Below the pieces are notes generated by a model. That model was not told the DNA's origin. It worked only from the letters and a program-made list of their open reading frames with translations, and did not search any database. A stretch of DNA of 64,000 nucleotides from Bacillota bacterium. GTDB taxonomy: Bacteria > Bacillota > Limnochordia > DUMW01. The position numbers and the translations under genes were made by a program. Below are positions 1-64,000 of this stretch, piece after piece; position 1 is the stretch's first letter; the number at the start of each line of letters is the position of its first letter. Where the stretch lies: assembly GCA_012839765.1 (NCBI GenBank), contig DUMW01000068.1:1-64000 (forward strand), written 5' to 3'.

Positions 1-534
1 CTTACGCAGGCAGGACTTCTTCCGGGGGGATGTCGAACTTCTTCAACAGACTGCTGACCGAGGGTAGCAGTTTCTGACTTCCAAATATTGGAGATGGAGC
101 TCTCCCCCACTTATGCTTGACTCACTCCGGTGGTTCCTGGGACTTGACCGGGAACCCTGGCCCTTTTCCCAAAGGCAGCTTACGAAGTCAATGGAATTTC
201 CCGATGTCCAGCTGGGCGCCCGCTGTATGTGCACAAGCCGCGATCCCTGCGGCAGCAGTTGTCACCAGAAGGGCAGGGCAAACCACCTCCCTAAGAAACT
301 TCTTGACGTAGGAAGGTCAGAGGCTTTCTGCTGTTTAGAGAAACACTCCCTTATCTCTGGCTTCAAGGGTTAGCCACCCCAAAAGGCCCCAGGACACCGA
401 AACAAGAAAACAGGAAGACTTCGGTGAGTTCTTTACCGAAGATCTGCGAAAAAAAAGCGGCGTTCCAGCATTAGCCTGCACTAGAACGCCGCACTATGGA
501 CAAGCCTACTATGCCTAGATTCTTCTAACAGCCA
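1..534. other. Left-end stretch without a supported gene
   Basis: I see no convincing gene here. On the minus strand one frame ending in TAA at positions 2-4 has a protein-like C-terminus (ending LLKKFDIPPEEVLPA), but it is broken by several stop codons between about 60 and 375, so at most it is a decayed gene remnant. The only well-supported element is the terminator at 449-492, which belongs to the gene to its right. Confidence 0.5.
449..492 (-). terminator. Intrinsic terminator of the URO-D-family gene
   Basis: Read on the minus strand, a 9-bp perfect stem (GCGGCGTTC with GAACGCCGC, arms 484-492 and 457-465) is followed directly by eight T residues (449-456). It lies about 40 bases after the stop of the gene at 535-1656 and is a textbook Rho-independent terminator. 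Confidence 0.9.
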
Positions 535-1656
535 TCAGTACTTGACCTTGCTCACACACTCATATCCATACTCCAAGTACACCATCAAGTTCTGGATGTA
601 CTGCTCTGTCGGCAGCGGATACTCCATATAGCCAGCGGTGGGCCCGAGGATAAACCGCTTAGACTGACTGCCCTCCTCCACCGCCTGACGAATCTGTTCC
701 TTCAGCTCCTCGGGCCTAGAAAGCTGCAGGGAGGCCATTTCAATATTCCCCTCCAGACCCATGGAATTACCTACAAGCTCCACGGCCTCCTTGAGGGTCA
801 CATCCCCTTGGGGCGGCGGCTCGATGGGATTCAGCACATCGACACCCATCTCCGCAAACCGCTTCAGTAGTTTGCCCACCCGGCCGTGGCAGTGCACCCA
901 GACGTAACCTCCGGCATCATGGATCAAATCGCACAGGGGTTTATCAACCTCGAAGACGAACTCTTCAAATTCATCCATCCGCACCAGCGGCGGGATAATC
1001 AACTCCGGGCCCACCCACGAGAAGATGGGTCTAATCCCCGTATCCAGTACAGCCTTCACATGGTCCCTAATCCGCTTGGCATAGGTGTAGACTGCTTCCT
1101 TGATCAGGTCGCGATCATCAATGCACATGAGGGCAAACCGTTCGGAACCAATTTTTCGACAGACGGCATAGGCCGCATGATCTAGACCGAACATCACCAA
1201 ACCCTTGTCTCCCACCTTCTCCACGGCGCGGTAGTAAAGATCTGTGTCGATGGGATAGGGCTTATAGGGAACGCTGAGGAGGGCCTTCAGGTCCTCAGGC
1301 TCCTTGATCATGTGCTCCATGTCGTAACCCGGCGACCCGATGGTGCTGTACCGAAAGATGGAGCGCAGTGTGCGGTCACCAATTTGGTAGTATGTATACC
1401 GGTCCACCCACTCGGTGCCCTCGAGGGGCTTGTCCTCCCACCAAATCTTGCACTGGGGGTCGGAACCAAAGAACACATTTAGTGGGCTATAGATCTCCTC
1501 CATAATATCCGTGAGTTCCAGGGCCCGTTCATACACCGGCCTGTAGGCCGGGGCCATCATACTCTGTCCGATGGATAACCCCCACAGCTTGAAGGCTGGC
1601 CGGTCCACGTCCTCTCCCCGGAAAATCCGCCAGAGTCTTTCCTTACTGGTCATCAT
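535..1656 (-). CDS. URO-D superfamily protein (uroporphyrinogen decarboxylase-like, possible methyltransferase)
   Basis: A 373-residue soluble protein of the uroporphyrinogen decarboxylase fold. The family includes true UroD and corrinoid-linked methyltransferases such as MtaA and CmuA. Visible family features are a start typical of the sugar-cluster branch (MTSKERLWRIFRGEDVDRP) and a central WVHCHGR segment followed by MGVDVLNPIEPPPQGD. There is no haem-biosynthesis gene nearby. The setting beside an AraC regulator, sugar-binding proteins and glycan-acting proteins suggests a catabolic or methyl-transfer role rather than haem synthesis; that is inference. The start is the ATG pair at 1656/1653, nine bases after GGGGAGAGG; the open frame extends further upstream but that part does not resemble the family. 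It ends in a strong terminator, so it is probably transcribed alone from the tandem-motif region upstream. Confidence 0.8.
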   Translation of the reverse strand: MMTSKERLWRIFRGEDVDRPAFKLWGLSIGQSMMAPAYRPVYERALELTDIMEEIYSPLNVFFGSDPQCKIWWEDKPLEGTEWVDRYTYYQIGDRTLRSIFRYSTIGSPGYDMEHMIKEPEDLKALLSVPYKPYPIDTDLYYRAVEKVGDKGLVMFGLDHAAYAVCRKIGSERFALMCIDDRDLIKEAVYTYAKRIRDHVKAVLDTGIRPIFSWVGPELIIPPLVRMDEFEEFVFEVDKPLCDLIHDAGGYVWVHCHGRVGKLLKRFAEMGVDVLNPIEPPPQGDVTLKEAVELVGNSMGLEGNIEMASLQLSRPEELKEQIRQAVEEGSQSKRFILGPTAGYMEYPLPTEQYIQNLMVYLEYGYECVSKVKY

Positions 1657-2150
1657 AGCAGTTTCCTCTCCCCTAGGCTTTGTTAAAGTCAAACTCCAGA
1701 GAATACAACATACCATGCATAGCATAGCGAAGGCGTGCCGCCCCCACTTGCCGTTTAGTGACATTCCACCCGCATATTCTTGCCCAGTTGTGACGCCACT
1801 TCCGACAGGATGCAATCACCGGAGGAGATCGAAGGGTAGCAATAAAGAAGTCCAGGTGCAAGATCTCTAATTAAACCCTGCGGAAATCCCCGGGCACTCC
1901 TCGTCCCTATGCAAAAAACACCCACAGGAGGCAGCAAGCCCTGCTTTTCCCTTGGGGGAGAAGTCGGCCCAAGGACGTACGAAAAGCGTAACCAAGAATT
2001 GTAGCCAACACCACTGAGGCATGGTTGTCCGTTCCACCCGAGGTGGCTCGAATCTCAGGCCGATCAACAGTATGGTACGGCATCTCTTCGGCACCAGGAG
2101 TAGGCCTTGAGGAAGGCCGCTCACTACCTCCGACGAGCCTACATCTTCGC
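1657..2150. other. Intergenic region between the AraC gene and the URO-D gene
   Basis: Holds the 3' flank of the AraC regulator and the upstream region of the URO-D gene. Besides the tandem motif at 1758-1794 I see only a small perfect hairpin (GGCCTT with AAGGCC, loop GAGG, 2103-2118) without a T tract, just after the AraC stop. No gene is supported. Confidence 0.5.
1758..1794. promoter_or_regulatory. Candidate tandem operator (copy 1 of 5)
   Basis: On the plus strand GTGAC occurs at 1758 and again at 1790 (start-to-start 32), with CTTGCCC between them. The same arrangement (GTGAC, a TTTTGCCC-like box, GTGAY) recurs upstream of other genes of this cluster. The second repeat lies 134 bases before the URO-D gene start. 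The direct-repeat geometry would suit an AraC-family protein such as the one encoded at 2151-3056; this link is inference. Confidence 0.4.
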
Positions 2151-3056
2151 CTACTCCTCCTGATCCGGCGGCCAGGCACTGAGCACCTCGCGGCTTCGCC
2201 GGAAGCTGCGGGGGCTGATCCCTACCTTCTTAGAAAACAGACGGGAAAAGTACTGTTCCGAACTGATGCCGATCTCCTGGCAGATGTCGATGATGGACAT
2301 GTCGGTGGTGGCCAGAAGTTTTTTCGCAATACTGATCCGGTAACTGCTGATGAACTCCGAAGGAGTCTTTCCCGTGATCTCCTTGAAGATACGGCTGACA
2401 TGGCTGCGGTTCAGCTGGAGGTACTCACTTAGTTCGGCCACCGAAAGCTCCGGGTGATGGTAATTGGCCCGAATGTAGCTGACCGCGCGGTTCACATGCC
2501 AGTTCGTCAGGTCAGTAATGTTGTGGGAGTGGGAAATCATGCGCGAAAGATAGATAATGAGGCGCCAAAAGTTCAGGCGAAGCAACAGCTCCTGTCCGAG
2601 AGGATCGTCCAGAGTCCCGTTCAGCTCCTCAATCAGCTCCCGGAGGGTTGCACCCAGATATCCGGTATCGCGACCTGTCACCCAGGTATCCCCTCCCCGG
2701 AAGGGCCAGGCAGACGGGTTCAGATACTGTACCACATCTAGCGTAGACCCGACCACCCTTTCACTGGGTTGGAAGAAGAACTCGCAGTTAATGACGCGGC
2801 AGTTCTTGCTCACGCTGAGGATGCCGTGCGGTATCTCGGTGTTGATCACCACAAATTCCCTCGTCTGCAGGTGCACAGCCTCCCCTTCCACCTCCACGCT
2901 CATCTCACCGTGCTCCACGTACATCACTTCAATGGCACTGTGGGTGTGACTGCTAAACCGATAGTCTGGTGGAAAGGTGCGGCGGTAGTAGTACTCAATC
3001 ACGGGAACGTAAGGCTGCTTCCAGAGTTCCTTTCTGTACAAATCGCACAGGATCAC
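2151..3056 (-). CDS. AraC-family transcriptional regulator with N-terminal cupin
   Basis: A 301-residue regulator, the usual length. The N-terminal half is a sugar-sensing cupin (around residues 35-90, with HTHSAIEVMYVEHGEM and a PHGI segment). The C-terminal ~100 residues are the double helix-turn-helix of AraC/XylS proteins (SVAELSEYLQLNRSHVSRIF, then ICQEIGISSEQYFSRLFSK and a PRSFR end). Such proteins bind paired direct half-sites and activate sugar genes on ligand binding. Translation starts at GTG 3056 behind GGGAGGG. It is the only regulator in the left cluster, all of whose genes run the same way, so it is the natural candidate to bind the tandem motif found upstream of those genes (inference). 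Confidence 0.9.
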   Translation of the reverse strand: MILCDLYRKELWKQPYVPVIEYYYRRTFPPDYRFSSHTHSAIEVMYVEHGEMSVEVEGEAVHLQTREFVVINTEIPHGILSVSKNCRVINCEFFFQPSERVVGSTLDVVQYLNPSAWPFRGGDTWVTGRDTGYLGATLRELIEELNGTLDDPLGQELLLRLNFWRLIIYLSRMISHSHNITDLTNWHVNRAVSYIRANYHHPELSVAELSEYLQLNRSHVSRIFKEITGKTPSEFISSYRISIAKKLLATTDMSIIDICQEIGISSEQYFSRLFSKKVGISPRSFRRSREVLSAWPPDQEE

Positions 3057-3564
3057 CGGAGTTCCCTCCCCTTTTCTTCGTACCCCGTTTCGATCAGTTG
3101 CCTAGTATTCGACCATGTTCCCGCCACAAGGAATTGCAATACACTGGGTTAAATGCTAACACCGGTAAGCAAGCTACAAAACCCCTTGCAAGGAAAAACA
3201 TTGTTACTGGAAACTTGCCGGCAAAGCTTTGCCTTCTGTGCCCAGCTCCCCAGCTGTAGATGATCTGTAGCTTCCGCAACACAGCAAAGATAGCCTCTCC
3301 AACACGACCCGAATACCACCGCGTTCTGTCCGCCTCACCCTGTACTCCTTAGGCGTTGTCCTCATCAAATATATATTTTAAATCTTCCGCAGAACAGGGA
3401 GGATTTCCTTTTCCATAACAGTCAATTTTTGCTTACCAATACTTAGCTTGGCGACCTTTCCCCAGGGTCTGGGACAACCTTTAGACTCCTACCTGCCGGC
3501 GGATAAATCCACCTTTCCTTCCCATCTGGCCTAGTCAGCGGCGATGACAACGATTGACCTCGGG
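3057..3564. other. Intergenic region upstream of the AraC gene
   Basis: About 500 bases between the AraC start and the stop of the next gene to the right. It should hold the AraC promoter and the 3' end of the 3565-5037 gene, but I find neither a convincing sigma-A promoter nor a strong terminator. No gene is supported. Confidence 0.4.
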
Positions 3565-5037
3565 CTAGACGTATCGGGTACCCACCAGGGACAGTCTCCC
3601 GAGGGTAAAGGGCTTTTCCTGTTCCTTCGGCAACTGCAAGCGCACATATAGCTCCCTGGCTTGCTTGAGCACTTCATAGGGAATCTTCACCGCGGCTACC
3701 TCACCGTTCACCTCCCCCTTCCAGACGGGTACGAAATAGCGACCTGTGATGGACAGCTTAAGCTGCACCTGGCCCTGACCGGCTAACTTGAGGGTAGCAT
3801 CACCGTAATCCTTCACCGGTAGCCGATACACTACGCTGCCGCCTGGACTCACCAGTTCCACCTGCCCATCATCGATCGGCTGCCCGTCCAGGCTGATTGG
3901 CTCTCCTGGGCTATTCTCCTCGGTAACAGCAGAGATATACGTTACAGGAATAGTGAAGGAATACGCAAAATCAGGGCCCTCCACCTGCAGATCAATGGAC
4001 TTGGTCTCCTTGGAGACGGTGAACGAACCTACGTAGTACCCATTGCCTTCCCAACCAACAGACCAACATTCCTTCTTGGGCATGCGGATCTTTTCATGCC
4101 GGTAATAACTATCTTCTTCGAACACAACCACTTGCTGCGTAGTCCGGCCGGTGATCCTCACACCAGGCACATGTTCACCCCGGAAGCGGATACGCACAGG
4201 CAGGACAACCCGACGTTCTGGACGATCGGTGACCACAGTAAAGCTAGCAAAGACGGGCTCCACTTCCACCTCCGGAATCGACACGATCTGCCCAAAACGT
4301 TCGGCAATCTTAAGATAACGCTCCTTGGGTTGGATACTGTGGGTCCATGCGTTGACGGCCCGCTGTAGGGTAAAGCCTGGCCATCCCTTCGCCCCGCCTC
4401 GGCGGTGCTGCAAAGCTTCCTCATCGCTCATAAAAGGTTCAAACAACCCAGGCTCCCTGCGCAACATCTCCTCCAGGAAAGTATCCAGGAAGTCGGCGTG
4501 GGGAAACCCGTCGAGGGGCAACTCCGTGACAACCTTCTGCCCCGTATGGAAGAAAAGCATTTCATATGTATGCTGGGCTTCATGCTCCAAGACCATTGTT
4601 ATCCCCGGATCCCTTTTCTGAAAGCGGGATACCGAAAAAGACATAAAGGGTGTCGTATCTGGTCCTAAGAGGGCACCTCCACCGTACATCTGTTTAGCGT
4701 CATCTATATTCTTCCACGCCCACATAGACCATACCAAATCATAGCTGCTGGGGTTAAGCCCGGTCTTCTGCAACTGTTGCCAGGTGTCGTGGGCCGACAT
4801 CCAAAACCGATGCTTCTCAATTTCCCAGATGTCCTGCCGGGCGAGGGGGGTGTCCATCAACACAAAGTGATAGTCTTCACACATTTTTTCACCGGCAACC
4901 ATCGCTAGCCAGTCCCGGTATTCTACTAGCTTCTCGGCAACCAAGTACTCCTGTTCCTCGTCAAACTTTTCCGTGAAAGTGTGTGTAAATAAGGGAATCA
5001 TCACATCGAGCTTAAGGCGCTTCTTCTCCGCATCCAA
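3565..5037 (-). CDS. Putative zinc hydrolase of an HExxH family, no signal peptide (paralogue 1)
   Basis: A 490-residue protein of a family I do not recognise, with three more members in this window. The signature is HEAQH at residues 152-156 inside LEHEAQHTYE, a conserved PHAD (His180) about 25 residues later and a conserved EPG (Glu195). HExxH is the classic zinc-binding and catalytic motif of zincin metallopeptidases; the His and Glu downstream are candidates for the third ligand. The C-terminal half (about 230-490) looks all-beta. Unlike two paralogues it has no signal peptide and no discoidin domain, so it appears cytoplasmic. The start is TTG 5037, seven bases after GAGGTGA, with an in-frame stop just upstream, so no longer N-terminus is possible. 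Zinc enzyme is inferred from the motif; peptidase or glycan substrate is unknown. Confidence 0.7.
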   Translation of the reverse strand: MDAEKKRLKLDVMIPLFTHTFTEKFDEEQEYLVAEKLVEYRDWLAMVAGEKMCEDYHFVLMDTPLARQDIWEIEKHRFWMSAHDTWQQLQKTGLNPSSYDLVWSMWAWKNIDDAKQMYGGGALLGPDTTPFMSFSVSRFQKRDPGITMVLEHEAQHTYEMLFFHTGQKVVTELPLDGFPHADFLDTFLEEMLRREPGLFEPFMSDEEALQHRRGGAKGWPGFTLQRAVNAWTHSIQPKERYLKIAERFGQIVSIPEVEVEPVFASFTVVTDRPERRVVLPVRIRFRGEHVPGVRITGRTTQQVVVFEEDSYYRHEKIRMPKKECWSVGWEGNGYYVGSFTVSKETKSIDLQVEGPDFAYSFTIPVTYISAVTEENSPGEPISLDGQPIDDGQVELVSPGGSVVYRLPVKDYGDATLKLAGQGQVQLKLSITGRYFVPVWKGEVNGEVAAVKIPYEVLKQARELYVRLQLPKEQEKPFTLGRLSLVGTRYV

Positions 5038-5464
5038 TGCTAGTCACCTCGTAACAAAAACTATGAATACTGACTACTTCGTATAGTTCTTTGAATTCTG
5101 GCTGGGACTTACTCGACAGCTAGGAACGAAAAAGACAGACACAACCCGAAGGGGCTAAGACCACCCGCCGGAAAGAACGCTCCCGCAGCCACCGGTACGG
5201 GCCTTCTACTCCCTTTACAGCCCTGCGCTGACAACCTCTTCTCCCAGACCCGTAGACCACCTTCGGAGTTCCTCTGCATCCGACGTATCCAAAAGCAACA
5301 TCCATAAGCGGCCTTCTTTATTCTGCTGTAAGTATAGCACTTTGGCAGTAGCCCAACTTGTACAATTGTTGCGCGATACAACATGTCCCTTAACTTGCGG
5401 TGATGGAGAAAGTCGAAAACAGCAGGTGGTCTGTCAACGCTCATCGTCGCGCATCAAGAACTCG

Positions 5465-5486
5465 GTGTGATGTATCATCACCACAC
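5465..5486. promoter_or_regulatory. Dyad with GTGTGATG half-sites
   Basis: GTGTGATG, TAT, CATCAC, then C and ACAC form an almost perfect inverted repeat about 430 bases before the start of paralogue 1. The half-site GTGTGAYG is the same core as in the tandem motif upstream of neighbouring genes, but here it is arranged head to head. An operator is plausible; I have no direct evidence. Confidence 0.35.
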
Positions 5487-5586
5487 ACTCGATTAAGCTA
5501 AGTCAGCTCCCATCTGGTAGACCGACCCGGGCGTATACCACCAGGACAGTCTCCACCTCCCGGGGTATGTTACCTTCTAGGCCAGG

Positions 5587-5631
5587 AAAAAGCCAAAGCT
5601 CCGCCAGCGGTGAAGACTAGCGGAGCTTGGC
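5587..5631 (-). terminator. Intrinsic terminator of the sugar-binding protein gene
   Basis: On the minus strand GCCAAGCTCCGC pairs with GCGGAGCTTTGGC (one bulged base) across a loop of about 18 bases and is followed by a short T run. It lies about 30 bases after the stop of the gene at 5664. Confidence 0.8.
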
Positions 5632-5663
5632 AGGTGGTTCCAGGATGGAGGGTATCAGCTACC

Positions 5664-6932
5664 TTACTTATTCCTGAATTGCTGGTCTAGGATCGTCTGC
5701 GCCCGTTCCACCGCAGACCGCATCGCCTGGTCAGCAGACTTCTGCCCGGTAAAGGCTTGCCACAGCTCATCGTTAAAGATCGGCTGAATGTTATTGGTCC
5801 AGATGGGGTTGCGGACAAAATAGTGGACAGTGTTCGCATACTGAATGGCCTCCAGGAACGGCCGCTTCAGCGGATCATTCCAAAGATCGAACTCAGAGGC
5901 CACGCTGGGCAATGCCGGCAACGCCCAGTCCATCTCCACCATCAAGCCATGACCGATGGGCCCAGACAAGTATTCCAGCAACATCACTGCTTCCTCGGGG
6001 TGCTTGGTCCCGGACCACACTACCCAACCGGAGCTGTGCAGCACTGTCTGCAGTTCCTTGCCTTCGGGATGTGGAGGAATCACACCACCCAACCGCAACT
6101 TCGGGTTCTGAGACAGGTAACCTGCCACCGCCCAATGCCCGTTATCCTGCATGGCCACGTGTCCCGTATGGAGGCCTGTACTGGAAGCCAGCTCACCGGA
6201 GTATGGCACCACATGATACCGTACCCGTAGGTCAGCCAACCACTGGACTGCATCAATGGTCTCAGGACGATCCGCATAACCCGCCACATATCTTCCGTCC
6301 GGCGAGAGCAAATCGCCACCATTGGACCAGACGTAACCGGCAGTACCGTAGGTCTCGTCACTGAACTGGAAGGCGAACTTCTTCTGTTCCACATCGGTCA
6401 GCTTAAGACAGATCTGCACAAACTCATCCCAGGTCCAATCGCCGGTGGGATAGGGCAGACCCGCCGTGTCGAAGCAATCCATATTGTACATAATGATCCG
6501 CGGCGTGAAGCTGTGGGGCAGGCCATAGACGCTATTGTCCACCATGCCAGCATAGGGCATGACCTGAGGGAAGTAATCATCCACGGAAAGCCGATCGCTC
6601 TTTTCCAGGAAGGGGCTGATGTCCTCCAGAAAGCCCTCATTTACCAGCATAGGGAAATCCCACCACATAAAGACATCAGGGGCGCTGTTGGTCATCAGGC
6701 CGATGACCAGCTTGTCAAAATAGTCGCCAGTACCATACTGGACTTCCACTTCGATGTTCGGATGATCCTCCATGAACTTCTGAACAATGATCGGTACAGG
6801 GTTACCATCGGGTCCGTCCCAATGACTGAGGACAAGCTTAATCTTCTCCTCTGCACTGGCCACAGCAGCGAACAGGAATGGGATTAGAAGCAAACCCACC
6901 ACCACTAGACAGACAACTCTTGTTTTTCGCAT
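5664..6932 (-). CDS. ABC transporter sugar-binding protein, family 1 (periplasmic type)
   Basis: A 422-residue extracytoplasmic solute-binding protein of the family that feeds oligosaccharides to ABC importers. Residues 1-27 form a signal peptide ending in an AxA site (AAVASA-EEK); the mature part starts with KIKLVLSHWDG and has the usual APDVFMWWDFP hinge-region segment. The signal has no lipobox cysteine at its end, unlike typical Gram-positive binding proteins, which suggests a periplasmic protein. No permease or ATPase gene is nearby. It is a paralogue of the protein at 15476-16729 (shared FDKL, WWDFP, HSSGWVV and EYLSGPIG segments). ATG 6932 is chosen because AAAGGAA lies nine bases upstream. 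A copy of the tandem motif lies about 600 bases upstream. Confidence 0.9.
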   Translation of the reverse strand: MRKTRVVCLVVVGLLLIPFLFAAVASAEEKIKLVLSHWDGPDGNPVPIIVQKFMEDHPNIEVEVQYGTGDYFDKLVIGLMTNSAPDVFMWWDFPMLVNEGFLEDISPFLEKSDRLSVDDYFPQVMPYAGMVDNSVYGLPHSFTPRIIMYNMDCFDTAGLPYPTGDWTWDEFVQICLKLTDVEQKKFAFQFSDETYGTAGYVWSNGGDLLSPDGRYVAGYADRPETIDAVQWLADLRVRYHVVPYSGELASSTGLHTGHVAMQDNGHWAVAGYLSQNPKLRLGGVIPPHPEGKELQTVLHSSGWVVWSGTKHPEEAVMLLEYLSGPIGHGLMVEMDWALPALPSVASEFDLWNDPLKRPFLEAIQYANTVHYFVRNPIWTNNIQPIFNDELWQAFTGQKSADQAMRSAVERAQTILDQQFRNK

Positions 6933-7935
6933 CTGCTGCACTTCCTTTCTTTCCTGCTTGTATGTAGATTATTCTTATTTAGGTGACAGCTTAAACTTTA
7001 GGCTCACAGTCTTCACTCCCACCCCAAAAGCCCCTGCATCAGAACGAAGGGGGCGATCTTCTACCACTCCTCACAAAACTGTCTAGTTCCAGAAGGGACG
7101 AACCGTACACACGATCACGTACCCTGGAAATAGGCTTGCACCAAAAGACACATCATCGGGCTGGCTTCGCCTGAAGACAACGACAACCAACGCAAACGGC
7201 CTGCTAAAGCTCAACGTGCTCTGCCCCTGCCCAGTTCCATCGCCGCTTGGCATAATCCCCAGCAAAACGCGGCACTCCTCTTTACTCCATCGTTCTCTTA
7301 CTGAGACACAGGGCTGGATTCCTCCAGCCCCATGCCGACTACACTCTTTCAGGATGCGTCGCCCTGCTGCAGGGCCATCGCCCCAACATCTGCCTTACGG
7401 GCGGACGCAAGCGTGGAGGTGCGCGGATCACTTCAGAAAACTAGTTTTCAGGATACTACTTCCTTTATTTTTACTATAACACGCCGTTCAAAAGCTTACT
7501 TGCAGTATTGTTGCATAGCGATTTACAGTCTTTTACCGCGTGTGACGCTTTTAGGCGGGCACCCGGATCGAGAAAAAAAGCCTCGGACAGTCTGCACTCT
7601 ATCCGCGCAAAGGCGGCTTGTGTTCCCATGGGGCCCAGGTGAAGGTAACGGTGTAACGGGAGGATAGGACGTACACGGTCAAGGGCTTCCCTCCAGAGGC
7701 AAACCGAGACTCACCAATATTGAACCCGCTTTCCACCTACTTAGGGAAGGGCTCGTGAACCATGCACCGGCAAAGTCTATCCACCGCTGCTAATGGCGGC
7801 AACTTACACCTGACCTTTTCCATGTATACGAAATCGAAGCCCGACCAAAAACAGCGGGAGCTCTTTAAGGTAAGGGCGGTGCCACCGAGGACTCCCCGAT
7901 GGCACCGTGGAGGTATGAGCTGTATGGGGTCAACC
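6933..7935. other. Long intergenic region (about 1 kb)
   Basis: Lies between the sugar-binding protein start and the stop of paralogue 2. It contains a perfect 8-bp hairpin (GGGCTGGA with TCCAGCCC, 7311-7330), a 14-bp perfect palindrome GAAAACTAGTTTTC at 7436-7449, a copy of the tandem motif at 7510-7546 and a weak hairpin at 7877-7907 after paralogue 2. I find no gene and no clear promoter hexamers; the length is unusual for an untranslated leader. Confidence 0.5.
7510..7546. promoter_or_regulatory. Candidate tandem operator (copy 2 of 5, degenerate)
   Basis: GTCTTTTACC followed by GCGTGTGACG gives the second repeat, GTGAC at 7542. The first repeat position, 32 bases earlier, holds only GTTGC, so this copy is degenerate on one side. 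It lies 601 bases before the sugar-binding protein gene, farther than the other copies. Confidence 0.3.
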
Positions 7936-9981
7936 CTATTGGGTGTAATGACGAAAGTCAACTTTCAGACTGGTAACTTCAGCGACGGATGGCGCACTCA
8001 AAGGTCGCTTGTAGTCCGGTGCCAGTCTAACCCGCACGTACAGGTATTCCTGGTTCTGCAGAAGCTCGGGCCGAATGTCAGCCAACTGGGGCTCTTCCTT
8101 CAACTGGTTCTGGAACGCGGCCAGAAAGACCCTTCCGTTAGCCGAGACAGCCACCTCAGCCCAGCCAGAGCCAGTGACTTTAATTTTGCCGGCTTTAGCC
8201 CCCTCGATGGGGACCCGAAATACCACGTACTCACCGTTTTCGCCCACTGTCCAGACACCGTCCTCTGGGGTCACGTTCGTATCATAGACCAGCGTACTGT
8301 CCAAGACTACTTCCCTGGGATAGACATAGATGTAATTCACAGGAATAGTGAATGTCTCGTCGATCTCCTGACCCTTGACGCTAACTTCAATGGCTTCGGT
8401 ATCCTTCGTCACCGTGATCCAGCCTCCATAGATACCATTGCCGTCCCAGCCTGCGGACCAACGTTCCTGCCTAGGCATGCGGATCTCCGGATAGCGGTTG
8501 ATGGTGTCTTCTTCCAGGGTGTAGACCTCGCCGTCCACAGTGGCAGTGACAGTCACACCGGGGATATGCCACCCCTGGTCGCGAACCCTCACCGGGAGAT
8601 AGATTTCCCGCTCTGTAGCGCGGTGGGTAACAATGGCGATGCTCGCCATCAGCGGCTGCACCACAATGTCTCCCCGGGCAGGGACCGTCTTACCCACGTA
8701 CTCCGCCACTTTCATCCAGTTTTCCCTCGACTGGAGCCGGTAGGACCAGGCATTGACACCACGCTGTAGGTTCAAGCCGGGCCAAGTCTTGTAGCTGCCC
8801 GTTCCATCATCGTGGTACTGCATAACTTCCTCATCGGACATGAAGGGTTCCATGAAGCCCGGCTCCAGGCGGATCATCTCATCTAGCAAGGTGCCCAACA
8901 AATCAGCATGGGGCATACCCAGCAGCGGAGGACGTCCGTCGATGGAAAGACCAGCATCGAGGAAAAGGGACTCCCAGGTATGGTGCCCTTCATGCTCCAG
9001 GACCATGAGCGCGGTGATTTCGTTCCAACGACTGGCTAGGTTGCTGAAGGAGAAGGACATGAAGGGTGTATCATCCGGGCCTTCTGTCGCTGCACCGCCG
9101 TACCGTTGCCCGGCCCCGGGGATGTTCTCCCATGCCCACAGGGTCCAAACTAGGTCGTAGTCACTGGGGTTGATACCCGTTGGTGTGAAGTTCCGCCACA
9201 CATCGGAGGGAGTCATCCAGAAGGTATCCTCCCCGTCAATCTCATCCCGGCTCAGGGGTACATCCACCAGCACCAGGTGGTAGTTTTCGTACACATAGTG
9301 GCCCACGACCTGTTCAAACCAGTCCCGGTAGTCGGCGATCCGGTTCATCAGCGTAGGTTCCTGATCCGCAGGCAGTGCCCAAGTAAAGGTCTCAGTGTAG
9401 ATCGGCATCAGGATGTCCACGGCTAACCGCTCCCCTTCCGAAGGAAGCCACGGCTCTCCGTTGCCAGATCCAATCCCCACGTGTTTCAAGAAGGGCTCCT
9501 GGACCTTCACACCATCAAAGGTAAGCTCCAGTATAGATATCTGGCTCACCCTCTCCGGCGGGGTGCTCGTCAGCCGAAAGAAACGGGCCCGCTGAGGAGC
9601 GAAGCTAAAGGTCTCCGACACAGCTGTGGTCGGGACAAAATCTTCGAACACATCTACCCACTGAACACCGTCATTAGAAAGGCTAATCATCACCGAGGAA
9701 CCTTTGGTATCGGCATTGGACCAATCGATGCGCACACGAGAAAACTCGATCTCCCGTGGAAACTCAACCTGAATCCAGTGTTCGGCCCTTACAGCCCGGC
9801 TCACCCACCGGCTCTCCCAATCACCATCAATAGCTTGCTCCACGGTGTAGTTCCCTAGGTGGCCTGATCCCGTAACCACCAGATCCCCAGGACTGAATAA
9901 CTCCATCGCTGTTGCCGTACCTGCACAAAGCAGGGCAGCTACACAACATGCTAAAATGATGATTTGCGCAAACCTACTCAT
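7936..9981 (-). CDS. Secreted putative zinc hydrolase with discoidin domain (paralogue 2)
   Basis: A 681-residue secreted member of the HExxH family. Residues 1-25 are a signal peptide (AGTATA end). Residues 27-165 form an F5/8 type C (discoidin-like) carbohydrate-binding domain (AIDGDWESRWVS, HWIQVEFP, RFFRLTST). A linker (KHVGIGSGNGEPW) leads to the catalytic-looking domain with HEGHH at 330-334, PHAD with His358 and EPG with Glu373, then a beta-rich C-terminal part. ATG 9981 is chosen because the signal peptide begins there and GAAGGGGGTC lies upstream, as in paralogue 3. The discoidin domain suggests anchoring to a glycan outside the cytoplasm; that the enzyme is a peptidase is inferred only from HExxH. 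It is most similar to the protein at 10497-12530, so the two arose by duplication. Upstream lies a good copy of the tandem motif. Confidence 0.75.
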   Translation of the reverse strand: MSRFAQIIILACCVAALLCAGTATAMELFSPGDLVVTGSGHLGNYTVEQAIDGDWESRWVSRAVRAEHWIQVEFPREIEFSRVRIDWSNADTKGSSVMISLSNDGVQWVDVFEDFVPTTAVSETFSFAPQRARFFRLTSTPPERVSQISILELTFDGVKVQEPFLKHVGIGSGNGEPWLPSEGERLAVDILMPIYTETFTWALPADQEPTLMNRIADYRDWFEQVVGHYVYENYHLVLVDVPLSRDEIDGEDTFWMTPSDVWRNFTPTGINPSDYDLVWTLWAWENIPGAGQRYGGAATEGPDDTPFMSFSFSNLASRWNEITALMVLEHEGHHTWESLFLDAGLSIDGRPPLLGMPHADLLGTLLDEMIRLEPGFMEPFMSDEEVMQYHDDGTGSYKTWPGLNLQRGVNAWSYRLQSRENWMKVAEYVGKTVPARGDIVVQPLMASIAIVTHRATEREIYLPVRVRDQGWHIPGVTVTATVDGEVYTLEEDTINRYPEIRMPRQERWSAGWDGNGIYGGWITVTKDTEAIEVSVKGQEIDETFTIPVNYIYVYPREVVLDSTLVYDTNVTPEDGVWTVGENGEYVVFRVPIEGAKAGKIKVTGSGWAEVAVSANGRVFLAAFQNQLKEEPQLADIRPELLQNQEYLYVRVRLAPDYKRPLSAPSVAEVTSLKVDFRHYTQ

Positions 9982-10109
9982 CGCCCTATGACCCCCTTCT
10001 CCAATTTGACTTCTTCCGATGCGGCCAACAGGCCCCACATACTCTTGTTACGCAGAGCCTTCTTAACTATAAATCTAAATCAAGGTAGGTGAGCTTTGCT
10101 TGTCTGCCT

Positions 10110-10145
10110 GTGACATGAAACAATCGTCTTTTGCCCACGTGTGAT
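10110..10145. promoter_or_regulatory. Candidate tandem operator (copy 3 of 5)
   Basis: GTGAC at 10110 and GTGAT at 10141 (start-to-start 31) flank GTCTTTTGCCC. The second repeat sits 160 bases upstream of the start of paralogue 2. The spacing and internal box match the copies at 12722 and 20223. Confidence 0.45.
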
Positions 10146-10430
10146 GATGATTCCCGCCCCCTGCCATCGCACCCGGGTTTCCCCAGGGCACCGGGTCCCT
10201 ACCAGAAGGCTCTCTGGCGTTGTCTGCTGCTGCCTCTAGGAAGAATAGTAACTGCGCAGTACGATCTCCTGTTGCATCCCGTTATATCTGGTGTGTCGGC
10301 TCCGCCAAGGGGGGCAACTGTGGTACCCCGCCTTTCCTACAGGCATCCTTGTCATCTTTTGAACGATCGAAGGTCGTAAACAGATTTCTCAGTACGGCCC
10401 GGTCCGAAAAATGCACGCGGCGGAAATCGC

Positions 10431-10475
10431 AAAGCCCGCGGAACCACCGAACATCGCCGGCGGTACCGCGGGCTT
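10431..10475 (-). terminator. Terminator-like hairpin after paralogue 3
   Basis: AAGCCCGCGG (10432-10441) pairs perfectly with CCGCGGGCTT (10466-10475). On the minus strand it is followed by TTTGCGATTT, a weak T tract. It lies about 20 bases after the stop of the gene at 10497. Confidence 0.65.
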
Positions 10476-10496
10476 AGAGCAGTTCTGGGATCCACC

Positions 10497-12530
10497 CTAT
10501 TGGTTGTAGGAGCGGAAGACTATCTTCAGGTCAGTGACTTCACTGACCGACGGGGCGGAAAGAGGTCGTTTGTAATCCGGGGCCATCCGGAGTCGCACGT
10601 ACAAGTACTCCTGATTCCCCAGAAACTCAGGTCTGACGCTGAACGTCTGTGGATCCTTCGTCAATTCACCCTGGTAAACCGCCAAGAACTGCCTTCCGTT
10701 GCCCGAGACAGCCAACTCCACCCAACCGGAGCCGGCCGCTTCCATCACAGCCGCTTTTGCTCCAGGATTGGGAATCTGGAAGATGACGTAATCTCCGTCC
10801 TCCCCAAAGGTCCAACGGCCGTTGTCCGAGGTAGCAGTACGATCAAAGACCATCTCTGGTCCGAGGAGGGTCACCTGCTGGGTCTCAACATTGATGTAGT
10901 TTACAGGGATCGTAAAGGTCTCATCGAGCCCCTGCCCTTGAACCCTGATCTCGATGGCTTTCGTATCCTTGGTTACCGTGATCCATCCGCCATAGATGCC
11001 GTTACCATCCCAGCCTACGGACCAACGCTCCTGCCTAGGCATCCGGATATCGGAGTGGCGGTAGATGGTGTCTTCCTCTAGGGTGTACACCTGCCCGTTC
11101 ACCGTGGCAGTCACCTTTACGTTGGGAATATGCCATCCCTGGTCGCGCACCCGCACCGGTAGGTAGATCTCCCGTTCAGCACCGCGGTCGGTGACAATGG
11201 ATACGCTAGCAAACAGGGGTTGCACCACGATGTCTCCCCGGGCCGGTGCAGTCTTTCCTACGTATTCCGCCACCTGAAGCCAATGCTCCCTAGGCTGGAG
11301 TCGATAGGTCCAAGCATTGACGCCCCGTTGCAGAGTGAGGCCAGGCCATCCCTTGCTGCCGCCACGACGGTGCTCCAGGACTTGTTCATCGGACATGAAG
11401 GGCTCCATAAACCCTGGCTCCAGTCGCACCATCTCATCCAGCATGGTATCGAGGTAGTCCGCGTGGGGCAGTCCGGTAAGCGGAGGAGTGGTGTTCACCG
11501 ACAGGCCGCTATGCCGGAAGAGAGACTCCCAGGTGTGGTGGGCCTCGTGTTCCAGCACCATGATTATTCCCTGGGATCGCTCCGCGAAGGAGCTGACAGA
11601 GAGGGACATAAAGGGTGTACCGTCGGGACCGTTCAAGGCAGCACCGCCATAGCGTTGGACAGCCCCGGGAATATTCTTCCATGCCCAAAGGGCCCAAACC
11701 AGGTCGTATTCACCGGGATTAATCTCCGCCAGTTTGAGATTGTTCCAGACATCAGTGGGCGTCATCCAGAAGGTATCGTCGCCGTCGATTTCGCTGCGGC
11801 TAAGGGGCACATCCACCAGCGCCAGGTGGTAGTTCTCGTAGACATAGTGACCCACCACCTGCTCGAACCAGTCACGATAGTCAACAATATTCTTCATCAC
11901 CAGATACTCCTGCTCCGCGGGAAAGGCCCAGGTGAAGGTTTCTGTGTAGATTGGGAATAGGACATCCACTGCCAACCGTTCCCCTGGTGAAGAAAGCCAG
12001 GGCTCACCGTTGCCGGAACCAATTCCCACGTGTTTATGGAAGGGCTCCTGGATTCTCACCCCGCCAAAGGAGATCTCCAGGATAGACATCACATTTCCCC
12101 TCTCCGGCGGTGTAAAGGTAAGCCTGCAGAAACGTGCCCACTGGGGTGCAAAGCTCAACGTTTCCGCCTCCGCGGTGGTCGGGACGAAGTCCTCAAAGAC
12201 ATCCACCCATTCTCGACCGTCCGCAGACAGGCTGATCATTACCGACGAACCCATGGTGTTGGCATTGGCCCACTGGATACGTATGCTGGAAAACTCCATT
12301 GACTTTGGAAACTGAATCTGAATCCACTGGTTACTCCGCCCTGGGCTGCTCACCCATCGGCTCTCCACATTACCGTCTACCGCCCGGTCAGGGGTATAGC
12401 TACCGCTAGCACCCGATGCGGTAACAACCAGCTGGTCGGGAGAGAAGATCTCCTGAGCAACAGCTGCACCCGTAACCAAGAGAATAGCGACCCAGCACAC
12501 TGCGACGATGAACGTCGTTAGGATTCTCAT
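10497..12530 (-). CDS. Secreted putative zinc hydrolase with discoidin domain (paralogue 3)
   Basis: A 677-residue close relative of paralogue 2 with the same layout: signal peptide (1-25, ending GAAVA), F5/8 type C domain (27-165; RAVDGNVESRWVS, QWIQIQFP), linker with HVGIGSGNGEPW, and a domain with HEAHH at 328-332, PHAD with His356 and EPG with Glu371, then an all-beta C-terminus ending near APSVSEVTDLKI. The first ATG at 12530 has AGGGGGTC upstream and opens a clean signal peptide. The two adjacent, separately terminated copies, each with its own tandem motif upstream, suggest duplicated independent units rather than one operon. Function is unknown; an extracellular metal-dependent hydrolase that holds on to a glycan is the most economical reading. 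Confidence 0.75.
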   Translation of the reverse strand: MRILTTFIVAVCWVAILLVTGAAVAQEIFSPDQLVVTASGASGSYTPDRAVDGNVESRWVSSPGRSNQWIQIQFPKSMEFSSIRIQWANANTMGSSVMISLSADGREWVDVFEDFVPTTAEAETLSFAPQWARFCRLTFTPPERGNVMSILEISFGGVRIQEPFHKHVGIGSGNGEPWLSSPGERLAVDVLFPIYTETFTWAFPAEQEYLVMKNIVDYRDWFEQVVGHYVYENYHLALVDVPLSRSEIDGDDTFWMTPTDVWNNLKLAEINPGEYDLVWALWAWKNIPGAVQRYGGAALNGPDGTPFMSLSVSSFAERSQGIIMVLEHEAHHTWESLFRHSGLSVNTTPPLTGLPHADYLDTMLDEMVRLEPGFMEPFMSDEQVLEHRRGGSKGWPGLTLQRGVNAWTYRLQPREHWLQVAEYVGKTAPARGDIVVQPLFASVSIVTDRGAEREIYLPVRVRDQGWHIPNVKVTATVNGQVYTLEEDTIYRHSDIRMPRQERWSVGWDGNGIYGGWITVTKDTKAIEIRVQGQGLDETFTIPVNYINVETQQVTLLGPEMVFDRTATSDNGRWTFGEDGDYVIFQIPNPGAKAAVMEAAGSGWVELAVSGNGRQFLAVYQGELTKDPQTFSVRPEFLGNQEYLYVRLRMAPDYKRPLSAPSVSEVTDLKIVFRSYNQ

Positions 12531-12721
12531 TGACGTAAGACCCCCTTTTCGCATCTCACAGAGTTATTCGTAGCCGCAGGTCCAAACAGAGGGCCCTCCT
12601 TTAGATTAGACACCACGCAGTCCCCTAGGCCCCTCGGCTAACCTGCAACTCTTCCCCCACGCAAAGGACTACTATCCTATTTCCAATGTACCAAACTGGC
12701 CGGCGGCACTCTTGACTCTCT

Positions 12722-12757
12722 GTGACCCTGCTTCGCCTGCTTTTGCCCGTGTGTGAC
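12722..12757. promoter_or_regulatory. Candidate tandem operator (copy 4 of 5)
   Basis: GTGAC at 12722 and at 12753 (start-to-start 31) flank GCTTTTGCCCGT. It lies 223 bases upstream of paralogue 3 and is the cleanest copy of the motif in the window. Confidence 0.45.
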
Positions 12758-13196
12758 GGCATCTGTCCTGGCATCCACGGCCAACCCGCGGATAAACCAA
12801 AGGGGTGAACAACTTGCCGGCTTCCTACAGGTCCCCTTCACCCCCGCCGGTTCCGGACAACAGCCTCGCGAATGCACTGCCTGCGATACAAAAAACGTGT
12901 ACCTGGGGAAAGGACGAGTATCTCCACACAAGATGAGCCGCTGTACTAAACAGTTTTCAACGGTCAATGGACTGGATCGGCAGCGGTCCCCTCCCCAAAA
13001 GCGAGCCTATGCCAGGGAAAATCCTCCATACTTGCACCAGGCCCAGCCAACTGCCACCTCCATCCTCAGCGTGACCTGAACCTCAGGTCGGTGGTCTGCC
13101 ACCAGCTTCCTGGGGATTCCCCTTCCCGGTGAACACTCTTGCCTTTGGTTTAGTCCCTCTGACTTACCGGATCCATATCCCCGGGCCGGGCGCACA

Positions 13197-13232
13197 AGAG
13201 AAAATGCGGCCCTTCCAGGCCGCATTTTCTCT
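13197..13232. terminator. Perfect 15-bp hairpin terminator, symmetrical
   Basis: Arms 13197-13211 and 13218-13232 are perfect complements (15 bp) with the loop CTTCCA. The arm ends are A- and T-rich, so a T-rich tail is formed in either direction. It lies just after the stop of the CBM9-like gene at 13254, and seals it off from the gene to the left. Confidence 0.85.
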
Positions 13233-13245
13233 CTCCAAAGCCTCA

Positions 13246-14198
13246 GTAGACCCTTACTTCACCAGGATGAGCCGGCCCATATGCCAGAACTCTTCATGAT
13301 GCACGTCAAGGGCATGACCCCAGAAGTACTGGGAGGTAAGCTTGAAGGCACCACCAAGCACCAAGTCAACCTCGTAGGCCAGGATCCGGAAGGGAGTCTC
13401 CCTACCCTCGTAGGGTTCATCCAGGAAAGCCAGCTCTTTCCAAGGGATCATAATCTCGAAGGTATACCCATCAGCAGTGAACACCCGCTCACCCTTACTG
13501 CCCGGGACCTGATTGTGTCCAGACCGGCCCATGTACATATCCAGGGCGCGGACCTCCTCGCTACCCGCAGGAATCTGCCCATCGGGGTTGACCCGCCAAT
13601 GGGCCCAGATGTGTCCGTCCATCCAGGCGGGATCGCCGGGCTGGGTGATCCCCAGTGCGTCGAAGTAGAAACCGAAGTAGTCGCAATCCCAGAAGTCGGT
13701 TACGGAAACATCATCATCCTTAATAATGCCGGCGAAGTAAATGTACTCTTCGTCCCAGTTACAGTACAAGACACCGGAGAACTTATCGGGATAGACCTCT
13801 TCCAGCGTCCGCCCCTGATAATGATGCCAGTCCGGATTGTTGGGGGAAATCTCGTTTGGATAGGTAGTTACCCACTCGCCCTCATCTAGCTTCCCGTCGA
13901 CGACAATGTTCTTGTTGTAAGCGCTGTACCATACCCCTACCCGATCGTCGGCCGCCGACGCTGTTGCACACAGTGCCAGCAGCATAAGTACGGACAGAAC
14001 CAGTGAGACATGTTTCATTACTGACCATCCTTTCTGCTGTGCTGTTGGTATTTTCGTCAGATGATTGACTGATAACAGTAACAAGAGAAGCACCGTGATC
14101 CCACGGTCAAGCACAATGCCCCTCTTTCTTACCAATCACCAGGCTCGAACACCACCATGCCTACTCAATCTACATCACAACAGTATGTATCCACCAAC
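13246..14198. repeat. Tandem duplication, copy A
   Basis: About 950 bases, covering a whole gene, its last few 3' bases and roughly 180 bases of upstream DNA, are repeated at 14393-15350 with high identity. Both copies keep the same 765-base coding length. The similarity continues through the upstream TTGTGAYG element and fades just beyond it. Confidence 0.85.
13254..14018 (-). CDS. Secreted CBM9-like carbohydrate-binding protein (copy A)
   Basis: A 254-residue protein with a signal peptide (1-22, ending ATASA) and one domain of the carbohydrate-binding module 9 / DOMON-like fold. Diagnostic parts are the early strand IVVDGKLDEGEW, the central YIYFAGIIKDDDV and DYFGFYFDA segment, and EIMIPWKELAF near the end. 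CBM9-type domains bind reducing ends or free sugars; no catalytic domain is attached, so a binding or scavenging role is likely. ATG 14018 is chosen because AAAGGATGG precedes it and it opens the signal peptide. It differs from copy B mainly in a short stretch around residues 170-195. It is followed by a perfect terminator. Confidence 0.8.
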   Translation of the reverse strand: MKHVSLVLSVLMLLALCATASAADDRVGVWYSAYNKNIVVDGKLDEGEWVTTYPNEISPNNPDWHHYQGRTLEEVYPDKFSGVLYCNWDEEYIYFAGIIKDDDVSVTDFWDCDYFGFYFDALGITQPGDPAWMDGHIWAHWRVNPDGQIPAGSEEVRALDMYMGRSGHNQVPGSKGERVFTADGYTFEIMIPWKELAFLDEPYEGRETPFRILAYEVDLVLGGAFKLTSQYFWGHALDVHHEEFWHMGRLILVK

Positions 14199-14401
14199 TG
14201 CGCCGCCGAACCGCCCCGGGTAAGAGTACTGTCTTTTCCTCCATCCACCTGCCACATTACTCGCGGCCGCCTCCCGAGGCAAGGGCATCACTCTTTGAAG
14301 CAAGCTGACCTGACTACCACTAGCCTCCTATGTGGTTCCTGTTCGCCCGGCCGGAGGTTTACCCCTCCAGGCCCTGTTCTTTTCTAAAGTCTTACTAGAC
14401 C
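14019..14401. other. Spacer between the two CBM9-like genes
   Basis: The right part of this region (to about 14198) is homologous to the upstream DNA of copy B and should hold the promoter of copy A. It includes TTGTGATG read on the minus strand near 14176. The remaining 200 bases carry an imperfect hairpin near 14349-14375 after copy B, without a T tract. Confidence 0.5.
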
Positions 14402-15350
14402 CTACTTTACCAGGATGAGCCGGCCCATGTGCCAGAACTCTTCATGATGCACGTCAAGGGCATGACCCCAGAAGTACTGGGAGGTAAGCTTGAAGGCACC
14501 ACCAAGCACCGAATCAACCTCATAGGCCAGGATCCGGAAGGGAGTTTCCCTACCCTCGTAGGGTTCATCCAGGAAAGCTAGCTCTTTCCAAGGGATCATA
14601 ATCTCAAAGGTATACCCATCATCAGTGAACACCCGCTCACCCTTGCTGCCTGGGATCTGCTGATGTCCAGATCGGCCCATGTAATCGTCCCGGGCGCGGA
14701 CCTCCTTGCTACCCTTAGGGCTCTGACCATCGGGATTGATCCGCCAGTGGGCCCAGATATGTCCGTCCATCCAGGCGGGATCGCCGGGCTGGGTGATTCC
14801 CAGGGCGTCGAAGTAGAAACCGAAGTAGTCGCAATCCCAGAAGTCGGTTACGGAAATGTCGTCATCCTTAATAATGCCGGCGAAGTAAATGTACTCTTCG
14901 TCCCAGTTACAGTACAAGACACCGGAGAACTTATCGGGATAGACCTCTTCCAGCGTCCGCCCCTGATAATGATGCCAGTCTGGATTGTTGGGGGAAATCT
15001 CGTTTGGATAGGTAGTTACCCACTCGCCCTCATCCAGCTTCCCGTCGACGACAATGTTCTTGTTGTAGGCGCTGTACCATACCCCTACCCGCTCGTCGGC
15101 CGCCGACGCTGCTGCACACAGTGCCAGCAGCACAAGTATGGACATAATCAGTGAGGCACGTTTCATTACTGACCATCCTTTCTGCTGTGCTGTTGGTGTT
15201 TTTGTCAGATGATTGACAGTGACAAGAGAAGCACTGTGACCGCAGAGGTTAAGCACAGCACCTCCCCTTCTTTTCTTAACAATCACCAGATTATACACCA
15301 GCGTGCTTACTCAGTAGACGTCACAACAGCATGTATTCCACACACTGGGT
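14393..15350. repeat. Tandem duplication, copy B
   Basis: Second copy of the unit described at 13246-14198, in the same orientation. The minus strand reads TTGTGACG near 15319, about 150 bases before the start codon, at the position matching copy A. Confidence 0.85.
14402..15166 (-). CDS. Secreted CBM9-like carbohydrate-binding protein (copy B)
   Basis: A 254-residue paralogue of the gene at 13254, with the same signal peptide layout and CBM9-like domain. In the mature part I count about 12 substitutions against copy A. Seven of them fall within 23 residues (I/S, A/K, E/K, L/R, M/D, N/Q and V/I between NPDGQ and PGSKGE), and several change charge. The flanking aromatic and acidic positions of the fold are unchanged. 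This pattern suggests that a surface loop, perhaps ligand-facing, diverged after duplication, while the scaffold was kept. ATG 15166 follows AAAGGATGG. It may share regulation with copy A because the upstream DNA was duplicated too. Confidence 0.8.
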   Translation of the reverse strand: MKRASLIMSILVLLALCAAASAADERVGVWYSAYNKNIVVDGKLDEGEWVTTYPNEISPNNPDWHHYQGRTLEEVYPDKFSGVLYCNWDEEYIYFAGIIKDDDISVTDFWDCDYFGFYFDALGITQPGDPAWMDGHIWAHWRINPDGQSPKGSKEVRARDDYMGRSGHQQIPGSKGERVFTDDGYTFEIMIPWKELAFLDEPYEGRETPFRILAYEVDSVLGGAFKLTSQYFWGHALDVHHEEFWHMGRLILVK

Positions 15351-15400
15351 CACCGTACTTGCAGTGATGTGAAAGGCTCTCCTGACGCATCCTAAGGAAG

Positions 15401-15438
15401 GAAGCGGTACCGGCCCGAAAAGCCAGTACCGTGCTTCC
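15401..15438 (-). terminator. Terminator-like hairpin after the second sugar-binding protein gene
   Basis: GAAGC-GGTAC pairs with GTACC-GTGCTTC around a loop of about 15 bases (one small bulge). It lies about 40 bases past the stop at 15476 on the minus strand, but no T tract follows, so termination is only possible. Confidence 0.4.
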
Positions 15439-15475
15439 CGATCAACAAGCGCAATCAGCTCCGGATATGAACTGA

Positions 15476-16729
15476 TTACTTGTAGGAATCCATGATCCTC
15501 TGCAGAGCCTCGCCGGCGGCCCGCAGAGCGGTAGCCGGTGCAGCCTGACCATCGAAGATCTGGTTCAGAGCATCCTGAACAACTCCCTGGTATTCGCTGT
15601 TCCACCGCGGGGTGCGCAGGAACCAGTGGGTGGTGGTCGCATACTCCACGGCACGGATAAAGCCGCCGGACTCCGGATCATTCCAGAGCTGGAACTCAGT
15701 CACAACACTGGGCAGGGTGGGCAAAGCCGCATCCTGAATTACCATTTCCCGCTGCCCGATCGGTCCAGATAGGTATTCCAGCACGATCATCGCCGCTTCA
15801 ATATTTTGGCAGTTCGGGCTCACAACCCAACCGGAGCTGTGCAGTACACTACCAGGGGACTTGCCCTCGGGAGCCGGAGGAACTACGGACATCATCCGGA
15901 TATTGGGGTTAGCCTCCTTGCTGACCAACAAGTCCCAAGCACCAGTCTCCATCATGGCGATATTGCCGGTAGCGAAACCTTGACCCGACTGCAGGGCGCC
16001 GGACAAAGGCATAACACCATCCAACAGACGGAGATTAGCTAGCCAGGTCACAGCCTCGATGGTCTCAGGACTGTCTATGTAACCGATGGCCTGCGTGGCA
16101 TCCTCATTTACAAAGTCGCCGCCGTTGCCCCAGATAAACCCACCGATGTTATACACGCCCCAGTACCAATCGAAACCGTACTTGTTCTCGTCGGGACGGG
16201 TAAGCTTCAGAGCGATGTTGCGGAACTCGTCCCAGGTCCAATCGTCGGTAGGATAAGCCAATCCCGCCGCATCGAAGGCGTCCAGATTCACCAGAATCGC
16301 CCGGGGTGTGAAGCTATGGGGCGTCGCGTAGATTCCGTCCTTATACTTCCCGCCGTAGTTCAAAGCGCCCGGGAAGAAGTTGTCCGGATGGAGGACTTCG
16401 CTCTCCAGCATGTACGGCAACAGGTCAACAGCGAATCCACCTTCGGCCAGAGCTGGGAAATCCCACCACAGATAGATGTCCGGTCCGCCGCCTGTGGCAA
16501 TGTTCACGAGGAGCTTGTCAAAGTGGTCAGAACCATAGTACACCTGCTCGATTTCCAGCTCAGGATGGTCCTCCCGGCACTTCTGCAGGATGGTGGAAAT
16601 CGGACCTCGTCCTTCCGGTTCCCAGTCCGCCACGACGATCTTAATCTTCTCGGCACTCATCACACCCGTGATACCCATAACCAGAACCACAACTAGGACA
16701 AAAGTCAACCATGCTTTGCGATTAAACAT
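15476..16729 (-). CDS. ABC transporter sugar-binding protein, family 1 (periplasmic type)
   Basis: A 417-residue binding protein related to that at 5664-6932. It has a signal peptide (1-25, ending GVMSA) with no cysteine, so it is not a lipoprotein, and a mature start KIKIVVADWEPEG. The conserved segments FDKLLVNIA, GPDIYLWWDFP and HSSGWVVSPNC are present. It is the likely high-affinity receptor for an oligosaccharide released by this cluster; the substrate cannot be read from sequence. It sits downstream of the GH127 gene with 183 bases between, so it may be part of the same transcript or separately initiated. The upstream gap contains TTTTGCGTAAGTGTC, a degenerate version of the cluster motif. 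No permease partner is encoded nearby. Confidence 0.9.
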   Translation of the reverse strand: MFNRKAWLTFVLVVVLVMGITGVMSAEKIKIVVADWEPEGRGPISTILQKCREDHPELEIEQVYYGSDHFDKLLVNIATGGGPDIYLWWDFPALAEGGFAVDLLPYMLESEVLHPDNFFPGALNYGGKYKDGIYATPHSFTPRAILVNLDAFDAAGLAYPTDDWTWDEFRNIALKLTRPDENKYGFDWYWGVYNIGGFIWGNGGDFVNEDATQAIGYIDSPETIEAVTWLANLRLLDGVMPLSGALQSGQGFATGNIAMMETGAWDLLVSKEANPNIRMMSVVPPAPEGKSPGSVLHSSGWVVSPNCQNIEAAMIVLEYLSGPIGQREMVIQDAALPTLPSVVTEFQLWNDPESGGFIRAVEYATTTHWFLRTPRWNSEYQGVVQDALNQIFDGQAAPATALRAAGEALQRIMDSYK

Positions 16730-16912
16730 GCAATTAAGCCTCCCTTCTTAGTTTCACCCTACTCTTTTTTGGCTGTTAACTATGACAATGTGCCCGAGTA
16801 CAGTGTTTTGCGTAAGTGTCTTCCTCACCTCACTCCTCGTCGCTTAGGTTGCTTACTGTGCCTAGGTAACACCGAGCTCCTGCCGCCGCGCTTACCGAGG
16901 TAAAAAAGCAGC

Positions 16913-18811
16913 CTACCTCAACTCGTTAATCCACACCCGCATCGCTCCCGAAGCCCGATTATCCCAAGCATAGTAGGGAATAGCTGTAATGGTCACCGGT
17001 GCTACCTTAGAGGGCTGGGTTCGGTACAGGTTCTCGGACCAGTCTTCGTCCAGAACCATGACTGCCTCCCCACGCACCTTCACCAACTCACCCAAAACTC
17101 CATCCCTTTCAAAGGAAGCCTCCAGGGGACTATCCTTCGGTAGCAAAATCCTCTCCAACGAGCTAGACTGATCTACTTCTTCCAGGCAGTAGACAACAGG
17201 TCCCCGCTGGATCGCCACTTTACCAACATTCGCCTCCACATTAGGATGGGCATAGACCCTTTCCACAGGCATTGCCAAATCAACCTCGATGAGATCCTTC
17301 GATTGCCAGGCCCGCCGTAACTTCACATAGCCGTCTTCAGTTGTCCCGTTGTCCACCGGACTACCGTTGATCCTAAGCCCATACTCACGGCACCAACCCG
17401 GTATCCGCAGGCAGATGGTGAACTCCTCCCTGCGTTCGGGATGCACTTCGATCTTTACTGCCCCCTCCCAGGGATAATTGGTTTGCTGCTTTAACACCAC
17501 CTGTTGACCGTTCACTGTCGTCTGGCCTGTACCCGCTACGTAGAGGTTCACATAAACTTCCCCGTCACCACAGGAGTAGACTAACTGCCCCATGGAACCG
17601 AGGAAGCGCACGATATTCGTAGGACAGCAGGCACAGAAATACCAATCCTTCCGGTGGGTCTTCCCGTTACTGGCCAGGACGTTATCGTAGAAGAAGCGCC
17701 GTCCGTCCAGGGAGATCCCACTGAGAAATCCGTTGTAGAGCGTCCTCTCGATCACATCCATAAAGCGGCCCTCGCCGAAAAAGTTGAACAGTCGGTGATT
17801 CCAGAGGATGCTAGCAATGGCAGCACAGGTTTCCGCGTAGGCGGTATCATTGGGTAACTGGTAGGGATCCCCAAAGCCTTCTATTTCCGGCCGCGCACCG
17901 ACGCCACCAGTGATATACATCTTACGTCGATAGACATCATCCCAAAGCTTGAGGGCAGCCTCGATGAGGCTGTCGTCGCCGGCCTCCGCACCTACATCCA
18001 CCATCGCGGCGTACATATATATGGCCCGGACCGCGTGTCCCACCGCCTCCTCCTGTTCCCGCACCGGCAGGTGATCCTGGGCATAGCTGCCGTCATACCT
18101 ACCGCTTCGCATGAAAACATAGCGGTTGAAGGAGCTATCCTCAGGAGCCAGATCCTTAAGCTCTTCTTCGAAAACCGACGGCCTGTGGCCCCGCCGGTCA
18201 AGGAAATACTTAGCAAGATCGAGGTACTTCACGTTACCGGTCAGCCGATAGAGCTTCACCAAGGCCAGCTCGATCTCTTGATGCCCAGGATAACCGTCCC
18301 TTTTCTCCGGACCAAAGACCGACGCGATGTAATCGGCATACCGGCACATGGCCTGAAGGAAGTGGTCCTTCCCCGTAGCCTGGTGGTGGGCAATGGCCGC
18401 CTCGATCAGGTGCCCTGCGTTGTACAGCTCATGCCAGGCCCCCAGGTTCTTCCACCGCAGATCTGGCTTTTCCAGGGTGATAAAGCTGTTGATATATCCA
18501 TCGGGCTGCTGGGCGCTACAGATCTTCCTAATCACCCGTTCCACCACATAGGTCAATTCGGGATCCTCATTATTCATCAGGGCATAGCAGGCACCCTCCA
18601 GCCACTTCGCCACATCCGAATCCCAGTACAGAACCGGTTTGATTCCCTTTTCCGGATCGAGATCGAAGGCGTCAATACGCCCAGAATCTTCACATTTATC
18701 ATAAACATGGGGCAGGGTAACGTCTGTGTTGACCCTGATCCAATGTTCCCAGAACCCACCGGTGAAGGTCACCCTATTGAGCGGCACCGGTTGTAGTTTA
18801 TACCCAGCCAC
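16913..18811 (-). CDS. GH127 beta-L-arabinofuranosidase
   Basis: A 632-residue glycoside hydrolase of family 127 (formerly DUF1680), the family of Bifidobacterium HypBA1. HypBA1 releases L-arabinose from beta-1,2-linked arabinofuranosyl disaccharide on hydroxyproline-rich glycoproteins. The zinc site and nucleophile are recognisable: YAETCA with Glu327 and Cys329, and CACCPTN with Cys395 and Cys396, matching Glu338, Cys340, Cys417 and Cys418 of HypBA1. The (alpha/alpha)6 barrel occupies about residues 10-430 and a beta-sandwich the rest. Length is normal. There is no signal peptide, so it acts on imported oligosaccharides in the cytoplasm. Start is GTG 18811 behind AAGGGGGAAAAGG. It begins 51 bases after the paralogue 4 gene, which implies one operon. 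Activity on beta-L-Araf is a family-based prediction. Confidence 0.88.
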   Translation of the reverse strand: MAGYKLQPVPLNRVTFTGGFWEHWIRVNTDVTLPHVYDKCEDSGRIDAFDLDPEKGIKPVLYWDSDVAKWLEGACYALMNNEDPELTYVVERVIRKICSAQQPDGYINSFITLEKPDLRWKNLGAWHELYNAGHLIEAAIAHHQATGKDHFLQAMCRYADYIASVFGPEKRDGYPGHQEIELALVKLYRLTGNVKYLDLAKYFLDRRGHRPSVFEEELKDLAPEDSSFNRYVFMRSGRYDGSYAQDHLPVREQEEAVGHAVRAIYMYAAMVDVGAEAGDDSLIEAALKLWDDVYRRKMYITGGVGARPEIEGFGDPYQLPNDTAYAETCAAIASILWNHRLFNFFGEGRFMDVIERTLYNGFLSGISLDGRRFFYDNVLASNGKTHRKDWYFCACCPTNIVRFLGSMGQLVYSCGDGEVYVNLYVAGTGQTTVNGQQVVLKQQTNYPWEGAVKIEVHPERREEFTICLRIPGWCREYGLRINGSPVDNGTTEDGYVKLRRAWQSKDLIEVDLAMPVERVYAHPNVEANVGKVAIQRGPVVYCLEEVDQSSSLERILLPKDSPLEASFERDGVLGELVKVRGEAVMVLDEDWSENLYRTQPSKVAPVTITAIPYYAWDNRASGAMRVWINELR

Positions 18812-18862
18812 GACCTTTTCCCCCTTACTCTCTGCCCTTTCGGGCTACTGTCGGCGTCCAAA

Positions 18863-20089
18863 TTAGCCCTTTGCCTTGGCGCCGATCACCCTGATCGGAA
18901 TGGTGATCGGTTTGAATAGTGGTACTTCCTGCACATATATGCTAAACAGAAGGTTCCTGTTTGAATCGAGAGGAACGATGGTCCACGTGGCGTAATAGCT
19001 TTCACCCTTCCAACCTATGGACCATCGCCTTTGAGGAGGTAAGCGATGCTTCTGGTGTCTCAAATATACATTTTCGTGCAGAATGACGCGATCGCCCTCA
19101 ATGACTCCTTCCACTTCCAAGTTGGGGATGTGTCGTCCCTGCTCCCGCAGGCGCACAGGGATAAAGACCGGTCTTTCCCCGTCGGAGGGAGGAGCAATAA
19201 TGGTGATACTGGAAAACAGCGGTTCCTGCAAGAAGCTGCTGCGGGGAGACACCACCGTCCCGAAGGTGGGAGCTAGCTCCAGCCACCTCTTCCGGGGCCA
19301 GCGCCGCAACACCCAGGCATGAACTGCCGACTGTAACCTGCTAGGCAACATCTTCAACTCGCGGTACTGCAGTACCTCTTCGTCGGTAGCTAAGGGGGCA
19401 AAGAGCCCCGGTTCTTCATTTACGATGCTCCGCAGCAACCTGGGCAGATAGTCCGCATGGGGCCATCCCGCAGTCAAGTCTTCGCCGGGATCAGTGATGA
19501 GAGGATAACCCAGTTCTGCCCACAGGAACTCATATGTATGCTGGGCCTCATGCTCGATAATCAAATACGGCCCTGACTCTCCCGGCCAGAAGCGGCTGAC
19601 GGGAAAGGACATAAAAGGTGTCCGTTCGGGCCCAAAGGATGTGCCACCACTGTACCGGGGAAAGGCATCTTTAGAATTCTCCCAGGCCCAGGCACACCAG
19701 ACCAGGTCATATGTACTTGGAGTAATACCCTGGGCCTGCAGTAACCGCCATACATCATGGGTGGACAGCCAGAATTGGTTGGTGTGCAATTCACTAACCT
19801 CGTCCCGGTCCAGAGGATAATCGTACAGAAGAAGATGCAGATCCAGTCTCAGGTTGTGGCCCACGACACACTCCAGCCAGTCACGGTACTCCAGGATCTG
19901 TTGAACAAGGGCATACTCTTGAAGGGTATCGAAGGACCAGGTAAAGGTGCGGGTAAAGAGGCAGAACAAAACGTCCAGTTTGATCCGCTTGCCACTGGTG
20001 ATCAACCAGGGATCACTGGACACTGCCCCGACACCTATGTGGTCGATGAAAGTGCACTCAGTTGGGACAAGACACTCGCCAATATGCAT
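18863..20089 (-). CDS. Putative zinc hydrolase of the HExxH family, no signal peptide (paralogue 4)
   Basis: A 408-residue, shorter member of the HExxH family. HEAQH is at 180-184 (within IEHEAQHTYE), PHAD has His211 and EPG has Glu226. The N-terminus begins at the region (HIGVGAVSSDPW) that links the discoidin and catalytic parts in the secreted paralogues. It has no signal peptide, no discoidin domain, and only a short beta-rich tail (ends near residue 408 instead of extending 200 more residues). The start ATG 20089 follows GGAAGGTGA. It directly precedes the GH127 gene and probably shares its mRNA, so it may act on the same imported substrate, for example a glycosylated peptide (inference). 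It is the most divergent of the four. Confidence 0.7.
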   Translation of the reverse strand: MHIGECLVPTECTFIDHIGVGAVSSDPWLITSGKRIKLDVLFCLFTRTFTWSFDTLQEYALVQQILEYRDWLECVVGHNLRLDLHLLLYDYPLDRDEVSELHTNQFWLSTHDVWRLLQAQGITPSTYDLVWCAWAWENSKDAFPRYSGGTSFGPERTPFMSFPVSRFWPGESGPYLIIEHEAQHTYEFLWAELGYPLITDPGEDLTAGWPHADYLPRLLRSIVNEEPGLFAPLATDEEVLQYRELKMLPSRLQSAVHAWVLRRWPRKRWLELAPTFGTVVSPRSSFLQEPLFSSITIIAPPSDGERPVFIPVRLREQGRHIPNLEVEGVIEGDRVILHENVYLRHQKHRLPPQRRWSIGWKGESYYATWTIVPLDSNRNLLFSIYVQEVPLFKPITIPIRVIGAKAKG

Positions 20090-20222
20090 TCTCTCGTCAC
20101 CTTCCGATGGATAAACCCCAGTAAGGCGCATCCAAGCTGGCACATTATTTGCCGCACTGCCCTTAGGCCTTCCATTTCTAATTAGAGTATAGCAACTGTC
20201 TGGTTCAGCTACTTATCCATTT

Positions 20223-20259
20223 GTGACGTCTCCGACATAAAGTCTTTATCCCTTGTGAC
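20223..20259. promoter_or_regulatory. Candidate tandem operator (copy 5 of 5)
   Basis: GTGAC at 20223 and at 20255 (start-to-start 32) flank GTCTTTATCCC. The second repeat lies 166 bases upstream of paralogue 4, close to the 134-223 range of three other copies. Confidence 0.42.
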
Positions 20260-20587
20260 TTCCTTTTGCTTGTATTCTCACCCTCTCCCAGTATCCGGCC
20301 CCCGGTCTAAACGCGTGTCTGGTACAGTAGAATGACACTATGCAGGTCAGGTCTATCAGGTCTTCATGGCTAGGCCTCAGTCGGCCCGGGGTCTTTCTGT
20401 ATGACTTGGTCCCGAGACTGTGTTCCCTGCTCGCTTCCCCGTCAAATGTCCAAACCCATCATCACACCTCTAAGAGGCCAGGATTGTTGTGACCATATAC
20501 TCTGCGCATACCAGGGGGCTATCGGGGTAGGCTAGATAAAGCCACCCCACCGTACCTCAGTGGCCCCCAGCCCAACAAGTACTATCA

Positions 20588-20616
20588 GCATAAAAATCGC
20601 GGTAACAGCAAATAAT
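20588..20616 (+). promoter_or_regulatory. Sigma-F-like promoter of rsfA
   Basis: GCATA (20588-20592), a 15-base spacer and GCAAATAAT (20608-20616) fit the forespore sigma-F/sigma-G consensus GYATA-N15-GGNNANAHT with one mismatch. The -10 lies 44 bases before the start codon. In Bacillus subtilis rsfA is transcribed by sigma-F, so the match agrees with the gene identity. Confidence 0.55.
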
Positions 20617-20659
20617 CTGTACTGCGGCAAGGGATTATAAACTAAGGGGGAATCGATCC

Positions 20660-21211
20660 ATGTCCTTTGGCGAGGCAAACCAGGCGTGGTCTGAGCAGGA
20701 ATTGCAGATCATCGAAAATTGTGTGGAAGAGGCGGTCCAGCAGGGGCTCCCCAAGGCCGATGGTTTCCGTAAGGCCCATGCTCAACTACCCAATCGGACC
20801 TTAGCGGGCATCACCAACTGCTACTACACCAAATGTGTAAAACGGGACCAGCCACCCAAAGAGGACAAAGCGGAACCGGCCATGGAAGTGCTGAACCTCC
20901 TGCACGAGGTCAGGTCCCAACTGGAACAGATCGAGAAACGGCTCAACACATTGGAAAGCCAGCAGAGGTTCAACTGGGCTGAGGCTCTCACGGAACTAGC
21001 TAACAAGCTCCGCAACTACTCCGCCCTGGAACAGGAGACCACGAAGCTGCGGGAACAGCTGAGCCACACTCCGGAACCGGAATTAATGAAAGAACTGAAG
21101 GACATCTACCAGGGCTATTGCATTCAACAGGTGATGAGCCTGCAAGAATTGAAGACCAAGTTAGGAAACCTGCTTCATCGGGATCAAGAAAAAGAAGCCC
21201 GCGTAGGGTAG
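20660..21211 (+). CDS. rsfA: RsfA-like prespore regulator (Myb/SANT-type domain plus coiled coil)
   Basis: A 183-residue protein. Residues 5-62 resemble the Myb/SANT-like DNA-binding domain of the RsfA/YlbO family (QAWSEQELQIIENCVEEAVQ, then FRKAHAQLPNRTLAGITNCYY). Residues 75-180 are predicted coiled coil (MEVLNLLHEVRSQLEQIEKR). RsfA modulates sigma-F-dependent genes in the forespore in Bacillus. The start ATG 20660 has AAGGGGG ten bases upstream. It is the only gene on the plus strand in the left 39 kb, and lies in a divergent arrangement with the carbohydrate cluster and convergent with the 21331 gene. The sigma-F-like promoter supports the identification; the exact orthology should be regarded as likely, not certain. 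Confidence 0.7.
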   Translation: MSFGEANQAWSEQELQIIENCVEEAVQQGLPKADGFRKAHAQLPNRTLAGITNCYYTKCVKRDQPPKEDKAEPAMEVLNLLHEVRSQLEQIEKRLNTLESQQRFNWAEALTELANKLRNYSALEQETTKLREQLSHTPEPELMKELKDIYQGYCIQQVMSLQELKTKLGNLLHRDQEKEARVG

Positions 21212-21330
21212 GAAACTGGTCCACCTAATTCTAAAGGGGCTCCCTTCGCACGTACTATGGCTACAACCAAAGGTCCAGCACAGGTCAACAACCAGGCAAT
21301 CACTTCTCTTGGGCGGACCCCCAGTCCTCC

Positions 21331-21618
21331 TTACAGGGCATCCAGGGCATTCTCATGGATCAGGCGAGCCTTGGCCCGGTTGCCCTGTACCTCCACCACG
21401 CGATAAAGTTTGTTGTCGGAGGTGATCAGCTCGTCTCCTACGGTCACCTTTACTTCCGTATACATCAAATACTTAGCATCCACTTCGTCTACGATGATAT
21501 AATACGGTGGGCGTTCTCCCGGTCCGGTGGGCCTCCCCTCCCTAGTCAGGAGGGCCCACAAACCGACAACGCCAATAAAGAAGATGAGCAGGATGATGGA
21601 AATCGAGAAGCGTTTCAA
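21331..21618 (-). CDS. Small membrane-anchored protein, unknown
   Basis: A 95-residue protein with one N-terminal membrane segment (about residues 5-25, ISIILLIFFIGVVGLWALL) and a soluble C-terminal part outside the cytoplasm. The C-terminal part has a pattern VGDELITSDNKLYRVVEVQG, which I associate with an N-terminal region of some clostridial SpoIIP proteins; I cannot confirm this from memory alone, and the SpoIIP catalytic domain is absent. The start is TTG 21618, which has GGGAGGTAGAGG upstream. It is the last gene of the exbB-to-SLH run, 59 bases after the SLH rod gene. A sporulation or envelope role is possible; I do not assign one. Confidence 0.6.
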   Translation of the reverse strand: MKRFSISIILLIFFIGVVGLWALLTREGRPTGPGERPPYYIIVDEVDAKYLMYTEVKVTVGDELITSDNKLYRVVEVQGNRAKARLIHENALDAL

Positions 21619-21677
21619 TTGCCTCTACCTCCCACCATATCCTGCCCATCTCGGTTTGTTTCGATGTGCCTGTTCTG

Positions 21678-24146
21678 TTACTTGATCAAGGCGATGATCA
21701 AACCAAGTACAGCCACCAGCTGCATGGTGCTGACTTTCCCCTCTAGCTCCTCAATCTTAGCCTGGCTAGCCTGCCGATAACTGGTAAACTGCTGGGTCAG
21801 GTCTTCCACCTTGCCCACCAGCTGGCTTTCACTAATCCGGTAGCCAGAGATATGGGCCGCCACTTCTTCAGCCAGGTTCTGATTGAGATAATTAATCTCC
21901 GCCGCCACTTCCTCGACCCGAGCGCCCAGACCCTTGAGTTCCAACTGCAGTTTTGTCTCGGTGGCCGCCAACTCCTGGATTCGCCGCTGCTCCATGGTTT
22001 GCAGGTTCGATGCCACCGTGCTGTCAAGCTTGTTATGGGCCGCCAAGAGGGCCGCCAGCTCCTGGGAGAGGGTATCACATTGTTGGGCCAATTGGGCAAG
22101 CTGCGAAGCCAAACTGCTGTGGCCATCCTCCAGATCACCGCTCAGCAGCCCCAGCTCCAAGGTCAACTCATCCAGTTGGGCTTTCAGGATGTTCAGCTTC
22201 TCGTCTAATTCCGCTTTCAGTAGACTGACATTGTCCTCCAACTCCCCTTCAAGGATCGTCACCCGACCGTCCAATTCTCCTTGGAGGGCCTTAAGCCGGT
22301 CTTCCAAATCCCTTTCCAGGGTACCAAGATCAGCTTGCACCTTCTTCTCAAAGCTGCTGACCCGTTCATCCATGTTCCCCTCGAGGGTGGTAACCTGGGC
22401 GTTGACTTCGCCTTCTAGGCTACCTAGCCTTGCTTCCAAATCCCTTTGGAGGGTATCGAGCCTGGTCCCCAGCTCTCCCTGCAGAGCCTGCAATTTGCCA
22501 TCCAGTTCCTGCAGTTTAGTTCCCTGCTGGGCTAGGCTGTCTTGATTGGCCACGATGGCCTGCTGCATTTTTGCGTCTTCCTGTTGCAGGGCCTGGATCT
22601 TACCTTCCAGCTTCACCAGTTGCTCCTGGAGACTGGCCTCGGCTTTGGCCTGCCGGTCGGCTAGCTGTTGTTGCTCGGCAATCCAACGGTTGATCTCTTC
22701 CTGCAGTTGGGTCAATGCCTGTTGTTGAGCCACGGTAACTGCTTGCAGTTGTGTGATCGCCTCGTTGTGTGCAGCCAGCTGGCTCCCTAAGTCCTGGGCA
22801 AGTTTATCCAGGGCCGCCTTCTGCTGGTCTAACAAAGCCCCTTGTCCCACCAGAAGCTCCGCCAGGTTCTGCATACTCTTTGCATACTCGCTCAAGGTGG
22901 CTTCCTGGGTAGCTAGATCTCTTTGGAGTTTATCGATCATACTGCGGTTCTCCGCCACCAACTTACTTTGGGCCTCGTATAATCTGTTCAGCTCATCCTT
23001 TGTTCCCGAAAGCTGGTGAGCGAGATCCGGCTGGAGGGTAATCACCACGTCCTCCAGGGCGAAAAGATCCCTTTGCAATTTGCCCAAGGCCGCCGCGGTC
23101 TCCTCAGCGGTAGCGTCCAACAGACCTTCCAGGGCCTGCAGGCTATCCGACAGTTTTAGGATCTGGGCCTGGCGATCCTCTACTTCCTTTTGCACCCGAT
23201 CCGAAAGCTCAGATAAGCTCAGATCCAGGGCCAAGGACCTCTCTTCCAAGACATTAACCCGGGAAGCCAAGGCATTAACCTGGGAGGACATCTCCTGGGA
23301 CAGAGTCTGCAGACTCTTTAGATCGGCACTTAAGACGTTCACCTGCTGCTGCAGACTGGCCAACTCCTGCTCGGAAAGATCCAAGCGGCCCGCCAGCGCC
23401 GAAGACTGCTGCTGCAAAGTGGTAATTAACCCTTGGAGGGTGTCAAAGGTCTGCTGTACACGGCCCGCAAAGTCCGTCTGTTGCACCTGCAGTTTTTCCA
23501 GACCGGCCTGCAGGTCCGAAGTGGTAATCCCCATCGCCACGGCCTTGTCCTGTAACGCCGCCACTTCCTGCTGCACTTGGTCTAGCAATTGGCTTTCCTG
23601 TCCGAACTCTACCAGCAAAGTGGCCACAGTGGTGGAAAGCACACTAAGTTCCGCTTCCAGTTCTTCCTTGGTGACCAATTCCTGATCGATCCGCTCCTTA
23701 AGCTGCACGGTGCGGACATCTAGGGCCTGGATCCCCAATAACGACTGGCTAATACTGTCATCTACGGCCACCATCAGCTTTTCCACATTGTTTATCCGTT
23801 CCACCAAAAGCTCCCGGTCCTCATACCATTGGACCAGATCAGCCCTGAATTCTGTGGACAAACGTTGCAACAGGGTCAGGTCCTCTTCGGTCAATCCGGT
23901 GGAATCCTTGGTAACCTTCTCCAAAGCCGCCGCGATCACACTGGCTAAGGTGTAGCGATCCACCGGCTCATTTCCCCGGAAGGTACCGTCTTCAAAGACA
24001 GGGATGATCCCCGCATCCACCAGTTGCTTAATGGCCTCATAGGCCCAATGGCCAGGATCCACATCGGCAAACTGCTGGGCCTGGGCCACGGAGAAAGTGC
24101 AAATCATCACACTGATCAGTACTAGGATTATAGCCTTCCTGCGCAT
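21678..24146 (-). CDS. SLH-domain coiled-coil rod protein (Omp-alpha-like envelope tether)
   Basis: An 822-residue exported protein. Residues 1-24 are a signal peptide (ends VAQAQ). Residues 25-75 form one S-layer homology domain (FADVDPGHWAYEAIKQL, then GTFRGNEPVDRYTLASV). Residues about 90-795 are nearly uninterrupted coiled coil, rich in Q, L, E and A, including nine exact 11-residue repeats. The last 18 residues are a hydrophobic segment (MQLVAVLGLIIALIK). This layout, SLH domain, long rod and C-terminal membrane anchor, is that of Omp-alpha of Thermotoga, which spans the periplasm from cell wall to outer membrane. The SLH domain would bind the wall and the tail the outer membrane. ATG 24146 follows GGGGGAG by eight bases; 41 bases separate it from the gene upstream. 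Confidence 0.8.
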   Translation of the reverse strand: MRRKAIILVLISVMICTFSVAQAQQFADVDPGHWAYEAIKQLVDAGIIPVFEDGTFRGNEPVDRYTLASVIAAALEKVTKDSTGLTEEDLTLLQRLSTEFRADLVQWYEDRELLVERINNVEKLMVAVDDSISQSLLGIQALDVRTVQLKERIDQELVTKEELEAELSVLSTTVATLLVEFGQESQLLDQVQQEVAALQDKAVAMGITTSDLQAGLEKLQVQQTDFAGRVQQTFDTLQGLITTLQQQSSALAGRLDLSEQELASLQQQVNVLSADLKSLQTLSQEMSSQVNALASRVNVLEERSLALDLSLSELSDRVQKEVEDRQAQILKLSDSLQALEGLLDATAEETAAALGKLQRDLFALEDVVITLQPDLAHQLSGTKDELNRLYEAQSKLVAENRSMIDKLQRDLATQEATLSEYAKSMQNLAELLVGQGALLDQQKAALDKLAQDLGSQLAAHNEAITQLQAVTVAQQQALTQLQEEINRWIAEQQQLADRQAKAEASLQEQLVKLEGKIQALQQEDAKMQQAIVANQDSLAQQGTKLQELDGKLQALQGELGTRLDTLQRDLEARLGSLEGEVNAQVTTLEGNMDERVSSFEKKVQADLGTLERDLEDRLKALQGELDGRVTILEGELEDNVSLLKAELDEKLNILKAQLDELTLELGLLSGDLEDGHSSLASQLAQLAQQCDTLSQELAALLAAHNKLDSTVASNLQTMEQRRIQELAATETKLQLELKGLGARVEEVAAEINYLNQNLAEEVAAHISGYRISESQLVGKVEDLTQQFTSYRQASQAKIEELEGKVSTMQLVAVLGLIIALIK
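22155..22451 (-). repeat. Nine tandem 33-bp units encoding 11-residue coiled-coil repeats
   Basis: The 297 bases encode nine consecutive 11-residue units with hydrophobic first position and a recurrent L-x-x-x-L/V/M-x-x-x-L/V spacing: LQRDLEARLGS, LEGEVNAQVTT, LEGNMDERVSS, FEKKVQADLGT, LERDLEDRLKA and four more. Period eleven (hendecad) coiled coils are less supercoiled than heptad ones. The DNA units have diverged, so this is an old repeat rather than a recent slippage product. Confidence 0.8.
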
Positions 24147-24187
24147 CTTCAAGCTCCCCCTTGCCCCGTTCTCTTGAAATCTGCGTG

Positions 24188-26227
24188 TCACCTTACCGGT
24201 GCCACGGAAATGGTATGCGGGAGGGCCAGTGAATCCACCAGGTTACCCGCACCATCGGTCAATCTGACTTCCGCCAATCCGATCTCCGTTGTTCCTGCAT
24301 CAATAGCTACAAAACGGAGACGAACCAAGCTGCCTGTGGCATTGCCCTTCGCCCCTTGGGACCCACGGTCTCCCCGGATGGCCACACACCCGGTGGCCGG
24401 GTCATTCTCCACCACAGACCAGTTGAGCGGCAAGCGGTCACCATCTACCACCTCCGCAAAGAGCGTACCCCGTTCCACACCTCCCAAAAGCAGGCTGAAT
24501 CTCGCAGGATCGTAGTGCACAGTCACTTCACCACCGAAGAAACTGCCAATATCCTGGGCGATGACCTCGATGACGAAGAGTTCTCCCACGTTAACCTCCT
24601 CGGGCCCCGACACGTACACCTTCGGCTGCAGGTCATCGGTGTAGAGCTGACCTGAATAGATGGCGTTGGCCGCATTACTGGACCGTCCCACTAGGGAGTA
24701 GTTATAGCGGATCCGTCCTTCGGCGTCTTTGGCTTTGTAGGCCAAGTTCGGCCGGATAAACCAACTCAATTCCACCGTTTCACCGGGCAGAAGATGTCCC
24801 AGGTACTTTTCCTTTGTCTCTTTCTGGGCCAGGCGCAAAGTGGGCCCCATAAACTCAAGCCATACGTTTTTCGCCACATATCCACCCACATTCGTCACCG
24901 AAAGGGGTACTTCATACAGGCCTATTCCACCGGAGAAACCTACCAGGTTTGCCGGTCCCGCCTTAATCTCCAAGCGCGGCGGTGGCACGATGGTGATCCC
25001 CCGGGTGACAGAGTTGGGGTCCGTATTGAAGGAGCGCAGTTGCACGGTGAAGAAGACCTCATCACCAGCAATCTCCGGCTCCGGTTTCACCAGCCAGTGC
25101 ACTTGGGCCGTCTCGTGCACTTCCAGATCGCCAAGGTTCCGAACCAAAGCACCGGAATGCACCTTAAGCCCCTGGGGCAGCTCCAGGGTAACCTCCACAC
25201 CCTGGGCCATAAACCGTCCTGTATTCTGAATGTAGGCAACGATGGAGAAGGGTTCTCCGTCAACCGAAGGCACCACACTGGCAGGTGCAGTCACGCCCAG
25301 AGAAAGCTCTCCGGGAGCAATGGTGATGCCTCCCAGTCCGTAGTAGGTCACATATTCCAAAGATTCCCCTGGTGCAAGGACTACAGGATCCCAGTAGAGG
25401 GCCATTGCACTGTCCTGTTCCCAGTCTCCGGCCCGGGTGAAGTCCCGCCCCGGGTAGAAGGTAAAATCCCAAGGCCCGTCGGTCAAGTCACCCCAGTTGC
25501 TGAAATAGACCCGATCGGGAGTGGTGATGTCGGCGCCACTCAAAGTACCCTGGGCCATTACCGCTGGCTCAATCAGGGAGTCAAAAGCCTGCCAAAACTG
25601 AGGCATGTCGGACTTGGTAAAAAAGGTATCGCTATTGACCGCCACATCCTCGATCCGGAAGGGAGCCCCGTCATTGGAACCTAGCATGGTATCCAGCATA
25701 ATGCGAAGCCCAAGCTGTACCGATTTGTCCCCTGTGTTCGTTACCTGATACGCAATCCGAGCGGTATCCTCCAGACCCGTGGTGGTGCTCCGGGCAAAAC
25801 TCAGAACCTGGGTAACGACCACCTGAGGGGGAAATACATAGCTGGTAACAATGGCCTCCATATCTTCATCGATCCGGGGCCCATCCACCAATTGGCCAAA
25901 ACCAACATCAATACCACCCCGCCGGTAAGAGGGACCACCGAAGATGTAGTCCGTCCCGTCAATTCGGATGGTGGTATAGGACGTGCGAGGCCGTTCCTGC
26001 CCAAAGAGCAAGGGCTTGTTCTGATCGTCCTCCCGTTTCGGGTCACCCCCGGTGGTGCTGAGGGAAAAACGTCCCGTGCCCTCTTCGGACAAGTTCACCA
26101 GGATGGCAATGTAATCATTCTTGAGTACCAACGTTTCCGGCAGCTGATCCAAGAAAGATGCTCCCTGGGCCACTGCCGTGATCAGCACCAACAACAAGCA
26201 GCAAATTGGAATGACCTTGCGTGGCAT
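24188..26227 (-). CDS. Exported protein with CARDB-like and cohesin-like domains
   Basis: A 679-residue exported protein of unknown function. Signal peptide 1-22 (ends AVAQGA). Residues about 30-310 form a large domain I cannot name. Residues about 315-540 hold two CARDB/DUF11-like beta-sandwich repeats (GEPFSIVAYIQNTGRFMAQG; GLYEVPLSVTNVGGYVAKN). Residues about 545-675 resemble a cohesin-type beta-sandwich (VNVGELFVIEVIAQD, FFGGEVTVHYDPARFSL, VRLRFVAID). Cohesin-like domains bind partner proteins in cellulosomes but are also found as general adhesion modules; no dockerin is seen in the window. No sorting signal or membrane anchor is present at the C-terminus. Located between tonB and the SLH rod gene with gaps of about 40 bases, it is likely a periplasmic or outer-membrane-associated partner of that system (inference). 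GGGGAG precedes the ATG. Confidence 0.7.
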   Translation of the reverse strand: MPRKVIPICCLLLVLITAVAQGASFLDQLPETLVLKNDYIAILVNLSEEGTGRFSLSTTGGDPKREDDQNKPLLFGQERPRTSYTTIRIDGTDYIFGGPSYRRGGIDVGFGQLVDGPRIDEDMEAIVTSYVFPPQVVVTQVLSFARSTTTGLEDTARIAYQVTNTGDKSVQLGLRIMLDTMLGSNDGAPFRIEDVAVNSDTFFTKSDMPQFWQAFDSLIEPAVMAQGTLSGADITTPDRVYFSNWGDLTDGPWDFTFYPGRDFTRAGDWEQDSAMALYWDPVVLAPGESLEYVTYYGLGGITIAPGELSLGVTAPASVVPSVDGEPFSIVAYIQNTGRFMAQGVEVTLELPQGLKVHSGALVRNLGDLEVHETAQVHWLVKPEPEIAGDEVFFTVQLRSFNTDPNSVTRGITIVPPPRLEIKAGPANLVGFSGGIGLYEVPLSVTNVGGYVAKNVWLEFMGPTLRLAQKETKEKYLGHLLPGETVELSWFIRPNLAYKAKDAEGRIRYNYSLVGRSSNAANAIYSGQLYTDDLQPKVYVSGPEEVNVGELFVIEVIAQDIGSFFGGEVTVHYDPARFSLLLGGVERGTLFAEVVDGDRLPLNWSVVENDPATGCVAIRGDRGSQGAKGNATGSLVRLRFVAIDAGTTEIGLAEVRLTDGAGNLVDSLALPHTISVAPVR

Positions 26228-26265
26228 GGCACTAACTCCCCTGCAAATGAATTACTCTACCTGAT

Positions 26266-27225
26266 CTACAAATCCAGATACTCAAAGTGGATCAACTCCG
26301 GTTCGTGCAAGTGTGGCCGGGAAAAGCCATCGGGCAAGGTTACCCGTTCATAGATGAACCTAATCCGGACTAAGTAGCGGCGTTCTCTTTCTACAAACTG
26401 CCATCTTAGTACGGTCTGCAAAGCATTCTCAGCAAACCGTTGGTTCCCTGATGAACTGTAGATCCGCGCTTCCTCGATGGTCCCCTGATCCACCAGCACC
26501 TCGATATCCACAACATCCCTGTCGATGGGATCAAGGGCCTTAGTGGGCACCATGATGTAATTGGTCACCACTTCACCGAAGCCTTGGGGGATCGGTTCCT
26601 CGGGTAGTAGAGGAACCGTCACCTCTTCAGTCTCCGCGGCCGTCTCGGTGTTTTCCGGAACCTCTGGCACAGGTTCATCTACCGGAGGCTCTGGCTCCGG
26701 TTCGGGCTCTGGTTCAGGCTCAGGCTCCGGTTCTGGTTCTGGTTCGGGCGCTATGGGCAAAACATGTTCGCTGGTAGATGAGGATACCGGTTGTATCTCA
26801 GGCTCCTTCGGCTCTTGAGGTTCTTTTGGCGCCGACACCGGCTCGGCTTTTTCCACCACCGGTTCTTCCGGCGGCAAAGATGAAACAGGTTCCGGTTCGG
26901 GCTCAGGCTCCGGTGGTGGAGGGGTCACCGGTTTTTCCGGTTCTACCGGTCGTTCCGGTTCCACCACTTCCGATTTCACTTCTGTCTCAGGTTCCTCGGG
27001 TACGGTAACCGTTTGCACTGGCGTTGATTCTTCCTGCTCTTGGACTGAAGTCTCTACCAAAGGAGAACTGGGTGCAACATAAGGAACTACATAGAGTAGA
27101 GGAGAGCCTGTGGTCATACTTCCAGGCGGTTGCGTCTTCCAACGCGGATAGATCCCGATCAAGACTGCATGTAGCAGAATGGAGATCACAAGATACTTGC
27201 TGAGGGAATTCTCCTCCCCGAACAT
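26266..27225 (-). CDS. tonB: TonB-family energy transducer
   Basis: A 319-residue protein with the TonB layout. Residues 10-27 are an N-terminal membrane helix that contains S15-x3-H19 (ISILLHAV), equivalent to the Ser16/His20 pair of Escherichia coli TonB that couples to ExbB-ExbD. Residues 40-225 are a long proline-rich periplasmic spacer, with an uninterrupted run of about ten Glu-Pro pairs. Residues 228-300 form the C-terminal TonB domain (DIEVLVDQGTIEEARIYSSS, ENALQTVLRWQF). TonB transmits proton-motive force to outer-membrane proteins, so its presence in a Bacillota genome implies an outer membrane. No TonB-dependent receptor is in the window. The best start is ATG 27225, eight bases after GGAGGAG; ATG 27231 is also possible. 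It starts 17 bases after exbD. Confidence 0.88.
   Translation of the reverse strand: MFGEENSLSKYLVISILLHAVLIGIYPRWKTQPPGSMTTGSPLLYVVPYVAPSSPLVETSVQEQEESTPVQTVTVPEEPETEVKSEVVEPERPVEPEKPVTPPPPEPEPEPEPVSSLPPEEPVVEKAEPVSAPKEPQEPKEPEIQPVSSSTSEHVLPIAPEPEPEPEPEPEPEPEPEPEPPVDEPVPEVPENTETAAETEEVTVPLLPEEPIPQGFGEVVTNYIMVPTKALDPIDRDVVDIEVLVDQGTIEEARIYSSSGNQRFAENALQTVLRWQFVERERRYLVRIRFIYERVTLPDGFSRPHLHEPELIHFEYLDL
26687..26748 (-). repeat. Hexanucleotide tandem repeat encoding (Glu-Pro)n in TonB
   Basis: Ten or so consecutive 6-base units (GGCTCN or GGTTCN on the plus strand) encode the Glu-Pro array of the TonB spacer. Such arrays are prone to slippage in multiples of six bases, which would change spacer length without a frameshift. 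Confidence 0.85.
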
Positions 27226-27242
27226 ACCCATCACTCCTCCGT

Positions 27243-27656
27243 CTACTCTTTAGGAGCAACCGCAAAACTGAAGATGTGTCCTCCCACGGCACAGAGTTCA
27301 TCGACAACGTCAATCACCCGCTGCCAATGGACTAGGCGGTCCGCCTCGATCACTATGGGTAGATTGGGGTTGTCCTTCAGTCGCTCATAAACCAAGGTCT
27401 GCAACTGGAGCAAGGATACCGGTTGCCGTTCCAAATATATCTGTGAATCGCGGTCGATGCTCACCACAAGGTACTCCGTCTCGTAGGATTCTTGGGTGTG
27501 TGCTTGGGGAACGTCGATGGTGATGCCCGCCGGGGCGGTACGGAAATTGGCGAAAATCATGAAGAAGATGACCAGGGACAACATCACGTCCACCATCGAC
27601 ACGATTTGTACTTCTGGGCGCTCTCTTTTTTTTCGTTCAAACAGCATTTGGCTCAC
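27243..27656 (-). CDS. exbD: ExbD/TolR-family proton-channel protein
   Basis: A 137-residue inner-membrane protein: short cytoplasmic N-terminus, one membrane helix (residues 20-38, MVDVMLSLVIFFMIFANF) and a periplasmic domain. Asp23 in the helix corresponds to the essential proton-path aspartate of ExbD and TolR. Together with ExbB it forms the proton-driven motor that energises TonB. The gene starts at GTG 27656 (behind GAAGG) or at ATG 27647 (behind AGGTGA); both are well placed. It lies 24 bases after exbB and 17 before tonB, so the three form one operon. Confidence 0.9.
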   Translation of the reverse strand: MSQMLFERKKRERPEVQIVSMVDVMLSLVIFFMIFANFRTAPAGITIDVPQAHTQESYETEYLVVSIDRDSQIYLERQPVSLLQLQTLVYERLKDNPNLPIVIEADRLVHWQRVIDVVDELCAVGGHIFSFAVAPKE

Positions 27657-27680
27657 CTATATCCTTCGCCTGGAGCGAAG

Positions 27681-28301
27681 TCATTGGGACTGTCCGTTCA
27701 TGAACTTGATGAAATCGATAAACTCGGCAGAGCGGAGGTTCATATCCGCAACCAACCGATCAACCCGGGTGGAAATGAAGTAGTGTAACACCACCGTGGG
27801 AACAGCCACGATTAATCCAGCCGCGGTGGTGATCAAGGCTTCGGCGATCCCCATACTGAGCAATGACGGATCGCTCACCCCCTGCAGGGAACCCAAGACG
27901 TTAAAACTTTCCATCAGACCAGTGATGGTGCCTAACAACCCCAACAAAGGCGACACGGTAATAATGGCATTGAGCATGGGCAAACCCCGCTCCAACTTAT
28001 GAATCTCCTGTTGTCCCGTAGCCCGCATATACTCCCTGATCGTCTCCACATCGCGGTCGAAATTAGCAATCCCGCTACCAAGCACCACCGCCACCGGACC
28101 ACGGGCCTTCTTCACCACCTGCATAGCTTCCAATGGTTTTTGTTGCCCCAGAAGCAACTTGATCCGCTCCATTAAATCCTTCGTATCCCAGCGACACCTG
28201 GCGGTGTAAATCAGACGCTCCAGACTGATCGCCAGGGAAAGGATCGAACAGAGCAAAATTGGGATCATTACAGGGCCGCCCTTAACAAATATATCCACCA
28301 T
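27681..28301 (-). CDS. exbB: ExbB/TolQ/MotA-family proton-channel protein
   Basis: A 206-residue inner-membrane protein with three membrane segments: residues 10-30 (MIPILLCSILSLAISLERL), about 104-126 and about 145-165. The highly conserved family block NAIITVSPLLGLLGTITGLMESF is represented between residues 105 and 130, followed by GIAEALITTAAGLIVAVP. It is the pentameric channel partner of ExbD. ATG 28301 is favoured, because the family-like N-terminus (VDIFVKGGPVMIP) begins there; GTG 28328 would add nine residues. GGAGG lies 12 bases upstream. It is the first gene of the six-gene run down to 21331; I could not find a convincing promoter in front of it. Confidence 0.9.
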   Translation of the reverse strand: MVDIFVKGGPVMIPILLCSILSLAISLERLIYTARCRWDTKDLMERIKLLLGQQKPLEAMQVVKKARGPVAVVLGSGIANFDRDVETIREYMRATGQQEIHKLERGLPMLNAIITVSPLLGLLGTITGLMESFNVLGSLQGVSDPSLLSMGIAEALITTAAGLIVAVPTVVLHYFISTRVDRLVADMNLRSAEFIDFIKFMNGQSQ

Positions 28302-28715
28302 AGTCCTAATCAACCTCCGCACCGACACTTATACTCACAGCTTGTACTCAAACGGAATATAACTTTAGTTTCCACATGTGCGGGACAGATTCCTGCTTGA
28401 ATCTAACGCATTTTACAGAAACTTGCTCCCCCATCCCCCGCTGGAAAACCCTCTCAAAGGCCCTTCCCTTCTGTTTTCCAGCGGCATCAAAGAGGAAGCT
28501 ATAGGAAGCTTTTCCTGGTTTTTCCTAGATTTTCGCAGACAAGGGAACAACCATCCCAAGCACCGACACCAAGACGAAATCCTTTTGATGGCAGAGTTTG
28601 TCGTAGATAATAAAAAACCTCCCCAAAGGGAAGGTTTCACACGGTGTAGGTAGAAAATCGCAAAAAGACAGGCCAATCAAAGAGGGCTAGCCGGCCATCG
28701 GGCCAGTACCTTGAA
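28302..28715. other. Intergenic region upstream of exbB
   Basis: About 410 bases that hold the terminator of the sigF-side operon at 28612-28636 and must hold the promoter of the exb operon. No well-spaced sigma-A hexamers are seen. No gene is supported. Confidence 0.5.
28612..28636 (-). terminator. Intrinsic terminator downstream of the acetyltransferase gene
   Basis: On the minus strand AACCTTCCC and GGGGAGGTT form a 9-bp stem with one mismatch and a three-base loop, followed by six T residues. It closes the transcript that comes from sigF and PHP gene direction and separates it from the exb operon. Confidence 0.8.
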
Positions 28716-29273
28716 CTAGCTGGTAGCTTTCTCGACAGCACAGATCCCTGCCCTTGCCCAGTAGTCTTTGGCAGTGACACTCATAAGAAGGATACGACAC
28801 AGTTCGTCTTGGGCATTACGGCGCTCCACATAGCCTTCGCCCTTAAATCCGCATTTTAGATAACATTTGATGGCCCGCTGGTTGTAAGCATAGACCCGCA
28901 GGTAGACCCTTTGGAGCTTCAGCGTCCCGAAGGCATAGGAAAGGATCAGGGACACTGCTTCCGTGCCGATGCCCCGACCCCAATAGTCCCGATCCCCGAT
29001 ACGGATTCCCAGTTCTGCCTCTTTACTACGCCAAGCAATATGGTTAAGACTGATGTCTCCGATGATTGAATTGTCGCTACGCAGGGCGATAGCGTACATC
29101 TTTTCCCGGGGATCGCTTTTGGCTTTCAGCAGCCAAGGTCGACACTCCCCAACGGTGCTGGGATAGTCCCCTTCCAATAGATAATTCAGTTCATCATCCC
29201 TGCCCCATTGGGCGATCCGGGCAAAATCAGCCTCAAGAATCGGCCGTAACCTAATCCGTTCTCCCTCTAACAT
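28716..29273 (-). CDS. GNAT-family N-acetyltransferase (RimJ/RimL type)
   Basis: A 185-residue acetyltransferase of the RimJ/RimL/SpeG subgroup. It starts with the typical LEGERIRLRPILEADF, has the strand SIIGDISLNHIAW and the acetyl-CoA binding loop RDYWGRGIGTEAV, and ends with the helix YNQRAIKCYLKCGFKGEG. These enzymes acetylate protein N-termini or small amines; the substrate cannot be told from sequence. It lies 212 bases downstream of the PHP gene on the same strand and is followed by a good terminator. Confidence 0.88.
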   Translation of the reverse strand: MLEGERIRLRPILEADFARIAQWGRDDELNYLLEGDYPSTVGECRPWLLKAKSDPREKMYAIALRSDNSIIGDISLNHIAWRSKEAELGIRIGDRDYWGRGIGTEAVSLILSYAFGTLKLQRVYLRVYAYNQRAIKCYLKCGFKGEGYVERRNAQDELCRILLMSVTAKDYWARAGICAVEKATS

Positions 29274-29485
29274 GACCCAGCCACCTTTCTAAGATTCAAT
29301 CTCTTGGGGACAAATCATAGATGGGGACTGGTCATGTCACCCCATAAGCCGCCACCCCGCGCACAACCCTTCTGTTCCTGTGATTTTTCCAAGCCTACTC
29401 GCATGCTAATATATTCTCAATATTCTGCCTAAGGAACTGATACCCTGCAAGCAATAATAGGCAGGGCAAGGGGTTTCCAGCGGAC

Positions 29486-30325
29486 TTAAGTGGTGTGGGT
29501 GGGCACTGCGGCAAGCAGGCATTGGACGCAGTGATCGGGAAGACGCACAGAACCGAAGTAGCGCTGGTCCTTACCTCCCCCATGGCAATCGGAGCCACCG
29601 GTAACTAAAAGACCATACTGCGCGGCCAACTCAAGAAATCGCGCCTTTTGCTCTGGCGAATGCTGGGGATAAAAGACCTCAAGGCCCATGAGGCCAGCCT
29701 TCACCAACTCCGGCAGGCAGGATAGTCCGGGGGCACTGAGCCCTGGATGGGCCAGCACCGGTACCCCACCGGCACGACGAATCAACCGAATGGCGTCAAT
29801 GGTGTGACAGCGATCCCTAGGCACATAGGCCCGTTGGCCATGGCCCAAGAAGCGGTCGAAACCCTCCGCAATGGTGGAGGTATAACCCTTGTCTACCAGC
29901 AGTCGGGCCACATGGGCCCGGCCAGGACTCCCATCCCCCGCCAAAGCTAAGACTTCTTCTAAATCCAGATGTATTCCCAGTTCTGCCAAGAGATCTACAG
30001 TCTTTGCGATCCGCTCCAGGCGCGCAACGCGTAAGTAACCCAATTGATCTGTCAACAGCGGATCGTCCACGGAAAAACCATAGCCCAGAAGGTGTAGTTC
30101 CGCCAGATCCATCTCGGTACTTAACTCAATACCGGAAACCACCTGGACTCCCTGCTCCGCCCCCACGCGCATGGTGGAGAGGACATTATCTACCGAATCA
30201 TGGTCCGTAATGGCAATAGTAGTAATCCCTTCCCTGCGGGCAAGGGAGACAATCTCCTCCGGTGTATAGGTCCCATCGGAAGCAGTGGTATGTATGTGCA
30301 AATCGGCCACCAACGATAATCTCAC
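29486..30325 (-). CDS. PHP-domain phosphoesterase (YciV/RNase AM-like)
   Basis: A 279-residue member of the PHP family. Metal-binding motifs are at the expected places: DLHIHTTASDGT (His10, His12), ITDHDSVDN, LAHPGL and SDCHGG. The closest described relatives are single-domain PHP proteins such as E. coli YciV (RNase AM), which hydrolyse 3',5'-nucleotide bisphosphates and 5' ends of short RNA. Histidinol phosphatase is another PHP activity, but no his gene is near. Its GTG start overlaps the sigF stop by four bases (GTGA), so it is translationally coupled to sigF. In Bacillus the spoVA genes usually follow sigF; here this gene takes that place. Confidence 0.82.
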   Translation of the reverse strand: MRLSLVADLHIHTTASDGTYTPEEIVSLARREGITTIAITDHDSVDNVLSTMRVGAEQGVQVVSGIELSTEMDLAELHLLGYGFSVDDPLLTDQLGYLRVARLERIAKTVDLLAELGIHLDLEEVLALAGDGSPGRAHVARLLVDKGYTSTIAEGFDRFLGHGQRAYVPRDRCHTIDAIRLIRRAGGVPVLAHPGLSAPGLSCLPELVKAGLMGLEVFYPQHSPEQKARFLELAAQYGLLVTGGSDCHGGGKDQRYFGSVRLPDHCVQCLLAAVPTHTT

Positions 30326-31107
30326 CCCACGTCCTTCACACTGACCTCCGCCAGTAAGGTCCTCAGTTCATACAGGGCCTGTTTTTCCAGTCTGCACACC
30401 TGGGCTTGGGATAACTCCATGGCTGCGGCCACTTCCGTTTGGGTCTTATCCTGGACAAAACGGAGCAGCACCACTTGCCGGAGGCGGGGAGCAAGACGAC
30501 CAAGGGCCTCCTTCAAGGCGAGGTTCTCTACCCACTCCTCCACTCCTCCCTCATCACTCAGTCGGTCTTCCAACACCAGGCTGTTCTCCTCATCATCCAC
30601 CACCGGCTCCTGCAAGGATACCGGCGCATGGAGGGCCTCCATGGCTACCACCAGTTCTTCCCGATCCACGCCCAAGGCCTCGGCCAGTTCACCGGGAGTA
30701 GGTGCGACCCCAGACTCCTGCATGATTTTTTCCTGCAGAGCCTTAGCTTGCATGGCTAGTTCCCGCATACCGCGACTAACCCGAATGGGCTGATCTTCCC
30801 GCAAATAGTGTTTGATTTCCCCCACAATCCTAGGCACCGCATAGGTGGAAAACTGTACCGACCTGGATAGGTCGAAGCCGTCGATGGCCTTAAGCAGGCC
30901 CACACATCCAATCTGGTAGAGGTCTTCCACACTCTTCCCCCGATGGATAAACCGCTGCACAATACTCATGACCAGACGCAGATTGCGTTGGACCAAACGC
31001 TCCCGCGCCGCTAAGTCCCCCGCCTGAGATCGGCTGATCAGTTGTTTGGTCTCACTGTCACTCAACAAAGGGGTGCTAGGCAAATCGATTTCGAAGAAGT
31101 CTGGCAT
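30322..31107 (-). CDS. sigF: RNA polymerase sporulation sigma factor SigF
   Basis: A 261-residue sigma-70 family factor of the sporulation (SigF/SigG/SigB) group, slightly longer than Bacillus SigF (255). Region 2 is at about 45-115 (VEDLYQIGCVGLLKAIDGFD, FSTYAVPRIVGEIKHYLRE), region 3 at 125-200 and region 4 at 205-255 (VVLLRFVQDKTQTEVAAAM, SQAQVCRLEKQAL). SigF is the first forespore-specific sigma factor and is held inactive by SpoIIAB. Gene order spoIIAA-spoIIAB-sigF (7 and 12 bases between stops and starts) assigns it to SigF rather than SigG. It is cotranscribed from the sigma-H promoter before spoIIAA. Confidence 0.96.
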   Translation of the reverse strand: MPDFFEIDLPSTPLLSDSETKQLISRSQAGDLAARERLVQRNLRLVMSIVQRFIHRGKSVEDLYQIGCVGLLKAIDGFDLSRSVQFSTYAVPRIVGEIKHYLREDQPIRVSRGMRELAMQAKALQEKIMQESGVAPTPGELAEALGVDREELVVAMEALHAPVSLQEPVVDDEENSLVLEDRLSDEGGVEEWVENLALKEALGRLAPRLRQVVLLRFVQDKTQTEVAAAMELSQAQVCRLEKQALYELRTLLAEVSVKDVG

Positions 31108-31114
31108 CGCGGCG

Positions 31115-31567
31115 TCAGTCCCTTTTGCTGGCTTTGGTTTTGGTCATGTGCAATGTGGTGCCCTCTCCCACCGTTGATTCTAAGACAATCTCATCCATGT
31201 ACATCTTGATAAAGGCTAATCCCAAGCCCATGCGTTCCTCAGGCAGCGTGGTATAGGTGGGTTCCAATGCCTTATTCACATCCTCGATGCCTCGCCCCCG
31301 ATCCCGCACCACGATCTCCAGGGCATCGCCCCGGATCGCGGCTTCCAACACCACTGTCCCCACGGTCTCCGGGTAGGCATGGATCACACAGTTGGATACG
31401 GCCTCCGACACCGCCACCTTGATTTCATCCAGTTCCTCCAGGGTATAATCCAGCTGGGAGGCAAAGACAGCCACCGCCGTCCGGGCAAAGGCCACGTTTT
31501 CCCCCAGGCTGGGAAACTCCATGCGCACATGATTGGTCACAGTGGATACTGTAGGATTACTGTCCAT
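31115..31567 (-). CDS. spoIIAB: Anti-sigma F factor and serine kinase SpoIIAB
   Basis: A 150-residue GHKL-fold protein. The N box is EAVSNCVIHAY (Asn59, His63), the G1 box is RDRGRGIED (Asp89) and the G2 box is MGLGLAF (Gly114-Gly116). SpoIIAB binds SigF and keeps it inactive, and also phosphorylates SpoIIAA; release happens in the forespore. Length is close to the Bacillus protein (146). It lies 12 bases after spoIIAA and 7 before sigF. Confidence 0.96.
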   Translation of the reverse strand: MDSNPTVSTVTNHVRMEFPSLGENVAFARTAVAVFASQLDYTLEELDEIKVAVSEAVSNCVIHAYPETVGTVVLEAAIRGDALEIVVRDRGRGIEDVNKALEPTYTTLPEERMGLGLAFIKMYMDEIVLESTVGEGTTLHMTKTKASKRD

Positions 31568-31579
31568 ACCGATACCCCT

Positions 31580-31915
31580 TTATTGAATAATTTCAAAGGC
31601 CTGTTTTTCTGATTGACACATCTCCACCAGGTTAAGCACGCCAGAAATCTCAAAAATCTGCCGCACTTGCGGAGCCGCACCGACAATGACCAGCTTTCCG
31701 CCCCGCCCCTGGATCTCTCGGTAACGCCCGAGAATAGCGCCTAGGCCCGATGAATCGATGAACTTAACCTCGCTGAGGTTAAGGATAATATGGCGAAGGT
31801 TTTCATGGTGCGCCAGTTGATCATCAACGTAGCTACGAAACTGTGGAGCCGTCACCAAATCCAATTCACCACTGAGCCGGATTAACAATGCATTACCACG
31901 TCTTTGCGAATTCAT
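31580..31915 (-). CDS. spoIIAA: Anti-anti-sigma F factor SpoIIAA
   Basis: A 111-residue STAS-domain protein. The phospho-acceptor is Ser56 in FIDSSGLG, matching Ser58 of Bacillus SpoIIAA. Unphosphorylated SpoIIAA takes SpoIIAB away from SigF. An open frame runs 43 codons further upstream, but the family-like sequence starts at ATG 31915 (MNSQRRGNALLIRLSGELD) with AAGGTG just before it. A perfect sigma-H promoter lies 142 bases upstream. Confidence 0.95.
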   Translation of the reverse strand: MNSQRRGNALLIRLSGELDLVTAPQFRSYVDDQLAHHENLRHIILNLSEVKFIDSSGLGAILGRYREIQGRGGKLVIVGAAPQVRQIFEISGVLNLVEMCQSEKQAFEIIQ

Positions 31916-32056
31916 ACACCTTAGCGACAAGGCCCGGGACAATCCCGAGCAAAAGCCGCCACACCGCCTTTCCCATGGATTATGCTTGTTTTCGAGCCAA
32001 GACTTGCCTTTGCTTGTCCCCGTTTGTACTACCCCAACGTCCATAGATCTATTAGT

Positions 32057-32086
32057 AAATTCTGCCTACCTATGGGATAATCCTTC
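32057..32086 (-). promoter_or_regulatory. Sigma-H promoter of the spoIIA operon
   Basis: On the minus strand GAAGGATTA, a 12-base spacer and GCAGAATTT match every position of the Bacillus sigma-H consensus RNAGGAWWW-N11/12-RNNGAATWW. It lies between the dacF stop (32105) and spoIIAA, 142 bases before the spoIIAA start. In Bacillus the spoIIA operon is known to be driven by sigma-H under Spo0A control. A Spo0A box (TGTCGAA-like) is not clearly seen. Confidence 0.85.
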
Positions 32087-32104
32087 TTTTGTCTATATCT
32101 CCTG

Positions 32105-33289
32105 CTATTGGAACAAGTTTGTTAACATATTCCGCAGGGTATAGTAGGTGATATGTAGAATGTTACCCCGTTCTACAGGATCACTGGCCAAAAGCTCCGC
32201 CCGGGCCAACTCTTCCCCATCCCGCTTACAGACCAGATAGCCGATCACTTGGCCCTGGTCCAGGGGGGCCACCAGGTCTTCATGGATCACCACTTCCATC
32301 TCCACTTGCCCCGTATCGCCCTTGGGCAGGGTAACGTAGAAGTCGGCACCCAAGACCGCATCCACTTGGTCGGTGGCACTCAAAGGCACCGACACCGGCA
32401 ACCGGAAATCCCCTTTTGCGGTCACCAACTGAGCCTGGAAATTGCGAAAACCGTAATCTAACAGCGAGGAGGCCTCCTGCAGCCGCTGGTCTTCACTCTC
32501 CGCCCCCAGGACCACAGCGATTAACCGTAAATTGTCCCGCAAGGCGGTGACAGCAATGCAGTAGCCCGCCTCGGTGGTGGTACCGGTCTTGAACCCGTCC
32601 ACACCGCTGTACCCATAGGTCTTGCCCCCCACCGTGCGTTCCAAAAGCTTGTTGAGGTTATACAGTTCAATCTGGGGTTTTCGCCCCTCCCGGACCGAAT
32701 AATGATAGGTGGACAAAGCTTCCAAAAGCCCCGGTACCGAAAGGGCATGGCGGCACAGCTTGGCGAGATCCAAAGCGGTGGAATAGTTGGTGGCCTCTTG
32801 GGCTGTATATTCGGCCGGAAGCCCCGTGACATTGGCGAAGGAGGTATTGGTAAGTCCCAGCTCCAAGGCCCGCTGGTTCATCCTTTGGGCAAACTCTGCC
32901 TCGGAACCGGCCAGGTGCTCCGCCAAGGCCACGGCCCCATCGTTGGCAGAACCCACCGCCACACTATAGATCAACTCCTTCACAGTCATCTTCTCGTAGG
33001 GTTCAAGCCAGATCCGGGTCCCCGTCATACTACTGGCGTAGGGGGAAGCCACCACCAGTTCATCAAGGTTCACCACGCCCGCGGCCACATCCTCCAAAAC
33101 CAGCACTAGAGTCATGATCTTAGTAAGGGAGGCAATGGCCCGGGGTTCTTCGGCATTGTGGGCATAGAGTATCCGACCACTTCTGGCATCCATCAACACC
33201 GCGGCGGGACTCTTCAGATCCAAAGCTCCCACCGGTACACAGACCACCACCAGCAAAGCGCAGAGCAGAACAAGTGTCAGATGTCTCAT
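32105..33289 (-). CDS. dacF: D-alanyl-D-alanine carboxypeptidase DacF (low-molecular-weight PBP)
   Basis: A 394-residue exported serine peptidase (S11) that trims pentapeptides of peptidoglycan; in Bacillus DacF controls cross-linking of the spore cortex or germ-cell wall. Signal peptide 1-23. The three penicillin-binding motifs are S54-L-T-K57, S114-A-N116 and K234-T-G236. The PBP5-type C-terminal domain follows from about residue 270, and the last 20 residues (ILHITYYTLRNMLTNLF) may form the amphipathic membrane anchor. ATG 33289 is chosen over the upstream frame because GGAAGGGG and the signal peptide are there. It lies 69 bases after pdp, in the classic order xerD-deoB-(p)dp-dacF-spoIIAA. 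Confidence 0.94.
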   Translation of the reverse strand: MRHLTLVLLCALLVVVCVPVGALDLKSPAAVLMDARSGRILYAHNAEEPRAIASLTKIMTLVLVLEDVAAGVVNLDELVVASPYASSMTGTRIWLEPYEKMTVKELIYSVAVGSANDGAVALAEHLAGSEAEFAQRMNQRALELGLTNTSFANVTGLPAEYTAQEATNYSTALDLAKLCRHALSVPGLLEALSTYHYSVREGRKPQIELYNLNKLLERTVGGKTYGYSGVDGFKTGTTTEAGYCIAVTALRDNLRLIAVVLGAESEDQRLQEASSLLDYGFRNFQAQLVTAKGDFRLPVSVPLSATDQVDAVLGADFYVTLPKGDTGQVEMEVVIHEDLVAPLDQGQVIGYLVCKRDGEELARAELLASDPVERGNILHITYYTLRNMLTNLFQ

Positions 33290-33358
33290 GGCTGTCCCCT
33301 TCCCGCTGTTATCCTGCATTAAAACATATTCTGCCACAAGCGGGATTATCACTTTGGA

Positions 33359-34660
33359 TCAGCCGATGTGATCGATGACGAGTTCCCTTTGGGCTGGCAC
33401 CGCAGGACCGATGACGATGCTTTCGATGAATAGTCTGCCCGCCTCCGTCACCGTGTCGGACCTGTTGGTGTAAAGCCGGACGAGGGGCTGCCCCTTCTCA
33501 ACATAAGCCCCCCTCTTCACCAAAAGCTCAAGGCCAGCACCAAGGTCAATCTCATCCTCCTTGGTGGCCCGACCGGCCCCAAGCAGCATCGCGGCAGTGC
33601 CCACTTTCTCCGCGTCGATCTCCTGGACAAAGCCAGCCTCTTGGGCCCGGATCTCTTCCTTGTAGGCACTTTGGGGCAAAAGATCGTAATCCGAGATAAC
33701 CTTTGGCTCTCCTCCCTGGGCTTGAACAATGGCCATAAACCTCTCCAAGGCCACGCCCTTGGTCAAGTTGTCCCGAGCCAGCTTTCGGCCCGTATCTAGC
33801 TGAACCCCTCGACTCAAAAACAGGGCCCAGGCCGCCAATTCCACACAAAGGAGGGTGAGATCCTCAGGACCGCGTCCTTTGAGGGTCTCGATGGCCTCGC
33901 GCACTTCCAGGCTGTTTCCCACCGCATAGCCCAAGGGTTGAGACATATCCGTGAGAAGGGCAACGGTCCTAATGTCACTGGCCCTACCGATCTCCACCAT
34001 CAGTTGGGCAAGCGTCCGGGCTTTCTCTAGATCCTTCATAAAGGCACCACTGCCCACCTTCACGTCCAACACCAAAGCCCGGGCCCCACTGGCGATCTTC
34101 TTACTCATGACACTGGCGGCAATGAGGGGCAAACTCTCCACAGTCCCGGTCACATCCCGCAAATGGTACAACCGCTGATCCACCGGTACAAGGGTCTTGG
34201 TATGGCCGGCCATCACGGCCTTAAGCCGTCGGACTTGGGTTAGGATTTCCTCCGGAGACAGGGCAGTATTGAATCCAGGGATGGATTCCAGTTTGTCAAT
34301 GGTGCCGCCGGTATGTCCCAGGCCCCTGCCGGACAGCTTCACCACCGGTACGTCCAAGGAAGCCAAAAGAGGGACCAGCACAATGGTGGTCTTGTCCCCT
34401 ACACCACCGGTGGAATGCTTGTCCACAGGTGTCCCGGGAATACAGTGCAAATCCAGACGGTCGCTCTGCTCCACCATGGCCCGTGTGAAAAAGTGTGTCT
34501 CCTCGGGGGTCAGTCCGTTGAAATACACCGCCATCAGAAAGGCACTCATCTGGTAATCGGGGATGCGCCCGGCACCATACTCCCTCACAAGCCAAGTCAG
34601 TTCCTCCGCCGATAGGGTCTTGCCATCACGTTTGGCCCGGATGATATCAACTGCGCGCAC
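33359..34660 (-). CDS. pdp: Pyrimidine-nucleoside phosphorylase
   Basis: A 433-residue enzyme that splits uridine, thymidine and deoxyuridine with phosphate to base and (deoxy)ribose 1-phosphate. Family signature is KLSGRGLGHTGGTIDKLESI; the nucleoside-binding VDKHSTGGVGDKTT loop is intact; the C-terminal domain begins near residue 345. GTG 34660 is taken as start: it gives MRAVDIIRAKRDGK, the usual beginning, and AGGAGGTG stands six bases upstream. The earlier GTG at 34669 lies inside that ribosome binding site. It overlaps the deoB end by 14 bases. Bacillus has a purine phosphorylase (pupG) in this position, so the pyrimidine enzyme is a variation seen in other Bacillota. Confidence 0.94.
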   Translation of the reverse strand: MRAVDIIRAKRDGKTLSAEELTWLVREYGAGRIPDYQMSAFLMAVYFNGLTPEETHFFTRAMVEQSDRLDLHCIPGTPVDKHSTGGVGDKTTIVLVPLLASLDVPVVKLSGRGLGHTGGTIDKLESIPGFNTALSPEEILTQVRRLKAVMAGHTKTLVPVDQRLYHLRDVTGTVESLPLIAASVMSKKIASGARALVLDVKVGSGAFMKDLEKARTLAQLMVEIGRASDIRTVALLTDMSQPLGYAVGNSLEVREAIETLKGRGPEDLTLLCVELAAWALFLSRGVQLDTGRKLARDNLTKGVALERFMAIVQAQGGEPKVISDYDLLPQSAYKEEIRAQEAGFVQEIDAEKVGTAAMLLGAGRATKEDEIDLGAGLELLVKRGAYVEKGQPLVRLYTNRSDTVTEAGRLFIESIVIGPAVPAQRELVIDHIG

Positions 34661-35843
34661 TGGCCCCACCTCCTAAGATGTCCCGCAGGAAACTTTGGGC
34701 ATTAAACCGGGGGATAAGCCCAAAGAATTCACTGATGGTAGCCGCCACATCGGAAAAGGTCTGGCGGACTCCTAGATTCTTCCCCAACCCCCGCTTGGGC
34801 GTAAAGGCAAGAAGGGGTACATACTCCCGGGAATGATCGGTACTGGTAGTGGTGGGATCACAACCGTGATCCGCGGTGATAATGCACAAATCCTCGTCGC
34901 GCAAAACACCCAAGAGCTTCGGCAAAAGGCTATCCACCTCTGCCAAGGCTTTAGCAAATCCCTCTGGATCATTACGATGGCCGTATAGGGTATCAAAGTC
35001 CACACAATTAGCCCAGATCAATCCTTGATCCGCGTCCTGTAGCCAAGCGGCGGTTTGGAGGATGATCTCCCGGTTATCCTTGCCGGGCAGCTTCTCGGTA
35101 ATGCCCCGCTGGGCGAAGATATCCGGGATCTTCCCCACTCCACAGACCGGGTACCCGGCTTCACTGAGGATATCTAGCAACGTTGGTGCCGGAGGTGGCA
35201 GGCTGAAGTCGCGCCGGCGGGGGGTTCGGGTGTACCCGGTGGTTTCATCCCCGATGAAAGGCCGCGCAATCACCCGGGCTACCCCGTGTTCCCCCACCAA
35301 GATCCCTCTTGCCACCTCGCACAGTTCATACAGTCGCTCTGGGGGAATGACCTCCTCATGGGCGGCAATCTGAAAGACACTGTCCGCGGAAGTATAAATG
35401 ATGGGCTTGCCCGTTCGCACATGCTCACTACCCAGGTCCTCAATAATCTTTGTACCGGAGGCGGGATAGTTCCCCAGAATCCCGATCCCGATCGCCTTCA
35501 CAAACCGGTCCACCACTTCCTCAGGAAAACCCTCCGGGTATGTGGGAAAGGGTTTAAAGACCGGTACACCTGCAATCTCCCAGTGACCGGTGGTAGTATC
35601 CTTGCCCGCAGAAACCTCTTGCATTTTGCCGAAAAAGGCCCGGGGTGCAGTCACCGTCTTCACGCCGCAAATCTCTATGATGTTCCCCAAGCCTAACTGT
35701 TCCAGATGGGGCAACGGCAATCCACCTACGACCTTGGCCACATTTCGCAGGGTATTGCTGCCTTGATCGCCATACTCGGCCGCATCGGGTAGTTCACCAA
35801 CACCAACACCGTCTAGCACTAGGATTACAGCTCGTTTGGACAT
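34647..35843 (-). CDS. deoB: Phosphopentomutase
   Basis: A 398-residue alkaline-phosphatase-superfamily mutase that converts (deoxy)ribose 1-phosphate to 5-phosphate, continuing the pathway begun by pdp. Metal and catalytic motifs are VLDGVGVGELPDA (Asp11), GSNTLRN, DFDTLYGHRNDP and ITADHGCDPT with the final STDHSREYVP. Length is normal. It starts 14 bases after xerD with AAAGGAGG upstream and overlaps pdp by 14 bases, so the three are cotranscribed. Confidence 0.95.
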   Translation of the reverse strand: MSKRAVILVLDGVGVGELPDAAEYGDQGSNTLRNVAKVVGGLPLPHLEQLGLGNIIEICGVKTVTAPRAFFGKMQEVSAGKDTTTGHWEIAGVPVFKPFPTYPEGFPEEVVDRFVKAIGIGILGNYPASGTKIIEDLGSEHVRTGKPIIYTSADSVFQIAAHEEVIPPERLYELCEVARGILVGEHGVARVIARPFIGDETTGYTRTPRRRDFSLPPPAPTLLDILSEAGYPVCGVGKIPDIFAQRGITEKLPGKDNREIILQTAAWLQDADQGLIWANCVDFDTLYGHRNDPEGFAKALAEVDSLLPKLLGVLRDEDLCIITADHGCDPTTTSTDHSREYVPLLAFTPKRGLGKNLGVRQTFSDVAATISEFFGLIPRFNAQSFLRDILGGGASARS

Positions 35844-35857
35844 GGTTGTGCCTCCTT

Positions 35858-36739
35858 TTAGGCCCGGGGATGGGTCTGGTCATAGGCTTGACGCAAGTGG
35901 GCCTTGGTTAAGTGGGTGTAAATCTGGGTGGTGGAAATGTCCACATGTCCTAGCATCTCCTGAACGGAACGGAGATCTGCACCGTTCTCCAAAAGATGCG
36001 TCGCAAAGGAGTGCCGCAGGGTATGGGGCGAAATCTCCTTCCTCAGACCTGCGATCTTAGCCGCCTCCTTGGTCACCTTCCAAACACTCTGTCTGCTCAG
36101 CCGATTGCCAAAGCGATTGATGAAAAGACACTGGCTCTTCGGTTGCCGATGGATTTCCCCGCGACGCTGTACATACCGTTCCAACCATTGTAGAGCTACA
36201 TTTCCCACGGGCACCAGCCGCTCCCTGGATCCTTTTCCATAACATACAATAAAGCCCTCGTCCCAGTCCACATCATCCCCCTTGAGGTTAATCAATTCCG
36301 AAACCCGCAAGCCTGCACTGTATAAAACCTCCAGCATGGCGCGGTTTCGAATCTGGGTGGGTGTATCGGTGGGCATTCGGTCCAACAGGCGGGTCACCTC
36401 TTCCATGGAGAGGATCTCCGGTAAGAGATGCTCCTGTTTAGGGGCTGTAAGCTGTTCCGTGGGATCTTCGGTTATGTTGCCGCTATTTCGATGGAAACCA
36501 TAGAAGGACCGCAGGGCATTCATTCGCCGGGCCATCGTAGCGGAGCTTAACCCCCGCTTTTTTTGGTCCACAAGATAGGCCAGGATCACCGTTTGATCCA
36601 CCTGTAACAAGGAACACCCGACCCCCGTCACAAACTGACGAAAGTCCTCCAAATCCCTGCGGTAGGCATCCACCGTGTTCGCCGACAACCCCCGTTCCAA
36701 GGCCAGGTAATGTACAAAGTTCTCCACTGCTTCCACCAT
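35858..36739 (-). CDS. xerD: Tyrosine recombinase XerD
   Basis: A 293-residue site-specific recombinase that resolves chromosome dimers at dif together with XerC/CodV. All catalytic residues are in place: Arg145 (SAGLRVSEL), Lys169 (YGKGSRERLVP), His239-x-x-Arg242 (HTLRHSFATHLL), His265 (LGHVDISTTQ) and nucleophile Tyr274 (YTHL). The N-terminal SAM-like DNA-binding domain covers residues 1-85. Its position before deoB is the ancestral one, so it is the housekeeping XerD and not an integrase of the adjacent island. A TACAAT -10-like element lies upstream but without a good -35. Confidence 0.95.
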   Translation of the reverse strand: MVEAVENFVHYLALERGLSANTVDAYRRDLEDFRQFVTGVGCSLLQVDQTVILAYLVDQKKRGLSSATMARRMNALRSFYGFHRNSGNITEDPTEQLTAPKQEHLLPEILSMEEVTRLLDRMPTDTPTQIRNRAMLEVLYSAGLRVSELINLKGDDVDWDEGFIVCYGKGSRERLVPVGNVALQWLERYVQRRGEIHRQPKSQCLFINRFGNRLSRQSVWKVTKEAAKIAGLRKEISPHTLRHSFATHLLENGADLRSVQEMLGHVDISTTQIYTHLTKAHLRQAYDQTHPRA

Positions 36740-37444
36740 CGCGTGCCCTCCTTCGCGTCAACCATATTGTACCACGGGTCAACCCTTGTCTACTACTAAG
36801 GACGCCCCATCTTGGAAACGGCGTCAGAAGCGATTTTCTGGAGGATGGGGTTCTTTCCTAGCAGACAGCATTCTAATCTACTTCTAGCCATAGGATGCAA
36901 AGATTCAAGACTATCCTTCAAGGTCCATTCGCTATGCCCCGTAAAGATTTCACCAGTCACGGGCAATGGGGTTTCTTGGTTTCACCCCTCGACCGCCTGA
37001 AAGGGTCATAGGAGCTAAACTACTCGGTTACTCTTCCAAAGTCTTCGCGTGGTCGCATGGACAAGACACCACCATGCCTAAAGACGTGGTCACAAGGATT
37101 CTAGGGAGATAAGACGAGGAGAGAAGAACAACTGCAGATAGATGATGGCTTACGGCGATCGATACTCACGAAAGACGGAAGTTCCTATTGCCATCGGCTT
37201 TCGCACCGAACACAAAATCATAAAGGCGAGGCTAATTAGATACGGGGTTCCGACAGTACCTTCAAGAACATCATCAGAGGGATTGGTAACAGGCGGAGGA
37301 ACGATGGTTCCCTACAAGATTGTTCGGAGGCTTTGACCTGCAAACAGAACCACCCATGACAGATAGGTAACGATGTTAGTAGCGCCTTGACCCCTCTGCC
37401 CTGCAGCCCCCATACGAGGGGCTGCAGGGACAATAGGGAAGACA
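36740..37444. other. Junction region between xerD and the carbohydrate island
   Basis: About 700 bases with no supported gene. It holds the xerD promoter region at the left and the 12-bp hairpin at 37399-37429 at the right. No integrase, tRNA or clear direct repeat that would mark an insertion end is visible by eye. Confidence 0.5.
37399..37429 (-). terminator. Strong hairpin after the sugar-binding protein gene
   Basis: CCCTGCAGCCCC (37399-37410) pairs perfectly with GGGGCTGCAGGG (37418-37429) around a seven-base loop, 16 bases past the stop at 37445. No T tract follows on the minus strand, so it could terminate weakly or protect the 3' end of the mRNA. Confidence 0.55.
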
Positions 37445-38713
37445 CTATCTCCCTTCTTCCAACAAAAACTGTAATTCTTCTCTAAGTTTGAGCAGGGCGT
37501 TACCAGGGGCCTCTTCACCCTTCATCGCCCTTTCCACGGCACTACCCACTACGTTCATATCGAAGACACCCCTGCGGCTGAGCACCACACTGTGTTCCAC
37601 GGCGCTGATAATCACCGGCCAGTAGGGATGCAGTTCAAAGTTGATGGGATCAGCATTTGCCGCGGGAGAGGTGGAGACACGACCCTGTTGCTGAATGAAC
37701 CAGGCACCACCTTCCGGTGCCACCGCCACCCATTTCAGCAGCTCCCAAGCCAGTTCTACATCCTTCGTCCCTGCGGGAATACCATAACCCCATGCTGGAT
37801 CGACACTGGTTCGGATGGGCTCCCCATCGGGACGGGGCCTAAGGGCCATACCGATGGGGTATGTGGGGCTATTGCTCATGATCTCGTAATAAGCATAGTC
37901 GGCCCCGGTAAACATGGCCAATCGATCATTAATCATGGCCTGGAGGTAGCCGCCGTTCCGATTGATAAAGTTGGCACTTTCCGCCGCGTTGCCCGCCAGC
38001 CGCTGGTCGAAATCCAGCATCCAGGTGAGCACATCTACGGCCCGCTGGAAATCCGGCAAGGGCTCATCGTCAAGGGATATCAAGGTACTGCCCCACTGCT
38101 CCAGGTAAGTCAGCAGGTTGTATGCCCGGTTCATCGCTCCGTGCCCCGTCACGTTCACCCCCAACATCATCAGGTTACCATCGGGGGATTTCTGCGTAAG
38201 TCTTTGGGCCACAGTAAAAAGCTCACTATGGGTGGTGGGCGGTTGATCTGGATCCAAACCCGCCTCGGCAAACAGGTCACGGTTATAGTAGATGAGATGG
38301 TGGGTGCCCATCAGTTTGGGCAGGTAGTAAACTTGGCCATCATAGGTCACCTGATCCAACACGCTAGGATAGATCAGATCGGCCAGCTCTGCCCCATAGT
38401 TAGTTACACTCAGTTCGTTCAAGGCCAATAGTGCGCCCTTCTCTCCTAGGTAGGGATCGTTGCCCACCATACATACGTCCGGGGCCACCCCGGCCACAAC
38501 CGCAGCAATTAGCCGTTCACCCAGCTGATTGGGATCGTATACGGAATCCACCACTTTCACACCGGGGTGAGCCGCCTCAAAGCGATCCAACACTTCCCGG
38601 ACCAGCGCGGTGCGCGTTCCGGTCCAACCATGCCAAAGGGTTAGGACCTTTTCAGCAGAGGCAGTGGTACCAATCAACAAACACACAAGAAGTGTCAACA
38701 GTATCTTTTTCAT
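37445..38713 (-). CDS. ABC transporter sugar-binding protein, family 1 (periplasmic type)
   Basis: A 422-residue extracytoplasmic binding protein. Signal peptide 1-20 (ends TTASA) without a lipobox. The mature part begins KVLTLWHGWTGTRTALV, then RFEAAHPGVKV, VAPDVCMVGND and the usual YYLPKLMGTHHLIYYNRDLF ligand-site region. It belongs to a different subgroup from the two binding proteins of the left cluster. AGGAGG precedes the ATG by eight bases. It is the leftmost gene of the island, divergent from the LacI gene at 39636, which may control it. No permease gene is near. Confidence 0.9.
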   Translation of the reverse strand: MKKILLTLLVCLLIGTTASAEKVLTLWHGWTGTRTALVREVLDRFEAAHPGVKVVDSVYDPNQLGERLIAAVVAGVAPDVCMVGNDPYLGEKGALLALNELSVTNYGAELADLIYPSVLDQVTYDGQVYYLPKLMGTHHLIYYNRDLFAEAGLDPDQPPTTHSELFTVAQRLTQKSPDGNLMMLGVNVTGHGAMNRAYNLLTYLEQWGSTLISLDDEPLPDFQRAVDVLTWMLDFDQRLAGNAAESANFINRNGGYLQAMINDRLAMFTGADYAYYEIMSNSPTYPIGMALRPRPDGEPIRTSVDPAWGYGIPAGTKDVELAWELLKWVAVAPEGGAWFIQQQGRVSTSPAANADPINFELHPYWPVIISAVEHSVVLSRRGVFDMNVVGSAVERAMKGEEAPGNALLKLREELQFLLEEGR

Positions 38714-39134
38714 TTCTTATCCTCCTTACAAATGTGATAACTCCGCAGTGTGCTGCTAACCAGCGATCACCTCCGTCCCATGATCCATAGGCTTCCCAAG
38801 AAAACCCTTCCAACTTATTGTCCAACCTCCAGGCAGCCAATCCCGCTGGGGTTCTGGTACCCGCGTTAACGCTGCAAGAAGCACTGGTTTCACTAACCAA
38901 AACCACAACGGCAGCAACGCCTTCCGAGTCTGTTCCGGCGTTTTCCACAACCCCACGGAAACAACTATATGAGAACGCTGCCAGGTAAATCCAAGGCCTC
39001 TTCTTTCCACATCGAAAACTACATTGGTTTGTGTTGCACCCCCGCTTCCTAACGCTGTCTGCAAAAAGTGGTAAACTCGTAGAGAATTGCAGATACAACG
39101 AATAATCCCTTTGGGGGACAACGCCGATACGTGA

Positions 39135-39371
39135 TCAGAATACAAATTTGTATCCAATTGCATCAATCGGGTCTATCAATATCCAGCAAGATGCGACTGT
39201 GGATGCAATCGTTCCACCTATTGTAATAAGTATTATAAACCATCCCGTAGGCGGTGGCAAGAGATTGTTACCTTGGTTAGCTTTGCCATAGACGCGTTTA
39301 ACTGTTGAAAAAGGGCGCAGGTACTTGCAATACTTGTCATTGATCTCCTCCCATCTCTCCTTCCGGAACAA
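39135..39371 (-). CDS. Possible small single-pass membrane protein
   Basis: A 78-codon open frame with a TTG start. Its first ~40 residues are basic and polar (DKYCKYLRPFSTVKRVYGK), followed by a convincing membrane helix (GWFIILITIGGTIAS and further hydrophobic residues, about 43-66) and a short tail. I know no family for it. The start has no strong ribosome binding site, and the base composition differs from its neighbours. It could be a real small gene of foreign origin, a fragment, or chance. Confidence 0.3.
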   Translation of the reverse strand: MFRKERWEEINDKYCKYLRPFSTVKRVYGKANQGNNLLPPPTGWFIILITIGGTIASTVASCWILIDPIDAIGYKFVF

Positions 39372-39574
39372 TTTGGCCTGGCGTCGGTGGATGCTGGTTC
39401 AGTAGAGTCGCAAAAGCTGAGGAAGAAGTCTTCCGCTCGCCTTTCTATTCCCGAAAACGAGTCTTGCAGCATTCCGACAGTGTTGTTAGAACCGCACCGT
39501 TTGCCCACCGTTATATCCTCTTGTTACCGGCCTTGGGCAAACTCCATACGGCAAAAAAGTAAGTATGCCCAGCC

Positions 39575-39603
39575 TTGACAATCTTACATGCAAACGTTAC
39601 ACT
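39575..39603 (+). promoter_or_regulatory. Sigma-A promoter of the plus-strand LacI gene
   Basis: TTGACA (39575-39580), a 17-base spacer and TACACT (39598-39603), 33 bases before the start codon. The palindromic AACGTT overlaps the spacer end and -10, within TGCAAACGTTACA, where a LacI-type repressor could bind and control its own gene; the flanks are only partly symmetrical. Confidence 0.8.
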
Positions 39604-39635
39604 TGTCTTATCTGGGAGAAAAAGGGTGATGCTCC

Positions 39636-40664
39636 ATGGGTGCTACACTGAAGGATATTGCGCAAGAAGCAGGTGTTTCCGTTTCCACAGTTTCCCGCAT
39701 TCTCAATACAGGCCATGCAGACAAGTTCCGTCCAAGTACTGTGGAACGTATTCGCGCCATCGCCGCCAAGCACGGGTATCAGCCTAATTTTCAGGCTAGA
39801 CAGTTGCGCATGCAATCCCAGGAAGCCCTACCCCCGGTACAGACCAAAGTCGCGGAACTGGGCTATGCCCTGAAAGTTCCCAATACCCAGGCTAGTATGC
39901 CTATTCATCTGCCAATCATCAATGGTGTTGAAGAAGAGGCAACACGGTTGGGATATCGGGTGAGTTTCCGACAATACCTGACGAATCTTGAGGGGGAGTA
40001 TTACGTCGACGAAGTCTGTGCCTACCTAGAACAGGGCAATGGTCTCATCATCATTGGTACCCCCGAGGGCAAAGAACGGACTATCCTGGCCCAGTACCGG
40101 AAAAACCTCGTCGTGGCCTACGGTGACCTTTGGCAAGAAGAAGTGGACTCCATTGAAGAAGACGATGTTACAGGAAACAGGGAACTGGTGGATTATCTTG
40201 TGGCAAAGGGTCATCAACGGATCGCTCTCATCGGGGGTTTTGAGAACGACCATCGTTGGCGCAGTCTGCTGGCAGCCCTGGGGGAACACGGCATTACACC
40301 ACCTGATCAGTACATAAGACAATGTGAATACCTCTACGACCGCGCCTATCAGGCCGCCAAGGAAATGGTGGAACTGCCCACACCACCCACAGCAGTCTGC
40401 GCGTCTTCCGACATTATGGCTGCGGCCGCCATCAAGGCCTTGAAGGACGCCGGGGTGCGGGTGCCTGAGGATATGGCCGTGACGGGCTTTGGAGATATTA
40501 GCATCGCCCGATCAATGGATCCCCCTCTGACCACGGTGCGCATGGAACTAACCCTGATGGGCCAAATTGCAGTACGCTTGCTGCAGGAACGGCTCTTGAA
40601 TCTCCGGGACAAACCAGTCTACGTAAAAACCCCGGCCAAACTGGTGGTAAGAAGCTCAGCTTAG
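39636..40664 (+). CDS. LacI-family transcriptional regulator
   Basis: A 342-residue sugar-responsive repressor. The DNA-binding helix-turn-helix and hinge are at residues 3-60 (LKDIAQEAGVSVSTVSRILN, PSTVERIRAIAAKHGYQPN). The periplasmic-binding-protein-like effector domain follows; the C-terminal half has the usual AVTGFGDISIARSMDPPLTTV. It is the only plus-strand gene of the island. It is convergent with the gene at 41101 and divergent from the sugar-binding protein gene, so it could regulate either. Effector unknown. Confidence 0.92.
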   Translation: MGATLKDIAQEAGVSVSTVSRILNTGHADKFRPSTVERIRAIAAKHGYQPNFQARQLRMQSQEALPPVQTKVAELGYALKVPNTQASMPIHLPIINGVEEEATRLGYRVSFRQYLTNLEGEYYVDEVCAYLEQGNGLIIIGTPEGKERTILAQYRKNLVVAYGDLWQEEVDSIEEDDVTGNRELVDYLVAKGHQRIALIGGFENDHRWRSLLAALGEHGITPPDQYIRQCEYLYDRAYQAAKEMVELPTPPTAVCASSDIMAAAAIKALKDAGVRVPEDMAVTGFGDISIARSMDPPLTTVRMELTLMGQIAVRLLQERLLNLRDKPVYVKTPAKLVVRSSA

Positions 40665-40708
40665 AAACCGACAGTTAGCGATTGAGATCCTAAGGATTTG
40701 CCTTTGAT

Positions 40709-40747
40709 GCCTTTTCTGACAACCACGAGATGTGAATCAGAAAAGGC
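40709..40747 (+). terminator. Terminator-like hairpin after the LacI gene
   Basis: GCCTTTTCTGA (40709-40719) pairs perfectly with TCAGAAAAGGC (40737-40747) around a 17-base loop, 45 bases past the stop. A mixed T-rich stretch (TTCTTTCTT) follows. Intrinsic termination is likely but not strong. Confidence 0.6.
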
Positions 40748-40894
40748 CATTCTTTCTTCCGCCATGTTGGCCACCGGGCAACCCTAGTACTGGGTCGAAA
40801 GCCTTTAGGCGCCTTCCCTACACTGTACGACCGGGAAGTGAGCAAACAGCAGAGGGATTCTCTTAGTAAACCATAGATGACGACCCATCAGTCA

Positions 40895-40938
40895 AAAAGA
40901 GCAGCCGCATCCTAACCCTGGCAGGACTAGGATGCAGC
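40895..40938 (-). terminator. Intrinsic terminator of the island operon
   Basis: On the minus strand GCATCCTA (with two to three further pairs) and TAGGATGC form a stem around a 13-base loop, followed by CTGCTCTTTTTG. It lies about 160 bases past the stop of the gene at 41101, the last gene of the right-to-left island run. Confidence 0.6.
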
Positions 40939-41100
40939 AAACCTGCTGTTGTCTTTCACCGTTACTGCACTTCTCGTCAACCCACTTGGTAATCCCAATT
41001 GTGACGATTAGGTTAATCTTACAGAGACAACCGCAAGACCGTCAACTGTGGTGCAGTACCGAAGGATTTAGCTTTCAAAAGACCCCGAATTGTTTATGTA

Positions 41101-42543
41101 TTATTGCGCAGCCACAGCGTCCCAGTCTTCTTCGGGCAGATTTAGCTCCCAATCGGCGCCTAACCGCAAACGGTAAGCCATGGCCTTTTCCACGGTCTTT
41201 TTGGTCACTGGATAAGTCAACCACCAAACCGGCTTATTCCAAGCCATATATCGGGCCTGCACCACCCATGGAAAAACAGCATCCAAAGTGAGCCCATCGC
41301 CGTGACGTGCAGTCTCCACCCCCGAAGGTACATTAACCACCAGATACTTACCCGCGTCTCGGCACAACCTTTTGATCGCCGTAAGGAGCTTGTCAACACC
41401 TACACTGATGGGATAGGCAGTCTTCCCACCAACGGATATCCCCGGGGCGGCGTGGGCGTAATCAATATGACGATAATCCGCCCGATCAACGAAGATACCG
41501 CCAAGATCCGGATAGCGCTCGATAGCCAGCTGGACCTGACGCAGTACAAAGGCTCCAAAGCCATACGCGGGGTCTGGGTTCATCAGGTAGGTGTGTTCCC
41601 TGGGATTCCCTTCCACCCACCAAGTCTTGATTGGTGAGCCCTTTTCATCACAGGCAATGGAGTCACTGAGGTGCTCCTCGGCATACTGCCACTGACACTC
41701 CGTTGCGTTAAAATACAGGAATGGCGTTATCCCCTCCTGACGGCACCAGCCCATGACTCCCCTCAGCTGTTCAACTGAGGTTTCTCGTCCGTAGATATCC
41801 CGCCACACTTCTTCCTGGGTCTGGTAAACCCCGTACTTGGGGAAATAGCAGTGAATCTGATAGAACCTCACCCTTTGTGGCCCAAGCAGATGACGCTTCT
41901 CGGCTACACTCGCCATCAATCCGGTATTGTCTTCGGCGCCGGCATACCACCAGTTTCCCTCCGAAAGGTCTACTCCTCCCACCGCACCATACCAGTGGGG
42001 AAAGCCCTCTGCGTGGCTGCGAAATGCTGCGTCAAAGGAACTACCTTCCGAAAAGCCGAACCGCATCCTGAAAGGCTTGTCCAGGTGCCCAATATGCTTA
42101 CCGACCAACAGCAATCCTTCCTGATCCTTCCGCAGCGCAACCGGGTGGTGGACCAGACAGTCCCAATAGAAGCCCACCACAGTGTCCTCACCGCCGAGGC
42201 CCACAAAGGGCACCCCCAGTCCTCCTGTCCCACCCCCGGCACCATACCCAACGGACTCAAGCTTTCTATCGCCGGGCAGCACCGCATGCTGTACACCTTC
42301 CAGCAACAAATACAACTGGATCTCCTCTGCGCCATTCGTCCCAAGCTCGATATGGAGTGGCCACTGCTGATCAGGGGATGGGGTGATCCGAAGCCGCACG
42401 CCCTGAGTTTCACCGGTCAAAACACCATCAGTATTGTCAAGCGTAGGATACGTCGGGTTACTGTCCCCGCGGACAATCCCAATCTTCATCTTCCAGGGAA
42501 GCTCGAAAGCGGCCTCTACGGTACAATCATTAATCATCAACAT
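41101..42543 (-). CDS. TIM-barrel glycoside hydrolase-like protein
   Basis: A 480-residue protein without signal peptide. Residues about 1-200 look like a beta-sandwich domain; from about 205 to 460 a TIM barrel is suggested by alternating strands such as RVRFYQIHCYF, ITPFLYFNATE, DLGGIFVDRADYRHIDY and KYLVVNVPSG. The Asp in IFVDRADY is a candidate catalytic residue, as in clan GH-D-like and related alpha-galactosidase-type barrels. I cannot assign a CAZy family. A similar layout occurs in the exported protein at 48733-50718. It may hydrolyse an imported oligosaccharide. GAGAGG lies ten bases before the ATG. A long hairpin separates it from the gene upstream. Confidence 0.6.
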   Translation of the reverse strand: MLMINDCTVEAAFELPWKMKIGIVRGDSNPTYPTLDNTDGVLTGETQGVRLRITPSPDQQWPLHIELGTNGAEEIQLYLLLEGVQHAVLPGDRKLESVGYGAGGGTGGLGVPFVGLGGEDTVVGFYWDCLVHHPVALRKDQEGLLLVGKHIGHLDKPFRMRFGFSEGSSFDAAFRSHAEGFPHWYGAVGGVDLSEGNWWYAGAEDNTGLMASVAEKRHLLGPQRVRFYQIHCYFPKYGVYQTQEEVWRDIYGRETSVEQLRGVMGWCRQEGITPFLYFNATECQWQYAEEHLSDSIACDEKGSPIKTWWVEGNPREHTYLMNPDPAYGFGAFVLRQVQLAIERYPDLGGIFVDRADYRHIDYAHAAPGISVGGKTAYPISVGVDKLLTAIKRLCRDAGKYLVVNVPSGVETARHGDGLTLDAVFPWVVQARYMAWNKPVWWLTYPVTKKTVEKAMAYRLRLGADWELNLPEEDWDAVAAQ

Positions 42544-42633
42544 AATGCGTTATCCTCTCTATCAATCGCTAAATAAAACCGGCGCGCCCTAATCGCGTCG
42601 GTTTGAAGAACGCTGAGATACGAAAAGATGACA

Positions 42634-42709
42634 AGACTGCCTACCGGCAAGGAAACTGGGAGACTCTGCATTCAGACTCCCAACCAGTGGCTACCTCCCG
42701 GTAGGCGGT
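42634..42709 (-). promoter_or_regulatory. Long bipartite stem-loop between two island genes
   Basis: Outer arms of 13 bp (GACTGCCTACCGG, 42634-42646, with CCGGTAGGCGGTC, 42697-42709; one mismatch) enclose a second hairpin (GGGAG...TCTG with CAGA...CTCCC, 42657-42680). No T tract follows. It could act as an mRNA processing or attenuation structure that sets different levels of the binding protein and the downstream hydrolase. Confidence 0.5.
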
Positions 42710-42769
42710 CTCTTCTCCACTACACTATATGAGATTCTAGAACACTAACATAGTCTCCGTAAAGCCAGT

Positions 42770-43993
42770 CTACTCTCCCCGTAGGATAGCATCGATCTGC
42801 GGTTTTACCGCTTCTACGGCACTGGCCACGGTGATCTCACCCCAGAACACCCGCTTGAACTCTTGCTCCAAGATCGGGCCAATAAGACCCATCGGGGCAC
42901 TGCTGGTCAAGGTCGTCGATTCTTCCAGGATGAGATGAATCGGCCACTCGGGCGTCATGTAGTCCATGATCGTACTAATGCTAACAGGCAAAGCTCCGTC
43001 GTACTCTTCCGCCAAGATCCGCTGGGCTACAGGCCCAGCCATGAACTCAATCAGTTTCCAAGCCTCGTCCTTATTCCGGCTGGTGGCCGGTATCCAGAGG
43101 ACTTCCATTGCCGCCCGGATATACCGCCCATTGGGTCCCCGCGGGCTGGCCATCAGCCTGATGTCATAATCGAACTTGGGCGGTTGCAGCGTGGGCGGGG
43201 CCGCTTCACCGGCAATGGCGACGTTACCTGCGGAAATATTTAGCAGGTTCTGTCCTTGGGGCGGAAACAGGCGAGGGGCAACCCCTTGCATGACACTAAG
43301 GTCCACATAGAACTGCATTCCCTCGAGCGCCCCTGGCCGGTGCATCGTAAACTCCGTAGGATGGGTGTAATCGTTGAACATGGAGCCACCAAAGGAAGCC
43401 AAGATCGGTTCCCAGGTTCACGTAGCGATCCCATAGTTATTCACCGCCCAAACATCCGGCACTCCGTCCCCTGTCCTGTCAATGGTTAACTTGGTACCGT
43501 GGCTGACAATGTCGTCCCAAGAAAAATCGAGATCGGGATATGGCACCGCAGCTTCCTGGAAGAGATCTGCGTTGAAAACCCAAGCGCGGGGAATGACATA
43601 AAACCCGATCCCGTACAGTTTCCCTTGATAGGAAATATCATTGACCGCCAGCGGCACGTGGGCCGACAAATCAAACGCATAGTCATCCAAAGGAGCAACA
43701 ATGCCGTCGAGGATGAAACCCCGATATTCCGGGACGGGCGAAGCCATAACGTCTGGAGCTGTGCCTCCCATCAGGCGGATCATGAATTGCTCATACCACA
43801 ACCCCGACAACGGTTCGTAAACTACCTCAATCTCAGGGCATTCCTCCCGGAACGCGTCCAGGATCTTCGTATAAAGCTGGTTCAACTTGTAGTCGTCCCG
43901 TGCACTGAAAACGATCTTAGCGTCTACACTGCCTAGGGCGAAACTAAGGGTCACAAACAGGACCAAAAGACTAAACACTTGTCTTGACCCCAT
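42770..43993 (-). pseudogene. ABC sugar-binding protein gene interrupted by an in-frame TGA
   Basis: Read through, this is a normal 407-codon family 1 binding protein: signal peptide (1-25, ends GSVDA, no lipobox), KIVFSARDDYKLNQLY, TAPDVMASPVPEYRG, GIGFYVIPRAWVFNADLF, and a typical C-terminus. Codon 192 is TGA (43418-43420), between NNYGIAT and TWEPILASFGG, and the frame continues unchanged after it. The two halves cannot easily be made separately: the second half would need to start at an internal TTG (43402) without a ribosome binding site. One base change, most simply from TGG (Trp) or CGA (Arg), explains it. A sequencing error or read-through cannot be excluded. It is the binding protein of the island operon. 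Confidence 0.85.
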
Positions 43994-44046
43994 CTTGTTC
44001 CCTCCTAGGACTATACCTTTTCTTCGTGAGACTATCCTTCAGTTCG

Positions 44047-44754
44047 CTACCGTCTTTCCAGATAATCCCTCACGACACTGGAAATCTTGACTTCATCCAC
44101 AAGGCCATCGATATACCTGTTGTTACCGCTTAAGGCAGAACGACCAATGAACATCGTCGTTCCCGGGGCAATGGGATCGATGGCTGCAGGCTTAGCCAGC
44201 GAATCGTACTCGGAGACTTCCACGCCGTTGATATACAAGCGTACGGCTGGTTCCGCCTCCTTTTTTGAATAGGTTACGGCCACGTGGGTCCAGGTGTTTA
44301 AGGGAATCACATCCTTACTCGTGGAAATCATGGAGTTGCCGTTCACATGGACTTGTGTAGCCAGTTTCCCGCTTTCTTCAACGCGTAGGTTGATGGCACC
44401 CGCTTCAAAGATCCGATCCCAAGGCTTGTAACTGAACATGTGCACCCAAGCTTCAATGGTAAATTCCTCTGCCATGGCAGCAAAGTCATCGCTATACGGA
44501 ATACTGACAATACTAGCTTCGGTAATGCGAAGGGCGTAACCGTTTTTCCCCTCTTCCCACTCGGTATTCGCCACCGACCCATGGTTGTCATTTCCCGACG
44601 AATCCAGCAAGACATCACCACTACCCTCATCGGCTAGCCAGATGGCAATGTACCCGGCGATTTCATCATTTTCTTCGGCAATCTGAACACAGCCAAACCC
44701 AGCGATCAGCATAATCAGAGTCAGAGCGATTCCAAGAACTCGTCCACGTAGCAT
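44047..44754 (-). CDS. Exported LamG-type (concanavalin A-like) protein
   Basis: A 235-residue exported protein. Residues 1-22 are a signal peptide; a cysteine follows (AGFGC-VQ), which resembles a lipobox but lacks the usual aliphatic residue at -3. Residues 35-228 form one LamG/jelly-roll lectin-like domain (DSSGNDNHGSV, FTIEAWVHMFS, TWTHVAVTYSK, VRLYINGVEV, YIDGLVDEVKI). Such domains bind glycans and are often attached to hydrolases; here the domain stands alone. It lies 30 bases after the 44785 gene and 53 before the interrupted binding protein gene, so it belongs to the island operon. Confidence 0.8.
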   Translation of the reverse strand: MLRGRVLGIALTLIMLIAGFGCVQIAEENDEIAGYIAIWLADEGSGDVLLDSSGNDNHGSVANTEWEEGKNGYALRITEASIVSIPYSDDFAAMAEEFTIEAWVHMFSYKPWDRIFEAGAINLRVEESGKLATQVHVNGNSMISTSKDVIPLNTWTHVAVTYSKKEAEPAVRLYINGVEVSEYDSLAKPAAIDPIAPGTTMFIGRSALSGNNRYIDGLVDEVKISSVVRDYLERR

Positions 44755-44784
44755 TTGGTCATTCTCTTTTCTTTCACGGAATCA

Positions 44785-46509
44785 TTAGTTTAGAGGAATC
44801 CGGTAAATTCGCACATCGTAAGGCCCAAAGCTATCCACCAAAGAACCGTTCACCAACCGTACGCTTCTTCCTTCATGGACGATTTCTGCCTCCACATCAT
44901 CAGGTACAATCATCTCTATTTCCATCCTCACCTCCTTTTCCGTGGTGTTGACCACAAACACCCAGAGATTCCCTGCATACTCGGTTGTGATATAATGGAG
45001 CCCATTTTCCAAGACGACCGGGTTATCCAGTCCAATGGAAAGGATCACCGGGGACAGTTCCTGTAGCTCCTTGGTGAGCTTTACCAATTCCCGCCAGAGG
45101 ACCGGGTTAGTATCTTGCAGCCGCCCCCCCTCTTCTTCCGATGAGTAGGCAAAGAAGTAAATCCCTTTGGCTCCGTGAGTAACGGCCAGATAGGTCATGG
45201 CACGCAATTCCTCAGGAGTCGGCCCTCTCCTGGGCACATTCACATTGCGGTGCGTCTGGATGATCGCCCAGACAGGTTTCTGGTCCTCCACTACCCTGCG
45301 GGCCTGCATAATACCTTCGGCAATCACCGTGATGGGACGATCGGGTATCGGGTAGATATCTAGCGCCATGATATCGCAGGCAGGGGCATAGGCCGCATAC
45401 AGGTCCGGGACATTATGAACGATGTATGTAGGATGGTACGGATCTAGCTGCTTGATGGTATCGTTCAGACGCTGGGCATCCTCAGGCTTAATCCCGTAAA
45501 CCTGTGGTTCGTCAGCCACATACCAAGTCAGTAACGCGGGATGATCCCTAAACTCCAGTACGGTCTCTTCCAAGTGGGTAAGATGTCCTCGCCGCGCTGC
45601 ATAATCATCGTGCACCAGGACTTTGATTCCGGCTTCCTCTGCAGCATCGAGGACTGCCTTTACCAATTGCCGATCCTGGTTGTACTTGCTAATATCGGTA
45701 ACATTAAACCCATAGCTGACCATCTCCCGACTGGCTGGCATCCGATAAAGTCCAATGGGAAAAACGGGTTCCCCGTCAATCAAAAGGGCATTGTCCTCAC
45801 TGAAGCTCACCACAGAACCTTGACCGGAAAAACTGGAACCTGGCTCAGGCTCACTCTCTTGGGTATCGTCATCTAAGCTGTATACGGCCACATTGCGGAA
45901 GTAGGTGGTGCAATGGTCCACAACCCGCACGCCGACCATGCCCTCACCAAAGCTTCCATCCCACTCGTCAACCAGTAATCTGTCGTTTACATAACACTTA
46001 ATTGATCCACCCTGGACCTCCACCCGTACCCGGTGCCATGCGTCCACATCAAGGCGAGGCGCCGCTGGATACATCACGGAGCTCAGCTTGCGCCAGTCTG
46101 GATCGACCTTGTGCAGTTCAACCCCCCAGGGGCTCACGCTGAAGACATATCCCACACCATAGATGGGGTGGTACGTTCCCGGCGGAGAGAACCTTACAAG
46201 GAAAGCCGCATACTGCCTTACGGCATCCTTCTCAAACTTGAACTCCGCCTCCAAAACATAGTCTTTCCATTGAGAACTGCCGGTAACGGCCACAGCACCA
46301 GCACCGCTGGTAGCACGTCCGATCAACACCTGATCTTCGATGCTCCACTCGGCAGCTGTCTCATAAATGTTCGTAATCCAGGTCGACTGTTGGTCAATAT
46401 CCTGAGGGTAACCACTGAAATCATCATAGAAAAGTACCCCAGCAGAACCAACACTTGTGCAGCAAAGCACCACAATTAACAATAGCATCAGGCGAAATCC
46501 TTTCAGCAT
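44785..46509 (-). CDS. Exported two-domain glycoside hydrolase-like protein
   Basis: A 574-residue exported protein. Signal peptide 1-22. Residues 23-215 are a DUF1080/LamG-like beta-sandwich (FYDDFSGYPQD, DAWHRVRVEVQGGSIKCYVN). From about 240 to 490 there is a TIM-barrel hydrolase domain: FPIGLYRMP, YGFNVTDISKY, IKVLVHDDYAARRG, LLTWYVADEPQVYG, DIMALDIYPIPD, AKGIYFFAYSS. The Glu of VADEP is the likely acid/base, as in GH2/GH5/GH39-like (clan GH-A) enzymes. The C-terminal 80 residues form a small beta domain. I cannot name a CAZy family. ATG 46509 is ten bases after GGGAGG. A broken paralogue lies immediately upstream. Confidence 0.7.
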   Translation of the reverse strand: MLKGFRLMLLLIVVLCCTSVGSAGVLFYDDFSGYPQDIDQQSTWITNIYETAAEWSIEDQVLIGRATSGAGAVAVTGSSQWKDYVLEAEFKFEKDAVRQYAAFLVRFSPPGTYHPIYGVGYVFSVSPWGVELHKVDPDWRKLSSVMYPAAPRLDVDAWHRVRVEVQGGSIKCYVNDRLLVDEWDGSFGEGMVGVRVVDHCTTYFRNVAVYSLDDDTQESEPEPGSSFSGQGSVVSFSEDNALLIDGEPVFPIGLYRMPASREMVSYGFNVTDISKYNQDRQLVKAVLDAAEEAGIKVLVHDDYAARRGHLTHLEETVLEFRDHPALLTWYVADEPQVYGIKPEDAQRLNDTIKQLDPYHPTYIVHNVPDLYAAYAPACDIMALDIYPIPDRPITVIAEGIMQARRVVEDQKPVWAIIQTHRNVNVPRRGPTPEELRAMTYLAVTHGAKGIYFFAYSSEEEGGRLQDTNPVLWRELVKLTKELQELSPVILSIGLDNPVVLENGLHYITTEYAGNLWVFVVNTTEKEVRMEIEMIVPDDVEAEIVHEGRSVRLVNGSLVDSFGPYDVRIYRIPLN

Positions 46510-46642
46510 CACAACCGTTCCTCCCTATTCCTTTCAGTAATAGAACCTGCACCCACCAACTTACGGTGAGACGGGCCTCTTTTCCCTCCCACCGCAAGTA
46601 GTCGGATTCCTCAGAAAACATTAGTCAGGAAACTTTTTTCTA

Positions 46643-46669
46643 TACTTCAGACTAAGACAGTCTGAAGTA
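46643..46669. promoter_or_regulatory. Perfect 11-bp dyad upstream of the 44785 gene
   Basis: TACTTCAGACT (46643-46653) and AGTCTGAAGTA (46659-46669) are perfect complements around the loop AAGAC, about 135 bases before the start at 46509. No T tract follows on the coding strand. It may be an operator, or an mRNA structure between the pseudogene and the intact gene. Confidence 0.45.
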
Positions 46670-46750
46670 CGCTATAGTCTCCCTTTTTTACTAAAATCTG
46701 TCTATTGATCCTGTTTCGGAAGACTCCCGCAACGACGCCTTTATTGAATC

Positions 46751-47692
46751 TCAGCCAATCTTGTATATATGCACATCGTGTGGTTCAAAAGTGTCTACGA
46801 ATACCTGATCCTCGACAACAACGCGATCTTCATCCACTACCGTCAGGGTATCCACCTCCTCAGCGATCCGGAACCTAGCTTGAAAGGTCTTATCCCAGGG
46901 ATTCACCGTGAACAGTAGCTTCTCTCCATCCAGCTCTCTTAGAACGTACCGCAAGGACCAAACGGTGGGACTGGTAAGATACACTGTTTGTTCTGGCTCC
47001 GAGGCCAGGAAAGCAGACCCGTACTTCTTCAGTTCTCCAGCTAGGCGCAAGACTTCAGCCCAGACTTCCGGGTTAGTGTCCTCCACTCGCCCCCCTTCCT
47101 CTTCACTCTCCTAGGCAAAAAAGAAAATACCTTTGGCGCCACTGCAGAGCGCCAGATAGGTCATGGCGCGCACTTCCCGGGCCGTCGGTCCGCGTCGCGG
47201 CACGTAGATGTTCTGATGCATCTGAATAACCGCCCACACCGGCTTTTCGTCCTTGACGACGGTCCTCGCTTCCTTGATACCTTCGGCAATCACACAGATC
47301 GGCTGGTAACCTATGGGATAGATGTCTACCATCATCACATCACAGGCCGGCGCATAGGCCCGGTACAGATTCGGCACACTGTGAACGATGACCACAGGGT
47401 GAGACGGATCATCCTGCCTAAATCTCTCGTTCAGCCGCAGGGCAGCATCGGGAGTGATCCCGTAGTGCTGTGGTTCATCGGCCAAGTACCAGCCGAGTAA
47501 AGCAGGGTCTGCCCTAAACTCCGCAATGGTACCGCCTAGATGGTCAACAAAACCGTTGCGCGCCGCATAGTCGTCAAATAGTAGGATCTTCATCCCGCTA
47601 GACGCAGCTGCCTCAAGCCGGTTCTTTGCCCGTTCCCGGTCTGCACCGTACTTGGAAAATTCCGTAACATTGAAACCGTACCCTATCTGACA
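46751..47692 (-). pseudogene. Truncated and nonsense-interrupted paralogue of the 44785 glycosidase-like gene
   Basis: Corresponds to the TIM-barrel and C-terminal parts of the intact neighbour (IGYGFNVTEFSKYGADRE, MKILLFDDYAARNG, LLGWYLADEPQHYG, then DTNPEVWAEVLRL and a matching end). Two defects are visible. A TAG at 47111-47113 replaces the Tyr of FFAYSSEEEGG in the intact copy (here FFA, stop, ESEEEGG), and the same frame goes on after it. The signal peptide, beta-sandwich domain and start of the barrel are missing: similarity begins right at the stop codon of the LacI gene at 47694, so a deletion probably joined the LacI gene end to the middle of this gene. Confidence 0.85.
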
Positions 47693-47693
47693 C

Positions 47694-48704
47694 TCAAGTC
47701 CTAGGTGGACTGGTGGATTCCCGAACCACCAAATGTACAGGACAAATGGTGATGGTACCAGAGGAACCCTCCATCTCTAGCTTGTCGATAAGCCGTCTTA
47801 CCGCGTATCTTCCCAGTTCCACTTTGTTCACCGCGACCGTCGTAAGCCGGGGCGTCAGAAAAGACGCCACAAGCAGGTCGTCGAAACCGATTACCGACAG
47901 GTCTTCGGGCACAGACAACCCCGCATCATGGATCGCCCGGATCACACCGATGGCCACGGTGTCACAGGCAGCCACGATCCCTGTAAAGTCCTTTCGCCCC
48001 AGCACACCACGAAAGACTTCATACGCCCTAGCCATGGAAAAGGGCGCTTCCACGACGGAGTCGTCACCAAACTCTAACCCTGCACTGAGCACCGCCTGCT
48101 CAAAACTCTCGGCCCTTTCATCCCTAGGACCTACATAAATCAGCCTCTTATGTCCCAGGGATACCAGATGACAAACCGCCTGTCGCATACCGTCCCGTTT
48201 ATCTGCGATTACCGCATCCAGGCCTTTGTAGGTAAACTCCACCAGCACCACCGGAATCTCCCAATCGATGACCTGGGTAAGGATCTTATCATTATAGGGG
48301 GAACACCCCACAAAGATTAATCCAGTACACGCTTCTGGGCTCAAAAGGTTTAGTAGCCAGGGATCATTGGCAAACTCGTCGATCTGTCGGCTAAACGCCA
48401 AGAGCTGCTGTTGATTCTTCAATTCCATGTGAATCCCATCAAGGATCGGCGCGAAGAACTCATGGGAGAACCTTAAGGCCCCGCTACTTACAATCACCCC
48501 AATCCCGCGCAGCATACCTCCGGCAAAGGGCTCATTGCCCCGCAAGGATTGGGCCGCCAGGTTGGGGACATAACCCAACTTGCGCATTGCAGCTAGGACC
48601 CGCTCCCGCTTCTCCGGGCTGACGTATGCACTCTTCGAGAGCACTCTCGACACCGTCGCCGGGGACACCTTTGCTTCTCTGGCCACGTCTTTCACAGTAA
48701 CCAT
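47694..48704 (-). CDS. LacI-family transcriptional regulator
   Basis: A 336-residue repressor of normal length. Helix-turn-helix and hinge: residues 3-60 (VKDVAREAKVSPATVSRVLS, RVLAAMRKLGYVPN). The effector domain ends with DLSVIGFDDLLVASFLTPRLTTV and VHLVVREST. It lies 28 bases after the 48733 gene inside the minus-strand run, so it would be cotranscribed with the island genes and probably controls them in a feedback loop (inference). Its stop codon sits directly at the edge of the truncated glycosidase pseudogene. The ATG follows AGGGGAAGTGG. Confidence 0.92.
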   Translation of the reverse strand: MVTVKDVAREAKVSPATVSRVLSKSAYVSPEKRERVLAAMRKLGYVPNLAAQSLRGNEPFAGGMLRGIGVIVSSGALRFSHEFFAPILDGIHMELKNQQQLLAFSRQIDEFANDPWLLNLLSPEACTGLIFVGCSPYNDKILTQVIDWEIPVVLVEFTYKGLDAVIADKRDGMRQAVCHLVSLGHKRLIYVGPRDERAESFEQAVLSAGLEFGDDSVVEAPFSMARAYEVFRGVLGRKDFTGIVAACDTVAIGVIRAIHDAGLSVPEDLSVIGFDDLLVASFLTPRLTTVAVNKVELGRYAVRRLIDKLEMEGSSGTITICPVHLVVRESTSPPRT

Positions 48705-48732
48705 TGAACCACTTCCCCTTCTTACAACCTAT

Positions 48733-50718
48733 TCATTCCACCACGAGCTTCACCAAAGAGGCAGACTTATACCTTGATAGTACCACATTTACAGCACTCC
48801 CGTCCTGTTCCACTGCCACCGGTATTTGCTCTCCGAAATCCACAGAAAGCTGGTAGGCCTCGACGATCTTGCCACCATCCAAGAGATTGACACCAACTGC
48901 AACTTCGGATCCTGCAGGGTCAGGATCAAAGTAGGAGACCTCTGGCGAAACAAGGGTGATAAGGTAATTGCCCTCTGGTGTCTTAAAGATGTTCCCCTCC
49001 ACAGAGGGTGGAAGCCTCAGCGGATTAGCAGAAAAAACCCATTCCCGCAACCTCAATTCATCAAACAGAGGTCGATACCTTGTAAACAGTTCGAAGCTGT
49101 CCCCTACGTAGGGAAATTCATATTGGAACATGAGAAAGCTACCAGTCAACAGACAAGCCTTCAAGTCCCTTTCAGCATTACGGGGCTTACCCACCGCAAT
49201 GATCTCATTCCCCGGAACTTCAGGAAGGCCGTCGTAATATACGGGCAGGTAGTTGATGGGATGACCAAGCCCTAGGTACTGAAGGGTGCCCAGGTTGCGT
49301 GTATTCACTTCTGCAAGGCCGTTGGCCAAGTACCGCCAAGTCCGCCCGAAGGGGTTGTTGCCCACCAAGAGCTTTCCTTGGTCAGCAACAATACCCGCCA
49401 CCTCCGCCAAAAGCTCAGGATTGGTATCCCCGGCCCAGTCCCAATATAGACCGTCTGCCTCAGGGAAGGTCTCCAGCATCCGATGTACCTGTTCGATGAT
49501 GTGGTCGTACCATGAAGTCCCGGGCGAATCATTCATCGTCACCCCGCCGGCACTGATCTCTGGGCGTTCTCCCCGAATCGAATCGGACCAGCGCAGTTCC
49601 ACCAAAGACAGATGTGAACACTTGTAGGACTGCATATATAGGAAGCTCTTTACACCAAACTCCCGCAGTATCTTAAGCTCTTCCCTTATCTCATTGATCG
49701 CTCTCTTGTTGGAATTGGTGAGAAAATCAGGAATCCAAAGTCCATAGCCACCGGTCAAACCATCGGTGTTCACCACCCGCCAACGCAGTCCCAAGTCCAC
49801 GAGTCCTGCGATCGTTTGAACGTCCCGTTTTCCACCGACGGACGAAAACCCGGCCACTCCAGGATCCGACAGGCGAAAATAGTCGTTATATGCTTCATAC
49901 ATCCACCCTAGGCCGGGACGAAAGTCCCCCTCATGACCCACGATGACCATTGCGGCATACAGTGAACCATCATTTTCCCAGGGTTTCTCATTTAGGACAC
50001 TGACTGTGTTAACACTGAATGGGTTGCAGTAGAAACTGAGGCTGTTACCGGACAGATCCGCGCTTTCAAAGGGCACAATAAAGGTCAAGCCAATATCTTG
50101 AGCCTGGGAAAAAGCCGTCAACATGGGCAGGCTCAAAGTTTCGGGGCTGGCAGTGCCGTACTGAAGCGTAGGAATCGGTCCTAAAACCGAAAAGGGAGCT
50201 GCATGGTGGGGGGCGAAAACCTGCCACTGCTCGTCTAGTCCTTGCAGAGGAAATCGGAACCAGACCGACTGCTGCCCTTCGCTCAGCTTCCCGTCTAACT
50301 GCCAGACCAGATGATTGTCGTCCAGGATGTAGGTCATTTTGATTACTGAACCCCTATCATCATTACGGCAGGTTAAAGTCAGGACCGCACCGGCAGTGGT
50401 GTCTTCCACCATACTCCCAACGACGGTTACCTTATCCCAGTTGCCAAGCATAAACCTTGCCGGAGCCTGCAACAACTCCTCCGCATTCTGGCGGACCTTG
50501 AAGCTGGTAATGCTCCCGTTCTCTCTGGTAACAAAACAGGTAAACCGGCTGTTCTCAAGGATCCAACCCGTCTCGGTCTCGGTGATAACCGGCAACGAAT
50601 CACCGACGGCCTCTACCAAGGGAGCAGCGGAAACACAACAAGGGTTGAGCACAGCTACTGTGAAGACCAATGTCAACAAAGGAACAATACCCAATATCCA
50701 GGGTATTCTTCTAGTCAA
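48733..50718 (-). CDS. Exported TIM-barrel glycoside hydrolase-like protein
   Basis: A 661-residue exported protein. The signal peptide covers about residues 1-31 (ends CCVSAA). Residues about 45-270 are an N-terminal beta-sandwich (WILENSRFTCFVTRENGSI, VIKMTYILDDNHLVW). From about 310 to 560 lies a barrel with FGVKSFLYMQSY, EADGLYWDWAGDTNP and QGKLLVGNNPFGR; the Asp of LYWDWAGD is a candidate nucleophile. The last ~80 residues form a beta domain. The layout resembles uncharacterised large hydrolases of clan GH-D type and the smaller intracellular protein at 41101. No CAZy family assigned. Start is TTG 50718, eight bases after AGAGGTGA. Likely acts on extracytoplasmic glycan before uptake (inference). 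Confidence 0.62.
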   Translation of the reverse strand: MTRRIPWILGIVPLLTLVFTVAVLNPCCVSAAPLVEAVGDSLPVITETETGWILENSRFTCFVTRENGSITSFKVRQNAEELLQAPARFMLGNWDKVTVVGSMVEDTTAGAVLTLTCRNDDRGSVIKMTYILDDNHLVWQLDGKLSEGQQSVWFRFPLQGLDEQWQVFAPHHAAPFSVLGPIPTLQYGTASPETLSLPMLTAFSQAQDIGLTFIVPFESADLSGNSLSFYCNPFSVNTVSVLNEKPWENDGSLYAAMVIVGHEGDFRPGLGWMYEAYNDYFRLSDPGVAGFSSVGGKRDVQTIAGLVDLGLRWRVVNTDGLTGGYGLWIPDFLTNSNKRAINEIREELKILREFGVKSFLYMQSYKCSHLSLVELRWSDSIRGERPEISAGGVTMNDSPGTSWYDHIIEQVHRMLETFPEADGLYWDWAGDTNPELLAEVAGIVADQGKLLVGNNPFGRTWRYLANGLAEVNTRNLGTLQYLGLGHPINYLPVYYDGLPEVPGNEIIAVGKPRNAERDLKACLLTGSFLMFQYEFPYVGDSFELFTRYRPLFDELRLREWVFSANPLRLPPSVEGNIFKTPEGNYLITLVSPEVSYFDPDPAGSEVAVGVNLLDGGKIVEAYQLSVDFGEQIPVAVEQDGSAVNVVLSRYKSASLVKLVVE

Positions 50719-50880
50719 GCCATTTCACCTCTTCCGGATCTGAACCCATCTTCACTGTTCAGCCGCTATTTCTTACAGTAGTCCGTTGTTACCCATCAGC
50801 CATTGTGATGACCGCAAGACTCCCATAGCATCCCTGATCATCTAGACAAGGGTATCTCCCCAAAGGAAGCAGTGCCCTTT

Positions 50881-51900
50881 CTATGCTTCCGCCACAGGCA
50901 ACTTGATCGTCCTCGTTTCTTCCGCTGCCATCAACGCACCAACACAGGCTTCAAAAACCCGCAATGAAAACTCCGGCGGAATAGCCTGCTTTGTCTCGCC
51001 AAGGATGCTTTCCATAAAGTTCCTAATCAGAAGCCGGAAAGATTCAACGGGATCCTTCGGCGGTAAGGTTACCGGAGCGTATCCATCACCTGTGTACACA
51101 GAGGGAGACCCTGCTAGCAGTGAAATATCAAGGTTATCCTTCTCACCGATTAATACCATGCGTTCAAAGGGCGGCGTGTCTGGTTTCACACACAGGTTCA
51201 TCTCACAAACGGCAGAGGCACCGTTTTCCATCAGCATAGAACAAAGAATGTAATTGTCTGTCTCCAAGCGGTCGCTAGTGGGATAATAGGAACGAGTTAG
51301 CGCGGCCACATCTATCGGTAGCGACTCCAAAAAGTAGCAGATAAGGTCCACATAGTGCACGCCATTGTGAATGAACTGACCGCCAGTCCACTTCTTCCGG
51401 TAAGGGCTGTCCGGCGGGTAGCTGAAGAACGGTTTTTGAATGATGTATTTAATGTGCCTAAGCTTACCGAGCCGCCCGGATTCCACCACCTCTTTAACAT
51501 AATTCCACCCCGGAAACCAGCGGTAGTTCGCCATGATCTGCAGCTTCCTGTTGTTCCGCTTTGCAGCTTCTAGCATGGCCCGCGCGTCACTAATCGACAA
51601 GGCCATGGGTTTTTCGCATAGTACGTGCTTGCCTGCCTCTAACGCCCGAATGGTCTGTTCCGCATGAAGCCAGTCCGGAGAACAAATATGCACAATATGT
51701 ACGTCATCCCGCTCCAAGACAGCATCGAAATCCAAAGTCCATTCGGCGTCATAGGTCTCTGCGTATTCTTTCACCTTAGGATTCTTGTCCATCAATAGGA
51801 CAAGTTCTAATTCCGGTATTCGCTTTATGGCAGGCAGATGGTTGGCCGTAGCGATATTTGCCCCACCAGCGCCGACTACAGCTACGCCTAAACTAGTCAT
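50881..51900 (-). CDS. Gfo/Idh/MocA-family oxidoreductase
   Basis: A 339-residue NAD(P)-dependent sugar dehydrogenase-like protein. N-terminal Rossmann domain with VAVVGAGGANIA (residues 5-16) and ELVLLMDKNP; the family lysine is in LCEKPMALS (about residues 94-102). The C-terminal alpha/beta domain has GGQFIHNGVHYVDLICYF, with the His of HNGVHYVD as a probable catalytic residue. Members oxidise or epimerise sugars such as inositol, glucose or uronic acids. It begins 24 bases after the other oxidoreductase gene. Two adjacent Gfo/Idh/MocA genes often act in successive oxidation and reduction steps on one sugar; the substrate is not evident. Confidence 0.9.
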   Translation of the reverse strand: MTSLGVAVVGAGGANIATANHLPAIKRIPELELVLLMDKNPKVKEYAETYDAEWTLDFDAVLERDDVHIVHICSPDWLHAEQTIRALEAGKHVLCEKPMALSISDARAMLEAAKRNNRKLQIMANYRWFPGWNYVKEVVESGRLGKLRHIKYIIQKPFFSYPPDSPYRKKWTGGQFIHNGVHYVDLICYFLESLPIDVAALTRSYYPTSDRLETDNYILCSMLMENGASAVCEMNLCVKPDTPPFERMVLIGEKDNLDISLLAGSPSVYTGDGYAPVTLPPKDPVESFRLLIRNFMESILGETKQAIPPEFSLRVFEACVGALMAAEETRTIKLPVAEA

Positions 51901-51924
51901 CGTGTTTTTCCTCCCTACTGGTAA

Positions 51925-52920
51925 TTAGACAAGTACTGTCCTTTCAGTTCCGATCGCCTCGTAAGCCCCACTGAGGACCCGTGCCACATAACAGCCTTCC
52001 AGGCTCCCGGGCAGATTCCCTATGGGCTTGTTACTACGGATGCTGGAAATGAAATCGGTGACCATCTCCATTTGCGCACCGCTCACCAGCCCCGGCGCCT
52101 TTAGATTCGCCTCGGCCCGGAGTACTCCGGTTTCTCCGGTCACATTCACCCGGATTATGGGGAAACTACCGGGAGTCCGGCCGGTGATCAGATTACCGAT
52201 ACCGCCATTCTTAAACTCGATCCCCAAGAAACCAAAGGAGTCCATTCCCACCGCTTGGTAGTCGGGGTAAAAATATGGATAGGATCTAGCCTGCAGGGCC
52301 TGGGGTTCGCCCAACAGCCAACAGATGTAGTCCACCCCATAGCAGCCGAAAGTAACCAGGTCACCGCCGCCATAGCCCTGCAGATATTCTGCAGAAGCGG
52401 TAAAACCAGCTAGCGGCCCGTTAGCCATGAGAAACTCCATGGAAACCGCAATGGGATTGCCGATTGCACCCTCCTCTACCTGTTTCTTGAGATCCCTGAA
52501 AGGAGGCAGGTACCTGCCCCAAAGGAACACCATTAGTTGAAGTCCGCTTTCGGCTACGGCCTGGCGCACGGCTTCCGCTTCTGCGGGGCTTTTCACCATC
52601 GGCTTGTCACACAGGACATGTTTCCCCGCGCCAATTGCTTCCATAATTACCGGATAGGCGACCCCTGGCTCCACCATCACACTGATGATATCCACGTCCG
52701 GGCTATGGACAACCTCGCGCCAGTCTTCAACATACTGAGCACCCAAATTGGCGGCGTACTTTCTTGCCCCCTCCTCGGTGAAACCTTCCAAAAGGACTGG
52801 ATTCGTGGCCGGGTACATGCTCACAAGCCCAATACGTACACCGTCCACCTTGGCCAACATCTGCTCCAGACTGTGCCTGCCCCGCACACCTACACCAACA
52901 ACACCCACATTCAATGACAT
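51925..52920 (-). CDS. Gfo/Idh/MocA-family oxidoreductase
   Basis: A 331-residue NAD(P)-dependent oxidoreductase. Rossmann motif VGVVGVGVRGRHS at residues 5-17; catalytic lysine region KHVLCDKPMVKSP; sugar-binding part with GGGDLVTFGCYGVDYICWLL. It is the first gene of the island's minus-strand run, followed after 24 bases by a second member of the family. The 700 bases upstream separate it from spoIIM. AAGGGGGTCTT lies before the ATG. Confidence 0.9.
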   Translation of the reverse strand: MSLNVGVVGVGVRGRHSLEQMLAKVDGVRIGLVSMYPATNPVLLEGFTEEGARKYAANLGAQYVEDWREVVHSPDVDIISVMVEPGVAYPVIMEAIGAGKHVLCDKPMVKSPAEAEAVRQAVAESGLQLMVFLWGRYLPPFRDLKKQVEEGAIGNPIAVSMEFLMANGPLAGFTASAEYLQGYGGGDLVTFGCYGVDYICWLLGEPQALQARSYPYFYPDYQAVGMDSFGFLGIEFKNGGIGNLITGRTPGSFPIIRVNVTGETGVLRAEANLKAPGLVSGAQMEMVTDFISSIRSNKPIGNLPGSLEGCYVARVLSGAYEAIGTERTVLV

Positions 52921-53617
52921 ACCAAGACCCCCTTGAGTAACACCCTCATACTCCCTCTGTTCTCAACTTAGAAGAACTGTCAACGAAAACCAACCCTCGG
53001 TAGCCATCAAGGCCCCAGCATCATGGATAGGACCTTACCGTCGATATCCAAGCAACGCTTCTTATGTCCCACCCATAGACCAAAAAGACACTACTGCCGG
53101 AACCTTTCGTGCTATGTACTTTCCACTGACCAACCAAACATGCGCCTGTCCGTTAACAACTCGACAAATAGAAGTACGCCAGTAATCCAAATGGTTGCCT
53201 GTGATTTCCTTTACGCATTCGTTTTCATAGACACTAATTCTTCATCATTGAGGGAATTCCTGCCCGGGAAACAAAAAATTATAGGTCATTTTCAGTACAC
53301 ACAAGTAAAGCCCGGAACCTGAATGCTGACTTACTGGTTGCACTGGGGAGCAAGGCTTCGACGAGGGGATGCTTGAAAACATGGCAAACCCCGGCAGATC
53401 GTTTGCCTTCGGCTGTTCCCTAAAGAAGCTTGGTCTATAGGCTAATGACCAACTGTGCAAAACATCCGCCCAAAGGAACCTTTGTCTACCGTGAAAGCGT
53501 CCTGGCACCGCTTGGCCATACCTGTATTCACACAAAGGATCGGCACGGGATACAAAACCCTCATCCTGTGCCGATGCTCTGTTTCATAGGGTTTCTTCTG
53601 GGTGAGCCGGTCCCGGC
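52921..53617. other. Junction region between the island and spoIIM
   Basis: About 700 bases without a supported gene. It must hold the promoter of the island operon; no good sigma-A hexamers were found. The hairpin at 53539-53575 lies at the spoIIM side. No integrase or direct repeat marking an insertion end could be recognised by eye. Confidence 0.5.
53539..53575 (-). terminator. Terminator-like hairpin after spoIIM
   Basis: ATCGGCAC (53539-53546) pairs with GTGCCGAT (53568-53575), and a few more pairs can form inside. It is 43 bases past the spoIIM stop. On the minus strand CCTTTGTGTG follows, only weakly T-rich. Confidence 0.45.
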
Positions 53618-54298
53618 TTACCTTAGCCACAACAGTACCTTGCCGATGGCAGTGGTTTCAAAATCCACCGATGCCAGCCAACTGGAAAGCCCCTCCATAA
53701 TCACCGGGGTAAGATGGGCCTCAACCAAGGCCCCAAGTACCAGGAACGCGCAACCCACCAAAAGATGTAAAAGGTTAAGGACAAACTGGGGAAACATCGT
53801 AGAGCGATCTTTGGAAATGAGCATCTTCAGGGCAGCAAGGGAAAAGGTGACCGAAGAGGTAGCCACAAGGATAATCACAGGGATGATCAGCAGATTATGG
53901 GGGCCAATGGTTCCCAACGAAAAGAGGATCCCCCGCCAGCTCATCTGTTGCACAATGAAACCACCGGTAAAGCCTAGAACGAATCCACGCAGGAAGACGA
54001 TCAGAACGATCAAAGGACTACCGATGATGGTAAGCCCAAGCACCCAGATAAGCAGCGTAGTAAAGACTATATTGTACATCAGGGACCGCAAAAAGGCGGT
54101 GTTCCCCCTGGTAACCGCCGGGCTTTCCAAAAACCCCGCCCAGAACCCGGATAGCTCTTCCTTGTAACCCGGTTCCACCGTGTTAATTGCGATGACCCCG
54201 AAGACAAAGCCCATCAGGCAAATGATACTCATAAACAGTAAAGCAACACGACGCGTCAGGATATAGTTCCGGATAAGAAGCTCGGTTCTCCTGCTCAA
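53618..54298 (-). CDS. spoIIM: Stage II sporulation protein M
   Basis: A 226-residue polytopic membrane protein (about five membrane segments, starting with VALLFMSIICLMGFVFGV). Family marks are NTVEPGYKEE near the start, FLRGFVLGFTGGFI in the middle and GPHNLLIIPVIILVATSS. SpoIIM acts with SpoIID and SpoIIP in septal peptidoglycan remodelling that lets the mother cell engulf the forespore. Start is TTG 54298 with AAGGGGGA upstream. In Bacillus spoIIM is a near neighbour of xerD; here 17 kb of carbohydrate genes separate the two. Confidence 0.92.
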   Translation of the reverse strand: MSRRTELLIRNYILTRRVALLFMSIICLMGFVFGVIAINTVEPGYKEELSGFWAGFLESPAVTRGNTAFLRSLMYNIVFTTLLIWVLGLTIIGSPLIVLIVFLRGFVLGFTGGFIVQQMSWRGILFSLGTIGPHNLLIIPVIILVATSSVTFSLAALKMLISKDRSTMFPQFVLNLLHLLVGCAFLVLGALVEAHLTPVIMEGLSSWLASVDFETTAIGKVLLWLR

Positions 54299-54697
54299 GG
54301 CCGTCCAATCCCCCTTGTGAAGTCCTGTCCATAATATATCTATGCAGGCCAGTCCAAGATTAGACGATCCAGCAGCAGGTGATCCGGCGGTCCTCGGGCA
54401 AGGAAATCCGTAGGTTGGGAAACTACTGAACCGGGACCCCCAGGGCTTTAAGAGGTAACTCAGGCCAAGGGTGAAAACTGGTGGTTCCGGTAGACGCTGA
54501 ACAAATGGGTTACTTAAATAGCGAGAATGGAAGATCCTACTATTAAAGGAATGGGAAACACCCGGGCCATCTGTGAAATTTGAGGACCTGTAGGCGAGTA
54601 GACGCTGTTCTTTTCAGTATTGGCCTAGGAAAACGGAAACCTGACTCCGCAAAAGCCTTTGTGACACTGAAACAGACCACTTCGCCTTTTTAAACCC
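54299..54697. other. Intergenic region upstream of spoIIM
   Basis: About 400 bases between the endonuclease Q gene end and spoIIM. It should hold a mother-cell (sigma-E) promoter for spoIIM; the nearest candidate, CATAGATA around 54335, is a poor match to the consensus. No terminator and no gene are supported. Confidence 0.4.
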
Positions 54698-55852
54698 CTA
54701 GACATCCAACAGTATTCGTCCATAGCGCCCCCCGGCCCCTGGCTGAAGCCGGAAGTCTCCCTCTCGGATCATCAGGATCCTGCGGGCCACTAGGTTTCCG
54801 GCCACGGCGGTCAACTCCGTCGCGGTGGCTTGCCGGAGGATGTATTCTTCGTTGGGAAAGGCGGCCAACAGTCGTTCCCGGGTTTTCGCCCCGATTCCCG
54901 GGATGTAACTGAGGGGATAGCGGTAGTAATAGGGAGGGCGAAATGCGGGATGCTTTGGTTGGGACAGATCCTTCATCCCTTCAATGTAATCGTACACTCC
55001 CTGCACCTTCCGGCGGTGATGGCAACCTTCGGATCCAATCTGTCCACATTCCCGACAAAAGGTCCGGTGGTACTTCCCTAAGGCGGGGTCCAGGCCAAAA
55101 TTGCCCACCACCCGCCGCCCCTTGTCCCGGGCCAAGGCCCGCACTAACTCAGTGAAATCAGGTTGGTCCAGTAGACATCGGTTGTACTCTCGGCCGATGG
55201 TCTCCAGGGAATGGGCATCGGAATTGCTGAGAAAAGTATATCGGTGTAGCTCCAAGAACTGATCCGCCAGATCCGTGTCGGCACTAAGGCCCAGCTCCAC
55301 CGCTGCCACCTGGGCACCGGAACCAAAGGCCGCGGCGATACTACTACCGCAGGAACCGTAGACACTCTTGAAGGGCGTGAAGATGTGGGCGGGGATCAGG
55401 ATCCCCTGACAACTGGCCACTAGCTGTGCAAACTGGGGAGCGGAGGTGTGTACCCTTTGGGTGCTCAAATTGGGATTGGTCACCATGGGTGACAAACGAT
55501 CACAGAAGACCTGCAGTTTTTCCAAGGTGGGAAAATAGGCTAGCCAGTGGGCAAACCCCTGGCCCACCGCCAATTCCACTTCCACTCCCAGTAACACCGT
55601 GAGCCTTTCGGCAAAACACAGTCCTCCGCCGGGCAGGGGCCTGCCCCAGCCTGCTTCCAAAAGCTCCCTAAGGTCCTCCAAAACCAGGGGGCTGCCGCAA
55701 TCCACGATCCCGAGGATCTCCACCTGAGACCGATCCAAAACCTCCTGGACAATCCCCCGCACCGTCAGATCCTTACCGGCAGGGATTTTCACCACCTGCC
55801 CAGCATGGGCATAGCCCACATGGACATGCAAGTCCACCCGATACTCCCGCAC
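54698..55852 (-). CDS. Endonuclease Q (PHP-domain DNA repair endonuclease)
   Basis: A 384-residue protein of the EndoQ family, known from Thermococcales and some Bacillus, which nicks DNA 5' of deaminated bases (uracil, hypoxanthine, xanthine) and abasic sites. PHP domain at residues 1-235 with DLHVHVGYAH (Asp7, His9, His11), PAHIFTPFKS and LSNSDAHS. A zinc-finger region follows at about 268-285 (CRECGQIGSEGCHHRRK). The C-terminal helix-hairpin-helix-like part (IPGIGAKTRERLLAAF) is intact. The start is GTG 55852, one base after the DUF3866 stop, so both are translated from one message. Confidence 0.88.
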   Translation of the reverse strand: MREYRVDLHVHVGYAHAGQVVKIPAGKDLTVRGIVQEVLDRSQVEILGIVDCGSPLVLEDLRELLEAGWGRPLPGGGLCFAERLTVLLGVEVELAVGQGFAHWLAYFPTLEKLQVFCDRLSPMVTNPNLSTQRVHTSAPQFAQLVASCQGILIPAHIFTPFKSVYGSCGSSIAAAFGSGAQVAAVELGLSADTDLADQFLELHRYTFLSNSDAHSLETIGREYNRCLLDQPDFTELVRALARDKGRRVVGNFGLDPALGKYHRTFCRECGQIGSEGCHHRRKVQGVYDYIEGMKDLSQPKHPAFRPPYYYRYPLSYIPGIGAKTRERLLAAFPNEEYILRQATATELTAVAGNLVARRILMIREGDFRLQPGAGGRYGRILLDV

Positions 55853-55853
55853 C

Positions 55854-56957
55854 CTAGGTCCTCTCCCCCTTAGGAGGACTTGGCTGGGCCAAACTCACAG
55901 CCAAAGCCCCCGAAGCGGCCGCGGCCATGAAAAACTCCGGATCCTGGCCATAGGAGCGCCCCATGGTATTGAGCAAATGGCCATATTCCTCCAGATACCC
56001 GGTGAGGAAATCGGTGGCCAGCTCCGTGATCTGGTGCCGACTCGTCAATCCCGCCCCTTCCAGTTGGCTATAGACGTGGGCCCGCCTCTCCCCTTCCAGT
56101 TGGGGCAAGGCCACATGGACCGGCACATGCACCCCCTGGGACAGCACCGTCAGGGTGTGGTGACTCACCCCATAGTGCCGGGGACGGGGATCGGCAAAAC
56201 TAAGCCGCAGGATCGCAATGGGAATCCCCTTTAGGGTGGATACGGCATGTAAAATACTGGCTTGTTCCAAAGCGGTGGTACCCCACTTCGTGTTGGTACC
56301 CACTATCCCAGGTCCCATACAGACAATAGCATAGTCGGCTTTGGCCACAGCCTTTGCCACGATGAGGGCACTGTAGATATTCACCGCCTCATAGTCACCC
56401 CCAAAGGCGTGACCACAGGTAATCGTGGCATCAATTAATCCCTTTTCCTTTAGGAATCGAACCTGCTGGCTGAAGGCCAGGGGAAGGCACCCCCCATCGG
56501 TCATGATGTAGGCGATCCTGGTCTGGGGTGGAGCGAAGGCCCGGATCCCCAAGACCGCGGGGGTCAGTTGGGAATGCAAGGCACCGGCCAGCACCGGCAA
56601 CCCTGCAAGATCAGCACAATTGGCCACTAGATCATGGGTGGGGCTTTCCTCTTCCTCGGCAACCTGGACCTTGATCTGCTGGGGCGTGTAGCGTAGTTTG
56701 AAGATGTGGCCTTCCTCGGGGCTGTTGAGGTAATCGTTTCCCTCCACATAGATCACAAAGTGGTATCCCCCACTACCCACCCCTGCGTGCACCGCGGTGG
56801 TGTTCAGGATTACAAAATCCCCCTGGCCGACGCTACCGGTCAAGAAGTCGTAATTGATCGCCTGTTGCTTTTCCTCGCCCACTTGGACCGTGAGCTTGCT
56901 GTAACCCACATGGCGTTCATCCACGGACAACACCCGTGCACGTCGAATCCTAATCAC
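55854..56957 (-). CDS. DUF3866-family protein
   Basis: A 367-residue protein of the DUF3866 family, conserved in spore-forming and other Bacillota; its function is not known. Recognisable parts are an N-terminal beta-rich domain (RIRRARVLSVDERHVGYSKL, GDFVILNTTAVHAGVGSGGYHFV) and an alpha/beta main part with YIMTDGGCLPLAFS, TCGHAFGGDYEAVN, VCMGPGIVGTNTKWG and SHHTLTVLSQG. GTG 56957 is used, behind AGGGGGGA. It is between an M20 peptidase and EndoQ genes with almost no spacing. This neighbourhood, close to spoIIM, is common in the phylum. Confidence 0.85.
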   Translation of the reverse strand: MIRIRRARVLSVDERHVGYSKLTVQVGEEKQQAINYDFLTGSVGQGDFVILNTTAVHAGVGSGGYHFVIYVEGNDYLNSPEEGHIFKLRYTPQQIKVQVAEEEESPTHDLVANCADLAGLPVLAGALHSQLTPAVLGIRAFAPPQTRIAYIMTDGGCLPLAFSQQVRFLKEKGLIDATITCGHAFGGDYEAVNIYSALIVAKAVAKADYAIVCMGPGIVGTNTKWGTTALEQASILHAVSTLKGIPIAILRLSFADPRPRHYGVSHHTLTVLSQGVHVPVHVALPQLEGERRAHVYSQLEGAGLTSRHQITELATDFLTGYLEEYGHLLNTMGRSYGQDPEFFMAAAASGALAVSLAQPSPPKGERT

Positions 56958-56969
56958 AAAGGTCCCCCC

Positions 56970-58085
56970 TCAGTCCGCCGAAAGACGAATGATCTCCACC
57001 ACCTGCTCCGCCACCTGTTTCAGGTCCGCCAGATCGATGGATTCTTCCTTGGAATGGACCCCCCGGGCCGCAAAACCTAAGGGCACCGTGGGGATGCCCA
57101 TGGTGTTAAAGATATTGGCATCACTGCCGCCCCCGCTACGCCGGATCGTAGGCGTGGCCCCCACCCGGAGGGCTGCCTCCTTGGCCACAGCAATGGCAGG
57201 GTGCTCCTCCGGGAGCACATAGCCTCCGTAGGATTCTTCCACATCAAAACAGTAGGTGGCACCGAAGGCTTTGGTGGTTTCCTCCCAGATCGCGCGCATT
57301 TGATCAATCTGGGTCTTTACCTCATCCTTCCGGAAACTACGTACTTCACCCACGATCTTTACCGTATCGGGGACAATGTTTCTGGCCTGTCCGCCCTCGA
57401 TGATACCCACATTGCAAGTGGTCTCGGGACTCAAACGTCCAAAGGACATCTTGCTTAGGGCTGCGGCGGCCACGGCGATGGCGTTGATCCCCTCTTCCGG
57501 CGCTACCCCTGCATGGGCCGCCTTACCGTGTACCACCACCCGCCAATCACAGTGATAGGGCGCACCGTTGACAATGGTACCCGGCGGCCCGTCGCTGTCC
57601 AACACGTAACCATAGTCGATGGACGGAAGCGGTTCGCAGGCCCTTGCCCCCAACAGGCCAACCTCTTCGGCCACGGTGAAAAGAACGTAGACGGTGGGAT
57701 GAGGCAGCTGGTATTCCACCACCACCCGCAAAGCCTCGAGGATCGCGGCAATACCGGCCTTGTCATCGGCACCCAGGATGGTCCGGCCGTCGGTGCGCAC
57801 CACCCCGTCCTCCTCCAGACAGACGATCCCCGCCGTGGGGGCCACCGTATCCATGTGGGCCGAAAGGAGAATGGCCCTACCGCTACCGGGCAGTTCTCCC
57901 AGGACATTGCCGCAGTTGCCCCCGGTGATAGGAGGGCCTTGGCTCACCTTAAGCCCCAACCCTTCCAGCTCCCTTTGCACAAAGTCCGCCAGCTCCGCCT
58001 CTTGATAGGCGGGGCTGTTAATGTGTACCATCTCCAAAAACACTCTTTTTAGCCTCGCCGCATCCACATACCCTTTATTTTCCAT
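56970..58085 (-). CDS. M20-family metallopeptidase (peptidase T-like)
   Basis: A 371-residue di-zinc aminopeptidase of the M20 family, tripeptidase type (YqjE/PepT2-like). Motifs: LLSAHMDTVAP with the first zinc His and catalytic Asp, GADDKAGIAAI with the bridging Asp, TVAEEVGLLGA with the catalytic Glu, the Asp of YVLDSDGPPG, and the final His in FAARGVHSKEESID. The dimerisation domain is at about 180-290. It is likely cytosolic and trims peptides. It overlaps the oxidoreductase gamma-subunit gene by 11 bases and leaves 12 bases before DUF3866. Confidence 0.92.
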   Translation of the reverse strand: MENKGYVDAARLKRVFLEMVHINSPAYQEAELADFVQRELEGLGLKVSQGPPITGGNCGNVLGELPGSGRAILLSAHMDTVAPTAGIVCLEEDGVVRTDGRTILGADDKAGIAAILEALRVVVEYQLPHPTVYVLFTVAEEVGLLGARACEPLPSIDYGYVLDSDGPPGTIVNGAPYHCDWRVVVHGKAAHAGVAPEEGINAIAVAAAALSKMSFGRLSPETTCNVGIIEGGQARNIVPDTVKIVGEVRSFRKDEVKTQIDQMRAIWEETTKAFGATYCFDVEESYGGYVLPEEHPAIAVAKEAALRVGATPTIRRSGGGSDANIFNTMGIPTVPLGFAARGVHSKEESIDLADLKQVAEQVVEIIRLSAD

Positions 58086-58623
58086 GCTCCCTCACCACTT
58101 TCCGGCCGGCGGCCACTGCCTGCATATTCAAGGGCAACAGGTGATGACGCCGTTCGGGCAGGATCTCCTTTAAGGCCACCTCCACCAACTCGTCGGCCAA
58201 AAGGTCCGTGGCTTCCAAGAAGGCACCCAGCATCACCATATTGGCGACCAAGCTCGAGCCCAATCCATCGGCGATGGCATTGGCCGGCACGTTGTACACT
58301 GTAACGTCTTCCCGTTTCGGTTGCCGATCCACCAGGGAACTGTTGATAAAAACCAACCCACCGGGCTGTACCGCATTCTCAAACTTGTCCAAGGAAGGTT
58401 TGTTGAACACCAACAGAGCGGAAGCCTCACTGACCACCGGCGAACCCACCACATCCGAGGAAACCACCACGGAGCAGTTGCAGGTACCGCCCCGCATCTC
58501 TGGTCCATAGGAGGGATACCAAGTCACGTTGTATCCTGCTTCCATACCCGCATGGGCGATCAGTTGCCCGCATAGTAGGACCCCTTGTCCACCAAATCCA
58601 GCGATAATCACCTCATGCAGCAC
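58075..58623 (-). CDS. 2-oxoacid:ferredoxin oxidoreductase, gamma subunit
   Basis: A 182-residue gamma subunit. The signature GFGGQGVLLCGQLIAHAG (residues 10-27) and YGPEMRGGTCNCSVV are typical of KorC/VorA-type subunits. It completes a four-gene complex with the ferredoxin, alpha and beta genes upstream. It overlaps the beta-subunit gene by 11 bases and the peptidase gene by 11 bases. Confidence 0.93.
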   Translation of the reverse strand: MLHEVIIAGFGGQGVLLCGQLIAHAGMEAGYNVTWYPSYGPEMRGGTCNCSVVVSSDVVGSPVVSEASALLVFNKPSLDKFENAVQPGGLVFINSSLVDRQPKREDVTVYNVPANAIADGLGSSLVANMVMLGAFLEATDLLADELVEVALKEILPERRHHLLPLNMQAVAAGRKVVREHGK

Positions 58624-59377
58624 CGTCCGTCCCCCCCTGTTCCAGCTTATTGACGAAATTCTTCGCCGGGTAATACTCCAACATGTTCTCCTTCAACCAT
58701 TCCAGGGCCTTCAGAGGAGGCATTTGCCAATTCACCGAACAGGTGGAGAGGACCTCAATCAGGGAAAAACCCAGGCCCGCCTGTTGGGCTTTGAAGGCAT
58801 TGGTAATGGCCCGCTGGGCGCGGCGTACCGCCCGGGGCTCATGGACCGACACCCGTTCCAGATAGGCCACCCCCGGGAAACTGGCCAGCATCTCACAAAC
58901 CTGCACCGGGTAACCCTCCCGGTCGATGCTACGGCCTGCGGGGGAGGTGGTGGTCTTTTGGCCCAACAGGGTGGTGGGGGCCATCTGTCCACCGGTCATC
59001 GCGTAGATGGCGTTGTTCACGAAGATAATCGTGATCTTCTCTCCCCTGGCCGCGGCATGGACGAATTCCGCGGTACCGATGGAAGCCAGGTCCCCGTCTC
59101 CTTGGTAGGCAAAGACAATGGCCTCGGGGATCGCCCGTTTCACCCCCGTCGCCACCGCGGGTGCCCGCCCGTGGGACGCGGCCTGCATGTCTACATCGAA
59201 GTAATTGTATGTGAACACTGAACAACCCACCGAAGCCACTCCGATGGTCTGTTCCTGAATGCCTAGGTCATCAATGGCCGTGGCTACCAACCGATGAATG
59301 ATTCCATGGGTACAGCCTGGGCAATAGTGGAATGGGATGTCCGCCAGGCTACGCGGTCTTTCGAACACTTTCTTCAC
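58613..59377 (-). CDS. 2-oxoacid:ferredoxin oxidoreductase, beta subunit (thiamine diphosphate binding)
   Basis: A 254-residue beta subunit. It has the early YCPGCTHGIIHRL motif and the thiamine diphosphate/magnesium motif GDGDLASIGTAEF ... FVNNAIYAMTGGQ. It binds the cofactor that decarboxylates the 2-oxoacid and passes electrons to iron-sulfur clusters. It overlaps the alpha gene by four bases (stop/start coupling) and the gamma gene by 11. Confidence 0.93.
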   Translation of the reverse strand: MKKVFERPRSLADIPFHYCPGCTHGIIHRLVATAIDDLGIQEQTIGVASVGCSVFTYNYFDVDMQAASHGRAPAVATGVKRAIPEAIVFAYQGDGDLASIGTAEFVHAAARGEKITIIFVNNAIYAMTGGQMAPTTLLGQKTTTSPAGRSIDREGYPVQVCEMLASFPGVAYLERVSVHEPRAVRRAQRAITNAFKAQQAGLGFSLIEVLSTCSVNWQMPPLKALEWLKENMLEYYPAKNFVNKLEQGGTDGAA

Positions 59378-60429
59378 GAAATTGCCCCCAATCTTTCAAT
59401 CTGCTCCAGGATCTCCTTAGGTGTAGGTACCATACCGCCCTGCCGCCCGTAAAACTCCACAGGCCGACGTCCCGCCACCGCTAGACGCACGTCTTCCACC
59501 ATCTGCCCCGTGCTCAGTTCCACCGTGAGGAACAGTTTAACCTGCTCGGCCCGACGGTAGATCACTTCCTCAGGGAAGGGGAACAGGGTAATGGGACGGA
59601 TCATACCCACCTTCATCCCTTGGGCCCGGGCCCGGGCCACGGCGGAACGAACGATCCGGGCCACGATCCCATAGGCCACTACACAGATCTCCGCATCATC
59701 CATGCCGACCTCTTCAAAGCGGACCTCTTCCCGCTTCATCCGTTCGTATTTCGCGGCCAGTTTCCGGTTATGTTGCTCCAATTCCACCGGATCGATATAC
59801 AGGGAGTTGATCAAGCGTTTCGACCGCCCCTTGGCCATGGTGGTGGCCCAATCTAGATTACCCGGATCCACCGGCGGCCTTTCCACCAATGCCACCGGCT
59901 CCATCATCTGACCCAGGATCCCATCACCCAGGATTACCACGGGATTACGATACCGAAAGGCAATGGTAAAGGCATCCCAAGCCAGGTCGTACATTTCCTG
60001 CGCGGTGGCCGGAGCCAGCACCAGGGTCCGGTAATCACCATGTCCGCCACCCCGGGTGGCCTGGAAATAGTCCCCCTGGCTGGCCAATACGCCACCCAGA
60101 CCAGGACCACAACGCTGGATGTTCACAATGACGCAGGGCAACTCGGCTCCACAAAGGTAGGAAATCCCCTCCTGTTTCAGGCTCAACCCAGGACCGGAAG
60201 AGGAAGTCATCGCCATTTTGCCACAGCCTGCGGCGCCGTAAATCATATTGATGGCTCCGATCTCACTTTCCGCCTGCAGGTAGACACCCCCCAGCTTCGG
60301 GAGGACCTCCGCCATGTACGTGGGGATCTCATTTTGCGGGGTAATGGGGTACCCGAAAAAATATCGACACCCGGCAGCAACAGCGCCCCGGGCCAGTGCT
60401 TCGTTACCTTTCATCAATACCCGTTTCAA
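59374..60429 (-). CDS. 2-oxoacid:ferredoxin oxidoreductase, alpha subunit (VorB/KorA type)
   Basis: A 351-residue alpha subunit (pyrimidine-binding and transketolase C-terminal domains). Typical parts are FFGYPITPQNEIP, AESEIGAINMIYGAAGCG, SSSGPGLSLKQEGISYL and VNIQRCGPGLGG. The closest class I know is the branched-chain (2-oxoisovalerate) VorB group; 2-oxoglutarate specificity cannot be excluded. The start is TTG 60429 (MKRVLMKGNEALARGA), just after GGAGGTG and 17 bases past the ferredoxin stop; the longer open frame would run back into the ferredoxin gene. Confidence 0.92.
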   Translation of the reverse strand: MKRVLMKGNEALARGAVAAGCRYFFGYPITPQNEIPTYMAEVLPKLGGVYLQAESEIGAINMIYGAAGCGKMAMTSSSGPGLSLKQEGISYLCGAELPCVIVNIQRCGPGLGGVLASQGDYFQATRGGGHGDYRTLVLAPATAQEMYDLAWDAFTIAFRYRNPVVILGDGILGQMMEPVALVERPPVDPGNLDWATTMAKGRSKRLINSLYIDPVELEQHNRKLAAKYERMKREEVRFEEVGMDDAEICVVAYGIVARIVRSAVARARAQGMKVGMIRPITLFPFPEEVIYRRAEQVKLFLTVELSTGQMVEDVRLAVAGRRPVEFYGRQGGMVPTPKEILEQIERLGAIS

Positions 60430-60446
60430 GCCGACACCTCCAAAGA

Positions 60447-60650
60447 CTACCGGTACACTTCGATACAGATGTCCGGACACATCGTGGCACATTGGGCACA
60501 TCCGGTACACCGCTCTTCATCCACCAAGGCTGCCGGATGATAGCCCTTGGCATTGGTTGTTGTTTCCAGTTCCAGGATTTTCTGTGGACAGAACGCAATA
60601 CACAGGCTACAGCCTTTACAGCGTTCTCGATCTACTGTGATCTTTGCCAT
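60447..60650 (-). CDS. 2-oxoacid:ferredoxin oxidoreductase, delta subunit (two [4Fe-4S] ferredoxin)
   Basis: A 67-residue ferredoxin-type subunit with two complete cluster motifs: CKGCSLCIAFCP and CTGCAQCATMCP. It receives electrons from the beta subunit and hands them to free ferredoxin. It is the first gene of the seven-gene run to EndoQ. ATG 60650 is used because GAGGAG stands eight bases upstream and a sigma-A promoter begins right before it; the open frame extends 31 codons further but crosses that promoter. Confidence 0.93.
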   Translation of the reverse strand: MAKITVDRERCKGCSLCIAFCPQKILELETTTNAKGYHPAALVDEERCTGCAQCATMCPDICIEVYR

Positions 60651-60674
60651 CTCCAGCAACTCCTCTCTTTTAAA

Positions 60675-60703
60675 ACTATAAACCAACCGGAAACAGATTA
60701 CAA
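60675..60703 (-). promoter_or_regulatory. Sigma-A promoter of the oxidoreductase operon
   Basis: On the minus strand TTGTAA, a 17-base spacer and TATAGT; the -10 ends 25 bases before the ferredoxin start codon, giving a short leader. Together with the terminator at 60742-60783 it makes the operon independent of pnp. Confidence 0.7.
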
Positions 60704-60741
60704 GACAGGCGACGGACAGTGGTTCGAGGCTGGTTTTGGGC

Positions 60742-60783
60742 AAAAAAATTTCCCGGATTCCTTATTGCTAGGGAATCAGGGAA
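60742..60783 (-). terminator. Intrinsic terminator of pnp
   Basis: On the minus strand TTCCC-GATTCC and GGAATC-GGGAA form an 11-bp stem with one mismatch and a ten-base loop, followed by seven T residues (60742-60748). A second perfect 8-bp hairpin (60790-60813) lies between it and the pnp stop and may add mRNA stability. Confidence 0.85.
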
Positions 60784-60825
60784 TGGGGTAAAGCAGGCAT
60801 AAACACCTGCTTTAGTTGTTAGAAG

Positions 60826-62934
60826 TTAGGACTTGCCGTTTTCTCCCAATGGAAGGGCATCCTTCATGGACAAATTGATCCGCCCTTGCCGGTCGATCTC
60901 GATCACCTTCACCAACACCGAGTCGCCCTCTTTTACCACATCTTCCACTTTGCTCACCCGCTTTGGCGACAGGTGTGAGATGTGGACAAGGCCCTCTTTG
61001 CCCGGCAGGACCTCCACAAAGGCACCAAACTTGGCAATACGTTTCACCACGCCGGTGTAGATCTGACCCACTTCCACATCGGCCACGATCCGTTCAATCG
61101 CCAGCTTCGCCGCTTCCCCACCGGCCTGATCCACCGAAGAGATGAACACCCGACCGTCGTCCTCAATGTCGATGGTGGTTTTGGTCTCATCGATGATCTT
61201 CCGGATGTTCTTGCCACCCGGTCCGATGACGTCGCGGATCTTATCGGGGGGGATCTCCATGGTGATGATACGGGGAGCGTAGGGGGACAATTGGGGACGG
61301 GGGGCCGAAATCGCCTCCAGCATCTTGCCCAGGATAAACATCCGACCTTTCCGGGCCTGTTCCAAAGCCTGTTGCAAGATCTCCCTGCTGATCCCCTGGA
61401 TCTTGATATCCATCTGCAGGGCGGTGACACCAACTTCCGTACCGGCCACCTTAAAGTCCATATCGCCAAGGAAGTCCTCCATACCTTGGATGTCCGACAG
61501 GATGGCATATTTCTCGCCTTCCTTAATCAGTCCCATGGCGATCCCGGCCACTGGCCGTTTGATGGGTACGCCGGCATCCATCAGGGACAAAGTGGAAGCA
61601 CAGACACTGGCTTGGGAGGTGGAACCGTTGGATTCCAACACCTCAGAAACCAACCGCAGTGTATAGGGGAACTCCGCCTCATCGGGAATCACCGGTAACA
61701 GAGCCCGTTCGGCCAAGGCGCCATGCCCGATCTCCCGACGGCCCGGTGCCCGGATGGGTCTGGCCTCCCCCACACTGTAGGGTGGGAAATTGTAGTGATG
61801 GATATAGCGCTTGGTCTCTTCGTCGCCTAGATCATCCAGTACCTGTTCATCGGATTTCACCCCAAGGGTACAGACGTTGAGCACTTGGGTCTGTCCACGG
61901 GTAAAGAGTCCCGAACCGTGGGCTCTGGGTAGGATCCCCACTTCCGCCGAAATGGGCCGAATCTCATCGGTGGCCCGTCCGTCGGGTCTTACCCCTTCCT
62001 CCAGGATCATCCGCCGGACCTCTTCCCGGACGATGAGGTCCAAAATACTGGAAACATCCTTCTTTATCTCCTCGAATTCTTCCTCCGAACGCTCGGCGGC
62101 GAATTCCTCCAACACTTCATCACAAACCGCCTTGATGTTCGCCTCCCGGCTCAGTTTATCCGGATTCTGGATAGCCGCGAGCAACCGCTCCGTGGCCCGG
62201 CTGCGAACCTGCTCTTCCAAATCGGCATCCACCTGGTAGATGGGAACCTCCACCTTGGGTTTGCCCACTTCCTGCTGGGGCTGGAACTGGAATTGGCAAA
62301 GCCTCTTGATCTCTTCGTGGCCGAAGAGTATGGCCTCGAGCACATCCTCCTCTGGAACCTCGTTGGCACCAGCTTCCACCATGATCACCGCTTCGCTGGT
62401 CCCGGCCACCGTAATGGACATATCCGAACGGGCGCATTGCTCCAGGGTGGGATTGATCACAAACTGGCCGTTGACTCTTCCCACCCGCACGCCGGCGATG
62501 GGTCCATTGAAGGGGATATCCGAGATCATCAGGGCGAAGGATGCCCCCATGAGGGATGCTAGATCCGGTGGGTTATCATTGTCCACCGAGAGGATGGTGG
62601 CCACCACGTGGACGTCATTGTAGAATCCGTCAGGAAAGAGGGGACGTAGACAACGGTCGATCATACGAGCAGCGAGAATGGCCCCCTCCCCGGGTTTTCC
62701 TTCCCGTCGGCCCCACCCGCCGGGAATGCGGCCGATGGCATACATCCGCTCTTCGTAGTCCACAAGGAGCGGGAAGAAGTCGATGCCTTCCCTCGGCTCA
62801 GCAGACATAGTGGCAGTGACCAGGCATACCGTGTCACCGTACCTGACCAGGACGCTGCCATTGGCTTGACCGGCTACCCTATCCACCTCCATTTCCAGGG
62901 GGCGGCCCCCGTAATCAACTGTGTACTTTTTCAT
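60826..62934 (-). CDS. pnp: Polyribonucleotide nucleotidyltransferase (PNPase)
   Basis: A 702-residue phosphorolytic 3'-5' exoribonuclease that degrades mRNA. Domain order: first RNase PH-like domain (10-230), helical linker (240-310), second RNase PH-like domain with the active site (315-545; [38 protein letters not shown]), KH domain (555-615; [13 protein letters not shown]) and S1 domain (620-690; [15 protein letters not shown]). Length is normal. It follows rpsO, as in most bacteria, and AGGAGGTAAAGG lies before its ATG. Confidence 0.97.
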
Positions 62935-62972
62935 ACCTTTACCTCCTGTATTTTGTTCGCAACTTACATTTG

Positions 62973-62997
62973 AAAAAGAGCGGGGAATCCCGCTCTT
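62973..62997 (-). terminator. Terminator/attenuator between rpsO and pnp
   Basis: On the minus strand AAGAGCGGG and CCCGCTCTT form a perfect 9-bp stem with a four-base loop, followed by T residues. The first stem bases overlap the rpsO stop codon. It probably ends most rpsO transcripts and lets a fraction read on into pnp, as at the equivalent place in other bacteria. Confidence 0.82.
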
Positions 62998-63268
62998 ATT
63001 GTTGCCTTATGCCTAGCTTCTCCGTAATCGCCCGATATCTTTCAATATCTTTGTTCCGGAGATACCGGAGTAAACCTCTCCGCTGACCGATCATCTTGTA
63101 CAAGCCGCGCCGGGAATGATGATCGTTTTTATGTTTCACCAAGTGGGTGGTCAACTCATTGATCTGCGCGGTCAACAAGGCGATCTGTACTTCGGGAGAT
63201 CCGGTATCATTTTCATGCACTTGGAATTCTTTCAGAATCTCCTGCTTCCGTTCCTTAGATAGCGACAA
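62996..63268 (-). CDS. rpsO: Ribosomal protein S15
   Basis: A 90-residue small-subunit protein that binds 16S rRNA early in assembly. Typical parts: [30 protein letters not shown] and [21 protein letters not shown], and the end [12 protein letters not shown]. The start is TTG 63268, seven bases after AGGAGGTGA; it gives the normal [12 protein letters not shown] beginning. Non-ATG starts are unusual for ribosomal protein genes, but no ATG fits. Confidence 0.97.
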
Positions 63269-63385
63269 CTTCCCTCACCTCCTACTCTTTCCAAGGATTG
63301 ACCCTTGGTCGACTGGATCCCCTTAAGCCAAGCACAACGTCGAGGGGCTCGTTATCCCTAGCTAAAGGTTCCTCGATCCGTATTA

Positions 63386-63414
63386 ATTGTACTATCTCCT
63401 TGAGATTACGTCAA
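63386..63414 (-). promoter_or_regulatory. Sigma-A promoter and leader of rpsO
   Basis: On the minus strand TTGACG, 17 bases and TACAAT. The -35 directly abuts the ribF stop codon. The predicted transcript has a leader of about 110 bases before the rpsO start, in which CGAGG...CCTCG can pair around 63341-63375. In Bacillus and other bacteria such leaders bind S15 for feedback; whether this one does is not shown. Confidence 0.8.
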
Positions 63415-64000
63415 TCATTCGCCGGTGCATTCCACCTTAGAAGGAGTAGCAAAAAAGATCCGCGCCTCGGCAATGTCCCGATGCACCTGGGCAAACAATT
63501 CCGCCTCGGAACCAAAACGGCGCTGGGGACGAACAAATCGGTGGAAGAAGACCGTTAACTGGTTATCGTAAAGGTCCCACTGCCGATCGAGGATGTGGAC
63601 TTCGATCACCCGCTCCCTACCGTCAAAGGTAGGCTTGGTTCCGATACTCACAATCGCAGGAAGCTCCCCCTCTGCAGACATCTCCGCGGTGGCAAGGTAA
63701 ACCCCATCCATCGGCCAAAGGATCTCCTCGGAAACCGCAAGATTGGCCGTGGGCACTCGCCACTGCCGGGCCAGGCCTTCCCCGTGGATCACCTTCCCCC
63801 GGAGGAAAAAGGGCCGGCCCAGCAGGATTCTGGCCTTCTCCACCTGTCCCTGGGTCACCAGTTCCCGGATCAGGGTGCTGGACACTTTCCGGCCGGCAAT
63901 CTCTACCGGTGATACCCGATGGACCTGGATGCCCTGGGCTTGCCCCAAGGTTCGTAAGGTCTCCACATTCCCCGCCCCACCCTGTCCGAAGGTGTAATCA
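63415..64000 (-). CDS. ribF: Bifunctional riboflavin kinase/FAD synthetase (partial, 5' end outside)
   Basis: The 3' part of ribF, about 195 codons, running off the right edge of the window without a start (the frame is open through position 64000). The visible part has the end of the FAD synthetase domain (DYTFGQGGAGN, VSSTLIRELVTQGQVEKAR) and the riboflavin kinase domain (FFLRGKVIHGEGLARQWRVPTANL, GVYLATAEM, AIVSIGTKPTF, VEVHILD). It makes FMN and FAD from riboflavin. Its position before rpsO and pnp is common in Bacillota. The GTG at 63966 is internal, not the start. Confidence 0.95.
   Translation of the reverse strand, partial: DYTFGQGGAGNVETLRTLGQAQGIQVHRVSPVEIAGRKVSSTLIRELVTQGQVEKARILLGRPFFLRGKVIHGEGLARQWRVPTANLAVSEEILWPMDGVYLATAEMSAEGELPAIVSIGTKPTFDGRERVIEVHILDRQWDLYDNQLTVFFHRFVRPQRRFGSEAELFAQVHRDIAEARIFFATPSKVECTGE

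Follow-up and report, generated by a model that had tools for sequence, protein, structure and literature searches.

Extensin bears Hyp-arabinosides, and the M60-like (PF13402) glycopeptidases commonly have CBM32 partners. Extensin also bears Ser-alpha-galactose (PMC9266454), and it is cleaved by Svx of Pectobacterium, an HExxH zinc peptidase that recognises arabinan side chains (PMC9266454, PMC13164431). Amuc_1438 and OgpA from Akkermansia likewise cut glycoproteins, and, as the example of Amuc_1438 demonstrates, zincins with glycopeptidase activity may be missed by curated families (PMC9513282). The Hyp-arabinoside system of Bifidobacterium combines HypBA2 (GH121), an ABC importer, and HypBA1 (GH127) in one gene cluster (PMC7263609). 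Here, we consider a family of HExxH proteins encoded by four neighbouring genes in the window (the whole analysed stretch of 64,000 nucleotides from a genome of the Bacillota); these are probable zinc peptidases, for which a predicted role in the use of glycoproteins is plausible.

Four paralogues and a relic in the window

The original prediction described four HExxH paralogues, and this description is confirmed; all four are encoded on the minus strand (Table 1). The motif EHE[AG][QH]HT[YW]E is common to all four copies, as are PHAD and EPG; in copy 3, the second His of HExxH and the His of PHAD are 24 residues apart, and EPG lies 13 residues past the Asp of PHAD. The copies can be aligned across the entire catalytic region with pairwise identity of 39–69%, which, taken together with the invariant HExxH and the Asp of HAD, shows that they are homologous rather than similar by chance.

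Two copies, as had been proposed, combine a signal peptide with an F5/8 type C (F5/8C) domain, and the other two have neither. In copies 2 and 3, reading by eye reveals hydrophobic Sec-type signal sequences ending in A-x-A, and the Pfam scores of the F5/8C domains (PF00754) are 58.4 and 71 bits, with the cut-off of 28.2. The nearest solved chains of these domains in the PDB-sequence search are domains of a glucanase/chitosanase, of an alginate lyase, and of CBM32 entries. Copy 3 consists of the signal peptide, the F5/8C domain, the catalytic domain, an Ig-like domain, and a C-terminal beta domain, and copy 4 is formed by the catalytic domain and the Ig-like beta domain.

Judging by this layout, copy 4 is a true short cytosolic type. 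The claim of two cytosolic copies stands in that copy 1 also lacks both the signal peptide and the F5/8C domain, but copy 1 still has the C-terminal beta domain typical of exported copies and hence looks like a shortened descendant of such a copy that has lost its 5′ part. Its gene starts with TTG, preceded by the ribosome-binding site GAGGTG 7 nt upstream, and the domain lacks ~20 residues at its N-terminal end. The 5′ loss speaks for copy 1 being a pseudogene, whereas the good ribosome-binding site and the intact frame speak against it; dS values for this copy are saturated. Just downstream of copy 2 lie the remains of a fifth one (tblastn E-value 1e-6 in a small local database, 0.02 genome-wide), which indicates that copies are both added to and lost from the array.

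Table 1. Coordinates of the genes, domains, and motifs discussed in the text (positions in the window, except for the last two lines, where positions are those of the respective locus).
Feature	Position	Strand	Remarks
Copy 1	3565..5037	−	No signal peptide or F5/8C; N-terminally shortened; C-terminal beta domain kept
Copy 2	7936..9981	−	Exported type, 681 aa
Copy 3	10497..12530	−	Exported type, 677 aa
Copy 4	18863..20089	−	Short cytosolic type, 408 aa; no signal peptide
F5/8 type C domain, copy 2	9559..9873	−	Pfam PF00754, E 1e-15, residues 37–141
F5/8 type C (CBM32-like) domain, copy 3	12075..12425	−	PF00754, E 1.3e-19, residues 36–152
HExxH, copy 3	11535..11549	−	H328, E329, H332
HAD, copy 3	11457..11465	−	H356, A357, D358
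Relic of a fifth copy	7632..7772	−	N-terminal part of the catalytic domain, in-frame stops
GH127 beta-L-arabinofuranosidase	16913..18811	−	Pfam E 5.5e-106; no signal peptide
ABC solute-binding protein downstream of GH127	15476..16729	−	Pfam SBP_bac_1, E 3.1e-28
ABC solute-binding protein between copies 1 and 2	5664..6941	−	SBP_bac_1, E 2.9e-35
Secreted CBM9-like protein	13254..14135	−	Weak Pfam CBM9_1, E 7.4e-4, below cut-off
Secreted CBM9-like protein	14402..15298	−	Weak Pfam CBM9_1, E 8.9e-4, below cut-off
Tandem GH27 alpha-galactosidase genes upstream of the pair, L015	1294–3831
Tandem GH27 alpha-galactosidase genes upstream of the pair, L027	5239–7770

Family range and gene neighbourhoods

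The genome containing the window encodes two more members, on contigs C1 and C27, both divergent (20–26% identity to the window copies). The scan of the genome collection and whole-genome searches showed that two further genomes from the same class contain two members apiece, at locus L015 of genome G136 and locus L027 of genome G062; in each of them, an exported copy with the F5/8C domain is followed by a directly adjacent cytosolic copy. Within the class, three of the 73 genomes contain the family, and no members were found beyond it in two overlapping samples of the phylum (399 and 317 genomes) or in the viral contigs and plasmids searched. Querying the phylum with the divergent pair produced two borderline additional matches: one, to a rubrerythrin-like protein, was rejected as a chance match, and the other, in genome G289 (E-value 0.008), contains stops. 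Thus, according to searches within one phylum, the family is apparently narrow in range, and, with three of 73 genomes containing it, we regard it as a tool of this lineage unless a broader search uncovers relatives elsewhere.

Copy 4 lies immediately upstream of the GH127 gene on the same strand, the distance between them being 51 bp. The GH127 protein contains the AETCA and CACCPTN motifs, has all three Pfam domains (catalytic, middle, and C-terminal), and is closest to a solved beta-L-arabinofuranosidase (PDB:4qjy, E-value 1.9e-181). The genome has two GH127-family genes in all, the second one located ~3 kb from the C27 member; as the family loci with 5 kb flanks occupy ~2% of the genome, the rough chance of finding both GH127 genes there is 4e-4, assuming independent placement of the two genes. 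On the other hand, GH127 occurs in 50 of the 73 genomes examined from the class, and G136 and G062 have it on contigs other than those of the family pair, which is instead preceded by a solute-binding protein (SBP) gene and two genes of GH27 alpha-galactosidases. Hence, the association with GH127 suggested in the original prediction is non-random in the window genome, but G136 and G062 do not share it and have GH27 genes in that place.

The neighbourhoods have further features in common. At the C27 locus, the family member is located near GH127-like and DUF2961 genes (we take DUF2961 to be GH172), an SBP gene, and a gene of a CBM9-like protein, and the C1 member adjoins CBM9-like proteins. SBP genes adjoin all family loci but C1, and glycosidases recur at the C68, C27, L015, and L027 loci; the GH127 and GH27 proteins begin without signal-like segments. 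Despite the two SBP genes, no permease genes of at least 150 aa were recognised at positions 1 to 24000 of the window.

Several other genes were observed along the way. The two CBM9-like proteins encoded at 13254–15298 are closely similar tandem duplicates, and the L027 locus also carries genes of a DUF5696 protein and ABC permeases. At 21678–27234, genes of a protein with SLH and coiled-coil regions, of a protein with an NPCBM-associated domain, and of a protein with a TonB C-terminal domain stand in a row, a possible sign of an outer membrane in this member of the Bacillota. A secreted 661 aa protein with no Pfam match is encoded in a sugar-metabolism neighbourhood (48733–50718), and the sole match of a 480 aa protein (41101–42543) is to GH66, below the threshold, so that it is possibly a divergent TIM-barrel glycosidase.

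Predicted fold and the candidate third metal ligand

The original prediction did not recognise the family, and indeed neither single proteins nor profiles of the catalytic domain gave anything credible in Pfam, NCBIfam, PHROGs, or PDB sequences. None of these libraries connected the domain with a known peptidase at the level of sequence profiles; in particular, the catalytic domain had no match to M60 in Pfam, and M64 (PF09471) had no match in the genome.

The AlphaFold2 model of the 408-residue core, built from a six-row alignment, has pLDDT 78 and pTM 0.83; loci fetched from the genome collection were left out of the modelling. In this model, HExxH lies inside a helix spanning residues 156–176 (local pLDDT 87–91), followed by HAD at residues 192–194 and the next helix starting from residue 196. 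The interpretation of HExxH as a zincin motif, for which structure prediction had been proposed as a check, is thus supported by its position on a single predicted helix. In the Foldseek search with this core, matches to Ig domains swamped the output, although the Amuc_1438 glycopeptidase and ecarin already appeared; since the Ig-like domain dominated, the catalytic domain was refolded alone (pLDDT 82, pTM 0.82). The top PDB matches of the latter model are nearly all metzincins, namely, adamalysins, ADAM8, snake venom metalloproteinases, and fragilysin, with probability up to 0.99 and E-values from 2e-3; as the TM-scores do not exceed about 0.45, they support a metzincin-like topology, not membership. 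The best match in the viral fold library is A0A516MN92, an unnamed 388 aa protein (E-value 8e-5, TM-score 0.40).

The metzincin motif HExxHxxG/NxxH/D is absent, as the sequence HEAHHTWESLF has neither Gly or Asn at position +3 nor His or Asp at position +6 past the second His. Therefore, the catalytic domain, as modelled, resembles metzincins in its topology and appears to belong to a separate zincin family that the searched libraries do not list.

We analysed ten members from three genomes, the alignments being shallow (6–10 rows). In all ten, down to ~20% identity, HExxH keeps its two His and its Glu, and HAD keeps its Ala and Asp. The His of HAD is kept in eight out of ten, i.e., in all window copies and in the divergent members with WHAD among others, and is replaced by Phe (PFAD) in the cytosolic copies of both G136 and G062. 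The Glu of EPG (E371 in copy 3), located ~39 residues after HExxH just past the next helix, is invariant in the eight close members; the divergent members on C1 and C27 have Lys or Ile instead, with a Glu one residue earlier.

Selection was assessed in three pairs with unsaturated dS, the dN/dS ratio being about 0.07–0.13 overall: 0.075–0.085 for the cytosolic copies of G136 and G062, 0.09–0.13 for their exported copies, and 0.13 for window copies 2 and 3. The low ratio in the cytosolic copies suggests that the PFAD forms are maintained, functional proteins. As the Asp is retained in ten members out of ten, whereas the His of HAD and the Glu of EPG are each replaced in some members, we infer from the alignment that the Asp of HAD (D358 in copy 3) is the best candidate for the third ligand. 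The third ligand had been sought in PHAD or EPG; our data favour the Asp of the former, weaken the case for its His, and disfavour the Glu of EPG. The surroundings of this invariant Asp contain neither the HExxHxxGxxD motif of aspzincins nor GTxDxxYG of M35.

Proposed glycoprotein breakdown and comparison with known systems

Taking all this into account, we propose, with confidence close to but below even, one explanation that covers both the HExxH and HAD-Asp site and the pairing of exported and cytosolic copies in glycoprotein breakdown. The two His of HExxH would be zinc ligands and its Glu the catalytic residue, the Asp of HAD at the start of the next helix would serve as the third ligand, and the Ig-like beta domain follows. 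Exported copies would dock on glycans via the F5/8C domain and cut the glycoprotein outside the cell, the released glycopeptides may then be imported via the ABC solute-binding proteins, and the cytosolic copy would degrade them together with cytosolic glycosidases (GH127 here, GH27 elsewhere). Points that count against this explanation are the low TM-scores, the missing sequence-profile link, the shallow alignments, the different neighbourhood in G136 and G062, and the lack of a recognised permease gene in the searched part of the window.

The identity of the third ligand could be seen differently. In a three-His zincin peptidase, the His of PHAD would be the ligand and the Asp a second-shell residue, the site of the PFAD copies being changed or lost; this would agree with the preservation of the His in most members, including the most divergent ones, and with the fold matches, which are three-His metzincins, but the Phe-bearing cytosolic copies are under strong purifying selection and the invariance belongs to the Asp, so that we consider such a site rather unlikely. 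The invariance of the EPG Glu in the close members and its position after the next helix could suggest a gluzincin-like site in which this Glu is the third ligand. However, it is lost from the EPG position in C1 and C27, though the Glu one residue earlier permits a shift, and the spacing of ~39 residues exceeds that in the pattern HExxHx(8,28)E quoted for M60 and Svx (PMC9266454), which makes this arrangement highly improbable.

The function could also be less specialised, if the proteins are general nutrient proteases that happen to be encoded beside glycosidases in a region rich in carbohydrate genes. The commonness of GH127 in the class and the lack of the GH127 link in G136 and G062 agree with this, while the fusion of F5/8C to the exported close members, the location of both GH127 genes within ~2% of the genome around the family loci, and the glycosidases at four loci do not, and we regard a purely nutritional role as rather unlikely. 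Alternatively, the metal site may hydrolyse a glycan or a glycan–peptide linkage instead of the peptide bond, with exported and cytosolic copies acting as in oligosaccharide import. The exported/cytosolic pairs in the context of SBP and glycosidase genes do resemble the Hyp-arabinoside cluster of B. longum (PMC7263609), whereas the leading fold matches are peptidases. To our knowledge, HExxH with metzincin-like topology is known from peptidases only, and hence we deem hydrolysis of a glycan linkage very unlikely.

Returning to the zincin peptidases with the HExxH and HAD-Asp site, a plausible putative substrate is plant hydroxyproline-rich glycoprotein. Both types of neighbourhoods would fit extensin, which carries Hyp-arabinosides, to be removed by GH127, and Ser-alpha-galactose, to be removed by GH27; this fit is non-exclusive, as other uses exist for GH27 and GH127. 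The most specific version, in which a CBM-anchored exported zinc glycopeptidase attacks one kind of glycopeptide outside the cell and its cytosolic counterpart attacks that same kind once imported, so that together they remove the backbone of hydroxyproline-rich plant glycoproteins, is unlikely.

If the proposed explanation is true, standard annotation has overlooked a zincin family whose third ligand is arranged in a new way. Since a cytosolic copy and an exported copy that presumably docks on glycans repeatedly occur together close to glycosidase genes, some anaerobes may import whole glycopeptides, the sugar and the peptide being digested together inside the cell.

Among known systems, the adamalysin/reprolysin and fragilysin metzincins resemble the window family in the predicted catalytic fold, with HExxH on the active-site helix. 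They differ in having the HExxHxxGxxH motif, which is absent here along with any sequence-profile match, and in the window family the candidate third ligand is ~25 residues further on and the active-site helix is longer. The Akkermansia O-glycopeptidases Amuc_1438 and OgpA likewise have a zincin domain outside most curated families, and Amuc_1438, a weak structural match (rank 5 for the longer model), is likewise joined to a carbohydrate-binding domain; in contrast to the window family, they have the three-His metzincin site, and no sequence relation between the two was found. We know of no cytosolic partner of these enzymes. The M60-like glycopeptidases are similar in having glycoprotein substrates and differ in the HExxHx(8,28)E pattern, which is not observed here, as well as in the lack of a Pfam match.

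Svx, compared by description, has the gluzincin motif HExxHx(22)E and an acyltransferase-like partner domain, not F5/8C. Since Svx cleaves extensin, the action of a bacterial zincin on plant wall glycoprotein is already known, and this part of the original prediction is not new (PMC9266454, PMC13164431). The Bifidobacterium system shares with the window locus the clustering of an outside enzyme, ABC uptake, and GH127, but its outside enzyme is a glycosidase, not a peptidase. What would be new here are the third-ligand arrangement and the pairing of exported and cytosolic copies.
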